In this document: positions 1-64,000 of the stretch, piece by piece
How the letters are laid out: every line of letters starts with the position of its first letter
How positions within the stretch are numbered: position 1 is the first letter of the stretch
DNA from: Salipiger mucosus DSM 16094
GTDB lineage: Bacteria; Pseudomonadota; Alphaproteobacteria; Rhodobacterales; Rhodobacteraceae
Assembly: GCF_000442255.1 (NCBI RefSeq)
Contig: NZ_KE557277.1
Coordinates: 274,836-338,835, forward strand
Reading direction: 5' to 3'
Length of the DNA: 64,000 nt
Position numbers and translations under genes: made by a program
The notes under the pieces: generated by a model
What the model saw: the letters and a program-made list of their open reading frames with translations, nothing else
The model's database searches: none
Told to the model about the DNA's origin: nothing

Positions 1-1157
1 GCGGGGCCGACTACCGGCCGGAGACGCAGGTCTGGCAGGTCGAGGAGGGCTGGAAGGTCTTCCTCAACCAAGGCGGCAAGGCCTCGGTCGCGACGGCGCG
101 TGCCGTGTTGCTCGCGACCGGCGCGCAGGAGCGTCCGGTGCCCTTCGAGGGATGGACGCTGCCCGGCGTGATGACCGTGGGCGCGGCCCAGATCATGTTG
201 AAATCCGGGGGCTTCATGCCGCAGGGGCCGGTCTGGCTCCGTGGTGCGGGACCGCTTCCGCTGCTTTACGCGCAGCAGATCCTTGCGCTCGGCGGGCGCA
301 TCGACGGCATCATCGACACCTCCGCTCCGGCCAATCGGGCGCAGGCGCTGCGGCATCTGCCGCGCGCGCTGCGTGACTGGCGCAGCCTCGCCAAGGGCGC
401 GCGCTGGATGCGCGAGCTGCGCCGCTCCGGCATCCGCATGGTCAAGGGTGTCAGCGAGGTCCGCGCCGAGGGCGACGAGCGCCTGACCCATGTCACCTGG
501 GTCGAGGACGGGCAGCCCCAACGGGCGCCCGCGGCCCTGCTGCTCACCCACGAGGGCGTCATCCCTTCGGTTCACGCCACCCTGTCGCTGGGCTGCGCCC
601 ATGACTGGAACGCCGGCCAGCGCTACCTCGCGCCGCGGCTCGACACCTGGGGCGAGACCACCCGCGGCGGGCTCTTCGTCGCCGGCGACGGGGCCGGTAT
701 CGGCGGCGTCGACGCCGCGGTTGCCCGGGGCGGACTGGCGGCGCTCGGCATCGCGCGTCGCCTCGGCGACGAGGTCGACGGCGACAAGCGGGCGGCCTTC
801 GAGGCGGATCTCTCCCGCGCCCTCGCCACGCGGCCTTTCCTGGACGCGCTCTATCCCGCGCCGGAGGGCAGGATCCCCGACGGGTTGATGGTCTGCCGAT
901 GCGAAGAGGTCACGGCCGGACGCATCCGCGAGGCCGCCCGCGAGGGCGCGCCCGATCCCAACCAGGTCAAGGCCGCCACGCGCGCCGGCATGGGACCCTG
1001 CCAGGGCCGCCAGTGCGGCTACACCGTGTCCCGCCTGATCGCCGAGGAGCACGGGATCGAGGCCGGCCACGCGGGTTTTTTCAATATCCGCCCGCCGCTC
1101 AAGCCGATCACGCTCGGCGCGCTGGCCGCGCTGGAGCTTCCCGAGGAGGCGGAATGA
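1..1157 (+). CDS. FAD/NAD(P)-binding oxidoreductase with BFD-like [2Fe-2S] domain, opine oxidase subunit A type (5' partial)
   Basis: The reading frame is open from the first bases, so the N-terminus with its first dinucleotide-binding motif lies outside the window. The visible part carries the ATGAQERPVPFEGW segment typical of the pyridine-nucleotide-disulphide oxidoreductase fold and a GDGAGIGG second FAD-binding motif. A C-terminal BFD-type domain shows CRCEEVT followed by GPCQGRQCG, the four-cysteine [2Fe-2S] pattern. This architecture is that of HcnB/OoxA/NoxA and D-hydroxyproline dehydrogenase subunits, which pass electrons from oxidised amino acids or opines. The stop overlaps the next start as ATGA, so the two are translationally coupled. 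The substrate cannot be read from sequence; an opine, D-amino acid or proline betaine-like compound is inferred from the partner gene and transporter. Confidence 0.85.
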   Translation, partial: GADYRPETQVWQVEEGWKVFLNQGGKASVATARAVLLATGAQERPVPFEGWTLPGVMTVGAAQIMLKSGGFMPQGPVWLRGAGPLPLLYAQQILALGGRIDGIIDTSAPANRAQALRHLPRALRDWRSLAKGARWMRELRRSGIRMVKGVSEVRAEGDERLTHVTWVEDGQPQRAPAALLLTHEGVIPSVHATLSLGCAHDWNAGQRYLAPRLDTWGETTRGGLFVAGDGAGIGGVDAAVARGGLAALGIARRLGDEVDGDKRAAFEADLSRALATRPFLDALYPAPEGRIPDGLMVCRCEEVTAGRIREAAREGAPDPNQVKAATRAGMGPCQGRQCGYTVSRLIAEEHGIEAGHAGFFNIRPPLKPITLGALAALELPEEAE

Positions 1158-2275
1158 CCTTCGACGCGCTGGTCATCGGGGGAGGATTGCACGGGCTCTC
1201 GGCCGCGCTGCAGGCAGCCCGCCGGGGCATGAAGGTGGCGCTGGTCGAGCGCGACTTCCTCGGACGCCACGCCTCGGGCGCGACGGCCGCCGGGGTTCGC
1301 ACGCTGGGACGTGACCCGGCTGAGCTTCCTCTCAGCCTCGAGGCCGCCGAGACCTGGCACGTCATGGAGGAACTCGTCGGCGACAGCTGCGGCTTTCACG
1401 CCACGGGCCAGGTCCAGGTGGCCGAGGACGAGGCCGCGATGGAGAAGCTCCGCGCCCGTGTCGAGGGCCTGCAGGCGCGGGGCATGTCGCACGAGGAACT
1501 GATCGGCGCGAACGAACTGAAATCGCTGGTGCCCGCCATGACCGGCCCCTGCGTCGGCGCGGCCTGGACACCACGCGACGGCGCCGCCGATCCGCACGTG
1601 ACCATCCGCGCGTTTCGCACCGCCGCGCTCGCCGCCGGGGTCGAGATGCACGAGCAATGCGCCGTCACGGGGCTTTCGCGGCGCGAAGGCACGTGGATCG
1701 TGACCACCAGCAAGGGCGCCTTCGAGGCCCCGGTGGTGATCAACGCCGCCGGGGCATGGTCGGCCGAGATCGCACGGCTGGCCGGCGATCCGCTTCGGCT
1801 CGGGCTCAAGCATTCCATGATGATCGTCACCGAGCGGGCCAGCAGGGTGGTCGCTCCGGTCATCAGCGCCATGGGCCGCCGTCTTTCGTTCAAGCAGACC
1901 GACGCGGGCACGCTTCTGATCGGCGGTGGCGTCCAGGGCCGCATCCACGACGATGGTCAGAGCGCCGTCGTCGACTTCGCCGCGCTCGCGCTTGCGCTCG
2001 ACACGACCCGGCGGCTCTTTCCCTGGACCGAGGGTCTGCGCATCGTGCGCACCTGGGCGGGAATGGAGGCCACGACCGACAATCACCTGCCCATCATCGG
2101 CTTCTCGAACCGTGCCGAGGGCCTGATACACGACTTCGGATTCTCCGGTCACGGCTTCCAGCTCGTCCCGTCGGTGGGTCGCGTGGTGGCCGAACTGGCC
2201 GCCGAGGGACACACCGAAACCGACCTCTCGGCCTTCGATCCGGCCCGCATCGAACTGGAAAGGGATGCCGCATGA
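1154..2275 (+). CDS. FAD-dependent oxidoreductase, DAO family (opine oxidase subunit B type)
   Basis: A 373-residue protein starting at the ATG that overlaps the upstream stop. It opens with TFDALVIGGGLHGLSAALQAA, a GxGxxG Rossmann motif, continues with a long DAO-type substrate domain, and ends with WAGMEATTDNHLPIIG and DFGFSGHGFQLVPSVG, which are the conserved C-terminal FAD/substrate contacts of sarcosine/glycine/opine oxidases. Length fits OoxB/NoxB/HcnC. With the preceding subunit it probably forms a heteromeric cytoplasmic dehydrogenase that oxidises an imported N-alkyl or D-amino acid. It is followed, again with an ATGA overlap, by the transporter permease gene, so uptake and oxidation are one transcriptional unit. 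Confidence 0.88.
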   Translation: MTFDALVIGGGLHGLSAALQAARRGMKVALVERDFLGRHASGATAAGVRTLGRDPAELPLSLEAAETWHVMEELVGDSCGFHATGQVQVAEDEAAMEKLRARVEGLQARGMSHEELIGANELKSLVPAMTGPCVGAAWTPRDGAADPHVTIRAFRTAALAAGVEMHEQCAVTGLSRREGTWIVTTSKGAFEAPVVINAAGAWSAEIARLAGDPLRLGLKHSMMIVTERASRVVAPVISAMGRRLSFKQTDAGTLLIGGGVQGRIHDDGQSAVVDFAALALALDTTRRLFPWTEGLRIVRTWAGMEATTDNHLPIIGFSNRAEGLIHDFGFSGHGFQLVPSVGRVVAELAAEGHTETDLSAFDPARIELERDAA

Positions 2276-3213
2276 TACGATACGTCATCAGACGGCTGCT
2301 TCTGGCCATTCCAACGCTGCTGGCGATGCTGACCATGGTCTTCGTTCTGGTCCGGCTCGTTCCGGGCGACGCCGCCGTGTCGATGCTGGGCGACCAGGCC
2401 AGCGAACAGGCGCTGGACGCGCTGCGCGCGCGGCTCGGCCTCGACCAGCCGATCCACGTGCAGTACCTGACATTCCTCGGGGACATGCTGCGCGGCGACT
2501 TCGGCACCTCGATGTCGAGCGGGCGCTCGGTGCTCTCCGAGGTCTGGCAGGTGCTGCCCTACACGCTGGAGCTGACCGCCGCTGCCATGGTCATTGGCGT
2601 GCTCTTCGGCCTTCCGCTTGGCACCTTCGCCGCGCTCTACCGCAACCGGTGGCCCGACTATACCACACGCCTGCTGTCGCTGACCGGGCTTTCCTTTCCG
2701 GGCTTCGTGTCGGGCATCCTGATGCTGCTGGCCTTCGCGGTCTGGCTGCGCTGGCTGCCGGTCATGTCGTCGGCCTCGTCCGATCCGTTGACGCACATGC
2801 GCAACCTGGCGCTGCCGGCCCTGAACCTCGGGCTCATCATGACTGCCTACATCACCCGGGTGACGCGGTCCTCCATGCTCAACGTCCTGGGCGAGGACTT
2901 CATCCGCACGGCCCGCGCCAAAGGCGTGCGTCCCGGACCGCTGGTCATGCGCCACGCGCTGCGCAACGCGCTCATTCCGATCGTGACCGTCGTGGGCCTC
3001 TACTTCGGCACGCTGATCGGCAACTCGGTCCTGACCGAGATCGTCTTCACCCGCCCGGGGCTGGGCAAGCTGATCCTGGGCGCACTGCAATCGCGTGACT
3101 ACACGCTGCTGCAGGGCCTGATGGTGATCTTCGCCGCCTTCGTCATCCTCGTGAACCTGTTGACCGACCTGATCTACGCCGCGGTCGACCCCCGAGTGAG
3201 CTACGCAAAATGA
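2272..3213 (+). CDS. ABC transporter permease, DppB family
   Basis: A 313-residue inner-membrane permease starting MIRYVIRRLLLAIPTLLAMLT at an ATGA overlap with the oxidase. The N-terminal RRLLxxIPTL signature, the large periplasmic loop after the first helix, about six hydrophobic segments and the C-terminal EAA-type loop (GEDFIRTARAKGVRPGPLVMRHALRN) identify a DppB/OppB/GsiC component. It pairs with the DppC-like permease encoded next. No substrate-binding protein is visible; it may lie upstream of the window, as a first gene of the operon usually would. Confidence 0.92.
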   Translation: MIRYVIRRLLLAIPTLLAMLTMVFVLVRLVPGDAAVSMLGDQASEQALDALRARLGLDQPIHVQYLTFLGDMLRGDFGTSMSSGRSVLSEVWQVLPYTLELTAAAMVIGVLFGLPLGTFAALYRNRWPDYTTRLLSLTGLSFPGFVSGILMLLAFAVWLRWLPVMSSASSDPLTHMRNLALPALNLGLIMTAYITRVTRSSMLNVLGEDFIRTARAKGVRPGPLVMRHALRNALIPIVTVVGLYFGTLIGNSVLTEIVFTRPGLGKLILGALQSRDYTLLQGLMVIFAAFVILVNLLTDLIYAAVDPRVSYAK

Positions 3214-4082
3214 CCGCCATGCCCGCACCCCCGCCAGCTCGCAAGCAATCGGCCCTCCTGGCCACGCTCAACCGCAACCGCCTGTCCTGGGTCGGCATCG
3301 GCATGCTCGCGGTGATCTTCGCCGTCGCGATCTTCGCGCCGCTGCTCTCGCCGCACGATCCGTTGCAGCAGAACATCCTCCACCGGCTCGAGCCGCCCTC
3401 GGCGGAATTCTGGCTTGGCACCGACAGCTACGGCCGGGACGTGCTGTCGCGTCTCTTCCACGGCGCGCGCATCTCTCTGACCATCGGCTTTCTCGCCGTG
3501 CTCGTCGCGATGATCGTCGGCTCCACGCTGGGGGTTCTGGCGGGCTACATCGGCGGCATCTTCGACCAGGTGGTCATGGGCATCGTCGACGTGATGCTGT
3601 CGTTCCCGACGCTGCTTCTCGGGCTCATGGTCGCGGCGATGCTGGGCGCGAGCCTCGAGAACCTCATCATCGCCATCGCGATCACCGAAACCGCGCCCTT
3701 CGTCCGGGTCGCCCGCGCGCCGACCATCGCCATGAAGCGGCAGGACTTCGTCGAGGCGGGCAGGGCACTCGGCTTCTCGCCCGGGCGGATCATGGGTGTT
3801 CACATCCTGCCCAACATCCTGTCGGACATCGTGGTGGTGGCGTCGCTCTGGATGGCCAGCGCGATCCGCACCGAGGCGTCGCTGTCCTTCATCGGCCTCG
3901 GCGTCAGCCCGCCCACGCCGACCTGGGGCGGCATGATCCGCGAGGGGTTCGAGAACATCCTCTCCGCATGGTGGCTCGTGGTCTTCCCCTCGCTCGCGAT
4001 CCTTCTGACGGTTCTCGCGCTCAACATCCTCGGCGACGCCCTGCGCGACGCCATCGACCCCAAGCTGAGAGGTGAGGAATGA
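3210..4082 (+). CDS. ABC transporter permease, DppC family
   Basis: A 290-residue second permease of the peptide/opine/nickel class. It has the OppC-type N-terminal helix, then the FWLGTDSYGRDVLSRLFHGARISL motif that is diagnostic of DppC/OppC proteins, and an EAA loop near residues 180-200 (DFVEAGRALGFSPGRIMGVHILPN). The gene overlaps both neighbours by four bases. Together with the DppB-like subunit it forms the translocation pore. Confidence 0.92.
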   Translation: MTAMPAPPPARKQSALLATLNRNRLSWVGIGMLAVIFAVAIFAPLLSPHDPLQQNILHRLEPPSAEFWLGTDSYGRDVLSRLFHGARISLTIGFLAVLVAMIVGSTLGVLAGYIGGIFDQVVMGIVDVMLSFPTLLLGLMVAAMLGASLENLIIAIAITETAPFVRVARAPTIAMKRQDFVEAGRALGFSPGRIMGVHILPNILSDIVVVASLWMASAIRTEASLSFIGLGVSPPTPTWGGMIREGFENILSAWWLVVFPSLAILLTVLALNILGDALRDAIDPKLRGEE

Positions 4083-5059
4083 CGCCGGTTCTCGACATCA
4101 AGGGCCTGACCACCGAGTTCCGCGTGAAGAACGGCTGGCACGCGGCGGTGCGCGGGATCGATCTCAGCGTGAACGCCAACGAGACGCTCGCCGTCGTCGG
4201 AGAAAGCGGATCGGGCAAGAGCGTCACCGCGCTCTCGACCCTGCGGCTTCTGCCGCAGACCGGGGCGCGCATCTCGCGGGGCGAGGTCGGTTTCGGCGGA
4301 CGCGACCTGACAAAGCTCTCCGAGCGCGAGATGTCGCGGATCCGCGGCAACGACATCGCGATGATCTTCCAGGAGCCGATGACCTCGCTCAACCCGACCA
4401 TGACGGTGGGCGACCAGATCGCCGAGGGGCTGCTGATCCACCGCGGCATGTCCCGGACGGAGGCCGCGAAGGAGGCACGCCGCCTGCTCGACGAGGTGCG
4501 CGTGCCCGATCCGGCCCGGCGGGTGAACGACTATCCTCACCAGTTCTCGGGCGGGATGCGGCAGCGTGCCATGATCGCGATCGCGCTGGCCTGCCGGCCC
4601 AAGCTGCTGCTCGCCGACGAGCCGACCACGGCGCTCGACGTGACGGTGCAGGCGCAGGTGCTGTCGCTGCTCGACGACCTCAAGCGCGATCGCGGCATGG
4701 CCATCGTCTTCATCACCCACAACCTCGGCGTGGTCGCCCAGATCGCGGACCGGGTGGCGGTGATGTACGCGGGCGAGATCGTCGAGACCGCCACCTGCGA
4801 CACGCTTTTCGCCGACCCTGTCCACCCCTACACCGAGGCGCTGCTCAAGGCGATGCCGCGGGTCGACCGCAAGGCCGAAAGCCTCGAGCCGATCCCCGGC
4901 TCGGTCCCCTCGATCTCGGCGCGGCCGGCAGGCTGCGTCTACGCGCCCCGCTGCAACTACGTCCAACCTTCGTGCGCGGCGCACCCCTCGCTCGTGCCCG
5001 TGGGCGGCAACCACGAGGCCCGCTGTCCGGTGCGCGCCGACAAGGGAGAAGCAGCATGA
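4079..5059 (+). CDS. ABC transporter ATP-binding protein, DppD family
   Basis: A 326-residue ATPase. Walker A is GESGSGKS near residue 42, the Q-loop is in MIFQEPMTSLNP, the signature is FSGGMRQR, and Walker B is LLLADEPTTALD, followed by ITHNLG with the switch histidine. The C-terminus has the oligopeptide-transporter extension with cysteines (CVYAPRCNYVQPSC). In DppD/OppD this region can bind an iron-sulphur cluster. It couples ATP hydrolysis to the two permeases encoded upstream. Confidence 0.93.
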   Translation: MTPVLDIKGLTTEFRVKNGWHAAVRGIDLSVNANETLAVVGESGSGKSVTALSTLRLLPQTGARISRGEVGFGGRDLTKLSEREMSRIRGNDIAMIFQEPMTSLNPTMTVGDQIAEGLLIHRGMSRTEAAKEARRLLDEVRVPDPARRVNDYPHQFSGGMRQRAMIAIALACRPKLLLADEPTTALDVTVQAQVLSLLDDLKRDRGMAIVFITHNLGVVAQIADRVAVMYAGEIVETATCDTLFADPVHPYTEALLKAMPRVDRKAESLEPIPGSVPSISARPAGCVYAPRCNYVQPSCAAHPSLVPVGGNHEARCPVRADKGEAA

Positions 5060-6015
5060 ACGGATTGCAGGTTCGCGGACTGAAGAAGCACTTCATCCTG
5101 GGCGGCGGCTTTCTTGGCGGCAAGACGAGCCGCGTCCGGGCGGTCGAGAACATGAGCTTCGATGTTCCCGAGGGCGCCAGCGTCGGTCTCGTCGGAGAGT
5201 CGGGGTGCGGGAAATCCACCGTGTCCCGCGCCGTGCTGCGGCTGGTGGAGCCCGACGAGGGCACCGTCACCTTCAACGGCACCGACGTGCGCGCCGCGTC
5301 CCCGGCCCAGATGCGCAAGCTGCGGCAGAAGATGCAGTTCATCTTCCAGGATCCTTATTCCTCGCTCAACACCCGCCGGACCATCCGGCAGACGCTGGAA
5401 GAGCCGCTCAAAGTCCACCGCATGGGCTCCCCGGCCGAGCGGCGTGAACGGGTCGAGGCGATCCTGCCCGAGGTCGGTCTGCCGCAGGAAGCGCTCGACC
5501 GCTACCCGCACGAGTTTTCCGGAGGCCAGCGCCAGCGCATCGGGATTGCCCGCGCGCTGGTGCTCGAGCCCGAGCTGGTCGTGGCGGACGAGCCCGTCTC
5601 GGCGCTCGACGTGTCGGTGCAGGCCCAGATCCTGCGACTGCTCGACGACCTGCGCCAGCGGCGCACGCTGTCGTTCCTCTTCGTTTCGCACGACCTCGGG
5701 GTGATCCGGCATTTCTGCGATGTCACCTGCGTGATGTATCTCGGCCACCTGATCGAGTACGGGCCGACCGAAGAGATCCTCGACGACCCCGCGCATCCCT
5801 ACACCATGCTCCTGCGCGAAAGCTCTCCGGTGCCGGACCCCACGTCGCGGATCGCCAACGCCAAGATGACGGGCGAGATCCCGTCTCCCGCCAACCCGCC
5901 GACCGGCTGCCCGTTCCACACCCGCTGCCCGAGGGCCACGCCCGAGTGCAAGGAGGTCATGCCGAAGATGAAGGAGATCGCGCCGGGCCGGCAGGTTGCC
6001 TGCCATCTCTACTGA
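5056..6015 (+). CDS. ABC transporter ATP-binding protein, DppF family
   Basis: A 319-residue second ATPase, starting at the ATG that overlaps the DppD stop. It has Walker A GESGCGKST, the Q-loop in FIFQDPYSSLNTRRT, signature FSGGQRQRIG, Walker B LVVADEPVSALD and H-loop VSHDLG. The C-terminal CPFHTRCPRATPEC oligopeptide-transporter tail is present. It completes the DppBCDF set and is the last gene of the coupled operon; no clear terminator hairpin with a T-run follows the stop. Confidence 0.92.
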   Translation: MNGLQVRGLKKHFILGGGFLGGKTSRVRAVENMSFDVPEGASVGLVGESGCGKSTVSRAVLRLVEPDEGTVTFNGTDVRAASPAQMRKLRQKMQFIFQDPYSSLNTRRTIRQTLEEPLKVHRMGSPAERRERVEAILPEVGLPQEALDRYPHEFSGGQRQRIGIARALVLEPELVVADEPVSALDVSVQAQILRLLDDLRQRRTLSFLFVSHDLGVIRHFCDVTCVMYLGHLIEYGPTEEILDDPAHPYTMLLRESSPVPDPTSRIANAKMTGEIPSPANPPTGCPFHTRCPRATPECKEVMPKMKEIAPGRQVACHLY

Positions 6016-6622
6016 AAGGGCAGGGGATACCTTCCGGCCAGAGCTATCCCGACGTCGGTTCGGCAGGCACAAGGGCCGGCGACATGTGGCAACCGGACAC
6101 CAGCGGTATCCAGGGGACTTCTTCTCGGCTGTCTTTCTCGCCGGAACTGTCGTCGACCGGCCGGGACCCCCGAGGCGTCCATAGACTGATCCTGCTCCGT
6201 ATCGGGCCGACGATGGGCCCGAGCGGATCGGCGCGGAAACAAAGGGGCGGGCGTGCCGTGATAGCTCCCGCACCATGCGGCGTGACGTCGGCTTGATGCA
6301 GTCGCCTGAACTCCGATGTCGCACGGAATTCCACCACGGAAACGGACGGCAGTTCGACGCCGCCGCGGCTCGCCGGAACTCGGCAATGGTTCGACGAGTT
6401 TTGTAATATCTCAAGCACCGAAGAACGGCCGCGGCTCGGTTCGTGCGGCGCAACTCCAATCGCGGGATCGACCGATATGACCGACGCAAGACTGCCCGTT
6501 ACCCGTGGATTCGCTCGCCTCACCTCGGATATCGCGGCGCCCCTCGGGCCCGGGGCCGCAGCGGCCTCCCCGCTCGCGCCGCGCGTCGCGGTGGTCTTCG
6601 GCGGGCGGATCTGAGGGTTTCC
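6016..6622. other. Intergenic region without recognised gene
   Basis: About 600 bases between the transporter operon and the next gene. Several short open frames exist on both strands but none has a ribosome-binding site, a family signature or the codon bias of its neighbours. Frame-extended versions of the downstream gene would reach back to about 6443, but that stretch is arginine-rich and looks like read-through of GC-rich non-coding DNA. Confidence 0.5.
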
Positions 6623-7816
6623 ATGCCAGAAGGAAGTCAACCGGACGCCTGCGCCAGTGCCGCAACGCCGCCCGAAGTGGAAATCGGCTGGCTGCTCGAG
6701 GGCGATCTGCCGGTCGAGCAGCGCAACGCCGCCAAGGAAGCCGCAGCAGAGATGCAGCGGACGCTCGCCGATCTCTTGCCGGGGTTCCACTGGGTGATCG
6801 AAACGATCGAGCGGCCTGGCACCACCGAGCGGGGCCCGGTCGAACCCGTGCGCCTGCTCGATGCGGCCGAGATCGACCGGCACCAGCGGGGCTGGGACTT
6901 CGTCTTCGTCGTCACGAGGCGGGAGTTGCGAGGACGCGAACGGCAGCGCGTTCTCGGAGTCACCGCAGGCATCTTCGCCAGTGCGCTCGTCTCGACCGCC
7001 TTTCTCAGCGATCCTGCAAGCGAGCAGAAGCCGCTCGGCGCACGCCTCCACACGCTCACCATGCATGTCTTCGGCCGGCTGAACGGACTTGCGCCGGACG
7101 ATGCCCCGACCTGGATGCGCCCGGTCGAGAACCCTGACGATCTCGACGAGATGGAGGGTTACGCGCCGCCAGCCGCAAATGCCCTGTCGGCACGGATGGA
7201 GGAAGTCGCGGACCTGCGTGTCGAGGAAACGGAGGACGCGGGGAAGGGATGGCTCCGATTCTACGCCCGTTCGCTTTGGCAGAACCGGGGCGCCCTGCCG
7301 GGCGTGATCGCCAGGATGCGCCCCTGGAGCTTTCCGCTACGCCTGCATCGCCTGATGACGGCGGCCGGCTCGGCGCTCGCCGTCCTGATCATGACTGCAG
7401 AATCCTGGGAAGTGGCGGCCAATCTCTCGGCAGCGAAGATAGCCATCCTGTCACTTGCGGCCATACTCGGAACGAGCGGCTATCTCATCCGCGCACAGCA
7501 CCTCCTCGCCTCCCGGCGCGGCCCCCTGCGCGAGCAACGGGCAGTGAGCAACGCGGGCATCACCGCCGCCGTCGTTGCCGGAATGGCCGTGACCTACGCG
7601 GGGATCCTTGCGCTTGCTTCCGTGTTCGCCGCAGGGCTGTTCGGCGATGATCTGATCGTGGCCTGGACGGGTGTATCCGACACGGCGGCGGTTTCGGTCC
7701 GTGCTCGCCTCGCCGCGCTCGCGGCCTGTCTAAGCGTGGTCATCGGAGCACTTGGCGCCGCTTTCGAGCCCTACGGCTATTTTCGGCATGTCACGCAGAT
7801 CGACGACGAGATCTGA
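6623..7816 (+). CDS. Predicted integral membrane protein of unknown function with soluble N-terminal domain
   Basis: 397 residues from the ATG at 6623 (MPEGSQPDACAS). The longer upstream frame was rejected because it is arginine-rich and lacks a ribosome-binding site. Residues ~15-170 look soluble, with alternating strands and helices (EIGWLLEGDLP, WDFVFVVTRRELR). A segment LHTLTMHVFGRLNGL resembles the zinc-metalloprotease helix HExxHxxGL with the catalytic glutamate and histidines not all in place. From about residue 240 there are four hydrophobic segments in two pairs. I do not recognise the family. It is the last intact gene before the dusA fragment and is probably host chromosome rather than island. 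Confidence 0.7.
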   Translation: MPEGSQPDACASAATPPEVEIGWLLEGDLPVEQRNAAKEAAAEMQRTLADLLPGFHWVIETIERPGTTERGPVEPVRLLDAAEIDRHQRGWDFVFVVTRRELRGRERQRVLGVTAGIFASALVSTAFLSDPASEQKPLGARLHTLTMHVFGRLNGLAPDDAPTWMRPVENPDDLDEMEGYAPPAANALSARMEEVADLRVEETEDAGKGWLRFYARSLWQNRGALPGVIARMRPWSFPLRLHRLMTAAGSALAVLIMTAESWEVAANLSAAKIAILSLAAILGTSGYLIRAQHLLASRRGPLREQRAVSNAGITAAVVAGMAVTYAGILALASVFAAGLFGDDLIVAWTGVSDTAAVSVRARLAALAACLSVVIGALGAAFEPYGYFRHVTQIDDEI

Positions 7817-7960
7817 AAGATGTGTGACCTGCTTCGCATGGAGGCACCGTCGGCGGAGAAGTGCGCCGCAACAATTCGCGGACGAAGCAACATTGTGTTG
7901 CACCTCCCCCGCAAAAAAGGGCAAAAGGCCCGCCAATCGAGGGAAATCGGTCAGGTGACC

Positions 7961-8050
7961 ATGAGCGCAGAGCCAGGAAAACAGGGGGGTTCGGACGTCC
8001 AACGGGCCGCGCGGCTGAGCGTCGCCCCGATGATGGACTGGACGGTTTGA
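7961..8050 (+). pseudogene. dusA: 5' fragment of dusA (tRNA-dihydrouridine synthase A), truncated at island junction
   Basis: The 29-codon frame begins MSAEPGKQGG and reaches QRAARLSVAPMMDWT, the highly conserved start of DusA (R-LSVAPMMDWTDRHCRYF in intact enzymes). It then leaves the family within two codons and stops (TV, TGA at 8048). No continuation of DusA occurs anywhere in the window. This is what is seen when a dusA-targeting integrative element inserts near the 5' end of the gene. DusA reduces uridines in the tRNA D-loop; the reconstituted gene, if any, would be at the other island end outside the window. Recognition of the motif is direct; the integration reading is inference from known dusA-associated integrases. 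Confidence 0.75.
8021..8043 (+). other. Candidate attL of a dusA-integrated genomic island
   Basis: The DusA codons for VAPMMDW (GTCGCCCCGATGATGGACTG and the next three bases) are the conserved sequence used as attachment site by dusA-associated tyrosine integrases. Immediately to the right the base composition changes abruptly (TTTGATCCAGAATATATTC, AT-rich) and gene content becomes accessory. No second copy of this core was found in the window, so the right end is not located. Confidence 0.55.
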
Positions 8051-8252
8051 TCCAGAATATATTCATATAATCAATACACTAAGCGGTCATCTTGTGTACC
8101 AAGTACCAAATTTTTCGCGGATGCCTTTTGTGAAGATCGCGGCGACGACATGTTAGGGCTAGTCCAAGTTTGGCCTGCTGCTCCTTCAAGGCCACCGCGG
8201 CGTTGTCGCGGAACGATGGCTTGAGGCTTGACGGCCCCTTTACCGGTCTTTG

Positions 8253-8560
8253 TCAGGCGATGCAGACGATCCCGGCGGTGCCGAGGGCCGAGAAGCGGTT
8301 CATCAGTGCAACGCGCATCTTGATCTCGGCGGATTAGCGGCCGGGGTTTCTAGCGGCAAAGCGTTTTTCGAAGGAGTTCAGGCAACGCATCTTTGCCTCG
8401 ATACGCCTCCGTCCAGTCCAGGTCCGCCATCTTCAACGGGCTGGCCACTATCTCAGTCGCTTGCAGTAGCGGCAGCTTGAGCAGGACCTTGGTGGTCAAA
8501 CGAACTGGATCGCCGCATCCGAGGGCAATGCAGGGCGACCGGGGCTACCATCATGCGGCG
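8253..8560 (-). pseudogene. Degenerate IS5-family transposase remnant
   Basis: Reading the minus strand in pieces recovers conserved IS5-group transposase segments. These are HDGSPGRPALPSDAAIQF, then after a frameshift TKVLLKLPLLQATEIVASPLK with MADLDWT, and further on RIEAKMRCLNSFEKRFAARN with RVALMNRFSALGTAGIVCIA ending at a stop at 8253. Internal stops and frameshifts separate them and the central catalytic part is missing, so it is a dead insertion sequence. It is unrelated in sequence to the two intact IS5-family copies elsewhere in the window. It fills most of the space between the dusA junction and the Shango operon. Confidence 0.75.
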
Positions 8561-8838
8561 GGAGGGCAGTCTGGGGTTGATGTGCAGCTTCGGTGGCGCT
8601 GGTGCCAGTCAACGCGCGAGATGAATGCGTTATCCCCAATACCACCCACTCCCTCTGTGATCATCTCCGTGGTGGCGAGCTCAGATGAGGGGGGCGGTGA
8701 AGTGCCTCAAGTGCTTGGGGCATGACCGCTGTCACCTCATTGGGCAGTGGACGGTGGCCGGAAAACTGTTCAGGCTCTGCTTTAATGATTGAAATGGTGT
8801 TCGTGTAAAATAGTGTGACTGAAGGGGGAGGGGCGATA

Positions 8839-11382
8839 GTGTCTTCATTACTCAAGTTTTTCCGAATTTCATTCTTTCTTTTTGTCTACTTCATCTTTTG
8901 CATGATCGTGGTGGTCACAGCCCTCCAGGGGTGGCCCGTGGGTGGCCAAATGTTGTTCGCATTCGGTGCTCCTATCATTTTGGTCTGGTGGCAAGAAAAG
9001 CGGAGATCGCGGAAAGTCGCTGCAAAAGCGCCAGCCGGGGGAAGTTCCGAAACTCGAACATCGCGACCTGAGTCGGTGCCGCGCCCAAGTGCCTACGACA
9101 AGCGTATCGAGCGTGAGCGCGAACGAACTCGCGAAGCCATTGCGTCCAAAGCGCCGGCTGCCGTTCAAGCCTATTCCCCACCAAAGCAGGACTACGGTGA
9201 AATCGTTCGGGTTGGAAAGGCTGCGGCGCCGGCACTTGCGGCCCTCGCAGAACGAAACCAGCCCTCACGAGTGGCGTCGAACGCATCGACCCGATCAACG
9301 AAAAGCGGGTGGGTTCCGTCAAGCGAAGCTGCTAGCGTGGCCGGCCGCAACATCGGTGGGATGGTCTATGTCGGCACGCCTCCCTTGTTGAACACCTACG
9401 GGTATCGTGACAAATGCCGAGCCTATATCGATCCGTCCCTGTCGGTCGCACGCTCTGGAGCCGACAAAGATGGTGAAGGTATGCCCTACTGGCCGGGGTA
9501 CTCGGATATCTCACCTCAGTGCCGGGCGACCTACCTTAATTGGTTGGCCAGCGGGCGAAACGATGCCTCATATAACCCCGGGTACATGTTCATGTACTTT
9601 TATGGGCTGGAGCGACGCTTCTTCGTCGATCAGTCCAACGAAGATGCCAAGGATATCGTCCAGGAAGTCCGGCGGCTGCAGTCACTTTACCCTGACAACC
9701 ACTCCGTCAGGCGCTATTTGGGCGAGTTCCTCGACATTGCGATGCTTGCCGAAACCGACCTCGACGCTATCGAGCCGATTTTAGAGAGGGAGGGCTGGGA
9801 ACTTCCGTTCTCACTCAAATACGCAATCGGAGCTCGGATTGACAAAGGCGAGAACCTGACAGCTGACTGGTTGCTGAGTTGGTTCATCTGCCATCCGGAA
9901 ACAAACCTGAGAACTCCCGCGACGCGGTGTCGCGACGAGTTCGTCGCTCTTTTCCGTATGCGGTTTGATCGGCGTTTTCCTGATGGGCTCAAAGTTACAA
10001 AACCCCGGAAATCACTCACGGCATCCTATCGGGCCGCCTCCAGCGAGTTTCAGGGGGCCGCCAACCCAACCGTCGACGGCAAGCCGGTTCCCGATATTTC
10101 CGGCCTGCGCAAACCGGTTGAGATTGCCCAAGAGTTGGCTGACGAGGTGATGACCGACCTCGACAAGCTCAGTCGCTTCCTGGGCCGAAACCCTGATGGT
10201 CGCGGAAGCGTGGAAGCGCACGCCTTGCTACCCTCTGAACTGTGGGATGCCTTCCCATCAGAGGAAATGGACCGCTTGAAATCTTGGGCAAGCACTATCG
10301 TCGATCGGGGGGGATTGGTGCCGCTTGAGGAGGTGATCGGACGTCTGGAGGGAGAAACGAGCGAGAAGATCGGGAAACGGCAGATGACAGGAGCGGCCGA
10401 TGCGCTCGCCCGCCTCGGTTTCGGTCTGGCGCCCGACCCTCGATTTGCGCTCCGGTCGCCCAAGGCGGAGGAGCCTGTTGTCCTGTTCAGCCTGGGCGAA
10501 CCCATCGAAAGACTGGAGGAAGTTTCCGACAGCTATCGAAGCGCTCTGATTGGATTGGCACTTGGGTCGTTCGTTGCTCATGCGGATGGTCGCATCGCGG
10601 ATCCTGAACGCAGGGCACTGGAAGATCAGGTTTCTGCCGCGTCCCTCAGCGATCAGGAACGCCGCAGGCTGCTTGCAAACCTTGAATGGTTTCTGGCCGT
10701 GCCACCGGACATGACGCTTCTGCGGCGCAAACTGAAGGAGGTGGGCCAAGACAGCCAGGCCGCTATGCGGGCAGCGCTGGTTGGTGCAGCACATGCCGAT
10801 GGCATTATTCACTCCGACGAAGTTGCAAGCATCGAGAAAATCTACAAGGCTTTGGGTCTAGATCCTGCGCTTGCCTACTCAGACCTGCATGCTGGCGAAG
10901 TTGCGGATGGTCCTCGCACTGTTCGTGCCTCGAAACCGGGTCGTCCGGGCGAAGCGATACCCGATCTTGAGAAAGCCAGCGGACCGAAACTCGACGCTTC
11001 GCGGATCGCAGCAATCCGTTCGGACACCGAGCGCGTGTCGTCCGTTCTCGGTCAGATTTTCGACGTCGAAGAGGAAGAAAGTGGTGCCTCCACGCCTGAC
11101 TACCAAAGCCAGGTGGCAGGGCTTGACCCGAAACACGGCGCCCTTGTCCTCGAAGTACTTACTCGGGAGCATTGGTCTGAGACCGAGTTCGAGAAGATCT
11201 GCGCCTCGCATGGATTGATGGCATCCGGGGCTTTGGAGGTCGTGAATGAATGGGCTTTTGAGACCTACGATGAAGCGCTGCTCGACGAGTATGATGGATA
11301 TGACGTGTCTCCGGAGATTGCGGAGGCGGTAAAAGAAAAGATGAGTGCGGAGGGCAGGGATGTCGAAGTTGAAACCACGTGA
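8839..11382 (+). CDS. sngA: TerB-domain membrane-anchored protein, Shango defence component A
   Basis: 847 residues from the GTG at 8839, chosen because GGGGGAGGGG ends about seven bases upstream; a GTG at 8815 would add eight residues. Two hydrophobic helices at the N-terminus anchor it in the membrane. After a charged linker, residues ~170-480 form a TerB-N domain (GMVYVGTPPLLN, YNPGYMFMYFYGLERRFF). A TerB core follows at ~560-685, with two HADG motifs (AHADGRIADPE, AHADGIIHSDE) that bind divalent metal. A TerB-C domain occupies the last ~130 residues (LDPKHGALVLEVLTREHWSE). The same order TerB protein, ATPase, helicase defines Shango, shown to protect against phages. It probably serves as sensor/effector at the membrane. 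It overlaps the next gene by 23 bases, an operon. Confidence 0.85.
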   Translation: MSSLLKFFRISFFLFVYFIFCMIVVVTALQGWPVGGQMLFAFGAPIILVWWQEKRRSRKVAAKAPAGGSSETRTSRPESVPRPSAYDKRIERERERTREAIASKAPAAVQAYSPPKQDYGEIVRVGKAAAPALAALAERNQPSRVASNASTRSTKSGWVPSSEAASVAGRNIGGMVYVGTPPLLNTYGYRDKCRAYIDPSLSVARSGADKDGEGMPYWPGYSDISPQCRATYLNWLASGRNDASYNPGYMFMYFYGLERRFFVDQSNEDAKDIVQEVRRLQSLYPDNHSVRRYLGEFLDIAMLAETDLDAIEPILEREGWELPFSLKYAIGARIDKGENLTADWLLSWFICHPETNLRTPATRCRDEFVALFRMRFDRRFPDGLKVTKPRKSLTASYRAASSEFQGAANPTVDGKPVPDISGLRKPVEIAQELADEVMTDLDKLSRFLGRNPDGRGSVEAHALLPSELWDAFPSEEMDRLKSWASTIVDRGGLVPLEEVIGRLEGETSEKIGKRQMTGAADALARLGFGLAPDPRFALRSPKAEEPVVLFSLGEPIERLEEVSDSYRSALIGLALGSFVAHADGRIADPERRALEDQVSAASLSDQERRRLLANLEWFLAVPPDMTLLRRKLKEVGQDSQAAMRAALVGAAHADGIIHSDEVASIEKIYKALGLDPALAYSDLHAGEVADGPRTVRASKPGRPGEAIPDLEKASGPKLDASRIAAIRSDTERVSSVLGQIFDVEEEESGASTPDYQSQVAGLDPKHGALVLEVLTREHWSETEFEKICASHGLMASGALEVVNEWAFETYDEALLDEYDGYDVSPEIAEAVKEKMSAEGRDVEVETT

Positions 11383-12667
11383 ACGCGATGCAATCGTACA
11401 GGCGCTTCGGGCCGGGGTCGTGCCCAAGCTCGGCCTGCGTCACATCCAGGTCGGCCGCGTCCGCGAGATTGAAGAGCTCGTCAAGGACATGGACCGGATA
11501 TCCGATGGCGGATCGGCGATCCGGTTCATCATCGGAGAATACGGATCGGGCAAGACGTTCTTCATGAATCTGATCCGTCTTGTCGCGCTTGAAAAGGGTC
11601 TGGTGGTGATGTTCGCGGACCTGGCGCCCGACCGGCGCATTCACGCGACCGGCGGGCAAGCCCGAGGCCTCTATGCAGAGATGGCCCGAAACCTGTCGAC
11701 ACGGACAAAGCCAGATGGCGGGGCCTTGGCCAGCGTGGTGGAGCGGTTTGTCAGCCAGGGACACCGCGATGCTGAGGAACGCGATGCGCCCACGGGGTCT
11801 GTCATTCGTGAACGCCTTGGTCACTTCGAAGAGCTCACCGGGGGGTTTGAATTCGCAGAGGTGATCCGGCGATATTGGGAAGGCCATGAGACCGGCGACG
11901 ACGAGTTGAAATCCGCTGCCTTGAGATGGCTGCGTGGTGAATTCGCCACACGCACCGACGCGCGCAAGGCGCTTGGAGTGCGAACGATCATCGACGATAC
12001 CAGTGTCTATGACCATCTGAAGCTGATGTCGGCATTCGTGTGTGAAGCCGGTTACAAAGGCTTGCTCGTCGGCCTCGACGAGATGGTGAACCTCTACAAG
12101 CTGACCTCGTCGCAGGCTCGCAATGCAAACTACGAACAGATCCTCCGGATCCTGAATGATGTGCTGCAGGGCAGTGCCGAGAACCTCGGATTTCTCATGG
12201 GCGGCACACCGGAATTCCTGATGAACACCCGTCGAGGGCTTTACAGCTACGAGGCCCTCCAGTCGCGTTTGGCCGAGAACACCTTCGCGCGAGACGGATT
12301 GGTCGACCTTTCAGGGCCCGTTGTCCGGCTGGCCAGCCTGACCCCTGAAGACCTCTTCGTTCTTTTGGCCAACGTTCGGCGGATCATGCAGGACGACGCC
12401 GGTGCTTTGCCGGACGACGCGCTGGAGGCCTTCATGGCACATTGTTCGGATCGGATCGGCGAGGCGTATTTCCGGACACCGCGCAATACGGTGACGGCCT
12501 TCGTGAACCTGCTTTCCGTGCTCGAGCAAAACCCCGGTGTCGAATGGAGCGATCTGATCGAAAAGATCGAGGTTTCCGAAGACCGCGGCGAAGACATGAC
12601 CGAGGTCGACGAGTCCACTGGTGCCGAAACCACCGGTGACGATGATCTGATCAGCTTCAAGCTCTGA
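11360..12667 (+). CDS. sngB: BREX-type ATP-binding protein (DUF2791), Shango component B
   Basis: 435 residues starting MSKLKPRERDAIVQALRAG inside the end of the preceding gene. Walker A is IGEYGSGKTFFMN (about residues 58-70), Walker B is LLVGLDEMVNLY (about 235-246), and the sensor region reads LGFLMGGTPEFL. These match the DUF2791/BREX-system ATP-binding domain family of STAND-like P-loop ATPases. In Shango the ATPase links the TerB protein to the helicase; all three are required in tested systems. The acidic C-terminus (EDRGEDMTEVDESTG) is probably disordered. An alternative assignment to BREX is unlikely because no pglX/pglZ gene is near. Confidence 0.85.
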   Translation: MSKLKPRERDAIVQALRAGVVPKLGLRHIQVGRVREIEELVKDMDRISDGGSAIRFIIGEYGSGKTFFMNLIRLVALEKGLVVMFADLAPDRRIHATGGQARGLYAEMARNLSTRTKPDGGALASVVERFVSQGHRDAEERDAPTGSVIRERLGHFEELTGGFEFAEVIRRYWEGHETGDDELKSAALRWLRGEFATRTDARKALGVRTIIDDTSVYDHLKLMSAFVCEAGYKGLLVGLDEMVNLYKLTSSQARNANYEQILRILNDVLQGSAENLGFLMGGTPEFLMNTRRGLYSYEALQSRLAENTFARDGLVDLSGPVVRLASLTPEDLFVLLANVRRIMQDDAGALPDDALEAFMAHCSDRIGEAYFRTPRNTVTAFVNLLSVLEQNPGVEWSDLIEKIEVSEDRGEDMTEVDESTGAETTGDDDLISFKL

Positions 12668-12672
12668 CGCCG

Positions 12673-14856
12673 ATGAGCAGTGCGTTCGACAAACTGGCGA
12701 GGCCTGTGCAGAAATGGATACGCCTGCAAGGATGGCGCGAGCTTCGCGACATCCAGGCGCGATCCATCCAGACGATCTGCGAGACCGATGCCGACTTGAT
12801 CGTTGCGGCTTCCACGGCGGGCGGAAAGACCGAGGCAGCGTTCCTGCCTTTGATTTCGCAGGTGTTTGACGAACCGTTCGACGGCACCGGCTTCGACCTG
12901 CTTTATATCGGTCCGCTGAAAGCCTTGATCACGGACCAGGCCATGCGGCTGGAGGGCATCTGCCAGGAAGCAGAGCTGCCGGTTGTTCCATGGCACGGGG
13001 ATGTTTCTCAATCGATCAAGACGCGCGCGCTGAAATCTCCAAAAGGGATCCTGCTGATAACTCCAGAGTCCCTTGAGGCACTGTTCATTCGTCGCGGTTT
13101 GGAAATTAGCCGCCTGTTTGGGGCCACGCGCGCGGTTGTTGTCGATGAGTTGCACACGGTTCTAGATAGCGAACGCGGTGTCCAGCTCCGTTCGTTGCTC
13201 ACAAGGCTCGAGCTCACGATAAAGCGCCCAATCCGTCGGATAGGTCTGTCAGCTACGCTGGGCGACATGGACCTCGCCAAGGCCTATCTTCGCCCTGACG
13301 CTGCAAACGCTGTCCAGCTCATAGAAGCAGATGGCGGCGAGGCTGAATTGAGGCTCCAGCTTCGCGGCTACGTATCAGGCGATGAGGACGAAAACAGCCC
13401 ATCCGCAACGCATGCCATCGCAGCCCATCTGTTCAAGCACCTTCGAGGCAGCGACAACCTCGTCTTCGCTGGGGCGAGGCAACGAGTCGAGATCTATGCA
13501 GATCGGCTGCGGGAACTCTGCGAGAGGGAACATCTGCCGCAGGAATTCTATCCTCACCACGCTAGCCTCTCCCGCGAACACCGAGACTTCGTGGAACGCC
13601 GCTTAAAGGACGCCGCAAAGCCGACAACTGCCGTCTGCACGTCGACGCTCGAGCTTGGAATCGACATCGGTGATGTGACCTGCGTGGCCCAAATCGGCGC
13701 GCCATTCAGCGTCGCCGCGTTGCGACAACGTCTCGGCCGGTCCGGCCGACGCGAGGGACAGCCAGCCGTCTTGCGGCAGTATGCCGTCGAGACTCAGTTG
13801 ACGCCAGAAAGCAGCTTCGTTGATCGACTTCGCCTTGGATTGATCCGGTCTATCGCGATGATAGACCTGTTGCTTGAGGGCTGGTGCGAACCGGCAAGAC
13901 CGCAGGCGCTTCATCTTTCGACGCTCGTCCATCAGATATTGTCGGTCATAGCACAACGCGGCGGTGCTTCTGCCAGTGTGGTCTACAGTATCCTGTGTCG
14001 CGAGGGCCCCTTTCGCAAGGTCACAACCGAAGTGTTCGCAGATGTGTTGCGTTCGATCGGTCATACCGAAACCGGTTTGATCGAACAGTCCGGAAGCGGA
14101 CTGCTACTCTTGGGACCTGCAGGCGAAAAGCTGGTCGAACACTACAGCTTCTACGCAGTGTTTAAGACGCCTGAGGAATTCCGCTTGGTAGCAGAAGGGA
14201 GGGATCTTGGGACCCTGCCGATCGACAATGTTCTTGCCCCAGGGATGCTTCTGATTTTCTCTGGGCGGCGGTGGGTGGTTCAGGAAATCCATGACCGCGA
14301 GAAGGTGATCATGGTCAAGCCCGCGAAAGCGGGCGTGCCTCCCGTCTTTGGCGGTGATCCAGGTGACATTCATGACAAGGTGATTGATCGAATGTTCGCA
14401 GTGCTCGAAGGAGGCACCCAACCGGCATACATGGACGCGGCTTCTCTAAAGATGCTGGCCGAAGCGCGTGCACATTATGACCAACTTGGGTTTCGAGCCA
14501 CGAATATCCAGGCTCTCGGCGAGCGTACATCGATCATCGCAACGCGAGTGGGGACGGTTAAGACGTCAACCCTGGCGCTCGCACTTAGAAGTGAGGGATT
14601 TTCAGTCGAGCAGCATGACGGGTTTCTGCTGGTGGAGGTCGGGGATGAAACACCCGATCTTCGAGGGCTGCTGGCCGATATTCGATCCGGCGAACCTGTC
14701 GACCTGTTCGCGGGAGCAGGAAACCTGATGTCGGAGAAGTTTCATCCATATCTTTCTAGCGCGCTTTTAGTTCTGGATGCAGCATCCTCAAAGTTGTCGG
14801 TACAAGCGCTTCCCGATGTGGTCGCAGCTATTGTCCGAAAAGGATCCTTCAATTGA
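12673..14856 (+). CDS. sngC: DEAD/DEAH-box helicase, Shango component C
   Basis: 727 residues beginning five bases after the ATPase stop. Superfamily 2 helicase motifs are in order: Q-like RDIQARSIQTI, Walker A AASTAGGKTEAAF (~45-57), Walker B VVVDELHTVLD (DELH at ~155), motif III SATLGD, then in the second RecA domain STLELGIDIGDV and motif VI RQRLGRSGRREGQ. The layout resembles Lhr-type helicases. The ~300-residue C-terminal part is not obviously homologous to known nucleases. As the third Shango gene it is expected to act on phage nucleic acid. About 90 bases after its stop an IS3 element has inserted, leaving the operon intact. Confidence 0.87.
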   Translation: MSSAFDKLARPVQKWIRLQGWRELRDIQARSIQTICETDADLIVAASTAGGKTEAAFLPLISQVFDEPFDGTGFDLLYIGPLKALITDQAMRLEGICQEAELPVVPWHGDVSQSIKTRALKSPKGILLITPESLEALFIRRGLEISRLFGATRAVVVDELHTVLDSERGVQLRSLLTRLELTIKRPIRRIGLSATLGDMDLAKAYLRPDAANAVQLIEADGGEAELRLQLRGYVSGDEDENSPSATHAIAAHLFKHLRGSDNLVFAGARQRVEIYADRLRELCEREHLPQEFYPHHASLSREHRDFVERRLKDAAKPTTAVCTSTLELGIDIGDVTCVAQIGAPFSVAALRQRLGRSGRREGQPAVLRQYAVETQLTPESSFVDRLRLGLIRSIAMIDLLLEGWCEPARPQALHLSTLVHQILSVIAQRGGASASVVYSILCREGPFRKVTTEVFADVLRSIGHTETGLIEQSGSGLLLLGPAGEKLVEHYSFYAVFKTPEEFRLVAEGRDLGTLPIDNVLAPGMLLIFSGRRWVVQEIHDREKVIMVKPAKAGVPPVFGGDPGDIHDKVIDRMFAVLEGGTQPAYMDAASLKMLAEARAHYDQLGFRATNIQALGERTSIIATRVGTVKTSTLALALRSEGFSVEQHDGFLLVEVGDETPDLRGLLADIRSGEPVDLFAGAGNLMSEKFHPYLSSALLVLDAASSKLSVQALPDVVAAIVRKGSFN

Positions 14857-15013
14857 ACGCTACGTCCGCCCCACATCTGCTGTCTTCGCTAGTAAGGCCG
14901 TTTCTGCCCCAAGGATTTGACGCAAAGAGAGGTGGCTCGGGAAATCTGAACAGTTAAGTTAGGTGGATTTTCTGCTCCCAATCCGGCAGCTTTGCCGGGA
15001 CGAAGGAGCGAAG

Positions 15014-15325
15014 ATGACAAGACGACCGAGACGGAACCATAGCCCCGCTTTCAATGCGAAAGTCGCGCTGGCGGCGCTGAAGGGCGACAGGACGATGAGC
15101 GAGCTGGCGACGCAGTTCGACCTGCATCCGAACCAGATCAAGCAGTGGAAGGATCAGCTTCTGGACGGTGTCTCCGACGTGTTCGACGACAAGCCGAAGG
15201 CGGCGAAGGAGCCGGAGATCGACGTCACATCCCTGCATGCGAAGATCGGCCAGCTGACGCTGGAAAATGATTTTTTAGAGGGAGCGCTCGCCAAGGCCGG
15301 TCTCCTGCCGAGCGCAAAGAAATGA
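15014..15325 (+). CDS. IS3-family transposase OrfA
   Basis: 103 residues starting MTRRPRRNHSPAFNAKVALA, with GAAGGAGCG upstream as ribosome-binding site. An upstream GTG frame to 14963 was rejected. It contains the helix-turn-helix typical of IS3 OrfA (ATQFDLHPNQIKQWKDQLL), followed by a leucine-zipper-like stretch (LHAKIGQLTLENDFLEGAL) used for OrfA/OrfAB multimerisation. Its stop overlaps the OrfB start as ATGA, so OrfB could be made by translational coupling or frameshifting. Confidence 0.9.
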   Translation: MTRRPRRNHSPAFNAKVALAALKGDRTMSELATQFDLHPNQIKQWKDQLLDGVSDVFDDKPKAAKEPEIDVTSLHAKIGQLTLENDFLEGALAKAGLLPSAKK

Positions 15326-16152
15326 CAGATCGCACCCACAGGCTGAGCCTGACACGGCAAGCCGAACTTCTGGGGATCAGCCGTGGCAGCCTCTATTATG
15401 CGCCGCGCCCGGTCAGCGCGGGCGACCTCAAGCTGATGCGCCGGATCGACGAATTGCACATGGACTACCCGTTCGCGGGCAGCCGGATGATGAAGGGTCT
15501 CCTGCGCCAGGAAGGCTTTCCCACAGGGCGGCTGCACGTGGCCACGCTGATGAAGCAGATGGGCATCGAGGCCTTGTATCGCAGGCCCAACACGTCGAAA
15601 CCGGCGCCTGGCCACAAGGTCCACCCGTATCTGCTGAGGAAGCTGGCGGTGACCCGGCCCAACCAGGTCTGGGCCACGGATATCACCTATATCCCGATGG
15701 CTCGGGGCTTCGTTTACCTGGTGGCAGTCGTCGACTGGTTCAGCCGCAAGGTGCTGAGTTGGCGGCTCTCGGTCACGCTGGAAACCGGCCCCTGCGTGGA
15801 GGCGCTGAACGAGGCCCTCGTCCGACACGGAGCGCCCGAGATCATGAACAGCGATCAGGGCAGCCAGTTTACCTCCAACGACTTCATCAAGGCGCTGAAG
15901 GACGCCGGGATCCGGATCAGCATGGACGGCAAGGGCGCCTGGCGCGACAACGTCTTCGTCGAGCGCCTGTGGCGGTCCATCAAATACGAAGAGGTCTACC
16001 TGCGCGCCTATGACAGCGTCTCGGACGCCCGCGAAAGCCTCGGCCGGTATCTGACCTTCTACAACACCAGGCGGCCGCATTCATCGCTGGACGGGCAGAC
16101 CCCCGATCAGGCACATACCAACACGCCCCGGCCAATCCCGGTCGCGGCATAA
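15322..16152 (+). CDS. IS3-family transposase OrfB (DDE integrase catalytic subunit)
   Basis: 276 residues. The N-terminal HTH_21 region (LLGISRGSLYYAPRP, YPFAGSRMMKGLL) precedes an rve integrase core. The first acidic residue is in VWATDITYIPM, the second in MNSDQGSQFTS, and the glutamate is in NVFVERLWRSIKYEEVYLRAY, giving a full DDE triad. The C-terminal FYNTRRPHSSLDGQTP motif is intact. The protein looks functional. Confidence 0.93.
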   Translation: MTDRTHRLSLTRQAELLGISRGSLYYAPRPVSAGDLKLMRRIDELHMDYPFAGSRMMKGLLRQEGFPTGRLHVATLMKQMGIEALYRRPNTSKPAPGHKVHPYLLRKLAVTRPNQVWATDITYIPMARGFVYLVAVVDWFSRKVLSWRLSVTLETGPCVEALNEALVRHGAPEIMNSDQGSQFTSNDFIKALKDAGIRISMDGKGAWRDNVFVERLWRSIKYEEVYLRAYDSVSDARESLGRYLTFYNTRRPHSSLDGQTPDQAHTNTPRPIPVAA

Positions 16153-16186
16153 CCGAGCGGGGAATCCACTTAGGAAACGGCTCGAC

Positions 16187-16585
16187 ACTGCTCAAGCAAA
16201 CCGAGCCACCTCTAACATCAAGCGCGTTTGTCTCCGTCTCAGGCGACATGCGCCCCTTAAGCCGCACCCCAGACGCAGCCGTCACCCCAACCACCAGCGT
16301 ACTTTCCCCATAGGATGATCCAAGACCCCGCGGCTTCCTCCTTCCGAGGTTTGTCAACGTGGGCCGCCACCTCATGGCCGCCACCGTCACGCCGCGGCCC
16401 ACATCGAAAAACCTTCAGGGAAGCGGACGCTCGCTGCGTGTTGCACGAACGGCCGCTAAGCGCAGGTTGGAGAAGATAGGCATATCTTTTTGACAAGGCC
16501 GAGTAGCGCGGCGTCACGATGCGACGACGAGGCCTCCGTAGACCTTTGCGACTTCTTTCTCCCAAGCCTGATTGAACCAAGTCAT
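16187..16585. other. Intergenic; contains the displaced 3' tail of the drt2 reverse transcriptase
   Basis: Between the IS3 and IS5 elements. Bases 16582-16585 (TCAT) are the left target duplication of the IS5 copy. Reading the minus strand from 16585 down to 16514 continues the reverse transcriptase frame that was cut by the IS. It encodes TWFNQAWEKEVAKVYGGL plus four residues, then stops at 16514. The remaining ~330 bases show no gene I can support. Confidence 0.6.
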
Positions 16586-17757
16586 GGAAGGTCTGAACTA
16601 CGGCTTCGGCTTCGCCGACATCCGGCCATCCGGGCTGTGAAATCGGTGCGTGAGCCCGAGGCGCATTTGATTTCGCCGGATTTGGCATTGTTGAGGCCCC
16701 GAAACGGGGTCCTCGGACAGAGTCCGGCTCATACCATCAGCTTCCGTCGTACGAGGAACAGGTTGCCGAGGGCGAACAGCGTGAAGAGTTGCGCGCGGTT
16801 CTTCGCGAGGCCACAGTAGCGGGTCTTCAGATACCCGAATTGGCGCTTGAGCACGCGGAATGGATGCTCCACCCGCGCCCGCACCATCGCGATAATCCGA
16901 TTGATGTGCTCGTCGATGGGGTCCAGCGCAGCGCCCTTCGGCGCCTTCCGCATGACGCCCCAGAACTTGTCCGGGCCGGAGAAATGGGCCTCGCGCGCAG
17001 CGCTGACATAGCCCTTGTCCGCCCACACCGACGTCTCCTCGCCATGGAGGAGCTCATCCCAGACCTGGCTGTCATGCACCTTCGCCGTGGTGGTCTCGAG
17101 GCTATGCACGATGCCGCTCTCGGCATCGACGCCAACGTGCGCCTTCATCCCGAAGAACCAGTCATTGCCCTTCTTCGTTGACGACATCTCCGGATCGCGC
17201 GCCCCGGCTTCGTTCTTGGTCGAGGACGGCGCGTCGATGATCGTCGCATCGACCAGTGTGCCCGAGCGCAGCGTGATGCCCTGATCGGCCAGATGTTTGT
17301 TCACTTCAACGAACAAACGCTCCGTCAGCGCGTGCTTCTCCAGCAGGTGTCTGAAGTTCAGGATCGTCGTCTCATCCGGGACACGATCATCACCGAGTTC
17401 GATGCCTGCGAACCGGCGCATGGACTCGCTGTCGTAGAGCATCTCCTCAGCCATGGGATCGCTCAGCGCATACCATTGCTGCAGGAAATACACCCGCAGC
17501 ATCGTCTCCAGTGGCATCGGCGGCCGACCGCCCTTCGGCCCGACCTTCGGATAATGAGGCTCGATCAGCGCCAGCAGACGCATCCAAGGCACCACCGCGT
17601 CCATCTCCGCGAGAAACTTCTCACGCCGGGTCTGCTTCTTCTTCATCGCGTGGCGGAGACCGGGAAACGCAGGTTGCTTGGGCATCGGTGGGCATCCTTC
17701 TTCGTCTCGCCCAGTCTACCTCAACCCGGCCAAGGCGCGAGGTTTTTCAGACTCTCC
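16586..17757 (-). mobile_element. IS5-family insertion sequence, copy 1
   Basis: 1172-bp element with imperfect terminal repeats (ends GGAAGGTCTGAAC and, on the other strand, GGAGAGTCTGAAA) and a 4-bp target duplication TCAT at 16582-16585 and 17758-17761. The duplication length and the size fit the IS5 subgroup. It carries one transposase gene on the minus strand. A nearly identical copy in opposite orientation is at 34759-35930. This copy interrupts the C-terminal coding end of the reverse transcriptase. Confidence 0.93.
16729..17685 (-). CDS. IS5-family transposase
   Basis: 318 residues starting MPKQPAFPGLRHAMKKKQTR. It has the IS5 N-terminal domain (PMPLETMLRVYFLQQWYALSD), a DDE_Tnp_1 core (VDATIIDAPSSTKN for the first aspartate, VWADKGYVSAAREA for the second, and ARVEHPFRVLKRQFGY with the Y-(2)-R-(3)-E-type C1 signature region). 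Compared with the second copy it differs at one internal residue, YCGLAK versus YRGLAK, and at the last residue. The protein is full length and probably active. Confidence 0.95.
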   Translation of the reverse strand: MPKQPAFPGLRHAMKKKQTRREKFLAEMDAVVPWMRLLALIEPHYPKVGPKGGRPPMPLETMLRVYFLQQWYALSDPMAEEMLYDSESMRRFAGIELGDDRVPDETTILNFRHLLEKHALTERLFVEVNKHLADQGITLRSGTLVDATIIDAPSSTKNEAGARDPEMSSTKKGNDWFFGMKAHVGVDAESGIVHSLETTTAKVHDSQVWDELLHGEETSVWADKGYVSAAREAHFSGPDKFWGVMRKAPKGAALDPIDEHINRIIAMVRARVEHPFRVLKRQFGYLKTRYCGLAKNRAQLFTLFALGNLFLVRRKLMV

Positions 17758-19060
17758 TCATGTGTGGCTTCACCTGCTGCCTGATTTCTTTGCTGCCCAT
17801 CACGCCAGCCGCCTTGTAGGCGTATTTTAAGAAATTCCGGCGCTTTCCTAGGTGGGTATAGCGGCTGAGTACCTCACGCTTGAAAACCTGGAACGACGGA
17901 ATCTCTTTGCCTTTTGCCGCGACAAGTTTTGCGTGGACGCCGCGTCGCATTTTATGCCGGTACGCGTCGAGGGATGATGGTCGGATCAGCACCTTGTTGC
18001 CGTCAAACGTGAAACCAAGATACTGGATCGCCTTCGCTGAAATGAGACGACCACCTTGGAAGTGAGCGTGGTCGGTTTTGTCGACCGACATAGCAAGTCC
18101 AAAATCGGCCAAAATCTTCTCTACAACCGAGACAACGTGATCGACTTTGCTGCCCAGGGGAAGAATGACGGCAATATCGTCCGAATAGCGGCGATAGGAC
18201 CCGCCGTAGCGTCCAACCCATGCCATCATTTCTCGGTCAAATGTCCGCAGGTAGATGTTGGCGTATAGACCAGAAATTGGCGTCCCTTGTGGGATGCCGA
18301 ACGTCTCTTCATGCTTCCGAACCAGCCCGGCTTTGCGCCCCCTTACGTGCTGGACAAAATCGGCTGGAGAGCAGACCCGACCGTGGCCGTTTCGCTTCTT
18401 TCCCAGTACGGCGTCTAAATCCTCCGTCTCAACCCACGAGTAGTGGGTCACATTTTTCCAAACTGTGCCGTGGTGGCCGTTTAGCCGAGTTTCGCCTATT
18501 AAGCCCGCGACTTCATCTCGCAACAGCGTGTGGTCAAGGCAATCAAAGAAGCCGGAGATGTCCATTGCCACCACGGTACAATCCTGACGGTGCACGATCT
18601 CGTCAAACAGCGATTTGGCGTGGTGGATGCTTGTACCGCCGCCCTTGCGATAGGCCAGAACAGCGCCAGCGGTCCCGTCTTCTGCCAGCGCTCGTTCATA
18701 AAACGGGTTTAGATGTTCCGCATATGCCTGCAAGTATGCAGCGTCGGCGTGTCCGGCGAACCGGATCGGACGAGGCTTCTCTTTCACTTTTCGGATGAAA
18801 TTCCCGTCTGCATCCCGAAGCCATTTGCCATCGGCACCTTTCTGACGGATGTATCGACGAGCGAGGTCCGTGAATCCGAGCATCGGCAAGAAACGGTGCG
18901 GCTCGAGCTCTTGCGTGAAATCAATCGCCAGTTCCCGCTCGCTTTCGGGCAACGGCAGATCGAAATGCTTATAGCGCCGCTCCTTCGAAATGGCGGGCAA
19001 CACAAAATCATCGGTCGATGGATCGAATTCGTTCTCGGTAGGCAGGTAAAACCCGGGCAT
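17747..19060 (-). CDS. drt2: DRT2-type antiviral reverse transcriptase, C-terminus altered by IS insertion
   Basis: 437 residues from the ATG at 19060 (MPGFYLPTENEF); a TTG at 19078 is an alternative. RT motifs: VVAMDISGFFDCLDH (catalytic Asp ~167), FGIPQGTPISGLYANIY (~255-270), YRRYSDDIAVIL with YSDD at 292-295, and AIQYLGFTFDG (~345). The N-terminal LPAISKERRYKHFDLPL and the C-terminal RYTHLGKRRNFLKYAYKAA-type thumb match the DRT2 defence family, not group II introns or retrons. DRT2 copies an upstream ncRNA by rolling circle into concatemeric cDNA that encodes a toxic repetitive protein. The natural end KPHM-TWFNQAWEKEV is split by an IS5 element: 22 residues are lost and replaced by RRV. 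Whether activity survives is unknown. Confidence 0.82.
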   Translation of the reverse strand: MPGFYLPTENEFDPSTDDFVLPAISKERRYKHFDLPLPESERELAIDFTQELEPHRFLPMLGFTDLARRYIRQKGADGKWLRDADGNFIRKVKEKPRPIRFAGHADAAYLQAYAEHLNPFYERALAEDGTAGAVLAYRKGGGTSIHHAKSLFDEIVHRQDCTVVAMDISGFFDCLDHTLLRDEVAGLIGETRLNGHHGTVWKNVTHYSWVETEDLDAVLGKKRNGHGRVCSPADFVQHVRGRKAGLVRKHEETFGIPQGTPISGLYANIYLRTFDREMMAWVGRYGGSYRRYSDDIAVILPLGSKVDHVVSVVEKILADFGLAMSVDKTDHAHFQGGRLISAKAIQYLGFTFDGNKVLIRPSSLDAYRHKMRRGVHAKLVAAKGKEIPSFQVFKREVLSRYTHLGKRRNFLKYAYKAAGVMGSKEIRQQVKPHMRRV

Positions 19061-19087
19061 AGCGACTCCGTTCGTCAAATGCCCGGG
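19052..19087 (-). promoter_or_regulatory. Hairpin enclosing the drt2 ribosome-binding site and start codon
   Basis: On the minus strand CCCGGGCAT (19087-19079) pairs perfectly with ATGCCCGGG (19060-19052). The drt2 start codon lies in the 3' arm and CGGAG lies in the 18-base loop. Such a structure would hold back translation unless opened, or could mark the 3' end of the upstream ncRNA. The pairing is seen directly; the role is inferred. Confidence 0.5.
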
Positions 19088-19300
19088 CTATTTAACCTTG
19101 CTCCCATCAGCAGGTGCGCAATTGCACCCTCCGGTACGAGATAACCTTGCGTGGTATAGTATCACCACGATGTGCCTGGAAGGATGCGACATGACCGAGA
19201 TCAAGCCGACCCGGAACCCGCTGGCGCAGATAGCGCTTGCGGTCCTTAACACTGGTCATCCGGGCCCAATGTCCCGGGGCCTCACTCAGATGGGTGCTCA
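19061..19300 (-). ncRNA. Candidate DRT2 template ncRNA with a stop-free 99-nt repeat unit
   Basis: The ~280 bases upstream of drt2 hold no conserved gene but are rich in local structure. Hairpins include CCGGG/CCCGG around 19259-19276, CGTGGT/ACCACG around 19150-19169 and GGTGC/GCACC around 19112-19127, with a 9-bp direct repeat GCAAGGTTA at 19150-19142 and 19101-19093. Known DRT2 loci keep their template ncRNA exactly here. On the transcript strand ACA occurs at 19272-19270 and 19173-19171, 99 bases apart, and the frame running through both is open from 19301 to 19107. Joining ACA to ACA would give an endless 33-codon repeat. Ends of the RNA are estimates. Confidence 0.6.
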
Positions 19301-19361
19301 CAGACAGTTTACAAGGCGTTACCGAAATTTTTATTCGCGTTTTGTTCTTTTTCTTTTGGGG

Positions 19362-20657
19362 TCACTTGGCCCAGGCTGGCAGTGCTCCCGCTTCAACCAA
19401 GCGTTGACGCGTAAATGGGTCAAGCGCCTCGGGCAGCAACTCGCGCAGTAACCGCCATTCAGGCGACGCCTCGCTGACCTGTTCGATATGGCCGAGCCTG
19501 TGGCCGTTGATCGACCGCCCAAGGTGTTCCCCGACGCTGCCCTTTAGCAAGCCGCGCTGTGACGTGTTCTCGATCAGCGCAGTCAGCAAGCGTGCATATG
19601 GGGCGAGTGTTCCAGAGTTCTGGAAGGTGTTCAGCATGGCGCGAATGTTCGGGTGCTCACTTGCGAAGTTCTCCGGCTTGCCAGCAGCTTCCGCGACGAT
19701 GGAGAACGCGGCGGCGACTAAGCGGTCAACGCACTGCCGTTCCGCGAATGGCTCAAGGTCCGCCAACGGAAGGTCGCTCATTCTATCGCCCCACGCTCGC
19801 AGAGCGCGGAAGTAGGGCAAGCGTTTCGACTTGATCCGTTCGAGCAACGGCCCTGCAAGTCGATCCTCAAGAAAGGGAAGGCAGGACTCCGGGAATGTCA
19901 GAGCATCGAAGCGGACCAAGACAGGAGCGTCGTATCCTGCGCCATCCGACATATAGCAGGTCAGGACGAGCGTGCGCTGCTCGCGCGATGCGTTGATCGC
20001 CTGCTGATCCAGGACGAAGGCATTGCCCCTGTGCCGATGCACAACATCCGAAACCGCCTGCGGCACGCGTTCGGGATCGAAAGACGACAACACCCAAAGC
20101 AGCGGAATGCCTTCACGGTCGTAGTGGATGCAACGCTGCGACACCTCCGTCTGGAAGGTGTGGGACATTTGGTATTCGACGGCGAAGCGCCCGAAGTCTC
20201 GCCAGTCAACCAGAACGTCGGGGTAGCGCCCATGCTTGCCTTCTGTGGGCGGCAGATACTCATCTACCTTCGTTTCTTCGCACCGCTCGTCCAACGCAGC
20301 GAGTTCCGAAATGAGTTCGCACATGCTGCGGTGCATTTTGGATTCTTGCTGGCCGCGATACTGGGCCGCCCGCGCATCATTCGGGTGCATGTTCTTCCCG
20401 GAATACCAAGGGCAGCGCGGATCAGAGCCCTGGTAGTGTGCGAACAACGGGCGCCCGTGTGAGGTAGTAATGTATATTTGCCCGTGGCAGGCGACGCAGC
20501 GGGCAACCAGACCGTCTTTCCCGTTGCGGTGATCCGTAATGCCTGCCCGTAAGCTCTCCCATCCGTCGCGTGGCATGGCGAGCAAATCGCGGGCCGATAG
20601 TGGGCCTAGGTCTTCAAAGATTACTTCTTCAATTATTCGGCGAGGTTGATTGGACAT
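19362..20657 (-). CDS. CoiA-like / DUF6035-type putative PD-(D/E)xK nuclease
   Basis: 431 residues. The N-terminal region has a CoiA-style zinc-ribbon-like segment (ARCVACHGQIYITTSHGRPLFAHY, then CPWYSGKN). Residues ~115-200 carry a restriction-endonuclease-like signature: RYPDVLVDWRDFGRFAVEYQMS, where PD...D and ExQ replace the classical PD-(D/E)xK, followed by FQTEVSQR. Competence protein CoiA and DUF6035 proteins share this arrangement. The C-terminal ~230 residues are helical and not recognised. The gene lies directly upstream of the reverse transcriptase/ncRNA unit, in the same direction. It is inferred to be a cytoplasmic nuclease, possibly an independent defence gene; the substrate is unknown. 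Confidence 0.6.
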   Translation of the reverse strand: MSNQPRRIIEEVIFEDLGPLSARDLLAMPRDGWESLRAGITDHRNGKDGLVARCVACHGQIYITTSHGRPLFAHYQGSDPRCPWYSGKNMHPNDARAAQYRGQQESKMHRSMCELISELAALDERCEETKVDEYLPPTEGKHGRYPDVLVDWRDFGRFAVEYQMSHTFQTEVSQRCIHYDREGIPLLWVLSSFDPERVPQAVSDVVHRHRGNAFVLDQQAINASREQRTLVLTCYMSDGAGYDAPVLVRFDALTFPESCLPFLEDRLAGPLLERIKSKRLPYFRALRAWGDRMSDLPLADLEPFAERQCVDRLVAAAFSIVAEAAGKPENFASEHPNIRAMLNTFQNSGTLAPYARLLTALIENTSQRGLLKGSVGEHLGRSINGHRLGHIEQVSEASPEWRLLRELLPEALDPFTRQRLVEAGALPAWAK

Positions 20658-20760
20658 TGTCCGACAATATAGCTTTGGTGTGGTGTTGGAGGCCTGTGTG
20701 GATGACTGGCTATAGCTACCTACAGCCGTTTACCAACCGTTTCACGAACGTCCGCAACGG

Positions 20761-20780
20761 GCCGTCCCTGAAAGGACGGC
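20761..20780 (-). terminator. Hairpin between the unknown gene and the CoiA-like gene
   Basis: GCCGTCC (20761-20767) pairs with GGACGGC (20774-20780) around a six-base loop. It lies between two leftward genes. There is no clear T-run, so it may be an attenuator or Rho-type terminator rather than an intrinsic one. Nothing else is seen in the 250-base spacer. Confidence 0.4.
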
Positions 20781-20907
20781 GCCGTTGAACCGAGGATATG
20801 CTGCAACCGATCTGGCGGCGGCAGAGAGCCCACTTTGACGGATGCGGCGCTTAGCGTTGGCGGCGGCTAATGTACCTGAATTCTGCTGCGTCATTGGCAG
20901 GTCAGAC

Positions 20908-22047
20908 CTAATCTGATTGGTTTGCTGGTCTACTCTGCGTGGCAAGTTTGCCGACGAAGGCACGGAGGCTGTCCATATATGCTAGATAACCATTTCGGAT
21001 TGCGTTTGGATTCAATGCGAACAAGGTTGCAGTCAAGAGCGCCGCGTCCGCAATCGACCGCGCCACCCGATCCTTCGGCCGATCGGCGTGAAGACCTGCG
21101 TTCAGTTCTTCAATGACGCGATCGACCTCCTTTCCAATAGCAGAAAGGCGCGTTGAATCACCTTGAAGGTGGTCCTCGGCAAAAGCCCATAACCGATTTC
21201 GGTATGCTTGCTTGTCCAACTTCCGCTTGCCCCTCGGCACGTCCGTAGGCGGGAACAGTGCGTCTGCGAGCTGCTCCATATAGCGGCGGCCTGAGACGGC
21301 GACCTGAGCGACCTCCTCTTCATTGTCTGCGCTTGCGAGACGCTCTGCCGCAGCACCCAGCGCATTGAACAGTTTCGGACTTAGATCCTCCAACATCATT
21401 GTAAGCTGATATGAAGCATGTTCACCATCCGGCAGCCAGTGGGTTAGGAGTTTTCGGAATGCAGCCACTCGCTCGAAATGCCGTGGCGTGTCGAAATCAT
21501 CTAGGATTGTGCGGCCAGCGCCTGTGTCCTCGAACGCTGTATCCTCGTAGCCGAGCCGCTGCATGTCTTCGAGATCCGATGGATCGCAACCGTCTTGGTT
21601 GCCCATTGAGTAAAAGCTCCTGAGCTTCATGCCCTCGATTCGATAATGTGGCGGTAGCCTCAACCTGTAGAGCGCGAGATGCGGTGGAAATTCTAAATGG
21701 ATGGAGATAGCGCCCATGAAGCCACCATGTTCGAAAAGAGCATCACTCAATTCTTCCGCAAGCGCTGTCGGCATGTTCTCAAATACCATCCCGAACACCG
21801 TCGGAAAGCCCTCGAGCAGGCGTTCCTCATGGACGCGACCCCATTCACTGTTGGCGAAAGCTGCCATGAAGAGAGCTTCGGGATCCTGCCCACGTTCGAT
21901 CCCGACCAAAACATCGCCGATGGACAGCTTCATGTGACGGCCGGACCGTTGAATGATGCCTGTTGAGAAGACCGCATCGCGGATTTCGTGCCAATAATTT
22001 CCGGACACGGAGTAGGCACGCCAATTGAATAGTAGTGCGATAATCAT
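20908..22047 (-). CDS. Protein of unknown function in defence-rich region
   Basis: 379 residues from the ATG at 22047, chosen because AGGAG lies five bases upstream; a GTG at 22053 is possible but overlaps that site. The N-terminal half is mixed alpha/beta and acidic (GFMGAISIHLEFPPHLALY). The C-terminal half is predicted helical, with ERLASADNEEEVAQVAVSG and LNAGLHADRPKDRVARSIAD. The latter N-x-G-x-H pattern recalls segments of uncharacterised helical proteins near abortive-infection genes, but this is weak. No catalytic motif, signal peptide or membrane segment is evident. It sits alone between 250- and 510-base spacers; a function is not assigned. Confidence 0.6.
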   Translation of the reverse strand: MIIALLFNWRAYSVSGNYWHEIRDAVFSTGIIQRSGRHMKLSIGDVLVGIERGQDPEALFMAAFANSEWGRVHEERLLEGFPTVFGMVFENMPTALAEELSDALFEHGGFMGAISIHLEFPPHLALYRLRLPPHYRIEGMKLRSFYSMGNQDGCDPSDLEDMQRLGYEDTAFEDTGAGRTILDDFDTPRHFERVAAFRKLLTHWLPDGEHASYQLTMMLEDLSPKLFNALGAAAERLASADNEEEVAQVAVSGRRYMEQLADALFPPTDVPRGKRKLDKQAYRNRLWAFAEDHLQGDSTRLSAIGKEVDRVIEELNAGLHADRPKDRVARSIADAALLTATLFALNPNAIRNGYLAYMDSLRAFVGKLATQSRPANQSD

Positions 22048-22560
22048 GTGCACTCCTGGGTAACAAAGGGCAAATACTACTCCCTACATACGCTGATCGC
22101 CAGCGCAGACATTCGCTCGGTTGACTGATCCCGCCCAAGCGCAAGCCATCTGCGAGATTGATGGATAACAAAACCGATGTCCGCTTCTCCGAAGCCGCAG
22201 TGCGGCACCAGTGACTGGGATGAATGTCTCTTATGGGCCGAGGCTGCATGGAAACTCTTATTTCCAGAATTCGTGAAGAATGGTTTCCTTGCTGGCCTGC
22301 CTGTGGCGGCCCGCATTGGAACAAACTTACACAGGTGCGCCTGTCCAAGAACATCGTTCCGGGGCAGGCAATGTTCGATCGAGTTTCCACACAGCCTCGG
22401 CCGAGAGCGAACATCCCGAGTTGGTCGACCGCGATGATGAGATCCAGTTCTGAGGAACGGGTCTCCCCTCAGACCCGGCGGCGAAACCCGCCGGACTGAA
22501 GGCGTGTCGCGCCTGCCGGTGCCCGGCGAGTTGGTTGTCGAAGCCGCGCAGGCTGAGGAG
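22048..22560. other. Spacer without recognised gene
   Basis: About 510 bases. Overlapping frames on both strands are rich in Arg, Ser and Pro and have no family features. Near the right end two adjacent hairpins occur: CGGGTCT (22458-22464) with AGACCCG (22471-22477), and a GGCGG/CCGCC pair just after. They may end transcription of the leftward gene at 22561-23703. Confidence 0.4.
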
Positions 22561-23703
22561 CTATCGGTTTCCATCCCTTTCTTCCACGATGCCTTTACTG
22601 CGGTAGGCATCAAGCATCATGCGCGTATATTCGGCCGTGCTCTGGGTCATAGTGCCCAAACCTGGCCATGCGAACAACGGATCCGACCAAGTAACTTCCA
22701 ACTCAATTTCGATCCCAAGCAGTGCGGCCACTTTGATCGCAGCGGTCGGTTCTTTGTCCTCGGGCCAGTAGTGATCCTCGAGGGAAACAACCACGTCGAG
22801 ATCGTCATCAACCCAGATTTCGGCCAGACTCGCTCCCATTCGCTCGCTGGCACTAGCGGCATCCTCGAACAGGGCTGATCGGATCAGATGGGTCACCTGG
22901 TCCTCGTTGAGATCAAACCTAGGCCGCGGATCAACAACTGACACGATGGGTTCAATCTCTTGCTCTTCGGCGCGGGATTGGACTGGCGCTGGCTTTTCAT
23001 CGTTCCGTCCCAGCCAGAAGGCTTCTGGAAAGATGTTGATCGGTGAAGCGCCGCAGCCGGGGCAGTGCCATTGGTTTCCAGCGATCTGTGGACCGGTGAT
23101 CTCTGCGTCGCAGTGAAGGCAGTACCAGAGGTTTGATTCCTCCATCTCCAAGAACGGATGGCGGACCGTTCCCTCTGCATCCGGTTTTGTGGCGCGCCGT
23201 GGCCAATCAGAAAATCGTCGTGCCTTGACGCTCTTCATCAACTCCTTGGCAATTCCGATCGCCTCTGCAAGCAGCACTCGATCATTTATCGGGCTGTTCT
23301 GGGCGTGCTTGATGTCGATCTCGACATTAGGGGCCGCCGAGGGGTTTTCTGGCAGCACTATTCGCCAGCCCTCACCTTCCATATGAACGTCGCCGAGCAT
23401 TGTTTTCAACTCGTATGGATGCCCCCGTACATCTCCCCGAGTAATTGCATTGGGCCCTCCGAATACATGGTCAAAAGCCGCGCCTTCGTAGGAAGTAATG
23501 CGTTCCACAAACGCCTTGATTGAGGCGACTTGTGCTTCGGATGGGGTCCACTCTCTATTGGCGCTTCCTGTCAATGCGTTCCAATGAGGAAAGCCCAATC
23601 GATTGGCAACAAAGTCGAGTGCCACATGTTGCGGCTGCCCCATCGCTCTGGCGCAACGCTTTGCCAGGAGCTTCAATGTTTTAAGCTTGTCGTTCTCTGT
23701 CAT
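22561..23703 (-). CDS. Unknown protein with N-terminal helical domain and zinc ribbon
   Basis: 380 residues. The first ~45 residues (LKTLKLLAKRCARAMGQPQH, LGFPHWNALTG) resemble the small helical N-terminal domain found on several uncharacterised and glyoxalase-superfamily proteins. A zinc ribbon lies at about residues 190-220 (WYCLHCDAEI, then WHCPGCGASPIN), four cysteines in two CxxC knuckles. The C-terminal ~120 residues are acidic with IWVDDDLDVVVSLEDHYWPED. No enzyme motif is recognised. It is the first gene left of a 420-base gap and may be monocistronic. DNA or RNA binding through the ribbon is possible but unproven. Confidence 0.6.
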   Translation of the reverse strand: MTENDKLKTLKLLAKRCARAMGQPQHVALDFVANRLGFPHWNALTGSANREWTPSEAQVASIKAFVERITSYEGAAFDHVFGGPNAITRGDVRGHPYELKTMLGDVHMEGEGWRIVLPENPSAAPNVEIDIKHAQNSPINDRVLLAEAIGIAKELMKSVKARRFSDWPRRATKPDAEGTVRHPFLEMEESNLWYCLHCDAEITGPQIAGNQWHCPGCGASPINIFPEAFWLGRNDEKPAPVQSRAEEQEIEPIVSVVDPRPRFDLNEDQVTHLIRSALFEDAASASERMGASLAEIWVDDDLDVVVSLEDHYWPEDKEPTAAIKVAALLGIEIELEVTWSDPLFAWPGLGTMTQSTAEYTRMMLDAYRSKGIVEERDGNR

Positions 23704-24126
23704 GATCCATGTCCAAGCTGGATCCGACTAGGTGCCCGCTGCTAATCAGACCCGCCGATGGCATGAAGTCTGCTGTTCGAAGTCAAGATCGCTGCAAAGC
23801 TTCGCATGGCGGGCACACCGGCCTGCGAGAAAGGCCGTGATCAACATCTGCCATTTTCGAGCGCAGGTCAACACCGATGAATTTCAGGCGTGGGAGCCCA
23901 ACAACTAAGCATCGTTTGCCAGAAAGAGTACCAGTTTGACCGGTTTCACGGCGACGGGTTGAGGCCTGGGAGAGTGGTTCCCGGCGCCTGTCGCGGGAGA
24001 TACCCAGATGATGTCCCGGCAACTTGTGTAGCTCCCCGCGGGCCTCGCACTTTTAAGCAGGCCATCGCGCTTGAACTTCGACGCGGCCCCTAGAGCGGTT
24101 GAGCATCGCCCTAGGGACAGGGCTCA
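23704..24126. other. Spacer with an orphan leader RNA-like hairpin
   Basis: Between the zinc-ribbon gene and the dGTPase gene. It contains a plus-strand copy of the structured leader that elsewhere precedes ardC, parB and other genes (about 23930-24005). Here it is followed only by ATGATG and a stop after a few codons. No gene is supported. Confidence 0.5.
23950..23994 (+). ncRNA. Orphan radC-motif-like leader
   Basis: GCGACGGGTTGAGGCCTGGG then CCCGGCGCCTGTCGC forms the same two-part hairpin as the leaders at 36048, 38128 and 41444. The outer stem is GCGAC/GTCGC and the inner stem is CTGGG/CCCGG. Downstream there is a GGGAGA and an ATGATG, but the frame stops within eight codons. It is probably the remnant of a deleted anti-restriction or repair gene of the module now found at 36-51 kb. 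Confidence 0.5.
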
Positions 24127-25467
24127 CTAAAGCTTGTCGAACACTGAGCCCATCCTCGGCTCGAACAGCCTTTCATATGTCTTGAGCAGATAGGTGTCTG
24201 TCATACCGGCCACGAAATCGCTGATGTGCCGGAGGTCGCCACCTGCTGCTTCGAATTTCGCATGCGCATCGCGCGGCAGCAAACGCTCTGGATCTGATTG
24301 CATGGCTTCAAAGACCGAGACAACCATGGATTGCCCCTTGAATTCCAGATGCTGCACGCCCGGACTGCGAATAACCACCTGCATTACAAGCTCTTTCAGG
24401 GCCTTGAGGAAGCGGGCGTGACCTTCTGGAATCTCGACGCGCCAGCGGAGCAAGGGTTCTTGGAATTCGGGGCGTTCGATGAAACGGACGGGTGTAATCA
24501 GATGATTGACCCACCGGCTGATCCAGCGCTTGCGCGTGTTGCTGTCGCCGAACAGCCCGTCGACCATGGCTTCGTATGGGGCGTTGCTCTCGGTGGGGCC
24601 CTTCAGCCGCCTTTCTTCGACAAAGCTCTTGCAGGATTCCTCAGGAACGAGGTCTCTGAATTGGCGCTCTGTGACGAGCCGAAGGGCAATGGCATCCTCC
24701 AAATCATGGACCCCGTAGGCAATATCGTCTGCGACGTCCATGATGCTGCAATCGAGAGACTTATGTAGAGTGCGGGCATGCTTGCCTTCGCGCTTTTCGA
24801 TAGAAGTGAAGGCATCTCGATCAGCATCGCAGAGCGGTTCGAGAATCCAGTCGACGACGTCGGTTTCGCTGTCGAGATAGCCCTTTGGCGGCGTCGAGGC
24901 TTTCAAGTCAATGGTTCGCAGAACCGAAGGGCCCCCCTGCAACTGCGGGCGCAGTTCGGAGTTCCGCAACACTGAGAGTGCAACAGGGTATTTCAAGACG
25001 CCAAGCATGGAACGGCGTGACAGGTTGGCCCCCGCAGCGGCAGAGAAGTTTTCGAGCCGTGCCAGGAGACGCAGGGTCTGGCCGTTGCCCTCGAACCCTT
25101 CCGCATCGCGCATGCAGTAGTTCAGTGCGACTTCACCGCCATGGCCGAAAGGCGGGTGGCCCAGGTCGTGGGAGCAGGCGATCGCATGGATTTGGCTGCG
25201 GTCCGGGAGACTTGCCGTTGCCGAGTGATCGGCGAAACTGCGCGCGAGCTGGACTGCGAGCCCTCCCGCGATCTGAGCCACTTCCAAGGAATGCGTCAGG
25301 CGAGTGCGATAGAAATCACTGTCGCCGAGATTCAGGATCTGGGTCTTACCCTGCAATCTTCTGAATGATGCCGAATGGATCACCCGGCCATAGTCTACAT
25401 CCCTGATATTCCGGGCATCTTCCTTCTGCGGGTTCCAGGCCTCTCGGCGAGCATTCCAGGTACTCAA
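24127..25467 (-). CDS. dGTPase-family dNTP triphosphohydrolase
   Basis: 446 residues. The N-terminus RDVDYGRVIHSASFRRLQGKTQ is the conserved dGTPase opening. Metal-binding HD-domain residues are in RLTHSLEVAQIA (His), ACSHDLGHPPFGHGGE (His-Asp) and MDVADDIAYGVHDLEDA (Asp). These enzymes hydrolyse dGTP or other dNTPs to nucleoside and triphosphate. Stand-alone family members deplete dNTPs to block phage replication. Only 24 bases separate it from the upstream SMC-like ATPase gene, so it is the third gene of an operon with a Mre11/Rad50-like pair. That pairing suggests a DNA-damage or phage-defence role rather than housekeeping nucleotide balance. Confidence 0.88.
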   Translation of the reverse strand: MSTWNARREAWNPQKEDARNIRDVDYGRVIHSASFRRLQGKTQILNLGDSDFYRTRLTHSLEVAQIAGGLAVQLARSFADHSATASLPDRSQIHAIACSHDLGHPPFGHGGEVALNYCMRDAEGFEGNGQTLRLLARLENFSAAAGANLSRRSMLGVLKYPVALSVLRNSELRPQLQGGPSVLRTIDLKASTPPKGYLDSETDVVDWILEPLCDADRDAFTSIEKREGKHARTLHKSLDCSIMDVADDIAYGVHDLEDAIALRLVTERQFRDLVPEESCKSFVEERRLKGPTESNAPYEAMVDGLFGDSNTRKRWISRWVNHLITPVRFIERPEFQEPLLRWRVEIPEGHARFLKALKELVMQVVIRSPGVQHLEFKGQSMVVSVFEAMQSDPERLLPRDAHAKFEAAGGDLRHISDFVAGMTDTYLLKTYERLFEPRMGSVFDKL

Positions 25468-25491
25468 ATCAACTCTCCTCGGCGCTATGTC

Positions 25492-28400
25492 TTAAAGTTC
25501 ATGAATGACCGGAGGCGTTGCGCAAACGCTCTTTGCGATCTCGACCACGTGACGGTGGTGGGTCAGGTAGATTGCTTGGCCGCGTCCGCCGATGGCTTCC
25601 ATGACGCGGCAGGCGGCGCTGGTGCGCGCCTCGTCGAAGGTTTCGAAGATGTCGTCGCAAAAGAACGGAAGCCTTGTGCCCTGCGCGACAAGTTGTTCAT
25701 GGGCCGCTGCCCGTAGAGCTAAGTATAGCTGGAAGCGCGTGCCCTTCGACATCTCAGCCGCACGCTTGCTGACACCGTTGCCATCGACGGCGAGCAAAAT
25801 CTCGGACTCCTTGTCGATCTGGGTGCTCAGCGTCGGATAGGCGCCTTGCGTGAGACTGGCGAAGCATTCTTCCGTCGCGGTCAACATGCCACTGCGATGG
25901 ATCTCGCGGTAGCGCCGGATGGCGTCGGAGGCGAGATGATGGCCCAGGGAAAGTTCGAGATGCTCCAAGGCAGCGTCTTCGAGCTGCAGTTCCAGCGTCG
26001 CTTTCTGCTCGATCAAGTCCGCAACCGTGTCGTCGCCCTTCACCTCGGCAAGGGCATATTCGGCGGCTGTGCGGTTCTGAATGGCCTGGGTTAGCTCATC
26101 CTCGGCATGGGTAAGATCGGATCGGTTGCTGTCGAGTTCGCCCTCCAATGCGGCGACCGAGGTCTCTGCAAGCTGGGCGCGGGCTGTCTCGATGTCGGTC
26201 GTGCCCAGTTCGGACAGGACCTGGCGGGTGATTTTCTCCAGCGCGACGCGGTTCTCGATTGCTTTCTGCGTGCGGATTGCGGCCTCGCGCAGGGCGTCGA
26301 TATCGCCCGATGTAATCGTATCGGGGAAGAGCGTGGCGATTGTCTCGACCTCATGGTCGATGGCGTTTTGCCTATCCTTGTTTTTGATCAACTCGGCCTC
26401 TGCAGTGTCTGTGGAGGTGTCGAGTTTTCTGGCGGCCTCCTGGGCCGTGCGCGCTTGTTCCGTCAGGGCTTTGAGTGCGGCGAATGTCTTTGCCGCCGTT
26501 GCGTGGGGGTCCTGCTCATGGGCGCATGCCAGGCTGTCGACCTCCTGGGCGAATTGCTTTTGATCTGCCTGCATGGTTGAGATCCGACGCTCGGCCGCGG
26601 CGCGTGCGTTTTCGTGTTCGCGCAAAGCGCGCAGGGGCTCCAGCGAGGCCTCCAGGCGTTCGGGGGGCAATGCCTCTCCGAGAAGGTCGTGGATCATTGC
26701 GAGCCAAGTCCTCTTCGCATCCTCCCTTGCCTTAAGCGCGTCTGCGTGACGCTCTTCGCGCCGGGCAAGATCCCGCTGCGCCTGTCGCAGGGTTGCCTCA
26801 GCCTTCGCATGGGCGTCGACTTGCTTGCGGTCTTCCTCGGCCTGGCGCCGGGCCGCAGCCAGCGCGCCGGTCAGGTCTGCTGGGGGAAAGGGCAGGGTCC
26901 GGGTCAGCTCGGCCAGCAGGGCGTCCGCTTGTTGGAGGATGGAATGATTGACCTCTTCTGTGTCGCGCAGGGCCTGGGCATCGTCGCTGGCCGCCTCGTG
27001 GCTTCGCCGCCAGTCCAGCCATTCGGCTGGCGTGATGCTGTGTGGGAGGCCGATTTGAGCTGCCGCCGCGCTGACCGAGGTCTCGATATTGGTGCGGTCT
27101 TCACGAAGGGTTTCCAGGCGTTTGTCGGCCTGAGCCGCACGGGCGCGGGCTTGGGCTTCGGCCTGGCCGATTTCGCGGAGCTGTGCCAGTTCGCGGGACT
27201 GCGCCAATCGCGCCTCGGCAGCGATATCATGCCCTTGCATCGCCTCGTGGAAGTCGGCGGCGGTCTGTCTGTCCAAGGCGGCAAGATGCTCCGCCCAGCG
27301 TGCATCGCGCCGCGCGCGCAGATCCTCAGCATCGGCATCCGAGATGAGCTTCGCGTCCCGGGCCAGTGATTTGGCCTGAGCCCCGCGGGCCTCCGCATCC
27401 TCCAGATGCTCGTCGCGCTTCTCCGTCGTCGTGCGCAGGTCGTGAAGCAAGTCCTGGTGGCGCTCGGCCCAGCTGGTTACTTGGTGGCGGGAGGTCGGGC
27501 AGGCAGGCAGATGATCGAAAGTGACGCCTGCGAATGAGAGCGCAGCCAGGGACCGCCGCGCCTTGATCTTCATATTCGCGATCGCCTGTTGCGCTGCGGC
27601 GTAGGCAGGGGCGAGGGTCTCCGCATCGAAGCGCTGCAGAATATCTGCTACCCGTGGGCGTTGCTCATCCGCGGGCGCGCCATCCTGCATGGCTTCGGTC
27701 GCGGCGATCACCCGCTCCTTCAATTCGGCGGTTTCGCGCGCCTCGATCTTCTCTTGAGAAATAGTCGCGCGAAAAGTTTCCCTGGCACTCTCCAGAGACG
27801 CAAGATCGGCGCCCGACAGGACCAGCCCTTTCAGATCGGCGTCAGGCGAGGTGACCCCAAGATCCCATGCGGCCTGCTGCATAGATGCCTCCGCGGCCTG
27901 CCGTTCGTCCTCGCGCCTGTCGAGGTCGAGCTGTGCGGTGCGATCCCGCGCGGCGAGGTCCTCTAGCGCCGCTAGCGTGGTCGAGAGATCAAGAAGTTTC
28001 GGATCCAGAGCGAGGGATTCGCGATCTGCCCTGAGGCTCGCGATCTCCTCGGTCAAGCGTGCGATATTCTGTGTGGCCAGCCCGCGATCTCTGTGTAGCT
28101 CGATCAGCCGTTCCGGATCGAAATCCAGATGATCGGGATAGGTCGCGAAAGGGGCAATCGCCTGTTCCAGGTCCCGTATCTCGCCCATCAGGGGCAGGGC
28201 ACGCCGCTGCGCCTCCATGCGCGCCTTTGTTAGATTCAGCGCATCCCGCGTCTTGCGCGCCTCCCGTTCGGCCTCTTGCGCCTTCCCCAGATCCCGCTTG
28301 AGGGCCTTCCAGGCGCTGGCGGTCACGTCTCGGTCTTTGATCTGCTTTTCCAAATCGGCCAAGGCGCGTTTCAACTCGGCCATGCGGGTGGTGCGTCCGC

Positions 28401-28929
28401 GTTTTTTCCATAGCGCGTCGGCCCGCTCGCGGACGCCGTCCAGAACGCTGCTAAGGTCGGCCACGCCCGCTGCAGCGGAGAAAAGCAGTCGCCCGATATC
28501 CCCTTCGGCATTCGCGATCTCTTCGCCGCCGCGTTCGATCGTCTCGTCGTCGAGGCAGAGCAGGCGGCGGTAATCCTCTTCGGACAATCCCGCGAGATGG
28601 GCTGACAGGGCAGCCTCCGGCAGCGCGGTGCCGGTCGCGTCGACCAGCGAACCGCTGCGCGTCGGCAGCCGCGTGAAATCACGCAAGACACCGTCGATAT
28701 CCAGCCTGGCCGAGACTTGGAGGTTATTGCGCGGATGCTTGAAAGCATAGCCCTCGCGCAGCGGGAAACCGTAGAATAGCCGTAGGACGGCTTCCATCGT
28801 GGTGGTCTTGCCGGCTTCGTTCGGGCCATAGATGATGTGAAAATCATGGCCATCGGAGGCCGATCCAAAGTCGAATTGCCGGTCGGTGAAATGGCCGAAA
28901 CGGTCCAGGGAAAGGCGTTGGATCCGCAT
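25492..28929 (-). CDS. SMC/Rad50-like AAA ATPase (YhaN family)
   Basis: 1145 residues. Walker A GPNEAGKTTTMEAVLRLFYG lies near residue 33-45. Between ~180 and ~1020 there are long coiled-coil stretches rich in Glu, Ala, Arg and Gln. The C-terminal head has the ABC signature MSKGTRFQLYLALR and Walker B LPFFCDDIFETFDEAR, then YLTHHRHV with the switch histidine. This is the YhaN/SbcC-like organisation; no CxxC zinc hook is evident. It overlaps the upstream nuclease gene by ATGA, so they form a nuclease-ATPase complex like SbcCD/Mre11-Rad50, which processes DNA ends and hairpins in the cytoplasm. Its transcription continues into the dGTPase gene. Confidence 0.88.
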   Translation of the reverse strand: MRIQRLSLDRFGHFTDRQFDFGSASDGHDFHIIYGPNEAGKTTTMEAVLRLFYGFPLREGYAFKHPRNNLQVSARLDIDGVLRDFTRLPTRSGSLVDATGTALPEAALSAHLAGLSEEDYRRLLCLDDETIERGGEEIANAEGDIGRLLFSAAAGVADLSSVLDGVRERADALWKKRGRTTRMAELKRALADLEKQIKDRDVTASAWKALKRDLGKAQEAEREARKTRDALNLTKARMEAQRRALPLMGEIRDLEQAIAPFATYPDHLDFDPERLIELHRDRGLATQNIARLTEEIASLRADRESLALDPKLLDLSTTLAALEDLAARDRTAQLDLDRREDERQAAEASMQQAAWDLGVTSPDADLKGLVLSGADLASLESARETFRATISQEKIEARETAELKERVIAATEAMQDGAPADEQRPRVADILQRFDAETLAPAYAAAQQAIANMKIKARRSLAALSFAGVTFDHLPACPTSRHQVTSWAERHQDLLHDLRTTTEKRDEHLEDAEARGAQAKSLARDAKLISDADAEDLRARRDARWAEHLAALDRQTAADFHEAMQGHDIAAEARLAQSRELAQLREIGQAEAQARARAAQADKRLETLREDRTNIETSVSAAAAQIGLPHSITPAEWLDWRRSHEAASDDAQALRDTEEVNHSILQQADALLAELTRTLPFPPADLTGALAAARRQAEEDRKQVDAHAKAEATLRQAQRDLARREERHADALKAREDAKRTWLAMIHDLLGEALPPERLEASLEPLRALREHENARAAAERRISTMQADQKQFAQEVDSLACAHEQDPHATAAKTFAALKALTEQARTAQEAARKLDTSTDTAEAELIKNKDRQNAIDHEVETIATLFPDTITSGDIDALREAAIRTQKAIENRVALEKITRQVLSELGTTDIETARAQLAETSVAALEGELDSNRSDLTHAEDELTQAIQNRTAAEYALAEVKGDDTVADLIEQKATLELQLEDAALEHLELSLGHHLASDAIRRYREIHRSGMLTATEECFASLTQGAYPTLSTQIDKESEILLAVDGNGVSKRAAEMSKGTRFQLYLALRAAAHEQLVAQGTRLPFFCDDIFETFDEARTSAACRVMEAIGGRGQAIYLTHHRHVVEIAKSVCATPPVIHEL

Positions 28930-30164
28930 CAGTGTCCGGCCCCCTTCATCTGCGCCAGGACGAGATCGGCGCCCGCCTTGGTCAATTTATCCACCATCGC
29001 ATCGCGCGCGGCCTCATCCGCCATCAACCGGTCGCGCAGGGCAACGGGCAGATCCTGCAGGACGGTCTCGACCTCGTCACGGGCGAGGGCTGCAAACCCG
29101 GGGTCGTCGCGGATCGTTGCCATGATCGTCGCCAGTTCGTCGGCGGCGCCGCTTGCGCCTTCGGTTGCGTCCGGCGGCGAAAGGTCGAACAGGAGTTTGT
29201 CGATCCAGAGATCCCCGGTGGCGTGGGCAAGCTCGTTCACCTGTTCGATCCAGACATCGCGATCACGTAGGATCTGCCAGTGTCGCTTCGGCTTTCCGGT
29301 CAAAATCAGTCGGATCACGCCGATCGGCGCCGCGATTTCGTTGTGCATCGCACTCAGGTGGGACTTCAGCAGCCCGCGCAGAGCCTCGTCGCTCTCCGTC
29401 TCTGTCACATCCAGTTCGCTTTGGGCGAATTCAACGACCGAACTGGCCACTTCGCTAATGTCGATCTGGCCCTGATCGATGGTCAGTAGCGTTGCGGATT
29501 TTGGGCCGGGCTCGCCTATATCGCGCCCCTGCGGGGTGCCGGGCATGACGACCCAGGGTGAGGCCGAATGGACCTGCCGTTTGTGGATATGGCCGAGCGC
29601 CCAATAATCGAACCCCATGCCGACCAGATCGGCGAGGCTGCAGGGGGCATAGATATCATGGCCCGCCGCACCGCCAAGCGAGCTGTGCAGCATGGCAATA
29701 TTCACCGCGCCCGGAACCGGCGGCTTAAATCGCGGCAGAAGGCTGTCGGGCGCGTGACGATCCGCGAAACTGACACCGTGGATCACGATACCATCCACCA
29801 ACAGTTCCTTGCCGCCGCGTGCGTCGAAAGCGTGAACGTGGGCAGGCAGATCGAGCGTTCCAGTGATCGGGTTCTCGGCATCATGATTGCCCTTGATATA
29901 GAAAACTCGGATCCCCGCATCGCCAAGGCGGTCGAGCTCGGCCATTAAGAAGGCGCCCGTTCTTGCGCTGCGCTCTTTCCCATCGAACAAATCGCCGGAA
30001 ATCAGAATGGCCGAGACGCCTTCGGAAATGGCGAAGTCGATAAGTCGGCTAAAGGCGGACCGGGAGGCCGCGGCAATCGTGTCGCGCAGGGCGGAGTTGC
30101 GCAAGGCCAGTGACCTGAGGGGAGAGTCCAAATGGACGTCAGCAGTGTGAAGAATTTTAATCAA
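28929..30164 (-). CDS. Metallophosphoesterase DNA exonuclease (YhaO/Mre11-like)
   Basis: 411 residues from a TTG at 30164 (MIKILHTADVHLDSPLRSL), chosen because family members start here and AGGGG lies seven bases upstream. Starts further up would add a 7-residue tandem repeat. All phosphoesterase motifs are present: HTADVHLD, ISGDLFDG, IKGNHDAE, MLHSSL and ALGHIHKRQV, so two-metal catalysis is expected. The C-terminal ~200 residues form the ATPase-binding part. Together with the ATPase encoded next it would act as an ATP-dependent nuclease on double-strand ends. It is the first gene of the three-gene operon. Confidence 0.87.
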   Translation of the reverse strand: MIKILHTADVHLDSPLRSLALRNSALRDTIAAASRSAFSRLIDFAISEGVSAILISGDLFDGKERSARTGAFLMAELDRLGDAGIRVFYIKGNHDAENPITGTLDLPAHVHAFDARGGKELLVDGIVIHGVSFADRHAPDSLLPRFKPPVPGAVNIAMLHSSLGGAAGHDIYAPCSLADLVGMGFDYWALGHIHKRQVHSASPWVVMPGTPQGRDIGEPGPKSATLLTIDQGQIDISEVASSVVEFAQSELDVTETESDEALRGLLKSHLSAMHNEIAAPIGVIRLILTGKPKRHWQILRDRDVWIEQVNELAHATGDLWIDKLLFDLSPPDATEGASGAADELATIMATIRDDPGFAALARDEVETVLQDLPVALRDRLMADEAARDAMVDKLTKAGADLVLAQMKGAGH

Positions 30165-30469
30165 GATCGAACCCCTGACATAGATCATCGAACCCCTGAC
30201 ATAGATCAAGTGAGCCAAGCGCTTGCGTATTGAGCAGTAGGGGAAATTTCATAGGGTTCCGGGCGCGAGAGGTTGCTCGATAGTGATGTTTCTGTGGCAC
30301 GTATCCTCCTGCGGGCCACCATGCCATCCTCCATCGAAATTATGCGATAATGGCCTGTTGCTTCATGAAGTGACTGGCGTGCGTCAACGGCTTTTCAGCC
30401 AAAATTCTAAGGCGGCGGGTCATGCGGTGGGGAACCGCAAGTGCGGCAGCCACGATCGTCGCCCATACA
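30165..30469. other. Spacer upstream of the nuclease operon, containing a short tandem repeat
   Basis: The first 45 bases hold the tandem repeat described separately. The rest carries no recognised gene and should include the promoter of the leftward nuclease-ATPase-dGTPase operon. No convincing -35/-10 pair was identified. Confidence 0.45.
30167..30208. repeat. Perfect 21-bp tandem duplication at the 5' end of the nuclease gene
   Basis: The unit TCGAACCCCTGACATAGATC plus one A occurs twice in a row (30167-30187 and 30188-30208). The unit is a multiple of three, so read upstream of the chosen start it encodes IYVRGSM twice. It duplicates the candidate ribosome-binding site AGGGG, which could alter translation of the nuclease. 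Confidence 0.85.
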
Positions 30470-31135
30470 CTATCCTCCGAACAAATCTCCTGATTTGGAT
30501 CGTTCATCGAGGAGATCATAGAAGGTTTCCATGTGCTTTATGAAGCCCTCTTCAGTAACTCTGTAGCGAAAATCAAAGGTTTCTGCTCTGAATTTTCGTA
30601 TCCCGGACAGTTCCGGGTACTCTGCCAATATTAAGAAATGCGGGGCTTGCCTCTCAGTCGCGGCAATGGCGTTAATGATCGCATGCCTCTGTTGCTGCTT
30701 GAGTGGAGGTGACTTATAGGGATAAATGAAGACTTCGAAAATTTCCTGATCTGCCTTGAAGCTAAAATCAGGTGAAATGTCGACTTCATGTTTTCCGAAG
30801 GCAATAGTCCGTCGCTCACGTTCGATGAAATTTGCCTTCCCAATTGGAATATATCCGCAGATTCCGTCGAAGATTCCTAGTTTTGCAGCGGCTTCCCCAG
30901 GCCCATCCAAGGCCGCAATCGTGTCGCGCGCCTTATCTGCGGGGTATCCTTTCAGGATCATAATCAGGACATGATAGAGATCCTCGTAGTTCCAAACGCC
31001 GCCGCGATGAGCATCATATGCGGCGATTTTTTCTTTTAGTCTTTGCCGCTCTGAGGATGTTCCCGAAGGCCCATGTGCGCCGGGATTATATTCGCCTAAC
31101 CCTCTGAGAAATTCGGTCTTGGACGTTCGTCGCAC
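30470..31135 (-). CDS. Hypothetical protein
   Basis: 221 residues with a GTG start (MRRTSKTEFLRGLGEYNPGA). The central part has GVWNYEDLYHVLIMILKGYPADKA and a strand-rich region (EVDISPDFSFKADQEIFEVFIYP), then a helical end. No known catalytic motif or membrane segment is seen. GC content is lower than in neighbouring genes, which suggests separate acquisition. It lies alone between the nuclease operon and the AbiE pair and could be another defence or toxin-antitoxin gene, but nothing in the sequence proves it. Confidence 0.5.
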   Translation of the reverse strand: MRRTSKTEFLRGLGEYNPGAHGPSGTSSERQRLKEKIAAYDAHRGGVWNYEDLYHVLIMILKGYPADKARDTIAALDGPGEAAAKLGIFDGICGYIPIGKANFIERERRTIAFGKHEVDISPDFSFKADQEIFEVFIYPYKSPPLKQQQRHAIINAIAATERQAPHFLILAEYPELSGIRKFRAETFDFRYRVTEEGFIKHMETFYDLLDERSKSGDLFGG

Positions 31136-31263
31136 GCGCGCCTCGGATGCAGGATGAAATACAGATTTGAAGTCAAAACGACCCTTGGCATTGCGTCAAG
31201 ACGTGACATTGCCAAGATCATCGAATCTCCGCTATCTGGCGCGAAATCTGTATGCCCACCTGC

Positions 31264-32298
31264 TCAGGTGCGGATGTGCTGATTGTTTGCTACGAGCTTT
31301 GCGCGCTCGGCAATCGCCGCGCAACGTCCGATGAGTTCGTCGAAGCGCTCAGCGTCTTCAAGCAGGAGACCGTCGTCGACCATATGCGCGTAGTCGGCCG
31401 CGAGCGCGGTGCGAGCCTCTCCGTTTGGAGCCAGTTGCAGATTGCCGTGAACCGCGGCTTCATAGTCCACGGGTGTTCCGTCTGCGGTCTTCTCCGGAAA
31501 GAACATGCGCTTGTGCCGCGCCACTGCTGAGGCGAGGTCGCGGTCGGAAATAGCCACATCCGCGATGCCTGCGTCGTCGAGGCGTACCAGGTCATGCCAA
31601 TGGCGCGCGAAGCGCTCCCCGCGGAGCCGTCCCTGGACGCAGAAGACATGGATCGCCGTGGCCTTCTCCCAAAATGTCCGCTCGGCATGCATCACGCGCG
31701 GTGTCGCGGTCGGAAAACTCACGCCCTCGATCAGCCCGTTCGCGTCGCAGGCGACGTCACGCAGGCTCGCCGGTTCGCCCGTCGACCTCGCGCCGAATTC
31801 CAGCATGACGCTGGGGGCGACATAGCCTGAGCCAGAAGAGGCGGCCTCGTAATCGATGAAAAGCTTGTCGCCATCTGCCCGTGTCGAGGCTGATAGCCGT
31901 TGCGCTGCAATGGCGTCCTGGATCAAGGGCTGCGTCGTTTCGACGACCCATTTCGGCAATCGATCCCGGACAGCTTTCGACCAGCGCTTTTCCTCACTGC
32001 GTGTGGTTGGCAGGGCTTCGGCGCGTTCGCCTACCAGATCAGGCGCGATTGCCCGAATGTCATAGGTCAGATCAACATCTTCAGAGAAGCGCTGGATCAC
32101 CCCATCGGCTTTGGAAAGGGATGTTCCGCCCTTGAAAACGAGGTGCTCACCAAGCTCGGAACTGAAGAGGGTCTGAAGAGCCCAGACAACCCAGACGTCC
32201 TTTTCGAGCAGGTGCGCGGGCCGCCCGGAGCGATCTGCAGCTACGGCCAGGGCCTCCTTGCGGTCTGCAGAAGACAACGACACGAAGGGCTCAGGCAT
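31264..32298 (-). CDS. abiEii: AbiEii/AbiGii nucleotidyltransferase toxin
   Basis: 344 residues. The nucleotidyltransferase core is LVFKGGTSLSKADGV followed by FSEDVDLTYD, the GGTSL...D-x-D pattern of the AbiEii/DUF1814 family. LEKDVWVVWALQTLF upstream and ERTFWEKATAIHVFC downstream are also typical. Family toxins add nucleotides to tRNA acceptor ends and block translation, giving abortive infection. It overlaps the upstream antitoxin gene by eight bases, as in most AbiE operons. Confidence 0.92.
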   Translation of the reverse strand: MPEPFVSLSSADRKEALAVAADRSGRPAHLLEKDVWVVWALQTLFSSELGEHLVFKGGTSLSKADGVIQRFSEDVDLTYDIRAIAPDLVGERAEALPTTRSEEKRWSKAVRDRLPKWVVETTQPLIQDAIAAQRLSASTRADGDKLFIDYEAASSGSGYVAPSVMLEFGARSTGEPASLRDVACDANGLIEGVSFPTATPRVMHAERTFWEKATAIHVFCVQGRLRGERFARHWHDLVRLDDAGIADVAISDRDLASAVARHKRMFFPEKTADGTPVDYEAAVHGNLQLAPNGEARTALAADYAHMVDDGLLLEDAERFDELIGRCAAIAERAKLVANNQHIRT

Positions 32299-32884
32299 GC
32301 GCCTCCTTTACGACACTGCGTGCAAGCCAGGTCGGGAACTGCGGTGCTGCGGTTACCAATTCGTCAAACGCCGCTGCGGGCAGTTTCTGCTTCAGCGATC
32401 TAAGAGCTGTCTCTGCCTGTTCCGGCCCGAGCCAGGCCAGGGCGCGAACGGCACTGCCAGCCGGCCTCTTCCCCAGGGCAAGCTGCCATCGGGGGGCGTG
32501 GCGCAGTTCCACGAGTTGTTTGCCCAATGAGAGCGTGCGGCTGCGACCCGAGGTCAGGTACACGGATCGAACAGGCACTTGCGTGGTCAGGCCGAGTGCA
32601 TTCGCTTCGGCGGCGCCGGTTGGTACGATGACTTCGCCGCGTTGCGCCGCGAGAGCCTCGACGGCCTGTTCTACGGACGGTGCGCGCGTTCCAAACCGGC
32701 TTTTGATCGGTCGCAGGTAAACCCCGCGCCCGGCACGGATCAACTGGCCGCGCTCGGCAAGGCGCGACAAGGCCTGGTCCACACCGGCACGGCTGCCGAG
32801 GTGCAGCAGGCCCTTTGCGGCTAGTGGCGCTCCTTCCGGAAGCCCCTCTGCATGAGTCAATATCTGTTCGGCAAGGCGCTGCAT
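32291..32884 (-). CDS. abiEi: AbiEi-type antitoxin (DUF6088, winged helix)
   Basis: 197 residues. The N-terminal winged-helix domain reads VDQALSRLAERGQLIRAGRGVYLRP, followed by an AbiEi C-terminal region with VPTGAAEANALGLTTQVPV and VYLTSGRSRTL. In type IV AbiE systems this protein represses its own promoter and counters the AbiEii toxin without stable binding. An 11-bp perfect inverted repeat ten bases upstream of the start is the likely operator. Confidence 0.9.
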   Translation of the reverse strand: MQRLAEQILTHAEGLPEGAPLAAKGLLHLGSRAGVDQALSRLAERGQLIRAGRGVYLRPIKSRFGTRAPSVEQAVEALAAQRGEVIVPTGAAEANALGLTTQVPVRSVYLTSGRSRTLSLGKQLVELRHAPRWQLALGKRPAGSAVRALAWLGPEQAETALRSLKQKLPAAAFDELVTAAPQFPTWLARSVVKEAHA

Positions 32885-32894
32885 GATCGTTCTC

Positions 32895-32924
32895 CTGTCA
32901 GAAATATACGTAGATTTCTGACAG
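32895..32924. promoter_or_regulatory. Inverted-repeat operator upstream of abiEi
   Basis: CTGTCAGAAAT (32895-32905) and ATTTCTGACAG (32914-32924) are perfect inverted copies with an 8-base spacer ATACGTAG. AbiEi antitoxins bind such repeats to autorepress the operon. Its location immediately before the start codon fits. Confidence 0.75.
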
Positions 32925-33023
32925 AATTCAATCCGTGCTGTCGAACGTGGTGAGGAGGGTGGTTGCTTCGTGCCATGGGTAGGTAGCAGGCTGGCCTTCG
33001 GCGATTTTGAGAGGGGAACACGC

Positions 33024-33287
33024 TTACCGAAGGCCCTGCAGTTGCAGGCATTCCTTGACGGCTGCAGCCCGCCTCTTGTCCAGGTACTCGGCCAGATCGT
33101 CGATATGGACGCCTTTGGCGCATTTCTGCGACGCTTCCATGCGGACGAGAGGAAGGGCGATGGAACCAGCCGAGACTTTGCGGATGAACTTGTCGGTACT
33201 CAGACCGAAAAAATCCCTGGCGACATCCTCAGCGGGAATGATCGGTCGCCCGGAATACATCGCTATCAAGAGAAACGCCGTGTTCAT
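33024..33287 (-). CDS. Pyocin activator PrtN family protein
   Basis: 87 residues from the ATG at 33287 (MNTAFLLIAMYSGRPIIPAEDV), the start used across the family; an in-frame ATG at 33305 would add six residues. FIRKVSAGSIALPLVRMEASQK and HIDDLAEYLDKRRAAA are the hallmark segments. PrtN of Pseudomonas activates pyocin genes by binding P-boxes. In alphaproteobacteria the family is widespread on mobile elements without pyocins. No pyocin or phage structural genes are in the window, so the target is unknown. Confidence 0.85.
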   Translation of the reverse strand: MNTAFLLIAMYSGRPIIPAEDVARDFFGLSTDKFIRKVSAGSIALPLVRMEASQKCAKGVHIDDLAEYLDKRRAAAVKECLQLQGLR

Positions 33288-33615
33288 GATCCCGGAATGA
33301 AACACGATCGCATAGATGGGAGAAGGGCGCGCAGCCGGTTGTCGGGGAGACGGATAGCATAGAGCGCAAATCGGACGGGAGCGTTGGATCGGGGAGATTA
33401 TCTGAAGCGTGTGAAGGGGTAGGGAACCCGTGCCTGACTAAGTCGCTCGGGAGCCTCGACGCCAAGCAACGCTACTGGGAAGGGCGCGACATCAGTGCAC
33501 CATTTGCGGTGCAGACAGCCCGATATCCGCTGGAGGCGCTACCACTCTGACGATGCCGGCAGGAGGAGGGTCATCCAGGCTCGCGGCACCGCCTTGAGGG
33601 CAGAGACCTCTGCGC
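33288..33615. other. Spacer without recognised gene
   Basis: About 330 bases between two leftward genes. Short frames on both strands lack support. It should hold the promoter of the PrtN-like gene. Confidence 0.4.
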
Positions 33616-34233
33616 TCACCGACCAGAAGGCTTTGGCTTGGGCTGATGCAGGCGTCGGCTGGTGTTCTTGCGGAAGGTGTTGCGCAGATCCCTGTTGATC
33701 AGGTCGATGTCGAACCAGTCCGGATCGAAATGCCCGCCGGCCCAGCGAAGGTTGGGGCTGTGGTCCTCGTGGTTCGGATCGCGGATGGTCTCGAGGAAAT
33801 CGGCATAGGACCAGGGGCCGCCGACGTCCTCGGGCGGCCGGGCATGGGCCCCTTCGGTGCATTCTGCGTGGCGGGGCAGGGGATCGAGGGATAGCCACTC
33901 CTCGATCCGGATCACATGGGTCCAGTCATCGCCAAAGTCGTAGAGGTAAGTGAAGGTCAGATCCTGGCCGGAGAAATCCGCCAGCCTGACCCCGGTGTAG
34001 TCGAAGATCTGCGGTCCGCCGAAACCATCCTCAAGCTGATCGAGGTCGCCATAGCGCAGCCCGCCGATCCGGAACTCATGCAGATGGCTGTCGGTCCAGC
34101 TGAACGAGGCCTGCAGCACCAGATGCAGTTTGTCGAGCGTCCAGTCCGCCGGTAAGACAAGTCGCCGCCAGATCGGCGGGTCAATCTCCGCCAGAGAGAC
34201 ATGCAGGCGGACGGCATTCGCGGGCTGATACAA
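33616..34233 (-). CDS. Plasmid pRiA4b ORF-3 family protein
   Basis: 205 residues from a TTG start at 34233 that has a strong AGGAGGAG seven to eight bases upstream. LHVSLAEIDPPIWRRLVLPAD, LHLVLQASFSWTDSHLHEFRI and LYDFGDDWTHVIRIE are the three signature blocks of the family named after pRiA4b ORF-3, which is common on alphaproteobacterial plasmids and islands. The molecular role is not established. The C-terminal basic tail (RKNTSRRLHQPKPKPSGR) could contact nucleic acid. Confidence 0.88.
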   Translation of the reverse strand: MYQPANAVRLHVSLAEIDPPIWRRLVLPADWTLDKLHLVLQASFSWTDSHLHEFRIGGLRYGDLDQLEDGFGGPQIFDYTGVRLADFSGQDLTFTYLYDFGDDWTHVIRIEEWLSLDPLPRHAECTEGAHARPPEDVGGPWSYADFLETIRDPNHEDHSPNLRWAGGHFDPDWFDIDLINRDLRNTFRKNTSRRLHQPKPKPSGR

Positions 34234-34248
34234 ACCTGCTCCTCCTGA

Positions 34249-34566
34249 TCAGATCGCAAAATCCTCGAGCGATTTTCCCGCAGCCAGCGCTTCGGCGATC
34301 CATGCCGGTTTGCGCCCGCGGCCCGACCAGGTGATCTCGGCGTTTTCCGGGTGGCGGTACTTGGGCGCAGACGCCGCGCGTTTCCGGGTGGGAGCGGCTT
34401 CCGCAAGCTCGTCGAAGCTGAAACCGAGTTCGCGGGCCAAATCGTCAACCTTGGCGCGGGCTTCGGCCTTGCGACGGTCCTCGAAACTGGCAATGGCCTT
34501 TGCGACATTCTTTTGCAACTGCTTCAGCTCGGGGAGCGACAAAGCGTTAAGATCGATATCCGTCAT
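34249..34566 (-). CDS. H-NS family nucleoid-associated protein
   Basis: 105 residues from the ATG at 34566 (MTDIDLNALSLPELKQLQKN). An N-terminal coiled-coil oligomerisation helix is followed by KYRHPENAEITWSGRGRKPAWI, the H-NS DNA-binding motif. Alphaproteobacterial versions are small xenogeneic silencers. Encoded on an island they may keep AT-richer acquired genes such as the neighbouring defence loci quiet. A 190-base promoter region separates it from the second IS5 copy. Confidence 0.9.
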   Translation of the reverse strand: MTDIDLNALSLPELKQLQKNVAKAIASFEDRRKAEARAKVDDLARELGFSFDELAEAAPTRKRAASAPKYRHPENAEITWSGRGRKPAWIAEALAAGKSLEDFAI

Positions 34567-34758
34567 TTGGTCCTCTTTTATTGCCCGTTGGCTTTGAGCC
34601 CGAACTCTCGGGAAGGAAGGCGTCTGGCGCTGGAAAGCAGGCACCGCGATTGCGTGTCAGATAAGCGCAGATATCATGGGGATTACAACACGTCGGGGAT
34701 TGGGGGCTCGCGAGTGGTGGCTTTTGCCGTTTCACGCCTGCCTCGGCTGAATACGAGG

Positions 34759-35930
34759 GGAGAGTCTGAAAAACCTCGCGCCTTGGCCGGGTTGAGGTAG
34801 ACTGGGCGAGACGAAGAAGGATGCCCACCGATGCCCAAGCAACCTGCGTTTCCCGGTCTCCGCCACGCGATGAAGAAGAAGCAGACCCGGCGTGAGAAGT
34901 TTCTCGCGGAGATGGACGCGGTGGTGCCTTGGATGCGTCTGCTGGCGCTGATCGAGCCTCATTATCCGAAGGTCGGGCCGAAGGGCGGTCGGCCGCCGAT
35001 GCCACTGGAGACGATGCTGCGGGTGTATTTCCTGCAGCAATGGTATGCGCTGAGCGATCCCATGGCTGAGGAGATGCTCTACGACAGCGAGTCCATGCGC
35101 CGGTTCGCAGGCATCGAACTCGGTGATGATCGTGTCCCGGATGAGACGACGATCCTGAACTTCAGACACCTGCTGGAGAAGCACGCGCTGACGGAGCGTT
35201 TGTTCGTTGAAGTGAACAAACATCTGGCCGATCAGGGCATCACGCTGCGCTCGGGCACACTGGTCGATGCGACGATCATCGACGCGCCGTCCTCGACCAA
35301 GAACGAAGCCGGGGCGCGCGATCCGGAGATGTCGTCAACGAAGAAGGGCAATGACTGGTTCTTCGGGATGAAGGCGCACGTTGGCGTCGATGCCGAGAGC
35401 GGCATCGTGCATAGCCTCGAGACCACCACGGCGAAGGTGCATGACAGCCAGGTCTGGGATGAGCTCCTCCATGGCGAGGAGACGTCGGTGTGGGCGGACA
35501 AGGGCTATGTCAGCGCTGCGCGCGAGGCCCATTTCTCCGGCCCGGACAAGTTCTGGGGCGTCATGCGGAAGGCGCCGAAGGGCGCTGCGCTGGACCCCAT
35601 CGACGAGCACATCAATCGGATTATCGCGATGGTGCGGGCGCGGGTGGAGCATCCATTCCGCGTGCTCAAGCGCCAATTCGGGTATCTGAAGACCCGCTAC
35701 CGTGGCCTCGCGAAGAACCGCGCGCAACTCTTCACGCTGTTCGCCCTCGGCAACCTGTTCCTCGTACGAAGAAAGCTGATGCCATGAGCCGGACTCTGTC
35801 CGAGGACCCCGTTTCGGGGCCTCAACAATGCCAAATCCGGCGAAATCAAATGCGCCTCGGGCTCACGCACCGATTTCACAGCCCGGATGGCCGGATGTCG
35901 GCGAAGCCGAAGCCGTAGTTCAGACCTTCC
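34759..35930 (+). mobile_element. IS5-family insertion sequence, copy 2 (inverted relative to copy 1)
   Basis: 1172 bp, the same length and termini as copy 1, with its own 4-bp target duplication GAGG at 34755-34758 and 35931-35934. Different duplications at the two copies show they arrived by separate insertions. It lies between the H-NS gene and the leader of ardC and interrupts no recognised gene. Confidence 0.93.
34831..35787 (+). CDS. IS5-family transposase
   Basis: 318 residues, identical to the transposase of copy 1 except YRGLAK in place of YCGLAK and a final Pro in place of Val. Arg is the more likely ancestral residue at that position because it is basic like the surrounding ARVEHPFRVLKRQFGY region. 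DDE motifs are intact. Confidence 0.95.
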   Translation: MPKQPAFPGLRHAMKKKQTRREKFLAEMDAVVPWMRLLALIEPHYPKVGPKGGRPPMPLETMLRVYFLQQWYALSDPMAEEMLYDSESMRRFAGIELGDDRVPDETTILNFRHLLEKHALTERLFVEVNKHLADQGITLRSGTLVDATIIDAPSSTKNEAGARDPEMSSTKKGNDWFFGMKAHVGVDAESGIVHSLETTTAKVHDSQVWDELLHGEETSVWADKGYVSAAREAHFSGPDKFWGVMRKAPKGAALDPIDEHINRIIAMVRARVEHPFRVLKRQFGYLKTRYRGLAKNRAQLFTLFALGNLFLVRRKLMP

Positions 35931-36047
35931 GAGGATTGTCTGGGGAAAGCCTTCCCCCTGGTCGGCACTGGCGTTGCCGACGCACCCCCATCAGCGGGGA
36001 GACCCCGCAACGCCCCCTGAGAGTGAGAGTGCGGGCGGGTTTTCCGT

Positions 36048-36087
36048 GACGGGTTGAGGGCTGGAGGAGAGGCCTCCGGCGCCCGTC
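36048..36087 (+). ncRNA. radC-motif-like structured leader upstream of ardC
   Basis: GACGGG...CCCGTC outer stem encloses an inner stem CTGGAGG/CCTCCGG. It is preceded by a conserved GAGAGTGCGGG element and followed by GGAG and the ardC start 16 bases on. The same layout occurs at 38128 and 41444. The radC RNA motif is a published alphaproteobacterial 5'-leader structure found before anti-restriction, repair and integrase genes; assignment to it is from memory of its context and shape. Confidence 0.6.
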
Positions 36088-36102
36088 GCGGAGATCATCC
36101 CG

Positions 36103-37065
36103 ATGACCGGAGAGCATCGCACGGCCCGCAAGAGCGGTCCGCGAACGACCCTTTATGACGACATCACCGACAAGATCATCGCCGAGCTGGAGGAAGGCCG
36201 GCTGCCCTGGGTCCAGCCTTGGGGAACGGCGGCGGTGCAGGCGCCGCTCGCCATGCCGCGCAACGTCAGCACGGGGCGGCAGTATTCCGGGATCAATGTC
36301 CTGATCCTCTGGGGCGCCGTCATCCAGCAGGGCTATCCAACCCAGCACTGGCTGACCTTCCGCCAGGCGCTCTCGCTTGGCGGCAATGTCCGCAAGGGCG
36401 AGCGGGGCACGACCGTCGTCTATGCCGACCGTTTCACGCCTGAAGACGAGAAGCGCCGCGCCCGGGAGACCGGGGAGGACGCAAACAGAATCCCGTTCCT
36501 GAAGCGCTTTACCGTGTTCAACGCGGCGCAATGCGAGGGTCTGCCCGAAGACATCGCCATCGAGGCACCGCCACCGCCGCCCGGCCTGATCGAGCCGCGG
36601 GTCGAAGCGCTGATCGCGGCGACCGGTATCGACTTCCGGATCGGCGGCAATCGCGCCTTCTACGTCCCCGCGCTCGATTATGTGCAGGTGCCACCTCCGC
36701 AGGCTTATTTTGAGCCGATCAACTGGCACCGCACGGCGCTGCACGAGATGGGGCATGCCACGGGGCACAGCTCCCGTCTGGCTCGGGATTTCTCGGGCAG
36801 TTTCGGAACGAGGAAATACGCCTTCGAAGAACTGATCGCCGAGATTTCGAGCGCGTTCTGTTGCGCCTCGCTCGGGATTATCCCGACCGTGCGCCACGCC
36901 GATTATATCGGCGCGTGGCAGGAGGTGATGCGCGAGGATTCCCGCGCCATCGTGCGCGCAGCCTCGCAGGCCAGCAAGGCGGCCGACTGGCTGCTGGCCC
37001 ATCTGCCCGACGACAGCACCGATGTTGAGCGACAGACCTCGACGGAAGGGAGGGCTGCGGCATGA
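36103..37065 (+). CDS. ArdC-family antirestriction protein (ssDNA-binding domain plus zincin metallopeptidase)
   Basis: 320 residues. Residues ~10-130 are the ArdC N-terminal ssDNA-binding domain (LYDDITDKIIAELEEGRLPWVQPW, YSGINVLILWG). The C-terminal half is a zincin-like metallopeptidase with HEMGHATGH and the downstream glutamate in ELIAEISSAFCCASLGI. ArdC proteins protect incoming conjugative DNA from restriction. It is followed by an ATGA-coupled DUF2958 gene, a standard pair on alphaproteobacterial elements. Confidence 0.93.
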   Translation: MTGEHRTARKSGPRTTLYDDITDKIIAELEEGRLPWVQPWGTAAVQAPLAMPRNVSTGRQYSGINVLILWGAVIQQGYPTQHWLTFRQALSLGGNVRKGERGTTVVYADRFTPEDEKRRARETGEDANRIPFLKRFTVFNAAQCEGLPEDIAIEAPPPPPGLIEPRVEALIAATGIDFRIGGNRAFYVPALDYVQVPPPQAYFEPINWHRTALHEMGHATGHSSRLARDFSGSFGTRKYAFEELIAEISSAFCCASLGIIPTVRHADYIGAWQEVMREDSRAIVRAASQASKAADWLLAHLPDDSTDVERQTSTEGRAAA

Positions 37066-37457
37066 TCCTCCTGACGGCGTCACAACGCGCGCAGCTTTTG
37101 GCCAATGGTCGCCAGGCTGATACCGACCACATCCCCGTCGTGAAATTCTTCAATCCCTTCGGCGCCGGTGTCTGGCTCGCCACCGAACTCGACGAAGACG
37201 GCGACATCATGTTTGGCCTAGCCGATATCGGCTACCCCGAGCTTGGCTCCTGGAGCCTCAACGAACTGCGCTCGATCCGGCTGCCCTTCGGCATGAGGAT
37301 CGAGCGCGATCTGCTGTTCACGGGGGACTTCCCGATCTCGGTCTGGGCCGAGGCCGCCCGCGAAACCGGCAGCATTCGCGATGCCGAGCGCCTGCTTTAT
37401 CGCTCGGGCCGCCTGCCAGGCGGGACACGCCCCGATACGGAGCCCACGAGTTCCTGA
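37062..37457 (+). CDS. DUF2958 domain protein
   Basis: 131 residues, overlapping ardC by four bases. PVVKFFNPFGAGVWLATELDEDGDIMFGLADIG and ELGSWSLNELRSIRLPFGMRIERD are the characteristic DUF2958 blocks. The function is unknown; the family is carried on conjugative plasmids and islands beside ArdC and RadC-like genes. Confidence 0.9.
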   Translation: MILLTASQRAQLLANGRQADTDHIPVVKFFNPFGAGVWLATELDEDGDIMFGLADIGYPELGSWSLNELRSIRLPFGMRIERDLLFTGDFPISVWAEAARETGSIRDAERLLYRSGRLPGGTRPDTEPTSS

Positions 37458-37578
37458 GGTTCAAGTTCCACGCTCTGCAGCTTCCGCGCCGCTCTCTTCG
37501 AGGGAAGAGGGCGGCGCTTCTCCCCGTGACGCGGTGAAAGTTCGGCGCCCAGCCGACTGCCCGTTGGAGAACAGGACC

Positions 37579-38067
37579 ATGACACGCACCATGAGAAAGC
37601 CCGCCATTGACCCGCAGCCGCTCCGGTTCTCCGCCCAGGAGCAGGCCGTGGTCTACGAGGCCCGGCAGATCCTGCTGCGCCACCTCAACCAGAACCCTGT
37701 CCTGTCGTCCTGGCAGGCGGTGCTCGACTATTGCGCCCTCACCATCAGGGGCGATGTGGAGCGCTTCCATGTCCTCTATCTCGACCGCAGGAACCGGCTG
37801 ATCTGCGACGAATGCCTCGCCACCGGCACGGTCGATCATGTCCCGGTCTATCCTCGGGAGGTGCTGCGGCGCTGCCTGGCGCTCAATGCCTCGGCGCTGA
37901 TCATCGTCCACAATCATCCGGCCGACGATCCCGAGCCCTCGGCGGCCGACCTCGCGATGACGAAAGAAATCCGGAATGCCTGTGCGTCCCTGGGGGTGAT
38001 GCTGCACGACCACATCATCACCGGTGCTGGCCGGGAGACCAGCCTGCGTGCCCGTGGCGAACTCTGA
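37579..38067 (+). CDS. radC: RadC-like JAB domain protein
   Basis: 162 residues from the ATG at 37579, with GGAGAACAGG as ribosome-binding site. It is a short RadC consisting essentially of the MPN/JAB domain: the metal site is in SALIIVHNHPADDPEPSAADLAMTK, and the lead-in VERFHVLYLDRRNRLICDE is typical. The N-terminal HhH domain of chromosomal RadC is absent. Such versions accompany anti-restriction genes on mobile elements; despite the name a direct repair activity is unproven. Confidence 0.9.
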   Translation: MTRTMRKPAIDPQPLRFSAQEQAVVYEARQILLRHLNQNPVLSSWQAVLDYCALTIRGDVERFHVLYLDRRNRLICDECLATGTVDHVPVYPREVLRRCLALNASALIIVHNHPADDPEPSAADLAMTKEIRNACASLGVMLHDHIITGAGRETSLRARGEL

Positions 38068-38127
38068 TGGGTATGCGCGTTCATCCGCGGCTCGGCCATG
38101 AGAGGTAAAGGAGGGTGGGGGTTTCGT

Positions 38128-38169
38128 GACGGGCTGGTTGCCGGAGAGAGAGGCTCCCCGGCGTCCGTC
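38128..38169 (+). ncRNA. radC-motif-like structured leader upstream of parB-like gene
   Basis: GACGGG pairs imperfectly with TCCGTC around an inner hairpin (CCGGAG, GAGAGAGGCTCCCCGG). It is preceded by GAGGGTGGGGGTTTC and ends in CATGGAG just before the gene start at 38184. It is the second of three clear copies. Confidence 0.6.
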
Positions 38170-38183
38170 ATGGAGACCCTGAC

Positions 38184-40316
38184 ATGGCCACTGCCAGGCA
38201 AAAGATCACCCTGTCGTCCTCGCGCGACATCCCCTTCAACAAGCTGGTGCTCAGCCAGTCCAACGTCCGGCAGGTGAAAACCGGCATCTCGGTCGAGGAA
38301 TTGGCCGAGTCCATCGCCCGCCGCGGGCTGATCCAGTCCCTGCATGTCCGGCCCGAGCTCGACGCCGAGGGGCAGGAAACCGGCTTCTTCGAGGTGCCGG
38401 CTGGCGGCCGCCGCTATCGTGCGCTGGAACTGCTGGTCAAGCAGAAGCGCCTCAACAAGACCACGCCGGTGCCCTGTATCGTCTCCGAAGCCGGCGACAA
38501 CATCTTGATCGACGAGGTCTCGCTCGCCGAGAATATCGAGCGCGCGCCGCTGCACCCGCTCGACCAGCTCCGTGCCTTCCAGGTTCTGCGCGAGAAGGGC
38601 ATGAGCGAGGAGGAAATCGCCGCCGCCTTTTTTGTGGATGCCAAGGTGGTGAAACAGCGTCTGCGCCTGGTCTCGGTCTCGCCGGCGCTGCTCGAGACCT
38701 ATGCCGAGGATGGTATGACGCTGGAACAGCTCATGGCCTTCACCGTCTCTGATGACCACGCCCGCCAAGAACAGGTCTGGGAGGCGATCAAGGATGGCTG
38801 GCAGAAGGAGCCATACACCATTCGTCGCATGCTGACCGAGACCACGGTGCGCGCTTCCGACAAGCGGGCGCTCTTCGTCGGCATCGAGGCCTACGAGGCG
38901 GCGGGCGGCTATGTTCTGCGCGATCTCTTCCAGCAGGACGATGGCGGTTGGCTCCAGGACCCGGTGCTGCTCGACTGGCTGGCCGGCGAGAAGCTGAAAT
39001 CCGAAGCAGAGACCATCGCCGCCGAAGGCTGGAAATGGATCGAGGTCGCGGTGGATTTCCCCTACGGCCATACCAGTGGCATGCGCCGCCTGGCCGGCAC
39101 CACCATCGACCTGACCGACGAGGAGCGTGCCGAGCGTGAGAAGCTGCGGGACGAACTTGACGCGTTGGAGGCGCAGTATGCCGAAGCCGACGAACTGCCC
39201 GACGAGGTGGACGTGCGGCTCGGCGAGATCGAGGAGGCGCTGGAGGCCTTCGAGGCCCGGCCGATGCGCTATGATGCCGACCAGATGGCTCGCGCCGGTG
39301 TCTACGTCAGCATCCGCCACGACGGCCAGCTTACCGTCGAACGCGGCTATGTCCGTCCCGAAGATGAGAGGGCGACGGAGCCCGCGGGCGCGGATGTCGA
39401 CGGGGTAACGCCGGAGGGCGGAGAGACCGGTGGCGTCCAGCGCGCCGTCATCACCATGGGCGGCGCATCCGGCGGTTCGGAAGACAGGGAGGAGTATGAG
39501 GTCGAGACCATCCGGCCGCTGCCTGATCGCCTCATCAGCGAGTTGACTGCGCATCGCACGCTCGCCCTGCGCGATGCGGTTGCGATGAACCCGCACGTCG
39601 CCATGACGGCGTTGCTGCATCGTCTCGTCACGGACTGCTTCCTGCCGCACTCCACCAGGGGCTGCCTAGAGGCCCATGTCCGGGAGGTTCATTTCCCGGC
39701 GCAGGCCGACGACCTGGCCGAAAGCGCCTCGGCGAAGTCCATTCAGGACCGGCACGAACGCTGGGGCGATCATATTCCCGCCGACGATATGGCGCTCTGG
39801 GACTGGCTGACCGAGCAGGACGATGACACCCGGATGGAGTTGCTCGCCCATTGCATCAGCTTCGGCGTCAACGCGTTGCACGAGAAGCCCAACCCCTATG
39901 GCGGCATGGGCGTCAGCCAGCACGGGCTCGATGTGCGCCTGTCCCAGGCCGACCGGCTGGCGCGGGCAACGGGCCTCGACATGGTGGCGGTGGGCTGGCG
40001 GCCGACCGTCGGCAACTATCTCGGCCGCGTGACCAAGCCGCGGATCATCGAGGCGGTGCGCGAAGGCGCCGGCGAACGGGCGGCGCAGCTCATCGACCAT
40101 CTGAAGAAGGGCGATATGGCCAAGGAGGCCGAGCGCCTGCTGGCTGAAACCGGCTGGCTTCCGGAGCCGCTGCGCATGGTCGATCGCGATGCCGATATCG
40201 CTATGGACGCCGGGGTCGACACCGAGGCGGATGATCTGCCTGAATTCCTTGCCGGCGATGGCGAGGATGAAGACGCCACGGAGGACGAGGAGCAGTCCAT
40301 GGTCGCCGCCGAATGA
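38184..40316 (+). CDS. Large ParB/RepB/Spo0J-family protein
   Basis: 710 residues, more than twice a chromosomal ParB. The N-terminal ParB nuclease-like/CTPase domain spans ~15-120 (SVEELAESIARRGLIQSLHVRP, EVPAGGRRYRALE, SLAENIERAPLHPLDQLRAF). A helix-turn-helix region follows (SEEEIAAAFFVDAKVVKQRLRLVSVSPALLE). The ~480-residue C-terminal part contains a charged coiled coil (EEERAEREKLRDELDALEAQYAEADELPDE) and an acidic tail. This long type is specific to plasmids and islands and is usually encoded beside ArdC and strawberry-notch genes. A partition or DNA-binding role is inferred; no parA is in the window. Confidence 0.9.
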   Translation: MATARQKITLSSSRDIPFNKLVLSQSNVRQVKTGISVEELAESIARRGLIQSLHVRPELDAEGQETGFFEVPAGGRRYRALELLVKQKRLNKTTPVPCIVSEAGDNILIDEVSLAENIERAPLHPLDQLRAFQVLREKGMSEEEIAAAFFVDAKVVKQRLRLVSVSPALLETYAEDGMTLEQLMAFTVSDDHARQEQVWEAIKDGWQKEPYTIRRMLTETTVRASDKRALFVGIEAYEAAGGYVLRDLFQQDDGGWLQDPVLLDWLAGEKLKSEAETIAAEGWKWIEVAVDFPYGHTSGMRRLAGTTIDLTDEERAEREKLRDELDALEAQYAEADELPDEVDVRLGEIEEALEAFEARPMRYDADQMARAGVYVSIRHDGQLTVERGYVRPEDERATEPAGADVDGVTPEGGETGGVQRAVITMGGASGGSEDREEYEVETIRPLPDRLISELTAHRTLALRDAVAMNPHVAMTALLHRLVTDCFLPHSTRGCLEAHVREVHFPAQADDLAESASAKSIQDRHERWGDHIPADDMALWDWLTEQDDDTRMELLAHCISFGVNALHEKPNPYGGMGVSQHGLDVRLSQADRLARATGLDMVAVGWRPTVGNYLGRVTKPRIIEAVREGAGERAAQLIDHLKKGDMAKEAERLLAETGWLPEPLRMVDRDADIAMDAGVDTEADDLPEFLAGDGEDEDATEDEEQSMVAAE

Positions 40317-40372
40317 TGCTCAGGCGGGGTGGCCTTTGCTGCCCCGCCACATCCCTTCCGTTTCCGCAACTT

Positions 40373-40402
40373 GCCCGGTCCCCGTGATCGGGCTTTTTCT
40401 TT
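40373..40402 (+). terminator. Intrinsic terminator-like hairpin after the parB-like gene
   Basis: GCCCG (40373-40377) pairs with CGGGC (40389-40393), with a further G-T and T-A pair inside, and is followed directly by TTTTTCTTT. It lies 57 bases after the stop and just 11 bases before the next start codon, so it may act as an attenuator for the small downstream gene. Confidence 0.55.
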
Positions 40403-40412
40403 GGAGAACCCG

Positions 40413-40718
40413 ATGCCCGCAATGATCGATATCGACCGGATATTCCGTGAGAACCGCGCCGGTCCGCCATCCGAACGCACGCTGCCTTGGGAGGAAACCC
40501 GCGATGGCATCACTGTGGTCGTGGAGCCGAAGCCACATTGGGCGGATGACATGCGCGCCTTTCGTCTCGAAGCCCGCGAATATTGCCGCTACGCCGATTG
40601 GACCGCGAACGGCGGTCATGCCCGGTTCTACGGTCATATCGATACCAGCGGCGATGAGGTGATGATGAGAGCGCGCGCGATGATCGCCCGCGAGATTGCC
40701 GATGGACTCTGGGGCTGA
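40413..40718 (+). CDS. Small conserved-type hypothetical protein of the mobile module
   Basis: 101 residues from the ATG at 40413 (MPAMIDIDRIFRENRAGPPSE), with GGAGAACC as ribosome-binding site. GITVVVEPKPHWADDMRAFRLEA, EYCRYADWTANGGHARFYGHID and EVMMRARAMIAREIADGLWG suggest a small alpha/beta fold. I do not know its function. It sits in the run of small genes between parB and the strawberry-notch helicase gene. Confidence 0.65.
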   Translation: MPAMIDIDRIFRENRAGPPSERTLPWEETRDGITVVVEPKPHWADDMRAFRLEAREYCRYADWTANGGHARFYGHIDTSGDEVMMRARAMIAREIADGLWG

Positions 40719-41134
40719 AGGCCCGTCCACGTCTTACGATAGTCGCCACCGTTTTCCTGTCATGGGCCTCCATGGTTCCAGTTCCAGCATCACCACGGTG
40801 CCGGTCATTATGTTCGGCATCGGTGTCCGCCCCCGTCCTCGAACACGCTCCTGATGCCAGCGCGACGGCAAGGCTGGCCGGGCGAAGCATCTGCAATGGG
40901 GGAATCGGGCGCCTGTCGGATGCAAGACACCACCCCCGCTTCCATTCGCTAACCTTGGTCTGATCCGTCTCTTTGACATTCAACCCCGGAGGGGTCGGCT
41001 TACGCATACGTGCCGCCCTCGGAGATTCGGAAAAAGTCCGAACGCCCGAGGGTGAGTGCAGATCCGGTCAGACACGTCGGGCGCCTGTCGCGCGGGGGAT
41101 GGTCCCCCGCCTCCAGAGACAGGAGCCAATCCCG
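40719..41134. other. Spacer with a decayed inverted gene copy and a strong leader hairpin
   Basis: The left half contains a minus-strand degenerate copy of the downstream 54-residue gene. The right half carries GCGGGGG (41092-41098) pairing perfectly with CCCCCGC (41104-41110) around ATGGT, followed by CAGGAG and the start codon. No other gene is supported. Confidence 0.5.
40770..40887 (-). pseudogene. Degenerate inverted copy of the 54-residue gene at 41135
   Basis: On the minus strand, CTTCGCCCGGCCAGCCTTGC, then GTGTTCGAGGACGGGGGCGG, and finally GGTGATGCTGGAACTGGAAC before CATGG, follow the order of the intact gene with substitutions and small indels. The intact gene has CTTCGCCGCCAGCCTCGC, GTGTTCCAGGCCGGGGACGG and GGTGAAGCTGGAACTGGATC. 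The protein frame is broken (RPASLAVALASGA in one frame, VMLELEPW in another). Confidence 0.55.
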
Positions 41135-41299
41135 ATGTCCTATGCAGATGCCACCGCCTTCGCCGCCAGCCTCGCCACCTCGCTGATGGTCGTAATCGTC
41201 GTGTTCCAGGCCGGGGACGGAACCCACGGTGCCATGCCGGCCGACGAATTCGACGGCGATGAGGACATGGTGAAGCTGGAACTGGATCCATGGGAGTAA
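41135..41299 (+). CDS. Small hypothetical protein with one hydrophobic segment
   Basis: 54 residues (MSYADATAFAASLATSLMVV start), with AGGAG nine bases upstream and a strong hairpin before it. Residues ~9-25 are hydrophobic and could form one membrane helix. The second half is acidic (MPADEFDGDEDMVKLELDPWE). It is short, but codon usage, ribosome-binding site and the presence of a decayed paralogue nearby support it as real. Function unknown. Confidence 0.5.
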   Translation: MSYADATAFAASLATSLMVVIVVFQAGDGTHGAMPADEFDGDEDMVKLELDPWE

Positions 41300-41443
41300 G
41301 GCGCGAAAGCGCCTCACCCCAAACGGCCCGAGCGCGGAGACCCGCGCTTCGGTCCTTCAGTGCCTCTCTATGGTCCCCCATCGTCGGCAGCGGAACCGGG
41401 AACAAGCCCGGTCAGAGAGGAAGAGTGCGGGCCTTTCGGCAGT

Positions 41444-41485
41444 GACGGGTTGAGGGCTGGAGAGAGAGGCTCTCCGGCGCCCGTC
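41444..41485 (+). ncRNA. radC-motif-like structured leader
   Basis: GACGGG (from 41444) pairs with CCCGTC (to 41485) and encloses CTGGAGAG/CTCTCCGG, a nearly perfect double stem. It is preceded by GAGAGGAAGAGTGCGGG and followed by ATGGAGTGATCCCGATG, containing the gene start. This is the cleanest of the three copies. Confidence 0.65.
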
Positions 41486-41499
41486 ATGGAGTGATCCCG

Positions 41500-42048
41500 A
41501 TGACCTTTGCCCGTTCCGAAACCTTCCGCTCCATCGGCCAGATTCTGGCGGCCGATGTTCTGCCCGCGCTTTTTCGGTCGCAAAAGCTGCCGCTGCGCAT
41601 CTCTTGCCTCGGCGTCGCCAGCTATGACGCCAGTGACGCGGCGAATAGCTTTGATCGCGTGATCCCGCTTGGGGAATGCCCGTCACCGGAGGAGGCCATC
41701 GAGGCCGCAGCCTTGCGCGTGTCGCGCGGTGATATTTGCACGGGGCCGAATAGCTTTCCGTATTTCCAGCCGCGCATCATGCTCATTCAGGACCGCGATC
41801 AGCGCCTGGTCCTCGCCGGCGCAATCCGCGGCGGCATTATCCTCTGGCAACAGCCGGTCGCATCCGATGCCGAGGCACGCAGGATCGTGACCAAGGCCAG
41901 CCGACTGCGCGGCATGGCATTCCGAGCCTTGGAGCCCGGTGATGCGAGACGGCTGCGTTACCGCGCCGCTGCGCTGGAGGCACGGTTGGTCGATCCCTTC
42001 TGGCGCGAGATCGCGGCCGATCTGCTCCGCCTGACGCAGGCCGCCTGA
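41500..42048 (+). CDS. Hypothetical protein of the mobile module
   Basis: 182 residues (MTFARSETFRSIGQILAADV), starting right after a structured leader. It is a mixed alpha/beta protein with GGIILWQQPVASDAEARRIVTKASRLR and no recognised motif. It is likely expressed under the same control as ardC and the parB-like gene because the leader is shared. Confidence 0.65.
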   Translation: MTFARSETFRSIGQILAADVLPALFRSQKLPLRISCLGVASYDASDAANSFDRVIPLGECPSPEEAIEAAALRVSRGDICTGPNSFPYFQPRIMLIQDRDQRLVLAGAIRGGIILWQQPVASDAEARRIVTKASRLRGMAFRALEPGDARRLRYRAAALEARLVDPFWREIAADLLRLTQAA

Positions 42049-42113
42049 GTTTCACCCTTTCCATCCCATTTGGCTCGGTTCCACGCCGGGCCATGTCATG
42101 CCCGGAGACCATC

Positions 42114-42530
42114 ATGGCCGACTATTTCACCCATTTCTCCTGCCTGCTCGATGTGGGCACCCCCGAGCAGGCCGCCCGCGCGCTCGATCTCTACAATGCG
42201 CTCTCGGATGAGAATGCCGCTGGGGATCCGCCTTCGGACGGGGTTCTGCTTTCCATTCAACCCGAGCATGGCGGAACCCAGCTCTGGATGCGCGATGATG
42301 GCACCGGCGATCCTGAGCATGTCATCCAATTCGTCAAACGCTGCGCGAAGGAGTTCGGTCTGACGGGTCTATGGGGGATGCAATACGCCAATACCTGCTC
42401 GAAGCCGCGTGTGGACGGGTTCGGCGGCGGGGCGCACGTCCTCGATCTCGCTAACGGCGAGACGGTGGACTGGATCAATACCGATGGTTGGCTTTCCATC
42501 GTTCTGGAGGGAGGCAATCCCTATGAGTGA
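42114..42530 (+). CDS. Hypothetical protein of the mobile module
   Basis: 138 residues from the ATG at 42114 (MADYFTHFSCLLDVGTPEQA); an upstream in-frame ATG at 42093 lies within a short hairpin CCGGGC/GCCCGG. Segments HGGTQLWMRDDGTGDPEHVIQFVKR and GAHVLDLANGETVDWINTDGW suggest a small globular protein, possibly handling partner binding. It overlaps the next gene by eight bases. Function unknown. Confidence 0.7.
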   Translation: MADYFTHFSCLLDVGTPEQAARALDLYNALSDENAAGDPPSDGVLLSIQPEHGGTQLWMRDDGTGDPEHVIQFVKRCAKEFGLTGLWGMQYANTCSKPRVDGFGGGAHVLDLANGETVDWINTDGWLSIVLEGGNPYE

Positions 42531-43167
42531 GGTTATCGAGATCACTGTCTATCACCTCGAAGAACTTTCCGATGCAGCCAGGGACAAAGCCCGCGCCTGG
42601 TATCGCGAAGGTGGCTTCGACGATGACTGGTACGATGCCGTCTATGAGGATTTCCAGCGCGTCGCCGAAATCCTCGGGCTGAACCTCAAGACCCGCACCG
42701 TCCGGTTGATGGGCGGTGGCACGCGGCAGGAACCCTGCATCTGGTTCCGGGGCTTTTCCTCTCAGGGGGACGGTGCCTGCTTTGAATCGTGGTATTCCCA
42801 CCAGAAACACGCTCCGCGCCGGATCAGGGAATACGCCCCCCAGGACACCGCGCTTCACCGCATCGCCGACGCCCTTCAGGCGATCCAGCGGCGCAATTTC
42901 TACCAGCTTCGCGCAGAGGCCGGCCATCGCGGCCATTATTGTCACGAATATTGCATGGGGATCTCGGTCGAGCGCGACAGCCCGTCGTATCAGGGCATGA
43001 CCGCCGATGCCGAGGACATCATGATTGAGGCGCTGCGCGATCTCGCCCGCTGGCTCTATCGCCAGCTCGAGCGCGAGTTTGACTATCTGTCGTCGGATGA
43101 CGTCGTCGATGAGACCATCGTCGCCGACGGTTACACCTTCACTAAAGCCGGCCAACGGTTTGGGTGA
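42523..43167 (+). CDS. Hypothetical protein, family sometimes labelled 'antitoxin of toxin-antitoxin stability system'
   Basis: 214 residues. The N-terminus VIEITVYHLEELSDAARDKARAWY is distinctive for a family found on alphaproteobacterial plasmids and islands and annotated by similarity as a stability-system antitoxin. The rest reads YDAVYEDFQRVAEILGLNL and FRGFSSQGDGACFESWY, lacking a DNA-binding motif. No partner toxin is adjacent; the convergent Fic gene is a candidate but has its own inhibitory motif. The label should be treated as tentative. Confidence 0.65.
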   Translation: MSEVIEITVYHLEELSDAARDKARAWYREGGFDDDWYDAVYEDFQRVAEILGLNLKTRTVRLMGGGTRQEPCIWFRGFSSQGDGACFESWYSHQKHAPRRIREYAPQDTALHRIADALQAIQRRNFYQLRAEAGHRGHYCHEYCMGISVERDSPSYQGMTADAEDIMIEALRDLARWLYRQLEREFDYLSSDDVVDETIVADGYTFTKAGQRFG

Positions 43168-43179
43168 GGAGGTTCGGCC

Positions 43180-44724
43180 TCAGAACTCCTCCCGCAACTC
43201 CGCATAGATAGCTTCGATCCGGTCGGCCTCCTCGTCGGTCAGAGCGGCGAATTCTCTCGCTCTGGCGCGTCCGGAGAGTCTGCCACCGTTCTGGTGCAGG
43301 AAACGAAACAGCAGGTCGAGCACGCGGTCGGGCATGTCGATCAGGCCCGAGACGCGGGACTTGAACCCGTCATAGGCACGCAGGAACCGGGTCTCTGCAG
43401 GCAGGTCATGGTCGATTGTCTGGGCCACGCAGGCGAAGAGGAATTCGGCATGGGGCGTGGCATCGAAGAAGCGATAGAAATCGCCGGTGTCGTTCAGCAC
43501 CCCGACGTTCCCGCGATCGGTTGGGCGCCAGCTGACATGGGGCAGCAGTCGACGCGAATAGCTCTCGAGCACCTGCCGATAGGCCTCGATCCGTTCGAGG
43601 ATCACCGCCGACACCGGAAAGACCAGCCCGGGCGGATTGAAGCCGCGTGCAGCAAGCACGTGGTGGATCAGGTAGCGATGAAGGCGCCCGTTGCCATCCT
43701 CGAACGGGTGGATATAGACGAAGCCGAAGGCGAGGCCGGCAGCCGCCAGAACAGGATCGAGCCCCGGGGCGATATCGCGGTCGAATGCTTCGAGCCCGGC
43801 GATCAGCGCAGGCAGGTCTTCATGCCGGGCGCTGACGTGATCGGGCAGGGGGGCGCCGGTCGCGCGGTCGTGCTCGCCAATGAAGCCGCCCTCCTGCCGC
43901 AGGCCCAGATGGACGAAGCGGGCATCGCCGATGACGATGCGTTGGAGGCGTTCCAGCTCTGCCCGGTCGATTGGGTGTCGCCCGGCTTCACCGATGATCT
44001 GGCCCCAGCGCCGGATGCGATCCTGGGGCGGGTTCTCGCCTTCGATCTGAAAACTCGACCGTGAATCCTTGAGCAGCAGGAAGGCCGCCGTGCGCGCCAG
44101 CAGATCGGCGGGCACCTCGGCCAGCACCGCGCGGGCCTCGGCTGCCAGATCGCGGGCGATGAAGGCTTCGATTGCCGCTGTGCGGAAGATCATCGGGCAG
44201 AAATCCGGGGTGCCGGGCAGGTTGTTGCGGACCCGGTGGCGCGGCGAGGGGGCGCCCTCTGCATCCCATTGGAGCTTGGCATCGACCACGGGCGCGTAAT
44301 TGCCGCGTGTGGCGTCGGGCAGCTCCAATTCCGCGCCGAGGAGCCACTCGTAGAGGAACCAGATCCTGCGCGCGTAACTGCCCGTCGGGGCGGCCTCGAC
44401 AATGGCCTGGATCGGCTCCGGGCCGGTTGCCTTGAAAAGCCGCTTGAGAACCGCCAGATCCAGCCCCTCGTAACGCAGCGCGAAGGTCAGATGACCGATG
44501 AGGCTCGCCTCGGGTTCATGACGGGGCGTGTAGAGGCGCCAGCCGTCGGCCTCGTAGACCTTGTGCCGTGGGCCGATGGCGGAAAGTGTCCGGGGCAGGG
44601 GCGTTGCGAGCGCATAGGCATCGATCAGCGCAGCATAGCCCGCAGGTGTGGCCTCCTCGGGGAGCCAGCGCTCGTGAAAAACGGTTACGGCACCTGAAAA
44701 CGGATTCCTTTGCGCCTGCTCCAT
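43180..44724 (-). CDS. Fic family AMPylase-type protein
   Basis: 514 residues from the ATG at 44724 (MEQAQRNPFSGAVTVFHERW); a TTG at 44793 would add 23. The catalytic Fic loop is YIHPFEDGNGRLHRYLIHH, a perfect HPFxDGNGR motif. An inhibitory helix motif (S/T)xxxE(G/N) is seen earlier as SSFQIEGEN, so this is a class II enzyme whose activity is held down in cis. Family members transfer AMP or related groups to hydroxyls of target proteins. It is transcribed against its neighbours, which suggests an independent cargo gene. Confidence 0.9.
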   Translation of the reverse strand: MEQAQRNPFSGAVTVFHERWLPEEATPAGYAALIDAYALATPLPRTLSAIGPRHKVYEADGWRLYTPRHEPEASLIGHLTFALRYEGLDLAVLKRLFKATGPEPIQAIVEAAPTGSYARRIWFLYEWLLGAELELPDATRGNYAPVVDAKLQWDAEGAPSPRHRVRNNLPGTPDFCPMIFRTAAIEAFIARDLAAEARAVLAEVPADLLARTAAFLLLKDSRSSFQIEGENPPQDRIRRWGQIIGEAGRHPIDRAELERLQRIVIGDARFVHLGLRQEGGFIGEHDRATGAPLPDHVSARHEDLPALIAGLEAFDRDIAPGLDPVLAAAGLAFGFVYIHPFEDGNGRLHRYLIHHVLAARGFNPPGLVFPVSAVILERIEAYRQVLESYSRRLLPHVSWRPTDRGNVGVLNDTGDFYRFFDATPHAEFLFACVAQTIDHDLPAETRFLRAYDGFKSRVSGLIDMPDRVLDLLFRFLHQNGGRLSGRARAREFAALTDEEADRIEAIYAELREEF

Positions 44725-44959
44725 GAAATTCAGTTCTTGGTCCCGATGATTGATCTCAAGTCGGTATTTCTCATGAATATCGCTTACAATCAATGAAACC
44801 TTGAGAAATCTGATGGTGGGGCGCTGTCGCCGTCAAGTCTGCGAGGCGATGGGGCATGAGGTGCCGAGTCAGAGAGGTACCGGGACGAGTTGAGTCCGGG
44901 TGGTCGAGAGAGAGCGCCGTCCGGGTCCTCCCCGTTCCCGCTCTCCGAGGTTCCCCGAC

Positions 44960-47900
44960 ATGAATATCTCATCTCCCGTGACCGGTCCGGCCACCCAGCC
45001 GGCCCCCGTGATCCTGGCCGCCGCCCATCTCATTCTTCCCCATCTCGAACGCGGTCAACGCGTCGATACTGCGGACCTCCGCAGTGCCATGGAAAGCGCT
45101 TTCGGCGCCTCCGACGCCAGCGGCGCGTGGGACTGGAAGCTCGCCTATGAGGCCTGCGAAGTCGCCACGGTTCTGTTCCTGCGCAAATACGGAAAGGCGC
45201 TTTTCCGTAAAGCCGCGTCTCCGGCTGCACGGATTTCCGTGTTGGCAAAGATCGCGGCGCTGTTGCCCACGCAGACCCGGCGTTCCGAGGAAAGCCAGAG
45301 CTTCCAGCAGTTCAGCACGCCTCTGCCTCTCGGCCTTGCCGCGCTGGCGGCGGCCGCGATCACGCTTGATGACGTAGTGCTGGAACCCTCGGCCGGCACC
45401 GGCCTGATGGCTATCCTGGCCCAGACCGCCGGCGGTTCGCTGATCCTCAACGAACTCGCCGAAACCCGCGCCGATCTTCTCTCTTCCCTCTTTCCGGCTT
45501 TTCCCGTCACCCGGTTTGACGCCGCCCAGATCGACGATCATCTGACCCCGGAGGCTGTGCCGTCCGTGGTGCTGATGAACCCGCCTTTCTCGGTCATGGC
45601 CAATGTCGAAGGGTGGATGGCGGATGCTTCCCTTCGCCATGTTGCCTCGGCGCTGGCCCGTCTTGCTCCGGGCGGTCGGCTGGTGACGATCACCGGCGCT
45701 GGCTTTGGCCCCGAAGCTCCGGCCTGGCGGGAGGCTTTCATCCGCTTGCAGGCGCGTGGCCGTGTGGTGTTCAGCGCCGCCGTCGATGGTGCGGTCTTCG
45801 CCAGACATGGCACCCGCATCGACACGCGGCTGACGGTGATCGACAAGCTGCCCGCCGACGATCCGCTCCGTTTCCCGGCCTCACCGGGGATCGCCCCCGA
45901 TGTTGCCACGCTGATCGGATGGATCGAGGCGCATGTCCCGCAGCGTTCGCCGGTATCATTGCCGAAAATCGTGGTGCCCGCTTCGACCGCCACGCCGAAA
46001 ACCGTGCGAGGCTATCTGTCCCGCGCGACAGCGGCGCGGCCTGCCGCTGCTCCTGCCAACGACCCCGAGGGCGTCGAACTCGCCTATGAGACCGTGGACT
46101 GGACGCCACCGGAAGGCGCTCGCCTGTCCGATGCCATCTATGAGGAATATGCACTGCAATCGCTGCGTATTCCCGGCGCCGCGCCGCATCCGACCAAGCT
46201 GGTGCAATCCGCTGCCATGGCCTCGGTCGCGCCGCCAAAGCCGTCCTACCGGCCCATGCTGCCGTCCGACATCCGCACCCGTCTGTCGGACGCCCAGCTT
46301 GAAACGGTGATCTATGCCGGTGAAGCCCATGCCGATCACCTCGCCGGTGCCTGGGCCGTGGACGAGCAATTCGACAACGTGCGCGCCGCCGCCGAGGATG
46401 CCGCCGGTGCTGTCCGCTTCCGCCGGGGTTTCATGCTCGGTGACGGCACCGGCGCCGGCAAGGGCCGTCAGTCGGCCGGGATCATCCTCGACAACTGGCT
46501 GCGCGGCCGCCGCAAGGCGATCTGGATCTCCAAATCCGACAAGCTGATCGAGGACGCGCAACGCGACTGGTCGGCGCTCGGCATGGAGAGGCTGCTGGTC
46601 ACGCCGCTGTCGCGCTTCCCTCAAGGCGCAAAGATCACGCTGTCGGAAGGCATCCTGTTCACCACCTATGCCACGCTGCGCTCCGATGACCGCGGCGAGA
46701 AGGTTTCGCGCGTCAAGCAGATCGTCGAATGGTTGGGCAGCGACTTCGATGGTGTCATCATCTTCGACGAGAGCCATGCGATGCAGAATGCCGGTGGCGG
46801 CAAGGGAGACCGCGGTGATATCGCCGCCTCGCAGCAGGGACGCGCGGGCCTGCGGCTCCAGCACGCCCTGCCGGACGCGCGCGTGGTCTATGTCTCGGCG
46901 ACCGGCGCAACCACAGTCCACAACCTCGCCTACGCCCAACGGCTCGGTCTCTGGGGTGGCGAGGATTTCCCGTTTCAGACCCGCGCCGAGTTCGTCGAGG
47001 CGATCGAGGCCGGCGGTGTGGCGGCGATGGAGGTTCTGGCTCGCGATTTGCGTTCTCTCGGCCTCTATACCGCGCGCTCGCTTTCCTATGACGGTGTCGA
47101 ATACGAACTGGTCGAGCACAAGCTCACTGAAGAGCAGCGCCGCATCTATGACGCTTACGCTGCGGCGTTCGCCGTCATTCACAACAATCTCGACGCGGCG
47201 ATGGAGGCGGCCAATATCACCGGCAGTGAAGGCACGTTGAACCGCCAGGCCAAATCCGCCGCGCGGTCGGCCTTCGAGAGCACCAAGCAGCGCTTCTTCG
47301 GCCACCTGCTGACCTCGATGAAGACGCCGACGCTGATCCGCTCGATCGATGCAGATCTGGCGGCGGGCCATGCCGCCGTGATCCAGATCGTCTCCACCGG
47401 CGAGGCGCTGATGGAACGGCGGCTGGCGGAGATTCCGACCCAGGAATGGAACGATATTTCCGTCGATGTCACGCCTCGGGAATATGTCGGCTCGTATTTG
47501 CTGCATTCCTTCCCGGTGCAGCTCTACGAACCATTCACCGACGGCGAGGGCAGTCTTTCGTCACGGCCGGTGTTCCGGGATGGTCAGCCGGTCGAGAGTC
47601 GCGAAGCCGTGGCCCGGCGCGACGAGATGCTCGAACAACTCGGCTCGTTGCCGCCGGTTCCAGGCGCGCTCGACCAGATCGTCCAGCGCTTCGGCACGGA
47701 TGTGTTGGCGGAGGTCACGGGGCGGTCCCGGCGCATCGTGCGAAAGGGCGAAGGCGCATCGGCCCGCCTGGTCGTCGAGAACCGCGCGCCCTCCGCCAAC
47801 CTTGCCGAGACTTCGGCCTTCATGGATGACCAGAAGCGCATTCTGGTCTTCTCGGATGCGGGGGGCACCGGGCGCAGCTATCACGCGGACCTTTTGGCGC

Positions 47901-49276
47901 GGAACCAGCGGCTGCGCGTACATTACCTGCTGGAACCGGGCTGGAAGGCCGATACCGCCATTCAGGGGTTGGGGCGCACCAACCGAACCAATCAGGCGCA
48001 GCCGCCACTCTTCCGGCCGATCGCCACGGATGTGAAGGCCGAGAAGCGGTTCCTGAGCACCATCGCTCGCCGTCTGGACACCTTGGGCGCAATCACCCGC
48101 GGTCAGCGCCAGACCGGCGGTCAGGGCCTGTTCCGGCCAGAGGACAATCTGGAATCCGCCTATGCCCGCGATGCGCTGCGCCAGCTCTATCTGCTGATCG
48201 TGCGCGGCAAGGTCGAGGGCTGCTCGCTCGAACGGTTTGAAACGGCCACCGGCCTGAAGCTGATGGACTCGAACGGCATCAAGGACGATCTGCCGCCGAT
48301 CACCACTTTCCTAAACCGTCTTCTGGCCCTCACCATCGAGTTGCAGGGCATCCTGTTCTCGGCCTTCGAGCAGCTTCTGCAGGCCCGGATCGACGGGGCG
48401 GTTGCATCGGGCACCTATGACATGGGGCTGGAGACGCTGCGCGCAGAGAGTTTCGTCGTCACCAACCGGCAGGTGATCCACACCCATCCGGGCACCGGGG
48501 CGGAAACCCGGCTCCTGACCCTGACAGCGCGCAAACGCAATCAGCCGATCTCGCTCGATGCAGCCCTGGCGGAACTGGATGATCCCCGCGCAAGATTGCT
48601 CATCAACGAGCGATCCTGTCGCGCCGCGGTGCAGATCCCGACAACCAGCGTGATGCTGGATGACGGCGAGATCGAGCGCCGTGTCCGCCTGATCCGGCCG
48701 ATGGAAGCGGTGAGCTTCCCCGTGCGGGCGATGGAAGAGACCCATTGGCTCCAGGTTGACAGGGCCGACTTCGCCACGACCTGGAGGGCGGAACTGGCAG
48801 AGGTGCCGGAGTTCACCGACAGCATTCTGCATATGGTGACCGGGCTCCTGCTGCCGATCTGGAAGCGTCTGCCGCAGGAGTCGTCCCGGGTCTACCGGCT
48901 TCAGACCGATGAGGGCGAACGCATCATTGGACGCCGGGTTTCGGCCGCATGGGCAGCGAATGCCGCCACCAGTGGGGTTATGACCAGCATCACGCCCGAT
49001 GAGGCCTATGCTGCGCTGATCGAGGGCCTAACGGTCTTCGATCTCGCCGAAGGGCTGCAACTGCGCCGGTCCCGCGTCATGGCCGCGAGCCGGATCGAAC
49101 TCACCGGCTTCACCGATACCATGCGCGATCGGCTGCGAACCTATGGTCTCTTCAGCGAGATCATCTCCTGGAAGCTGCGTTTCTTCGTGCCGGTGGACGC
49201 ATCGGGGCCGGCGATCATCGGCAAACTGCTCGACCGTTTCCCGATCGAGCGCATTTCCGAGCGGGAGGCCGCGTGA
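44960..49276 (+). CDS. Strawberry-notch family helicase with N-terminal methyltransferase-like domain
   Basis: 1438 residues from the ATG at 44960; an upstream frame to 44900 lies in a structured leader. Residues ~100-340 carry methyltransferase motifs: FSTPLPLGLAALAA, VLEPSAGTGLMAILAQ (SAM site) and VVLMNPPFSVM, the NPPF of N6-adenine or exocyclic amino methyltransferases. The helicase part starts about residue 480 with GDGTGAGKGRQSAGIILDNW (Walker A), IIFDESHAMQNA (DESH box) and VSATGATTVHNLAYAQRLG. A C-terminal strawberry-notch helicase domain follows, with IQGLGRTNRTNQAQPP. Such giant fusions occur on phages, plasmids and ICEs and are thought to modify and unwind element DNA. The next gene is ATG-adjacent, coupled. 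Confidence 0.9.
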   Translation: MNISSPVTGPATQPAPVILAAAHLILPHLERGQRVDTADLRSAMESAFGASDASGAWDWKLAYEACEVATVLFLRKYGKALFRKAASPAARISVLAKIAALLPTQTRRSEESQSFQQFSTPLPLGLAALAAAAITLDDVVLEPSAGTGLMAILAQTAGGSLILNELAETRADLLSSLFPAFPVTRFDAAQIDDHLTPEAVPSVVLMNPPFSVMANVEGWMADASLRHVASALARLAPGGRLVTITGAGFGPEAPAWREAFIRLQARGRVVFSAAVDGAVFARHGTRIDTRLTVIDKLPADDPLRFPASPGIAPDVATLIGWIEAHVPQRSPVSLPKIVVPASTATPKTVRGYLSRATAARPAAAPANDPEGVELAYETVDWTPPEGARLSDAIYEEYALQSLRIPGAAPHPTKLVQSAAMASVAPPKPSYRPMLPSDIRTRLSDAQLETVIYAGEAHADHLAGAWAVDEQFDNVRAAAEDAAGAVRFRRGFMLGDGTGAGKGRQSAGIILDNWLRGRRKAIWISKSDKLIEDAQRDWSALGMERLLVTPLSRFPQGAKITLSEGILFTTYATLRSDDRGEKVSRVKQIVEWLGSDFDGVIIFDESHAMQNAGGGKGDRGDIAASQQGRAGLRLQHALPDARVVYVSATGATTVHNLAYAQRLGLWGGEDFPFQTRAEFVEAIEAGGVAAMEVLARDLRSLGLYTARSLSYDGVEYELVEHKLTEEQRRIYDAYAAAFAVIHNNLDAAMEAANITGSEGTLNRQAKSAARSAFESTKQRFFGHLLTSMKTPTLIRSIDADLAAGHAAVIQIVSTGEALMERRLAEIPTQEWNDISVDVTPREYVGSYLLHSFPVQLYEPFTDGEGSLSSRPVFRDGQPVESREAVARRDEMLEQLGSLPPVPGALDQIVQRFGTDVLAEVTGRSRRIVRKGEGASARLVVENRAPSANLAETSAFMDDQKRILVFSDAGGTGRSYHADLLARNQRLRVHYLLEPGWKADTAIQGLGRTNRTNQAQPPLFRPIATDVKAEKRFLSTIARRLDTLGAITRGQRQTGGQGLFRPEDNLESAYARDALRQLYLLIVRGKVEGCSLERFETATGLKLMDSNGIKDDLPPITTFLNRLLALTIELQGILFSAFEQLLQARIDGAVASGTYDMGLETLRAESFVVTNRQVIHTHPGTGAETRLLTLTARKRNQPISLDAALAELDDPRARLLINERSCRAAVQIPTTSVMLDDGEIERRVRLIRPMEAVSFPVRAMEETHWLQVDRADFATTWRAELAEVPEFTDSILHMVTGLLLPIWKRLPQESSRVYRLQTDEGERIIGRRVSAAWAANAATSGVMTSITPDEAYAALIEGLTVFDLAEGLQLRRSRVMAASRIELTGFTDTMRDRLRTYGLFSEIISWKLRFFVPVDASGPAIIGKLLDRFPIERISEREAA

Positions 49277-50322
49277 TGGCACGTCTCAACGCTTCCGCAC
49301 TGGCGCAGCGTCTCGGCCGAGAGGCCGAGGCGGTGTGCCGCTACTATCTCTCGAACGGGGTCAAGCAGGGCAATTACTGGCAGGTCGGGGATGTACGAAA
49401 CACACCCGGCCGTTCAATGTTCGTCCGCCTGACCGGGCCAGAGGCTGGTAGAGGTGCGGCTGGAAAATGGACCGATGCCCAGAGCGGCGAGCATGGCGAT
49501 CTGCTCGACGTGATCGGTGAAAGCCTTGGCCTCGTCGACTTCGCTGATATTGCCGAAGAAGCGCGCCGCTTCCTCAGCCTGCCGCATCCCGAACCGGAGC
49601 CAAAGTCCCGCAGGGCCCAAACACCGCCAGTACCATCGGGATCGTCCGAAGCCGCCCGTCGTCTCTGGCGTATGACGCAACCGCTCACCGGCAGTCTCGC
49701 AGAGGCATATTTTCGGATACGCGGCATTACGGATTTACGTGGAACCGCGAATCTGCGGTTTCATCCGAACTGCTATTGGCGCCCCGAGGGCGATGGTCCC
49801 ACCGAAACCTGGCCCGCCATGATCGCCGCCGTCACTGACCTCGACGGCAGGATCACTGGTGCGCATCGCACCTGGATTCAACGTGACGGCTCCGGGAAAG
49901 CGCCGGTCTATCCGCCGAGAAAGGCGATGGGAGACCTGCTAGGAAACGCCGTCCGGTTTGGCGGGGCGCAGGATGTCATGGCGGCAGGCGAGGGGATCGA
50001 GACCATCCTCTCGCTGCGGCAGGTATTGCCGATCATGCCGATGGTCTCCGCACTCTCGGCCGGACATCTCGCTGCTATCCTGTTCCCGCCGCATCTGCGC
50101 AGGCTCTATATCGTCCGCGACAACGATCCGGCAGGTGACGTCGCGCGGGACAGCCTGGTGGACCGGGCCATCGGGGCCGGGATCGAGGCAATCACGCTTT
50201 CGCCCATGCTGGGAGATTTCAACGACGATCTCGTCAGCTTCGGCCTGGAGGCGCTTCGGGCGCAGATCCGGGTGCAGATCGCCCCCGAGGACGTCAGCCG
50301 TTTCATGCCGCGCGCACCATAG
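49276..50322 (+). CDS. Toprim-domain primase-like protein
   Basis: 348 residues from the ATG at 49276; a GTG three bases upstream is also possible, and GGGAGG precedes both. The N-terminal ~100 residues form a DUF7146/zinc-finger-like primase region (REAEAVCRYYLSNGVKQGNYW). The C-terminal Toprim core has VMAAGEGIETILSL (the catalytic Glu) and LRRLYIVRDNDPAGDVARDSL (the DxD). Element-borne proteins of this type assist priming of replication. It immediately follows the strawberry-notch helicase gene, the usual order. Confidence 0.88.
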   Translation: MARLNASALAQRLGREAEAVCRYYLSNGVKQGNYWQVGDVRNTPGRSMFVRLTGPEAGRGAAGKWTDAQSGEHGDLLDVIGESLGLVDFADIAEEARRFLSLPHPEPEPKSRRAQTPPVPSGSSEAARRLWRMTQPLTGSLAEAYFRIRGITDLRGTANLRFHPNCYWRPEGDGPTETWPAMIAAVTDLDGRITGAHRTWIQRDGSGKAPVYPPRKAMGDLLGNAVRFGGAQDVMAAGEGIETILSLRQVLPIMPMVSALSAGHLAAILFPPHLRRLYIVRDNDPAGDVARDSLVDRAIGAGIEAITLSPMLGDFNDDLVSFGLEALRAQIRVQIAPEDVSRFMPRAP

Positions 50323-50667
50323 CCAGAGAGGGCCGTGATCGGGGATAACCGATCCCGCCATGGGCAAGGGGTTGCGGCACCTCGGCAAGGGGACCGCGCC
50401 TTGGCCTTCTTGAGAGGGCGAGCGGCCCACAAACGCTCCGGCCCGGCAATGGCGGCGCCCGACTGATTTCCGTCGGCGGGGAAACCACCCCACGCGACAT
50501 GTCGCGTGTGGACCCCGGTCCGCCCGCCTTTACAGCGCGAAACAAATCAGCCGGGCTTTGCCATCAAGGCCCTCGCAAAGAGCTCGGGCTGCCAGACCGG
50601 AGCGCCCGTGGGCTTGTCGTCGCCATGAAGGCCGCGACGGTCGCGGTCCAGCCGAAGGACACATCCC
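50323..50667. other. Spacer with an 18-bp palindrome
   Basis: About 345 bases ahead of the DUF2493 gene. The palindrome at 50491-50508 is the only strong symmetry. Downstream the sequence up to the start is GC-rich with a CGCGACGGTCGCGG hairpin at about 50634-50648. No gene is supported. Confidence 0.5.
50491..50508. promoter_or_regulatory. Perfect 18-bp palindrome, candidate operator or partition site
   Basis: CACGCGACATGTCGCGTG reads the same on both strands. A perfect 18-bp palindrome without spacer is more typical of a dimeric protein-binding site than of an RNA hairpin, which needs a loop. The large ParB-like protein is one candidate binder; this is inference only. Confidence 0.45.
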
Positions 50668-51594
50668 ATGTATGCCCATGACGAATTCGAACCTGATCAC
50701 AGCACGTCTCCCACCGGCCATGTCATCGAAGCGCTCGAACTCTATGGCTACCGTCCCGCCGAGGGCGAGGCCGATCCCCGGATCACACCCGAGGACACCG
50801 CCATCCAGGGCGCGGTTGCCGACATCTTCGACGCCCTGATCTCCACCATGGCCGACACCAGCCTCGATTTTGACCTCGACGAGCTCCTGTGGTCCACCGT
50901 CAACACCTTCCACCGCGCCGTCGAGAGGATCGAACGCAAACTCGATGATAACGAGCAGGCCCAGAAGCGCCTTCAGCGCGAACAGGACGGAAGCGAGGTG
51001 AAATCCGTCCAATTGGAGACCCTGATCGGCATCGGCCAGAACCTGATCGAGCGCCGCGACAGCATGGAGACTTTCCGCGACACTGCCGCCGACCTCTATC
51101 TGCGCAGCACAGGCACGCCCTGGTCACCGCGCTCCGGATCACGGGTCAACCATCGCCAGATGACCTCGGCCATGATCGACAGCCGTGACTTCATCGCCAC
51201 AAAGCGTCGGGCTGACAATGAGGTGCTTTTGCCCACCGGGCCGAAGATTGCCTTCTCGGGCGGGGACACCACCGATCACCGGCTGATCTGGGACAGGCTC
51301 GATCAGGTCCATGCCAAACACCCCGACATGGTGCTCCTGCACGGTGGATCGCCGAAAGGTGCCGAACGCATCGCGGCCACCTGGGCCGACAATCGCAAGG
51401 TGCCGCAGGTCGCCTTCAAACCGGACTGGGCGAAACACGCCAAGGCTGCACCGTTCAAGCGCAACGATCGCATGCTCGACACGATGCCGATCGGGGTCAT
51501 CGTCTTCCCCGGTACCGGCATTCAGGAAAACCTCGCCGACAAGGCCCGCAAGATGGGTATCCCGGTCTACCGGCTCGCGGAGGGCAGCGCGTGA
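50668..51594 (+). CDS. DUF2493 (SLOG/YspA-like) domain protein
   Basis: 308 residues. Residues ~75-140 are a helical charged segment. The C-terminal domain begins PKIAFSGGDTTDHRLIWDRLD and continues with MVLLHGGSPKGAERIAATWA and IGVIVFPGTGIQENLADKAR, the glycine-rich nucleotide-binding pattern of DUF2493, part of the SLOG superfamily. It is a regular member of the ArdC/strawberry-notch module. The ligand is unknown; SLOG domains sense or process nucleotides or ADP-ribose derivatives. Confidence 0.85.
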   Translation: MYAHDEFEPDHSTSPTGHVIEALELYGYRPAEGEADPRITPEDTAIQGAVADIFDALISTMADTSLDFDLDELLWSTVNTFHRAVERIERKLDDNEQAQKRLQREQDGSEVKSVQLETLIGIGQNLIERRDSMETFRDTAADLYLRSTGTPWSPRSGSRVNHRQMTSAMIDSRDFIATKRRADNEVLLPTGPKIAFSGGDTTDHRLIWDRLDQVHAKHPDMVLLHGGSPKGAERIAATWADNRKVPQVAFKPDWAKHAKAAPFKRNDRMLDTMPIGVIVFPGTGIQENLADKARKMGIPVYRLAEGSA

Positions 51595-51795
51595 GCGCTG
51601 CACTTAAACGAAAGGGCCGCGTAGCTTACTGCATCCGTTAAGGTGGGCGGGGAGCAGTCGTTCGCTGCGGTCTGTGCGAACTGCGGTGACGGGGGAGCAA
51701 ACGCATTGGGTGCCCTGACGGCGATCAGACAAACATGATATCAGTTTGGCCCGCAGCCTGCGTCTCGGAGACCGGCGGGATATTCCCTTTCTCGA

Positions 51796-52725
51796 TCAGG
51801 AAGCGCCGACTTCCGCGATCGTGTCCGCTTCCAACGCGCGCCGCATGTAGCGGCCGGGAGGCTCACCGACGTGGCGGCTGAAGGCCGTGCTGAACGTGCT
51901 CGCCGATCCATAGCCGATCCGATCCGCGATGTCGGCAAGCGACAACGCTCCTTCCCGCAGCAGCGACTTGGCGACGGCCATGCGCCAGGCCAGAAGATAG
52001 TCCATCGGCGTCATGCCGACGGTCCTCAGGAACCTATCGAAAAAGGCGGAGCGCGACATTCCGACCTCCCGCGCAAGGCGGTTTGCGGTCCAGTTCCGCT
52101 TAAGATCGCCGTGCATCAGACGCAACGCCGTCACAACGCGGTCATCCGACAGCCCTCGCAACAGGCTTGGCCCGGACGTAGTACCGGGCACTGATCGCAG
52201 ACCCTCGATCAACAGAATTTCAACCAGCCGCTCCAGGATCAACTCCCGCCCGACGTCGTCTCGGCCGGCCTCGTCGCCGACCAGATGCACAAGCTGCGTC
52301 AACCGCGCGGTTCCGCGGATGTGAATGACCTGCGGTAGCAGCTTCACGAGCAGGTCAGCGTCCGGGGAAGCAAAGGAGAAGTAGCCGCCGAACTGACGCA
52401 TATCGGCGGGTACGCCTTTCCTGCCGTGGCGCACCTCCTGCCCGGACGGATGCAGGTCCCCGGGGGTGGCCCGGCGTCCGGTCGCGTCGGGCGACGACAT
52501 GGTGAAGGCTGGGGTCGCGGGCAGAAGAACGAAATCGCCTTCCTCCAGCAGGATCGGCGCTTCCCCCTCCACTGCGAGCAGGCAACGTCCAAGCGTCACC
52601 GCGCAGAAGCCGGGATGGCGCATGGGCGGGTAGCGGACGGCCCATTCCCCCGCTCCGGAAATCCCTTTTGAGAATACGGCCTTCGGCCGCAAGAGGCGGA
52701 TGATCTGCTCAAGAGGATCGGCCAT
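51796..52725 (-). CDS. AraC-family transcriptional regulator
   Basis: 309 residues from the ATG at 52725 (MADPLEQIIRLLRPKAVFSK). An N-terminal AraC-binding cupin of the AraC_binding_2/cupin_6 type (APILLEEGDFVLLPATPAFTM) precedes two C-terminal HTH motifs (WTANRLAREVGMSRSAFFDRFL and SLADIADRIGYGSASTFSTAF). It is divergent from a short-chain dehydrogenase gene with 98 bases between starts, so it probably controls that gene. Confidence 0.9.
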   Translation of the reverse strand: MADPLEQIIRLLRPKAVFSKGISGAGEWAVRYPPMRHPGFCAVTLGRCLLAVEGEAPILLEEGDFVLLPATPAFTMSSPDATGRRATPGDLHPSGQEVRHGRKGVPADMRQFGGYFSFASPDADLLVKLLPQVIHIRGTARLTQLVHLVGDEAGRDDVGRELILERLVEILLIEGLRSVPGTTSGPSLLRGLSDDRVVTALRLMHGDLKRNWTANRLAREVGMSRSAFFDRFLRTVGMTPMDYLLAWRMAVAKSLLREGALSLADIADRIGYGSASTFSTAFSRHVGEPPGRYMRRALEADTIAEVGAS

Positions 52726-52823
52726 TCTGGACCTTCGCAAACTAAAATTGGACTTTGAGTCGATGATTGTCCGGATTCTGTCCGCTATCTCAGTCTCGTC
52801 AATACAAAACACAGGAGACTGAC

Positions 52824-53567
52824 ATGAAGACCGTCCTCATCACCGGTTGCTCCTCGGGCTACGGGCTTGCAACAGCGCGCCACTTCCATGCCAAAGGCTG
52901 GACCGTCATCGCCACCATGCGTTCACCCCGCGAAGGGCTGTTCGCGCCATCCGATCGGCTCCGGATTCTCTCGCTGGATGTGACCGACCCCGATAGTATC
53001 CGGGCAGCGATCGAGGCCGCCGGTCCGATTGATGCCTTGGTCAACAACGCCGGAATCGGGGTCGTGGGGGCCTTCGAGGCAACGCCGATGGCGCATGTCC
53101 GAAAAGTGTTCGAGACGAATACGTTCGGCACAATGGCCATGGTTCAGGCGGCAATCCCGGGGATGCGGTCACGCGGATCGGGCGTGATTGTGAACGTCAC
53201 CTCCAGCGTGACATTGGCCCCGATGCCCCTCGCTGCGGCCTATACGGCAAGCAAGCAGGCCATCGAGGGATTTTCCGGATCGCTCGCACACGAACTCGGA
53301 GCTTTCGGCGTCCGCGCCAAGCTGGTTGAGCCCGGCTACGCCCCGACCACGCGTTTCGCCGAGAACACCGACATCGATGTCGCGGATTTGATTCCTGAAG
53401 CCTATGCCGACTTCGCGGCGCCGATCTTCGCGGACTTCGCGACACCGGCCCTGACCACTTCGGAAAGCGATGTCGCCGAAGCGGTCTGGCTTGCGGCTCA
53501 GGACAAGACGGACCGCTTGCGCTTTCCGGCCGGCCCCGACGCGGTGGCCTTGGCGCAGGCAAGTTGA
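52824..53567 (+). CDS. SDR family oxidoreductase
   Basis: 247 residues from the ATG at 52824, AGGAG ten bases upstream. It has TGCSSGYGLA (TGxxxGxG cofactor loop), NNAGIG, the catalytic Ser in VTSSVTLAP, and the YTASK active-site Tyr-Lys. NADP(H)-dependent oxidation or reduction of a small carbonyl/alcohol is expected; the substrate is unknown. It is paired divergently with the AraC regulator. Confidence 0.92.
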   Translation: MKTVLITGCSSGYGLATARHFHAKGWTVIATMRSPREGLFAPSDRLRILSLDVTDPDSIRAAIEAAGPIDALVNNAGIGVVGAFEATPMAHVRKVFETNTFGTMAMVQAAIPGMRSRGSGVIVNVTSSVTLAPMPLAAAYTASKQAIEGFSGSLAHELGAFGVRAKLVEPGYAPTTRFAENTDIDVADLIPEAYADFAAPIFADFATPALTTSESDVAEAVWLAAQDKTDRLRFPAGPDAVALAQAS

Positions 53568-53604
53568 CGCGAGCTGCGCCGTTACTTCATGGACAAACGG
53601 TGAA

Positions 53605-53640
53605 AGCCGTCATTCGCAGGGCAACCGGCGAATGACGGCT
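53605..53640. terminator. Perfect 13-bp inverted repeat between convergent genes
   Basis: AGCCGTCATTCGC (53605-53617) pairs with GCGAATGACGGCT (53628-53640) around ten bases. It lies 38 bases after the SDR stop and before the end of the convergent LysR gene, so a bidirectional terminator is likely, although a T-run is missing. Confidence 0.6.
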
Positions 53641-53642
53641 CT

Positions 53643-53716
53643 GGGCCGCTCGAGCCAGCGCAAGACGTCGCTGCGTGGGAATCGTCGCCGCGCCGCCGCA
53701 GGTCGGCTTCGAGCCC
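53643..53716. repeat. 74-bp direct repeat, copy A
   Basis: From GGGCCGCTCGAGCCAGCGCA to GGTCGGCTTCGAGCCC. It matches copy B at 55686-55759 with four substitutions and no gaps. The two copies flank the LysR/SDR gene pair in the same orientation. Confidence 0.85.
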
Positions 53717-53750
53717 ATTAAGGACCTCGCAATCTAAATGCGGATGATGC

Positions 53751-54641
53751 TCAGATCTCCTGACGCAAAAGGTCGAGGAAAAGCGTAACGGCCGGAGGCG
53801 GATGGCGTCGGCTCGAGTAGTAGGCGTGATAGCCGGGGAACCGTGGCGACCAGTTTCCGAGAGTCTCGACAAGCTGGCCGTCCTGGAGAAACGGAGCTGC
53901 CAGATCCTCCAGCATGTAGGCCAGTCCCATCCCCGCACAGGCCGCCGCGACAAGCGCGTCGCCATCGTTGACGATGATCGGCGATGTGATCTTCACCGTC
54001 TCGGTGCGGCCATCCTTTTCGAAGGTCCAGGGTGACAGGATGCCGCCCGCGTTCCGGAAACCGATGCAGCGATGCCGGGCCAGATCGCGCGGCCTATCCG
54101 GAGCTACGCAGGCGTCAAGATACCCGGGCGCGCCGACGACGACAGAGCGAAGCGATAGCCCAATGGGGACAGAAATCATGTCGAGTTCCAGATTGTCGCG
54201 CATCCGAATCCCGACATCGAACCGCTCTTTGACAATATCGACGTATCGGTCTTCGACGCTCAGCTCACCCTCGATATAAGGATGCGCGGCAAGCAACTTG
54301 GAGAAGGCCGGCCATACGAGCGTATCCGCCGCGTGTTTGCCGCAGGTCACCCTGAGTTGCCCGCCCGGCTCCTCGCGCAGCCGTTCGAGATCCGCGAGCT
54401 TTGCATTAAGCTCCGCGACGTTCGGGGCAAGGGTGGCCAGCAGTTGCTCGCCCGCTGCGGTCGGGGTCAGGCTACGCGTGGAGCGTGACAACAACCTTAT
54501 TCCCAGTTCCGCTTCAAGCCGCTTCACCGTTTGGCTGACGGCAGACTGGGTCACCCCGAGGCTATGCGCCGCCGCGGTGAAACTTTGCGTCTCTGCCACG
54601 CGGCTGAAGGTGATCAGGTCGGAGAATCTGCGAGGGTCCAT
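53751..54641 (-). CDS. LysR-family transcriptional regulator
   Basis: 296 residues. The winged-helix domain reads FTAAAHSLGVTQSAVSQTVKRLEAELGIRLLSRSTRSLTPT, followed by a LysR substrate-binding fold (LRVTCGKHAADTL, FDVGIRMRDNLELDM). It is divergent from an SDR gene with 99 bases between starts. The spacer contains CCTCTAAT and ATGAGAGG, an interrupted inverted repeat that could serve as its operator. Confidence 0.92.
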   Translation of the reverse strand: MDPRRFSDLITFSRVAETQSFTAAAHSLGVTQSAVSQTVKRLEAELGIRLLSRSTRSLTPTAAGEQLLATLAPNVAELNAKLADLERLREEPGGQLRVTCGKHAADTLVWPAFSKLLAAHPYIEGELSVEDRYVDIVKERFDVGIRMRDNLELDMISVPIGLSLRSVVVGAPGYLDACVAPDRPRDLARHRCIGFRNAGGILSPWTFEKDGRTETVKITSPIIVNDGDALVAAACAGMGLAYMLEDLAAPFLQDGQLVETLGNWSPRFPGYHAYYSSRRHPPPAVTLFLDLLRQEI

Positions 54642-54740
54642 TCATTAGTTGAGCTACTGATCGCGACAATTTTCAAGCCTCTAATCGGCAAACACGAAGA
54701 TCCCCTAATATGAGAGGCGACAAACGAAAGGACTGACAGG

Positions 54741-55559
54741 ATGACTGACAAGGTGTGGTTCATCACCGGCGCCGCCAAGGGGCTGGGGTATCTCATCGCG
54801 CGGGATGCATTACGCGCAGGCGACAAGGTCGTGGCGACCAGCCGGACCGTCGACGGGCTGGCCGACCGTCTCGCCGTGTCCAACGACAGGTTGCTCGTCT
54901 TGCCCCTCGACGTGACAGATGCGGATGCCGTCGCGAAGGCCCATGTCTCGGCCATCAATGCCTTTGGACAGATCGACGTACTGGTAAACAATGCCGGTCG
55001 CGCGCAACTTGGCTTTTTCGAGACGATCCGCGACGACGAAGTGCGCCGGCAGTTCGAGATCAACGTCTTCGGGGCGATGAACGTGGCCCGCGCCGTGCTG
55101 CCGACGATGCGCAGCCGGCGTTCTGGTCTGGTGGTTACGATCTCGTCGGTAAATGGCCTGGTCGCCAACCCGGGTGGATCGATCTACTCGGCCTCCAAGT
55201 TTGCCCTCGAGGGCTGGATGGAGGGCCTTTCCGAGGAGGTCGCGCCACTCGGCATTCGATCCCTGATCATCGATCCGGGCATGATGCGTACGAACTTCCT
55301 GGACCCCTCCACCGCGCGACAGGGGGACCTGGAGATCGAAGACTATGCCGAGGCGGCTTCCGCATTCCGCGGCTTCATTTCCCAGGCAAACGGCGCGCAG
55401 GACAATGACCCTGAAGAGCTTGCCGCGCTGATCGTCAAGGAAGCATCGTCTGATGAGCCCGCCCGGCGGCTGCTGTTCGGCGCGGACGCCCATGAATGGG
55501 CAGACACCAAATGCCGCCAATTGGCCGATGAAATCGACGCTTCGAACGCGCGCACTTGA
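54741..55559 (+). CDS. SDR family oxidoreductase
   Basis: 272 residues, MTDKVWFITGAAKGLGYLIA start with GGACTGACAGG upstream. TGAAKGLG cofactor loop, NNAGRAQLG, Ser in TISSVNGLVANPGG and YSASK catalytic pair are intact. The C-terminal EELAALIVKEASSDEPARRLLFGADAHEW is typical of the larger classical SDR group acting on hydroxysteroid- or quinone-like substrates. It is probably controlled by the divergent LysR protein. Confidence 0.92.
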   Translation: MTDKVWFITGAAKGLGYLIARDALRAGDKVVATSRTVDGLADRLAVSNDRLLVLPLDVTDADAVAKAHVSAINAFGQIDVLVNNAGRAQLGFFETIRDDEVRRQFEINVFGAMNVARAVLPTMRSRRSGLVVTISSVNGLVANPGGSIYSASKFALEGWMEGLSEEVAPLGIRSLIIDPGMMRTNFLDPSTARQGDLEIEDYAEAASAFRGFISQANGAQDNDPEELAALIVKEASSDEPARRLLFGADAHEWADTKCRQLADEIDASNART

Positions 55560-56333
55560 TCTGACATTAGGGTAGCCTAGTCCGCGTTGCGGTCATCTGG
55601 GCGTTGAAAATGCTGCGCGATGCGCGAATGTCCGGTTCAGTGAAGCCGCTCTGCAGCGATGATCCGACGGGCGGAGGGCAGCTAAGGGCCGCTCGCGCCA
55701 GCGCAGGACGTCGCTGCGTGGGAATCGTCGCCGCGCTGCCGCAGGTCGGCTTCGCGCCCTATCCCGTGAGCGCCTGACACTGCCGGCGCCCCCATGAAGC
55801 GGGACCCGATCAGGGCTGAACTGCCATCCCAATCGTCAGGATGCCGGTATGGGGGCGGTGCGCGGATCGGCATGAGGCCCGCGTCGCGGCTCGTGGTTGT
55901 GCGGTGGGAATGGCGGATCGTTCGAACGGCACATCGCATCTGGGATCGCGGGCAGCACGTCGGGCGGGGCGCCTGGAGAGTGATGCGCATGGCCTGTCGC
56001 GGTTGAGCCAATCCGCCGGTGAAAAGCCGGTCAGGCTGGCGGGCATCCGCGATCGCCATCGTCTCCGTTCTGACCCGAGCCATGTCCGCTCCAAACGGCC
56101 CTTTCAATGGCCTGATCTGGCCGAAGACCGGTTGTGCCTCGACCGGCTTGGCGCAACAGCGCCGCCATTACTTTCTTCCCCTGGGCTGCGCCCATTCCGC
56201 GCGAAACAAGAAAGTTCTGCCTTTGCTGTCCGGCCCCCGGCACGCCGGGGGTGCGCCGTCGGTCGTCTCCGGCCTGTCGATCGCCATCGGGCCGCAATGG
56301 TGCGGACCCGGAAACGGAAAACGGAGACTTAAA
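55560..56333. other. Long spacer with direct repeat copy B and a strong hairpin
   Basis: About 770 bases with no supported gene despite several open frames. It contains repeat copy B (55686-55759) and, close to the DUF736 gene, a hairpin CCCCCGG-CACG-CCGGGGG at about 56239-56256. The last ~300 bases are probably the long leader of the DUF736 gene. Confidence 0.5.
55686..55759. repeat. 74-bp direct repeat, copy B
   Basis: Same orientation and length as copy A at 53643-53716, with about 95% identity by eye (four mismatches). The pair may mark the ends of a duplicated or inserted regulator/dehydrogenase cassette. Confidence 0.85.
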
Positions 56334-56657
56334 ATGGCTACCATCGGCACCTTCAAGAAGACCGGCAACGAATTCACCGGCGAAATCGTCACCCTCAGCG
56401 TCCAGGTCCAGGGCGTGCGCATCGTTCCCGACACCCGCGCCACCGGCGAGAACGCCCCCAGCCACCGCGTCCTGGTTGGCCGCGCCGAGATCGGCGCCGC
56501 CTGGTCCAAGCGCTCGGGCGAGGGTCGCGACTATCTGGGCCTCAAACTCGACGATCCGAGCTTTACCGCCCCGATCTACGCCAACCTCTTCGACGACGAG
56601 GACGGCGAGAGCTACGCGCTGATCTGGTCCCGCCCCAACGGTCGCCGCGGTGAATAA
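56334..56657 (+). CDS. DUF736 family protein
   Basis: 107 residues starting MATIGTFKKTGNEFTGEIVT at 56334, with GGAGACTT before it. GRAEIGAAWSKRSGEGRDYLGLKLDDPSF and PIYANLFDDEDGESYALIWSRPN are the family hallmark. DUF736 genes are almost always on alphaproteobacterial plasmids and islands, near parB, ArdC or rep genes, and are short beta-rich proteins of unknown function. Its presence argues that mobile-element DNA extends at least to here. Confidence 0.92.
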   Translation: MATIGTFKKTGNEFTGEIVTLSVQVQGVRIVPDTRATGENAPSHRVLVGRAEIGAAWSKRSGEGRDYLGLKLDDPSFTAPIYANLFDDEDGESYALIWSRPNGRRGE

Positions 56658-56775
56658 CGCCGTCGCGAGGCCCCGGTCGAAAGGCCGGGGCCTCACTCAG
56701 CAATCTGAAGGCCGAAACGGGTCATGACGTTGGCCTTGTGCCGACTGATAGGCCAAGTTGTTCGGCGGGACGCTC

Positions 56776-57186
56776 TTACACTTTGTGTCTGGTGTTCGTA
56801 CGGGCGGCAAAGTTCATAAGGCGTTTGAACTTCGGGCACTCCATATGTGTTTCGGCCGGGCAATCCGCTACATGATGCAGGGCGTCGCGCAACCGCGAGA
56901 GGTCGCGGATCTGCTGGTCGAGCGCATCGGCGCGCAGGTGCAACTCGGCGCGCGGCAATCGAGGTGAGCCGTCTTTGGCGAACATCCCCTTGATATCCTC
57001 CAGCGAGAATCCGGCCATTTTCCCCAATGAGATCAGCGCAAGTTGCGTGGCAGTCTGCGCATCGAACTGCCGCCGCAACCCATGCCGCCCGACCGATTGG
57101 ATCAGGCCGATTTCCTCGTAATAGCGCAGCGTCGAGGGCGAGACGCCGCTCTTCTCCGACAGGACCCCGATATCGACCCGTTTCAC
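56776..57186 (-). CDS. MerR-family transcriptional regulator
   Basis: 136 residues from the GTG at 57186 (MKRVDIGVLSEKSGVSPSTL). A TTG further upstream would place coding sequence over the operator and was rejected. The MerR HTH is VLSEKSGVSPSTLRYYEEIGLI followed by a dimerisation coiled coil. Two cysteines (DCPAETHMECPKF) are near the C-terminus but the four-cysteine SoxR cluster is absent. The gene is divergent from an MFS exporter with a SoxR/MerR-like dyad between them, so it likely activates the exporter in response to a drug or reactive compound. Confidence 0.88.
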   Translation of the reverse strand: MKRVDIGVLSEKSGVSPSTLRYYEEIGLIQSVGRHGLRRQFDAQTATQLALISLGKMAGFSLEDIKGMFAKDGSPRLPRAELHLRADALDQQIRDLSRLRDALHHVADCPAETHMECPKFKRLMNFAARTNTRHKV

Positions 57187-57188
57187 GC

Positions 57189-57219
57189 TTGACCTCAAGT
57201 TGACTTGAAGTGGCAGGGT
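57189..57219 (+). promoter_or_regulatory. MerR-type promoter/operator of the MFS exporter
   Basis: TTGACC (57189-57194) is followed by a 19-base spacer and CAGGGT (57214-57219), the overlong spacing typical of MerR-activated promoters. The spacer contains an imperfect dyad CCTCAAGTT/GACTTGAAG (57193-57210, 7 of 9 positions symmetrical), close to the soxbox/MerR consensus. It lies 36-66 bases upstream of the exporter start. Confidence 0.6.
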
Positions 57220-57254
57220 AGCCTCCGCCAATCGTCAACGCAAGAGATCCGACC

Positions 57255-58670
57255 ATGACCCATACGAACGAGGCGCGTGCGCCGCTTCCGATCCTGGTAG
57301 CCCTCGCAGCTTCCTCGCTGACCGCTTCACTTGGGATCAGCGTCGCCTCGGTGCTGCTGCCGACACTGACCCGACGCTTCGATGTCACCGTCTCGGAAGC
57401 CCAATGGGTCGTGCTGGCCTATCTCATGGCGGTGACGGTCACCATCGTCTCGGTCGGGCGGCTTGGCGATCTGTTCGGCCATCGCCGGGTCATGATCGCC
57501 GGTCTGATCGTCTTCATGGCCGCGTCGGTCCTCTGCGCGACCGCGCCGAACCTCTCGCTGCTGATCCTCGGGCGGGCTCTTCAGGGGGTGGGCGGGGCGA
57601 TCCTGATCGCGCTCACGATGTCGATCGCGCGCGATCTCGTGCCTTCCAGGCAACTCGGCAAGGCCATGGGACTTCTGGGAACGACCTCGGCTACCGGAAC
57701 CGCGCTCGGGCCTTCGCTCGGCGGGCTCGTGCTCGCCTGGAGCGACTGGCGGACGGCTTTTTGGCTCCTCGCCGGGGTCGCCGGGCTGACTCTGGTTCTC
57801 GCTGTTCTCGCCATCCGGCGTGACGGCCTGCCGGCCCGGGCGTCGTTCCTGTCGCTGGACCTGCCGGGGACCGCCCTGCTGATTGTCGCGCTGGGGGCCT
57901 ACTCCCTCGTCACGAGCGGCGGCGCCACAGGCGTCCCTGTCTCGCAGGCCGTACTCGTGGTGGTGGCACTGGCCGCGACGGCGTGCTTCGTGATGGTAGA
58001 AGCCCGCGTGAGCACGCCGCTTGTGCCAATGGCTGCCCTCATGGACAGGAAGACAGGGGCAGGGGTTGCCATGAACATCCTGGTTGGCACCGTCATGATG
58101 GCGACGCTGGTCGTCGGCCCGTTCTTCCTGACGTTCTCCCTTGGCCTGGGAGATGCCGTGGTTGGTATAGTCCTGTCCGTCGGGCCGGTTGTCGCGGCAT
58201 TCTCCGGGGTGCCCTCGGGGTGGCTGACCGACCGTTTCGGCGCGCGGCGCGTGATGCTTGCGGGGCTGGTGCAGACCATGTTCGGGCTGCTCTGCCTTGC
58301 CTTTCTGCCGCGCCAGTTCGGCGTCGACGGATATATCGCGGCGCTGATCGTGTTGACCCCGGCCTTTCAGATGTTCCTGGCCGCCAACAACACCGCGGTT
58401 ATGTCGGGTGCCTCGAAGGAGCAGCGGGGGCGGCTTTCGGGCCTGCTCGGCCTGTCACGCAATCTTGGCCTGATGACAGGCGCCTCCGCGATGTCGACCC
58501 TGTTCGTCGCCGTCATGGGGACGGGCGACGCGGCGGAGGCGCCGGTCGCGGATGTCTCCCGTGCCTTCTCGATGACCTTCTCCGCCGCCGCTGCCCTGGC
58601 CCTGATCGCCCTGTGCCTGGCGCTATGGAGCCACTCCGGGCGGCCGCGAGCGGCGGCGGACCCAGCGTGA
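57255..58670 (+). CDS. MFS transporter, DHA2-type drug exporter
   Basis: 471 residues with about 14 hydrophobic segments. Loop 2-3 GRLGDLFGHRRVMIAGLIVF is the MFS motif A, motif C-like GTALGPSLGGLV lies in helix 5, and a second GWLTDRFGARRVMLAG is in the second half. Proton-driven efflux of a toxic compound across the inner membrane is expected. It is divergent from and probably activated by the MerR regulator. Confidence 0.92.
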   Translation: MTHTNEARAPLPILVALAASSLTASLGISVASVLLPTLTRRFDVTVSEAQWVVLAYLMAVTVTIVSVGRLGDLFGHRRVMIAGLIVFMAASVLCATAPNLSLLILGRALQGVGGAILIALTMSIARDLVPSRQLGKAMGLLGTTSATGTALGPSLGGLVLAWSDWRTAFWLLAGVAGLTLVLAVLAIRRDGLPARASFLSLDLPGTALLIVALGAYSLVTSGGATGVPVSQAVLVVVALAATACFVMVEARVSTPLVPMAALMDRKTGAGVAMNILVGTVMMATLVVGPFFLTFSLGLGDAVVGIVLSVGPVVAAFSGVPSGWLTDRFGARRVMLAGLVQTMFGLLCLAFLPRQFGVDGYIAALIVLTPAFQMFLAANNTAVMSGASKEQRGRLSGLLGLSRNLGLMTGASAMSTLFVAVMGTGDAAEAPVADVSRAFSMTFSAAAALALIALCLALWSHSGRPRAAADPA

Positions 58671-58774
58671 AGAGCAAACGGAACGCGCCCATCTTGCGAC
58701 CTTGGTGTGTGCCGTTGGACGCCGTAGGAGAGAACGGGTTCAGGGAGGGTCCTCATCTCGGACCCGCCCCGCCG

Positions 58775-59248
58775 TCAAAGCCGAGCTTCGGCCACCAGCG
58801 CGCGAGTGCGCTCCAGCGTCGACAGAAGGGCAGCTTTGTAGCCTTGGTCGCTGTCGAACTGCGCCTGCTCAGCCTGTTCGTCGGGGCCGTTCGGCACGGC
58901 GTCGCGCAGGCCGAGATAGCAGTAGAACCGCAGATGCAGTGCGCCCGTGTCGTCGGTGACGATCTCGTTGACGATGGCGCCTTCGCGCGGGCCGGTGGCC
59001 TGGAAGAAGGTGACCATGCGACGGGGCTCCAGGACGATGATCTCGCGCAGATCCTTGCCACCGATGGTGGCGTCGCGAACGAAATGCGTGGCGCTTTCCT
59101 CGGTCACGTCGCAGCGGGTGCAAAGTCCTGCGGGCAGGAATTCGCGGGCGTCACGCGCTTTCAGTTCCAGCCCCGCCCAGACCTGGTCGAGGGTGAGCTT
59201 TGCCTTGCCTTCGGGGTTCACGGGCACGGTGGCGGTCGAATAGATCAT
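58775..59248 (-). CDS. SRPBCC/AtaL-like (DUF1857) protein
   Basis: 157 residues from the ATG at 59248 (MIYSTATVPVNPEGKAKLTL). LDQVWAGLELKARDAREFLP and ATIGGKDLREIIVLEPRRMVTFFQATG follow the DUF1857/AtaL START-like fold that encloses a hydrophobic ligand pocket. The function is not established. It lies 86 bases downstream of the NmrA-type gene and may be co-transcribed with it. Confidence 0.85.
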   Translation of the reverse strand: MIYSTATVPVNPEGKAKLTLDQVWAGLELKARDAREFLPAGLCTRCDVTEESATHFVRDATIGGKDLREIIVLEPRRMVTFFQATGPREGAIVNEIVTDDTGALHLRFYCYLGLRDAVPNGPDEQAEQAQFDSDQGYKAALLSTLERTRALVAEARL

Positions 59249-59334
59249 GAGGTTGGTCCTTTCGTGTGGGTAGGGGCACAGGGCCCGCAATGGTGGAGGA
59301 GGGGGCACGTGGTCCCCGCTTGGGAAAATCCGGA

Positions 59335-60198
59335 TCAGCCTGCGATCTGGGCGGCGTAGTCGCGGTAGCTGCGCAGCGGGCGCCCAAGCAGTGTTTCCAG
59401 CTGCGCGACATCGCCGTCCTCGGGCACCATGCCATCGGACACGAAGCGTTCGGCCATCAGCCGCATGTCGAGCGCCATCCACGAGGGCATGACCTGCCGC
59501 AAGGTCTGTTCCAGCCCGGCGGTGTCGTCGCCCGGATAGGCGATGGGGCGGCCCAGAACTTCCGACCAAATCGCCGCCGTTTCGGCGCCGGTGATCGTGT
59601 CGGGGCCGACCAGGTTGAGCCGGGCCGTCGGTAGCGGTGCCGGGGCCTCTTCACGCCGGATCAACTCGATGGCCGCGATTTCGCCGATATCGCGGGCGTC
59701 GATCATCGCGAGGCCTTTGTCGCCGAGCGGCATCGGATAGATGCCATAGCTGGCGATGGCGTCCTTGATGGTGACCTCGTTGTCCATGAAGTAAGCGGGG
59801 CGCAGGATTGTGGCATGCATCTCCATTTCTTCGATCATCCGCTCGACCCCGTACTTGCCGGCGAAATGCGGCACATTCACGTAGAGGTCGCTGTGAATGA
59901 CCGAGAGGTAAACGATCCGCTCGATCCCGGCCTCGCGGGCGACCGCCAGGGCAACGAGGGCCTGGGTGAACTCGTCTGCGACAACGCCGTTCAGCAGGAA
60001 GAGGGTGGACACGCCGGAGAAGGCGGTGCGCAGGGAGTCGACGTCGAGAAAATCGCCCTTGGCGATGTCGACGCTGGCGGGAAAGTCGGCCTTGGCCGGA
60101 TCGCGGACGAGGGCGCGGACATCGGCGCCGCGCTGGACGAGGTGATCGACGACATTGCGACCGACATTTCCGGTGGCGCCGGTTACGAGAATGGTCAT
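59335..60198 (-). CDS. NmrA-like NAD(P)-binding protein (atypical SDR)
   Basis: 287 residues (MTILVTGATGNVGRNVVDHL) with GAGCTTCCC before the ATG. TGATGNVG is the atypical-SDR cofactor loop; VSTLFLLNGV and ERIVYLSVIHSD are typical for NmrA/QOR2-like proteins. These act as NADP(H) sensors or quinone reductases. It is divergent from a LysR gene with 153 bases between starts, suggesting regulation by it. Confidence 0.9.
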   Translation of the reverse strand: MTILVTGATGNVGRNVVDHLVQRGADVRALVRDPAKADFPASVDIAKGDFLDVDSLRTAFSGVSTLFLLNGVVADEFTQALVALAVAREAGIERIVYLSVIHSDLYVNVPHFAGKYGVERMIEEMEMHATILRPAYFMDNEVTIKDAIASYGIYPMPLGDKGLAMIDARDIGEIAAIELIRREEAPAPLPTARLNLVGPDTITGAETAAIWSEVLGRPIAYPGDDTAGLEQTLRQVMPSWMALDMRLMAERFVSDGMVPEDGDVAQLETLLGRPLRSYRDYAAQIAG

Positions 60199-60351
60199 GG
60201 GAAGCTCCTGTTTCTTTGGTTGTGTGGTTCGTCGTTTAAACAAGACGGAATGTACTGTTTCACTTTCGTGAGAGTAGGTGGTGAATATGGACACACCGCC
60301 TCGCTCATGAGACAGTATGCGCACCACTCGACTGCAGCGGGGATCTGACCA

Positions 60352-61242
60352 ATGGACCTTCTTGCCCTTGCCGATTTCACCCTCGTGGCACGTCACGAAG
60401 GCTTCGGGCGCGCGGCCCGCGCCGCGGGGCGGCCCAAGGCCACGCTGTCGCGCCGGGTGGCCGAGCTTGAGGCGGCGCTGGACCTACGTCTGTTCGAACG
60501 GGGCGGGAGACTGCTGAAGCTGACCGAAGAAGGGCGTGCCCTCTACGCGCGGACCAGCCGCCTTCTTCTTGAGATGGAAGAGGCGACGGTGGCGGTGGCC
60601 TCGGGCGGCGAGAGGCCGCGCGGGACGTTGCGCATCAGCGCGCCGCTGCTGTTCTCGCAGACCGCCATGGGCCGGATCGCCGCCGATTTCGCGCTGGCCT
60701 ACCCGGAGGTGCGACTGGAGGTTACGACCGAAGACCGCGCCGTCGACATGATCGAGGAAGGCGTCGATCTGGTCATCCGGGTCAACCCCGCGCCGGATGA
60801 AAGTCTCGTCGGGCGGGCGTTCCTGCGGGATCGTCTGGTTGTCGTGGCTCCTCCGGATCTGGCCCGACCGGAGGCGGACACAACTGTGCCAGCGGTGGTC
60901 CGGTCGACCGCGGACCGCGCCCTTTGGCGGCTTAAGGGCCCCGACGGGACACGGTCGGTCGAGATCGAGCCGGTCCTTGGCCTGGCCTCGTTGATCATGG
61001 TGCGTGATGCGGTGCGCGCCGGTGTCGGAGCCGGGCGCCTGCCCATCTCCCTGGTCAGCCGCGACATCGCCGAGGGGAGGCTGGTAAAGTGGGGCGACGT
61101 GGACGCGCCCGACATCGCGCTCTGGGCGCTCTACCCGTCGCGCCGCCTTCTCAGTGCCCGGGTCTCGGCCTTTCTCGACATGCTCAAGCGGGCTTTCCCC
61201 GAGGGCAAGCCCGAGGAGCTCGCGGCTTACATCGACCGGTAA
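60352..61242 (+). CDS. LysR-family transcriptional regulator
   Basis: 296 residues. The N-terminal HTH is FGRAARAAGRPKATLSRRVAELEAALDLRLFERGGRLLKLTEEG. The ligand domain begins PRGTLRISAPLLFSQTAMGR, typical of the AaeR/DmlR-like subgroup. The divergent NmrA-like gene is the likely target. Confidence 0.92.
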   Translation: MDLLALADFTLVARHEGFGRAARAAGRPKATLSRRVAELEAALDLRLFERGGRLLKLTEEGRALYARTSRLLLEMEEATVAVASGGERPRGTLRISAPLLFSQTAMGRIAADFALAYPEVRLEVTTEDRAVDMIEEGVDLVIRVNPAPDESLVGRAFLRDRLVVVAPPDLARPEADTTVPAVVRSTADRALWRLKGPDGTRSVEIEPVLGLASLIMVRDAVRAGVGAGRLPISLVSRDIAEGRLVKWGDVDAPDIALWALYPSRRLLSARVSAFLDMLKRAFPEGKPEELAAYIDR

Positions 61243-61408
61243 CCTGCATCGGCAGCGATCCACGGCGCGCGCAGGACTTGCCTATCATCGGTGTCGGGCG
61301 TGAACTGCCTTGGCCGTTCAGGTTATTCCACGTCTAGTGCACGCGCCAGTATGCGCATGTCAGCAGTCTCGCGACGTTTCACGCTCGTTGCCAATGGAAG
61401 GCTTACAT

Positions 61409-61870
61409 TCAGAGCGGAAGCTGGGTCGTGTACTTGAGTTCATCCAGTAGTACGGAGCTCTGGATTTCGTGCACTCCGGGGAGCAAGACGATCTGATCGC
61501 GTAGAAGGGCGTGGAAATGATCCATGTCGCGCACCACAACGCGGACGTTGAAATCGTAATCGCCGAGCATGAGTTGAACGACCTGAACCTCTGGAATGCG
61601 CAACACGGCCTGCTGGAACTTCTCAAACGACTTGCGACCGTGCGACGTCAGTTTGATCCGCACCAGGACAATCGCGTTGAAGCCTAGCTTTTTCCGGTCG
61701 AGGATCACCGTCTTGCCAAGAATGATCCCTTGTTCGGTGAGCCGGGAAACGCGCCGCGAACACGGCGACTGAGAGAGCCCGATCCGGTCCGCGATGTCCG
61801 TGACCGAAAGCGCTCCATCCGCCTGCATGACGCGCAAGATGCGCCGGTCCACCTCGTCAATCTCGTGCAT
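61409..61870 (-). CDS. Lrp/AsnC-family transcriptional regulator
   Basis: 153 residues. AsnC-type HTH EIDEVDRRILRVMQADGALSVTDIADRIGLSQSPCSRRVSRL is followed by a RAM ligand-binding domain (VVQLMLGDYDFNVRVVVRDMDHFHALL). It is divergent from a DMT exporter gene about 195 bases away. AsnC/DMT pairs are commonly amino-acid export systems. Confidence 0.92.
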   Translation of the reverse strand: MHEIDEVDRRILRVMQADGALSVTDIADRIGLSQSPCSRRVSRLTEQGIILGKTVILDRKKLGFNAIVLVRIKLTSHGRKSFEKFQQAVLRIPEVQVVQLMLGDYDFNVRVVVRDMDHFHALLRDQIVLLPGVHEIQSSVLLDELKYTTQLPL

Positions 61871-62065
61871 GGTTCATTCCTCCTTTTTGCGTCGGGTAGC
61901 TGCATCATGCTGGTTCTCGTGAGATTTGTAGCAATAAAGCAAAAAGAATTCCCGAAATCTTGCATAGAATATCCTTCGGATCGTTTGGTCCACGCAGACA
62001 GCCGGCTGAAAGCCTGCGATGGGACGGCGTTTTCGCAGGGGCAGGCACTGCCGGGGAGGATGACA

Positions 62066-62950
62066 ATGAGTAATACGGCGTCCGGTGCGCAGGGGTTCTA
62101 CACGCAAGGCATCCTACTGATGTGTGTGGGGGTGGCCTGTCTGAGCGCTAATGACGCGATTGCGAAGACATTGACCGCCGGCTATTCGCCGCTGCAGATC
62201 CTGTTCCTGCGCAACGTGATCGCCCTGCCGATCACCATAGTCATCGCGCTGTTCATGGGCGGCCCGTCGGCACTGCGCTCGCACCGGCCCGTTGCGCACC
62301 TGCTGCGTGGTGCGCTTTGGGTCGGTGCCACGATGATGTTTTTCACCAGTTTCATCTACCTCGCGCTGGCCGAAGCCACCGCGTTGATTTTCGTCGCCCC
62401 CTTCTTCATCACCCTGATCTCGGCCGTTTTCCTGGCGGAGGAGGTCGGTTGGCGACGCTGGCTGGCCGTACTGGCGGGGTTTCTCGGGGTTCTCGTGATC
62501 ATCCGCCCGGGGGGAGCCGCGTTTCAACTGATCCATCTGCTCCCCGTCGCGACGGCACTCGTCTATGCCCTTTTGATGCTGAGCGCCCGTTGGGTCGATC
62601 CCCGCGAAAGCGTGTGGACCCTGCTCGTGTATCTGACCGGGGCGGGTGCGTTGCTGAGTGCGCTGATCGTGCCGTTCGTCTGGGTTCCCGTCAGATTGGG
62701 TGACCTGTGGCTGTTCGCCGGCATTGCCTTGTTCGGCACCGCCGGGATGACGATGATGACACAGGCTTTCCGCCTCGCCCCTGCGGTCGTGGTGGCGCCG
62801 CTGGATTACACCGCGCTCCTATGGGCCACGCTCTTCGGCTGGCTCATCTGGCGCGAGAGCCCGGACGCGATGACATTTCTCGGCGCGGCGATCATTATTG
62901 CGAGCGGTGTCTTCACCATCCTGCGTGAACAGAGGCAAGCCGGTTCATAG
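62066..62950 (+). CDS. DMT superfamily (EamA) transporter
   Basis: 294 residues from the ATG at 62066, which has GGGGAGGA seven bases upstream; the ATG at 62060 is too close to it. Ten hydrophobic segments form two EamA repeats (QGILLMCVGVACLSANDAIAK, LFLRNVIALPITIVIALFMGG; later VVVAPLDYTALLWATLFGWLIW). Metabolite or amino-acid export is probable, controlled by the divergent AsnC regulator. Confidence 0.92.
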   Translation: MSNTASGAQGFYTQGILLMCVGVACLSANDAIAKTLTAGYSPLQILFLRNVIALPITIVIALFMGGPSALRSHRPVAHLLRGALWVGATMMFFTSFIYLALAEATALIFVAPFFITLISAVFLAEEVGWRRWLAVLAGFLGVLVIIRPGGAAFQLIHLLPVATALVYALLMLSARWVDPRESVWTLLVYLTGAGALLSALIVPFVWVPVRLGDLWLFAGIALFGTAGMTMMTQAFRLAPAVVVAPLDYTALLWATLFGWLIWRESPDAMTFLGAAIIIASGVFTILREQRQAGS

Positions 62951-62982
62951 AATGCTGAGATGAAGGAAAATGGAGTGCGGAC

Positions 62983-63576
62983 GTGGTCTCATCTACCGAA
63001 ACCGCAAAAGCGATAGAGATCCAGCCCGCAATCTGGGCTGATTTCGAAGCCCTCATGGGTGAGAAAGGGGGCTGCGGCGGCTGCTGGTGCATGTTGTGGC
63101 GGCGTACAGCCAAGGAGATGGAGGCCGGAAAAGGCGAAGGAAACCGACAAGCGATGAAGGCACTGTTCGATCAGGGCGAGGCCCCCGGGCTTGTCGCCAA
63201 GGCGGGCACGGACGTCATTGGCTGGATCCAGATTGATCGCAGGGCCGCGTTTCCGCGTCTCGCCTCGTCGCGGGTACTCAAGCCAGTGGATGAATTGGAT
63301 GTCTGGTCGGTTTCCTGTTTTTTTATCGACAAACGGTTCAGGCGCACGGGCCTCTCGCTCAAACTTCTGAACGCGGCCGTGGACTGGGCGCACAGCCGCG
63401 GCGCAGCCATTGTCGAAGGCTACCCAATCGACACGCCGCGCCAGAAATTTCCGTCGGTCTATGCCTGGACGGGGTTCTTGGGAACGTTCAGACAGGCAGG
63501 GTTTGCCGAGGTCGCCCGGCGATCCGACACGCGGCCGATCATGAGAAAGGCGCTTGGCGATGACCGGGAGGATTGA
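62983..63576 (+). CDS. GNAT family N-acetyltransferase
   Basis: 197 residues with a GTG start (MVSSTETAKAIEIQPAIWAD). GGCGGCWCMLWRRTAKEME near the N-terminus is a motif of one GNAT subfamily. WSVSCFFIDKRFRRTGLSLKLL holds the acetyl-CoA loop in the form R-x-x-G-L/x, and FLGTFRQAGFAEVARR is the C-terminal fold. The acceptor is unknown. It ends one base before the next gene. Confidence 0.88.
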   Translation: MVSSTETAKAIEIQPAIWADFEALMGEKGGCGGCWCMLWRRTAKEMEAGKGEGNRQAMKALFDQGEAPGLVAKAGTDVIGWIQIDRRAAFPRLASSRVLKPVDELDVWSVSCFFIDKRFRRTGLSLKLLNAAVDWAHSRGAAIVEGYPIDTPRQKFPSVYAWTGFLGTFRQAGFAEVARRSDTRPIMRKALGDDRED

Positions 63577-63577
63577 A

Positions 63578-63961
63578 ATGCTGACGGGCAGATGTGAATG
63601 CGGTGCGGTGGCCTTCGAGGTGAAACACGTTCGGGATACTGTCACCGTCTGCCATTGCAGTCAGTGCCGCCGCACCAGTGGGCATCTTTGGGCCTCGACA
63701 CATGCTGCGTTCGACGACTTGACCTTCACGCAAGATTCAGGGCTTCGGTGGTATGTCTCGTCCGAGACGGCAAAACGCGGGTTCTGCGCCAAATGTGGTG
63801 CCAGCCTATTCTACCGCATGAACGGTGAACGCGGGATCGGGATCGCGGCGGGGTGCCTGGATGTCACCAATGGACTGCGCATCGGCAAGCACATCTATGT
63901 CGCCAGCAAGGGGGACTATTACCCTGTCCCTGCCGATGGGGACTCCTTCGAGGAAGGGTGA
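63578..63961 (+). CDS. GFA family protein (glutathione-dependent formaldehyde-activating enzyme-like, Mss4 fold)
   Basis: 127 residues from the ATG at 63578 with GGGAGG upstream. Zinc-binding cysteines are in LTGRCECGAV, VCHCSQCRRTSG and GFCAKCGASLFYR, the complete GFA pattern. Family members bind zinc and were named after Gfa, which speeds formaldehyde-glutathione adduct formation; most have unknown substrates. It follows the GNAT gene directly and is probably co-transcribed. Confidence 0.9.
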   Translation: MLTGRCECGAVAFEVKHVRDTVTVCHCSQCRRTSGHLWASTHAAFDDLTFTQDSGLRWYVSSETAKRGFCAKCGASLFYRMNGERGIGIAAGCLDVTNGLRIGKHIYVASKGDYYPVPADGDSFEEG

Positions 63962-64000
63962 CCCTTGCCAATTGCGACGCGCCGGCGTGTCGTGGCGCTG

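What the first reader, a model, noticed from the sequence alone, without database searches (positions are those of the whole stretch)
19107..19301. Candidate Neo-type repeat unit hidden in the leader of the DRT2 reverse transcriptase
DRT2 enzymes are known to copy an upstream ncRNA by rolling circle and thereby assemble a stop-free repetitive gene. Here, on the transcript strand, two ACA triplets (19272-19270 and 19173-19171) bracket exactly 99 nt, a multiple of three. The frame through both is open from 19301 to 19107. Joining the second ACA to the first keeps the frame (GCA then CAT TGG), so an unlimited number of copies would stay open. The predicted unit is 33 residues and begins HWARMTSVKDRKRYLRQ, basic and helix-prone. 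I know of no description of such a unit from alphaproteobacteria. The known Klebsiella unit is about 120 nt.
Basis: partly seen in the sequence, partly recalled or inferred. Interest (0 to 1): 0.85.

Follow-up and report, generated by a model that had tools for sequence, protein, structure and literature searches.

The report
Hidden antisense repeat gene in DRT2 leader
The RNA in front of this bacterial anti-phage reverse transcriptase appears to hide a repeat unit for a gene that exists only after copying, but on the opposite strand and between different endpoints from those first proposed, and it seems to lack the copy-joining motif of the one well-studied system.

Summary
Its ACA-1 sits in a variable hairpin loop (in register in 1 of 15 homologs), and its frame has stops inside the proposed unit in 2 of 13 relatives. 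On the other strand one frame is stop-free in 15 of 15 homologs across a predicted 111-117 nt unit; indels there are multiples of three. It has a conserved Shine-Dalgarno and ATG, and permuted -35/-10 elements that a junction would place 17 bp apart, in the codon phase seen in E. coli and other alphaproteobacterial DRT2s. Predicted window unit: + 19147-19260, 114 nt, 38 codons. No ACA jump pair is conserved; five other alphaproteobacterial systems have CGU(U) pairs, one Paracoccus relative GGU/GGU, this clade mostly the imperfect GAU/GGU, so the exact junction is a prediction. An IS interrupts this RT gene near its 3' end.

The parts
17747..19060 (-). DRT2 reverse transcriptase (437 aa from ATG 19060), YSDD active site; 3' end altered by an IS insertion
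   Evidence: PADLOC Drt2 E 1.8e-121; PDB 9c0i KpnDRT2 E 3.6e-68; IS flanks
19051..19282 (-). predicted ncRNA (about 230 nt; 5' end inferred, 3' end taken as the terminator-like hairpin)
   Evidence: conserved block in 15 homologs; no Rfam match
19260..19277 (-).
   Evidence: 96% of cells paired, no compensatory change
19147..19260 (+). predicted neo repeat unit as read in the concatemeric cDNA: 114 nt, 38 codons, AWYSITTMCLEGCDMTEIKPTRNPLAQIALAVLNTGHL
   Evidence: stop-free across the in-silico junction in 15 of 15 homologs, length 0 mod 3 in 15 of 15; permutation control
19246..19251 (+). -35-like TTAACA of the junction promoter (end of unit)
   Evidence: TTAACA in 14 of 15, TAAACA in L022; same role as TTGACA in other DRT2s
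19152..19160 (+). extended -10-like TGGTATAGT (start of unit); 17 bp from the -35 only across the repeat junction
   Evidence: TGGTAT in 14 of 15, TGGTAC in L034; TGGTATAAT in L008 and L009
19178..19184 (+). Shine-Dalgarno GGAAGGA of neo
   Evidence: GAAGG or GGAGG upstream of the in-frame ATG in 15 of 15
19191..19193 (+). predicted neo start codon ATG
   Evidence: in-frame ATG at the aligned place in 15 of 15
19258..19260 (-). candidate jump motif 1, GAU (template 5' end)
   Evidence: register x=9; CGUU at the same register in L008, L009, L042, L043
19144..19146 (-). candidate jump motif 2, GGU (just 3' of the template)
   Evidence: register y=8; GGU in 15 of 15
19151..19168 (-). RNA hairpin GUGGU/ACCAC that carries the -10 element
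   Evidence: all 5 pairs invariant in 15 of 15, so not itself supported by covariation
19113..19128 (-). variable scaffold hairpin (GGUGC/GCACC) with covariation
   Evidence: 4 of 5 pairs with changes on both sides
19051..19088 (-). 3' hairpin followed by U run; its 3' arm is the RT start codon and first codons (AUG CCC GGG)
   Evidence: 10 pairs, 2 with a compensatory change, in L034
19288..19315 (-). probable ncRNA/RT promoter, CTTG ... CACCCATCT, RpoH-like (inference)
   Evidence: CTTG in 14 of 14 rows; importance of TTG for RpoH promoters in passages of PMC3441632

Best explanation
The locus encodes a DRT2-type system. The RT binds the upstream ncRNA, copies its central part (about 19260 down to 19147, minus strand) and returns to the template start, giving a concatemeric cDNA. 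Each junction brings a -35-like element (end of one copy) 17 bp from an extended -10 (start of the next), creating a promoter. The transcript, antisense to the ncRNA, carries a Shine-Dalgarno and ATG in every repeat and a stop-free frame of 38 codons per repeat: an alphaproteobacterial Neo. Return to the template start would not use the ACA pair of Klebsiella DRT2 but a short pair at another register (CGU(U)/CGU(U) in other alphaproteobacteria, GGU/GGU in one Paracoccus, GAU/GGU with a T.G wobble here). Shown here: RT identity, conserved RNA, open antisense frame, conserved start and promoter elements. Inferred: copying, jumping, second strand, transcription, translation, toxicity, exact junction.
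For: RT. Antisense polarity and promoter permutation of published neo. One frame of the antisense strand is stop-free in 14 of 14 and, across the predicted junction, in 15 of 15, unit 111, 114 or 117 nt. Permuting alignment columns kept all 15 open in 4 of 2000 (variable columns) or 17 of 2000 (all gap-free columns) for that one frame. The four kinds of indel in the template are 3 or 6 nt, while loops outside it also vary by 1-2 nt. SD and in-frame ATG 15 of 15; -35 and -10 phases relative to the frame (1,0) in the 15 homologs, three Kp-type controls and five other alpha systems. An exact-repeat scan recovered the known ACA register in the 3 Kp-type controls and CGU(U) at (9,8) in 5 alpha systems; dinucleotide shuffles reached that score at those registers in 31 of 3400. 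In L042 and L043 the depositors' small antisense CDS starts at locus position 593, which is the predicted neo ATG there (my arithmetic). Neo-frame GRAVY mean 0.35, random open units -0.52. RNA covariation.
Against: The strict exact-repeat scan does not return the (9,8) solution in the window's own clade: it gives another one (CCGGA, 129 nt) in window and L015, unrelated hits in L016 and L023 and nothing in the other 10 of 14. GAU/GGU is an imperfect pair, GCU/GGU in L024 is worse, and by hand estimate about one such wobble match is expected by chance among the 22 registers tried. Choosing a 17-bp spacer fixes the unit length, so spacer and length are not independent. Codon positions vary almost equally (17, 16, 20 of 36 variable), so there is no clear sign of protein-level selection. 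Window GRAVY is reached by 6% of random units. AlphaFold of the unit is low confidence (pLDDT 55, two helices). 9 of the 17 systems gave no solution of score 14 at either register. The window's RT is IS-interrupted, so this copy may be inactive.
Confidence: 0.72

Rival explanations
1. One reading: a 99-nt unit between the two ACA triplets, read on the ncRNA strand, giving a basic 33-residue repeat.
For: Two ACA triplets 99 nt apart and an open joined frame in the window.
Against: Published neo is antisense to the ncRNA. ACA-1 in register in 1 of 15. Stops inside the unit in 2 of 13 relatives. Sense-strand peptide properties opposite to known Neo. I did not search the sense strand for a junction promoter.
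Confidence: 0.03
2. Same antisense neo frame, but a different junction, for example CCGGA/CCGGA (129 nt), AGG/AGG (99 nt), CGC/CGC (90 nt) or a structure-guided jump without homology.
For: CCGGA is a 5-nt exact pair at 129 nt in the window and L015, and 4 nt of it are shared in 11 of 14 rows; CGC, AGG and GUG pairs are conserved in 14 of 14 and leave 0 mod 3 in the window. The jump homology at (9,8) is imperfect.
Against: CCGGA fails in L019 and L025 and would not use the conserved TGGTAT as its -10; AGG and CGC leave the -35 outside the unit and GUG leaves the -10 outside it. In L025 the ACC after GGU lies 1 nt further off than in the window (sequences), which hints that this stretch is not under frame constraint.
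Confidence: 0.2
3. There is no Neo here: the RT makes repetitive cDNA whose DNA itself is the effector (as in DRT9 or DRT10), and the open frame is a by-product of RNA constraint.
For: Class 2 DRTs with repetitive products that are not described as genes exist (PMC12632851 passages); codon-position signal is weak.
Against: Only triplet indels in the template, SD/ATG and permuted promoter conserved in phase with E. coli and alpha DRT2; permutation control.
Confidence: 0.12

Closest known systems
KpnDRT2 and its close homologs (Tang et al. PMC11100668; Wilkinson et al. PMC12039810)
   Same: RT family, single RT gene with upstream structured ncRNA, 5' hairpin then template then 3' scaffold with a GC-rich hairpin, antisense stop-free frame, permuted -35/-10 with 17-bp junction spacer, same frame phase (controls L038-L040), unit length a multiple of three
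   Different: RT distant (the close relative from Ketogulonicigenium is 35.6% identical to the Klebsiella RT); no conserved ACA pair at the template ends; register (x=9, y=8) instead of (6, 11); TTAACA and TGGTATnnT instead of TTGACA and TATAAT; the 3' RNA hairpin overlaps the RT start codons
Other alphaproteobacterial DRT2s found here (L008, L009, L012 from the window's own family; L042 Rhizobium; L043 Neorhizobium)
   Same: register (9, 8), 17-bp spacer, frame phase; extended -10 TGGTAT in L008 and L009
   Different: perfect CGUU/CGUU pair (CGU in L012), units of 129-138 nt, RT 32-41% identical
DRT10 / DRT9
   Same: class 2 RTs that make repetitive cDNA from an ncRNA (PMC12632851 passages)
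   Different: protein-primed products, no reconstituted gene mentioned in the passages seen; the window RT matches Drt2 far better than other DRT profiles

Membership tests
DRT2 (UG2) family | RT matches the Drt2 profile above other DRT profiles | tested here: met
   Drt2 E 1.8e-121 and 1.6e-99; next a general RT model 8.8e-23 and RT_UG17 7.9e-21
DRT2 (UG2) family | RT without further domains | tested here: met
   only RVT_1 in Pfam
DRT2 (UG2) family | structured ncRNA immediately upstream, same strand | tested here: met
   conserved block and covariation in 15 homologs
DRT2 (UG2) family | repetitive cDNA made on phage infection; defence | not testable with these tools
   needs experiment
KpnDRT2-type Neo system | ACA-1 and ACA-2 at the two ends of the template | tested here: not met
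   ACA-1 in register in 1 of 15; control systems L038-L040 do show it
KpnDRT2-type Neo system | antisense frame without stops through the repeat junction, unit length a multiple of three | tested here: met
   15 of 15 for the predicted unit; depends on the inferred junction
KpnDRT2-type Neo system | sigma70 promoter reconstituted across the junction, 17-bp spacer, RBS and start downstream | tested here: inconclusive
   window -35 5/6 and -10 5/6 with TGn, order and phase as in the controls, but the spacer of 17 was used to choose the junction; weaker -10 in L034 and L024
KpnDRT2-type Neo system | short homology between template 5' end and the base after the template 3' end | tested here: inconclusive
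   GAU/GGU in 13, GCU/GGU in 1, GGU/GGU in 1 of 15
KpnDRT2-type Neo system | Neo protein made and growth-arresting | not testable with these tools
   needs experiment

The most novel reading that the evidence does not exclude
Alphaproteobacterial DRT2 systems make Neo-type genes with a different template-jump code: the ACA pair and its register are not fixed. What selection keeps is the 17-bp promoter spacer, the codon phase and the triplet length across the junction. The Rhodobacterales clade of the window uses G(A/G)U with GGU and tolerates a wobble at the jump, and it folds the 3' end of its guide RNA out of the RT start codons.
Probability: 0.45. Interest if true: 0.68.

Novelty: new variant of a known kind. 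Interest (0 to 1): 0.6.

Why it matters
Tang et al. report that Neo proteins were hard to annotate in divergent DRT2 clades and leave open alternative mechanisms. Here a divergent clade yields a specific, testable Neo prediction with strand, frame, start codon, promoter and junction. It suggests what is essential in gene assembly by template jumping (promoter spacing and frame) and what can drift (the jump motif). It also shows that such units should be searched for on the strand opposite to the ncRNA.

Tried and rejected
Exact jump homology in the clade: the 3-nt pairs conserved in 14 of 14 (CGC 90 nt, AGG 99 nt, GUG 84 nt) were set aside because the unit would lose the -35 or the -10. ACC/ACC (13 of 14 at one offset) gives 121 nt, not a multiple of three. 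CCGGA (129 nt) is not conserved in all rows. Spacers 16 and 18 give 113 and 115 nt in the window (output partly cut). Viral-contig scans with the window RT or its alignment found no relative. Rfam has no match in the window at gathering threshold or in 19030-19330 up to E 1. AlphaFold of the 37-aa unit was too uncertain to use.

L034 was added to the 14 rows for and is also one of the 17 systems (where its weak -10 fell below the cut-off). Those 17 are all that I had cut out beside the 14, misses included.

Full report
What was claimed and what is there. The minus-strand frame 19301-19107 is open, ACA stands at 19272-19270 and 19173-19171, and the 99-nt joined unit has one open frame. The RT at 17747-19078 is a Drt2 by profile (E 1.8e-121) and by the solved Klebsiella enzyme (E 3.6e-68); RVT_1 is its only Pfam domain. 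The start is most likely ATG 19060, giving 437 aa.

The strand. Of Tang et al. (PMC11100668) I read most of the Results, the first part of the figure legends and the Discussion; of Wilkinson et al. (PMC12039810) the Main Text, Bioinformatics and Discussion. Both place neo on the strand opposite to the ncRNA. The first ACA is part of the template and the second lies just after it. The -35 and -10 elements are permuted in the genome and come together at 17 bp only across a repeat junction.

Homologs. Searches of 390 genomes of the order, 394 of the family and 125 of one genus (drawn sets that overlap in part), one scan of genome contigs and one of plasmids gave 14 distinct close relatives of 51-86% RT identity: L013, L015-L025 (11 loci), L006 and L034. 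A search of 385 genomes of the class at E 1e-40 added one distant RT, L030. With the window the close relatives form the 15-row set; one search aligned 14 of them, all 15. A block from about 19282 to the RT start is conserved. Four helices that I chose by eye on this alignment were tested: 98.3% of cells pair, 6 pairs have changes on both sides (0-3 of 500 shuffles reach four of the five measures; the fifth, further pair types, is reached by 472 of 500), and sliding the arms drops pairing to 26-44%. Most of the covariation lies in the variable scaffold hairpin; SL1 and the -10 hairpin show no compensatory change.

ACA-1 lies in the SL1 loop, which varies in sequence and by 1-2 nt in length. 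Only 3 of 15 rows have any ACA in that 5' part, and only the window in that register (for L017 and L020 the script's distance was wrong, and I count 94 nt by hand).

The antisense frame. In 14 of 14 rows one antisense frame is free of stops while the other two are broken. For the unit defined below it stays open through the in-silico junction in 15 of 15, with lengths 111 (6 rows), 114 (5) and 117 (4), all multiples of three. Shuffling columns of the alignment, which keeps relatedness, left all 15 open in 4 of 2000 trials (variable columns) and 17 of 2000 (all gap-free columns), for one given frame. The in-phase sense frame has stops in 5 of 15. Variable sites are spread almost evenly over codon positions (17, 16, 20 of 36), so protein-level selection is not shown.

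Start and promoter. Read on the + strand, GGAAGGA (19178-19184) precedes ATG 19191; an SD and an in-frame ATG occur in 15 of 15. TGGTATAGT (19152-19160) is an extended -10 and TTAACA (19246-19251) a -35. In the genome they are in the wrong order, as in Klebsiella. If a junction puts them 17 bp apart, the window unit is 114 nt; spacers 16 or 18 would give 113 or 115. Relative to the frame, -35 and -10 fall at codon phases 1 and 0 in all 15, in three Kp-type controls (L038 from IMG/VR, L039 and L040 from E. coli) and in five other alpha systems.

The jump. A scan for -35, -10, a 17-bp spacer, an exact repeat of at least 3 nt at the junction and an open frame recovered ACA at x=6, y=11 in the three controls, and CGUU (CGU in L012) at x=9, y=8 in L008, L009, L012, L042 and L043. 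Of 17 systems 8 scored at least 14 at these registers; 31 of 3400 shuffles did. The other nine did not: L010, L011, L030, L034, L041, L044, L045, L046 and L047. Among the 14 rows the strict scan gives no (9,8) solution. Window and L015 return CCGGA with 129 nt instead, which fails in other rows. At (9,8) the clade has GAU/GGU in 13 rows, GCU/GGU in L024 and GGU/GGU in L034; a cDNA end ATC can pair with GGU through one T.G wobble. Taken alone this match is, by hand estimate, about what chance gives over the 22 registers tried at spacer 17, although none of the other 21 reaches three wobble-allowed matches in more than 3 of 14 rows. It is favoured because the register was fixed independently by the CGU(U) systems and because L034 matches exactly. 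I give the exact junction about even odds, and the antisense frame itself much better odds.

An annotation that fits. In the Rhizobium and Neorhizobium loci the depositors annotate a small hypothetical protein antisense to the leader (L042 593-465, L043 593-459). The units map to locus 500-628 in both, so the in-frame ATG at unit index 35 is position 593: the annotated start codon is the predicted neo start.

Protein. The predicted repeat is AWYSITTMCLEGCDMTEIKPTRNPLAQIALAVLNTGHL. Its GRAVY is 0.25 (clade mean 0.35), against -0.52 for random open units of the same composition; 6% of random units reach the window's value. The in-phase sense peptide has GRAVY -1.03 and pI 11.6. Wilkinson et al. 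report a hydrophobic bias and Tang et al. helices. AlphaFold of the 37-aa linear stretch gives two helices at pLDDT 55, too weak to rest on.

RNA 3' end and RT start. The last hairpin (19088-19051) uses AUG CCC GGG, the first RT codons, as its 3' arm and is followed by U residues. In L034 two pairs change on both sides although the protein changes. In the Kp-type loci a similar GC-rich hairpin lies upstream of the RT start. This suggests that RT translation and the end of the ncRNA are linked; that is inference.

State of this copy. An IS (about 17758-16586) sits in the 3' end of the RT gene. Directly beyond it a frame reads TWFNQAWEKEVAKVYGGLVVAS and stop, like the ends of relatives' RTs. Nine near-full copies of this IS (94-100% identical, this one included) are in the genome. 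The window's copy may therefore be inactive; the arguments above rest on the relatives.

Novelty. My literature searches (listings, open-licence PMC papers only) found the two DRT2 papers and later papers that mention DRT2. The word alphaproteobacteria does not occur in the main text of the two papers, nor do Rhizobium and, as searched, Rhodobacter or Paracoccus. Tang et al. say that Neo was hard to annotate in divergent clades and that alternative mechanisms are possible. Supplementary tables were not available to me, so some of these systems may be listed there. I rate this a new variant of a known kind.

Noticed in passing
window 16586-17758 (-), with 16514-16582 (-) beyond it: An IS with a DDE transposase (16729-17685) interrupts the 3' end of drt2; the gene's last 22 codons lie beyond it. 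Nine near-full copies of this IS are in the genome, one of them elsewhere in the window at about 34759-35930.
   Followed up: yes
window 8815-14856 (+), 24127-32298 (-): Defence island: SngA, SngB and SngC (PADLOC; the Shango system by recall), a dGTPase-type defence protein, an AbiEii protein, and an AAA_27/SMC-type ATPase next to a phosphoesterase (SbcC/SbcD-like by inference) flank drt2.
   Followed up: partly
window 19288-19315 (-): A conserved CTTG and a CNCCYA-like element stand just upstream of the ncRNA in the rows and look like an RpoH-type promoter; stress could then change ncRNA supply (inference).
   Followed up: partly
L042 465-593 (-) and L043 459-593 (-): In Rhizobium and Neorhizobium records a small hypothetical protein is annotated antisense to the leader; its start codon coincides with the predicted neo start, so gene callers already pick up the first part of the frame.
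   Followed up: partly
window 19362-20657 (-): The gene just upstream of the leader carries a CoiA-like nuclease domain (Pfam E 1.5e-6); in L013 the upstream genes are others, the remaining loci were not examined for this.
   Followed up: no
L045 (Azospirillum brasilense), leader: A GAAG/GAAG pair at register (5,12) with a perfect -35, 132 nt and an open frame: perhaps a third jump code, or chance.
   Followed up: no
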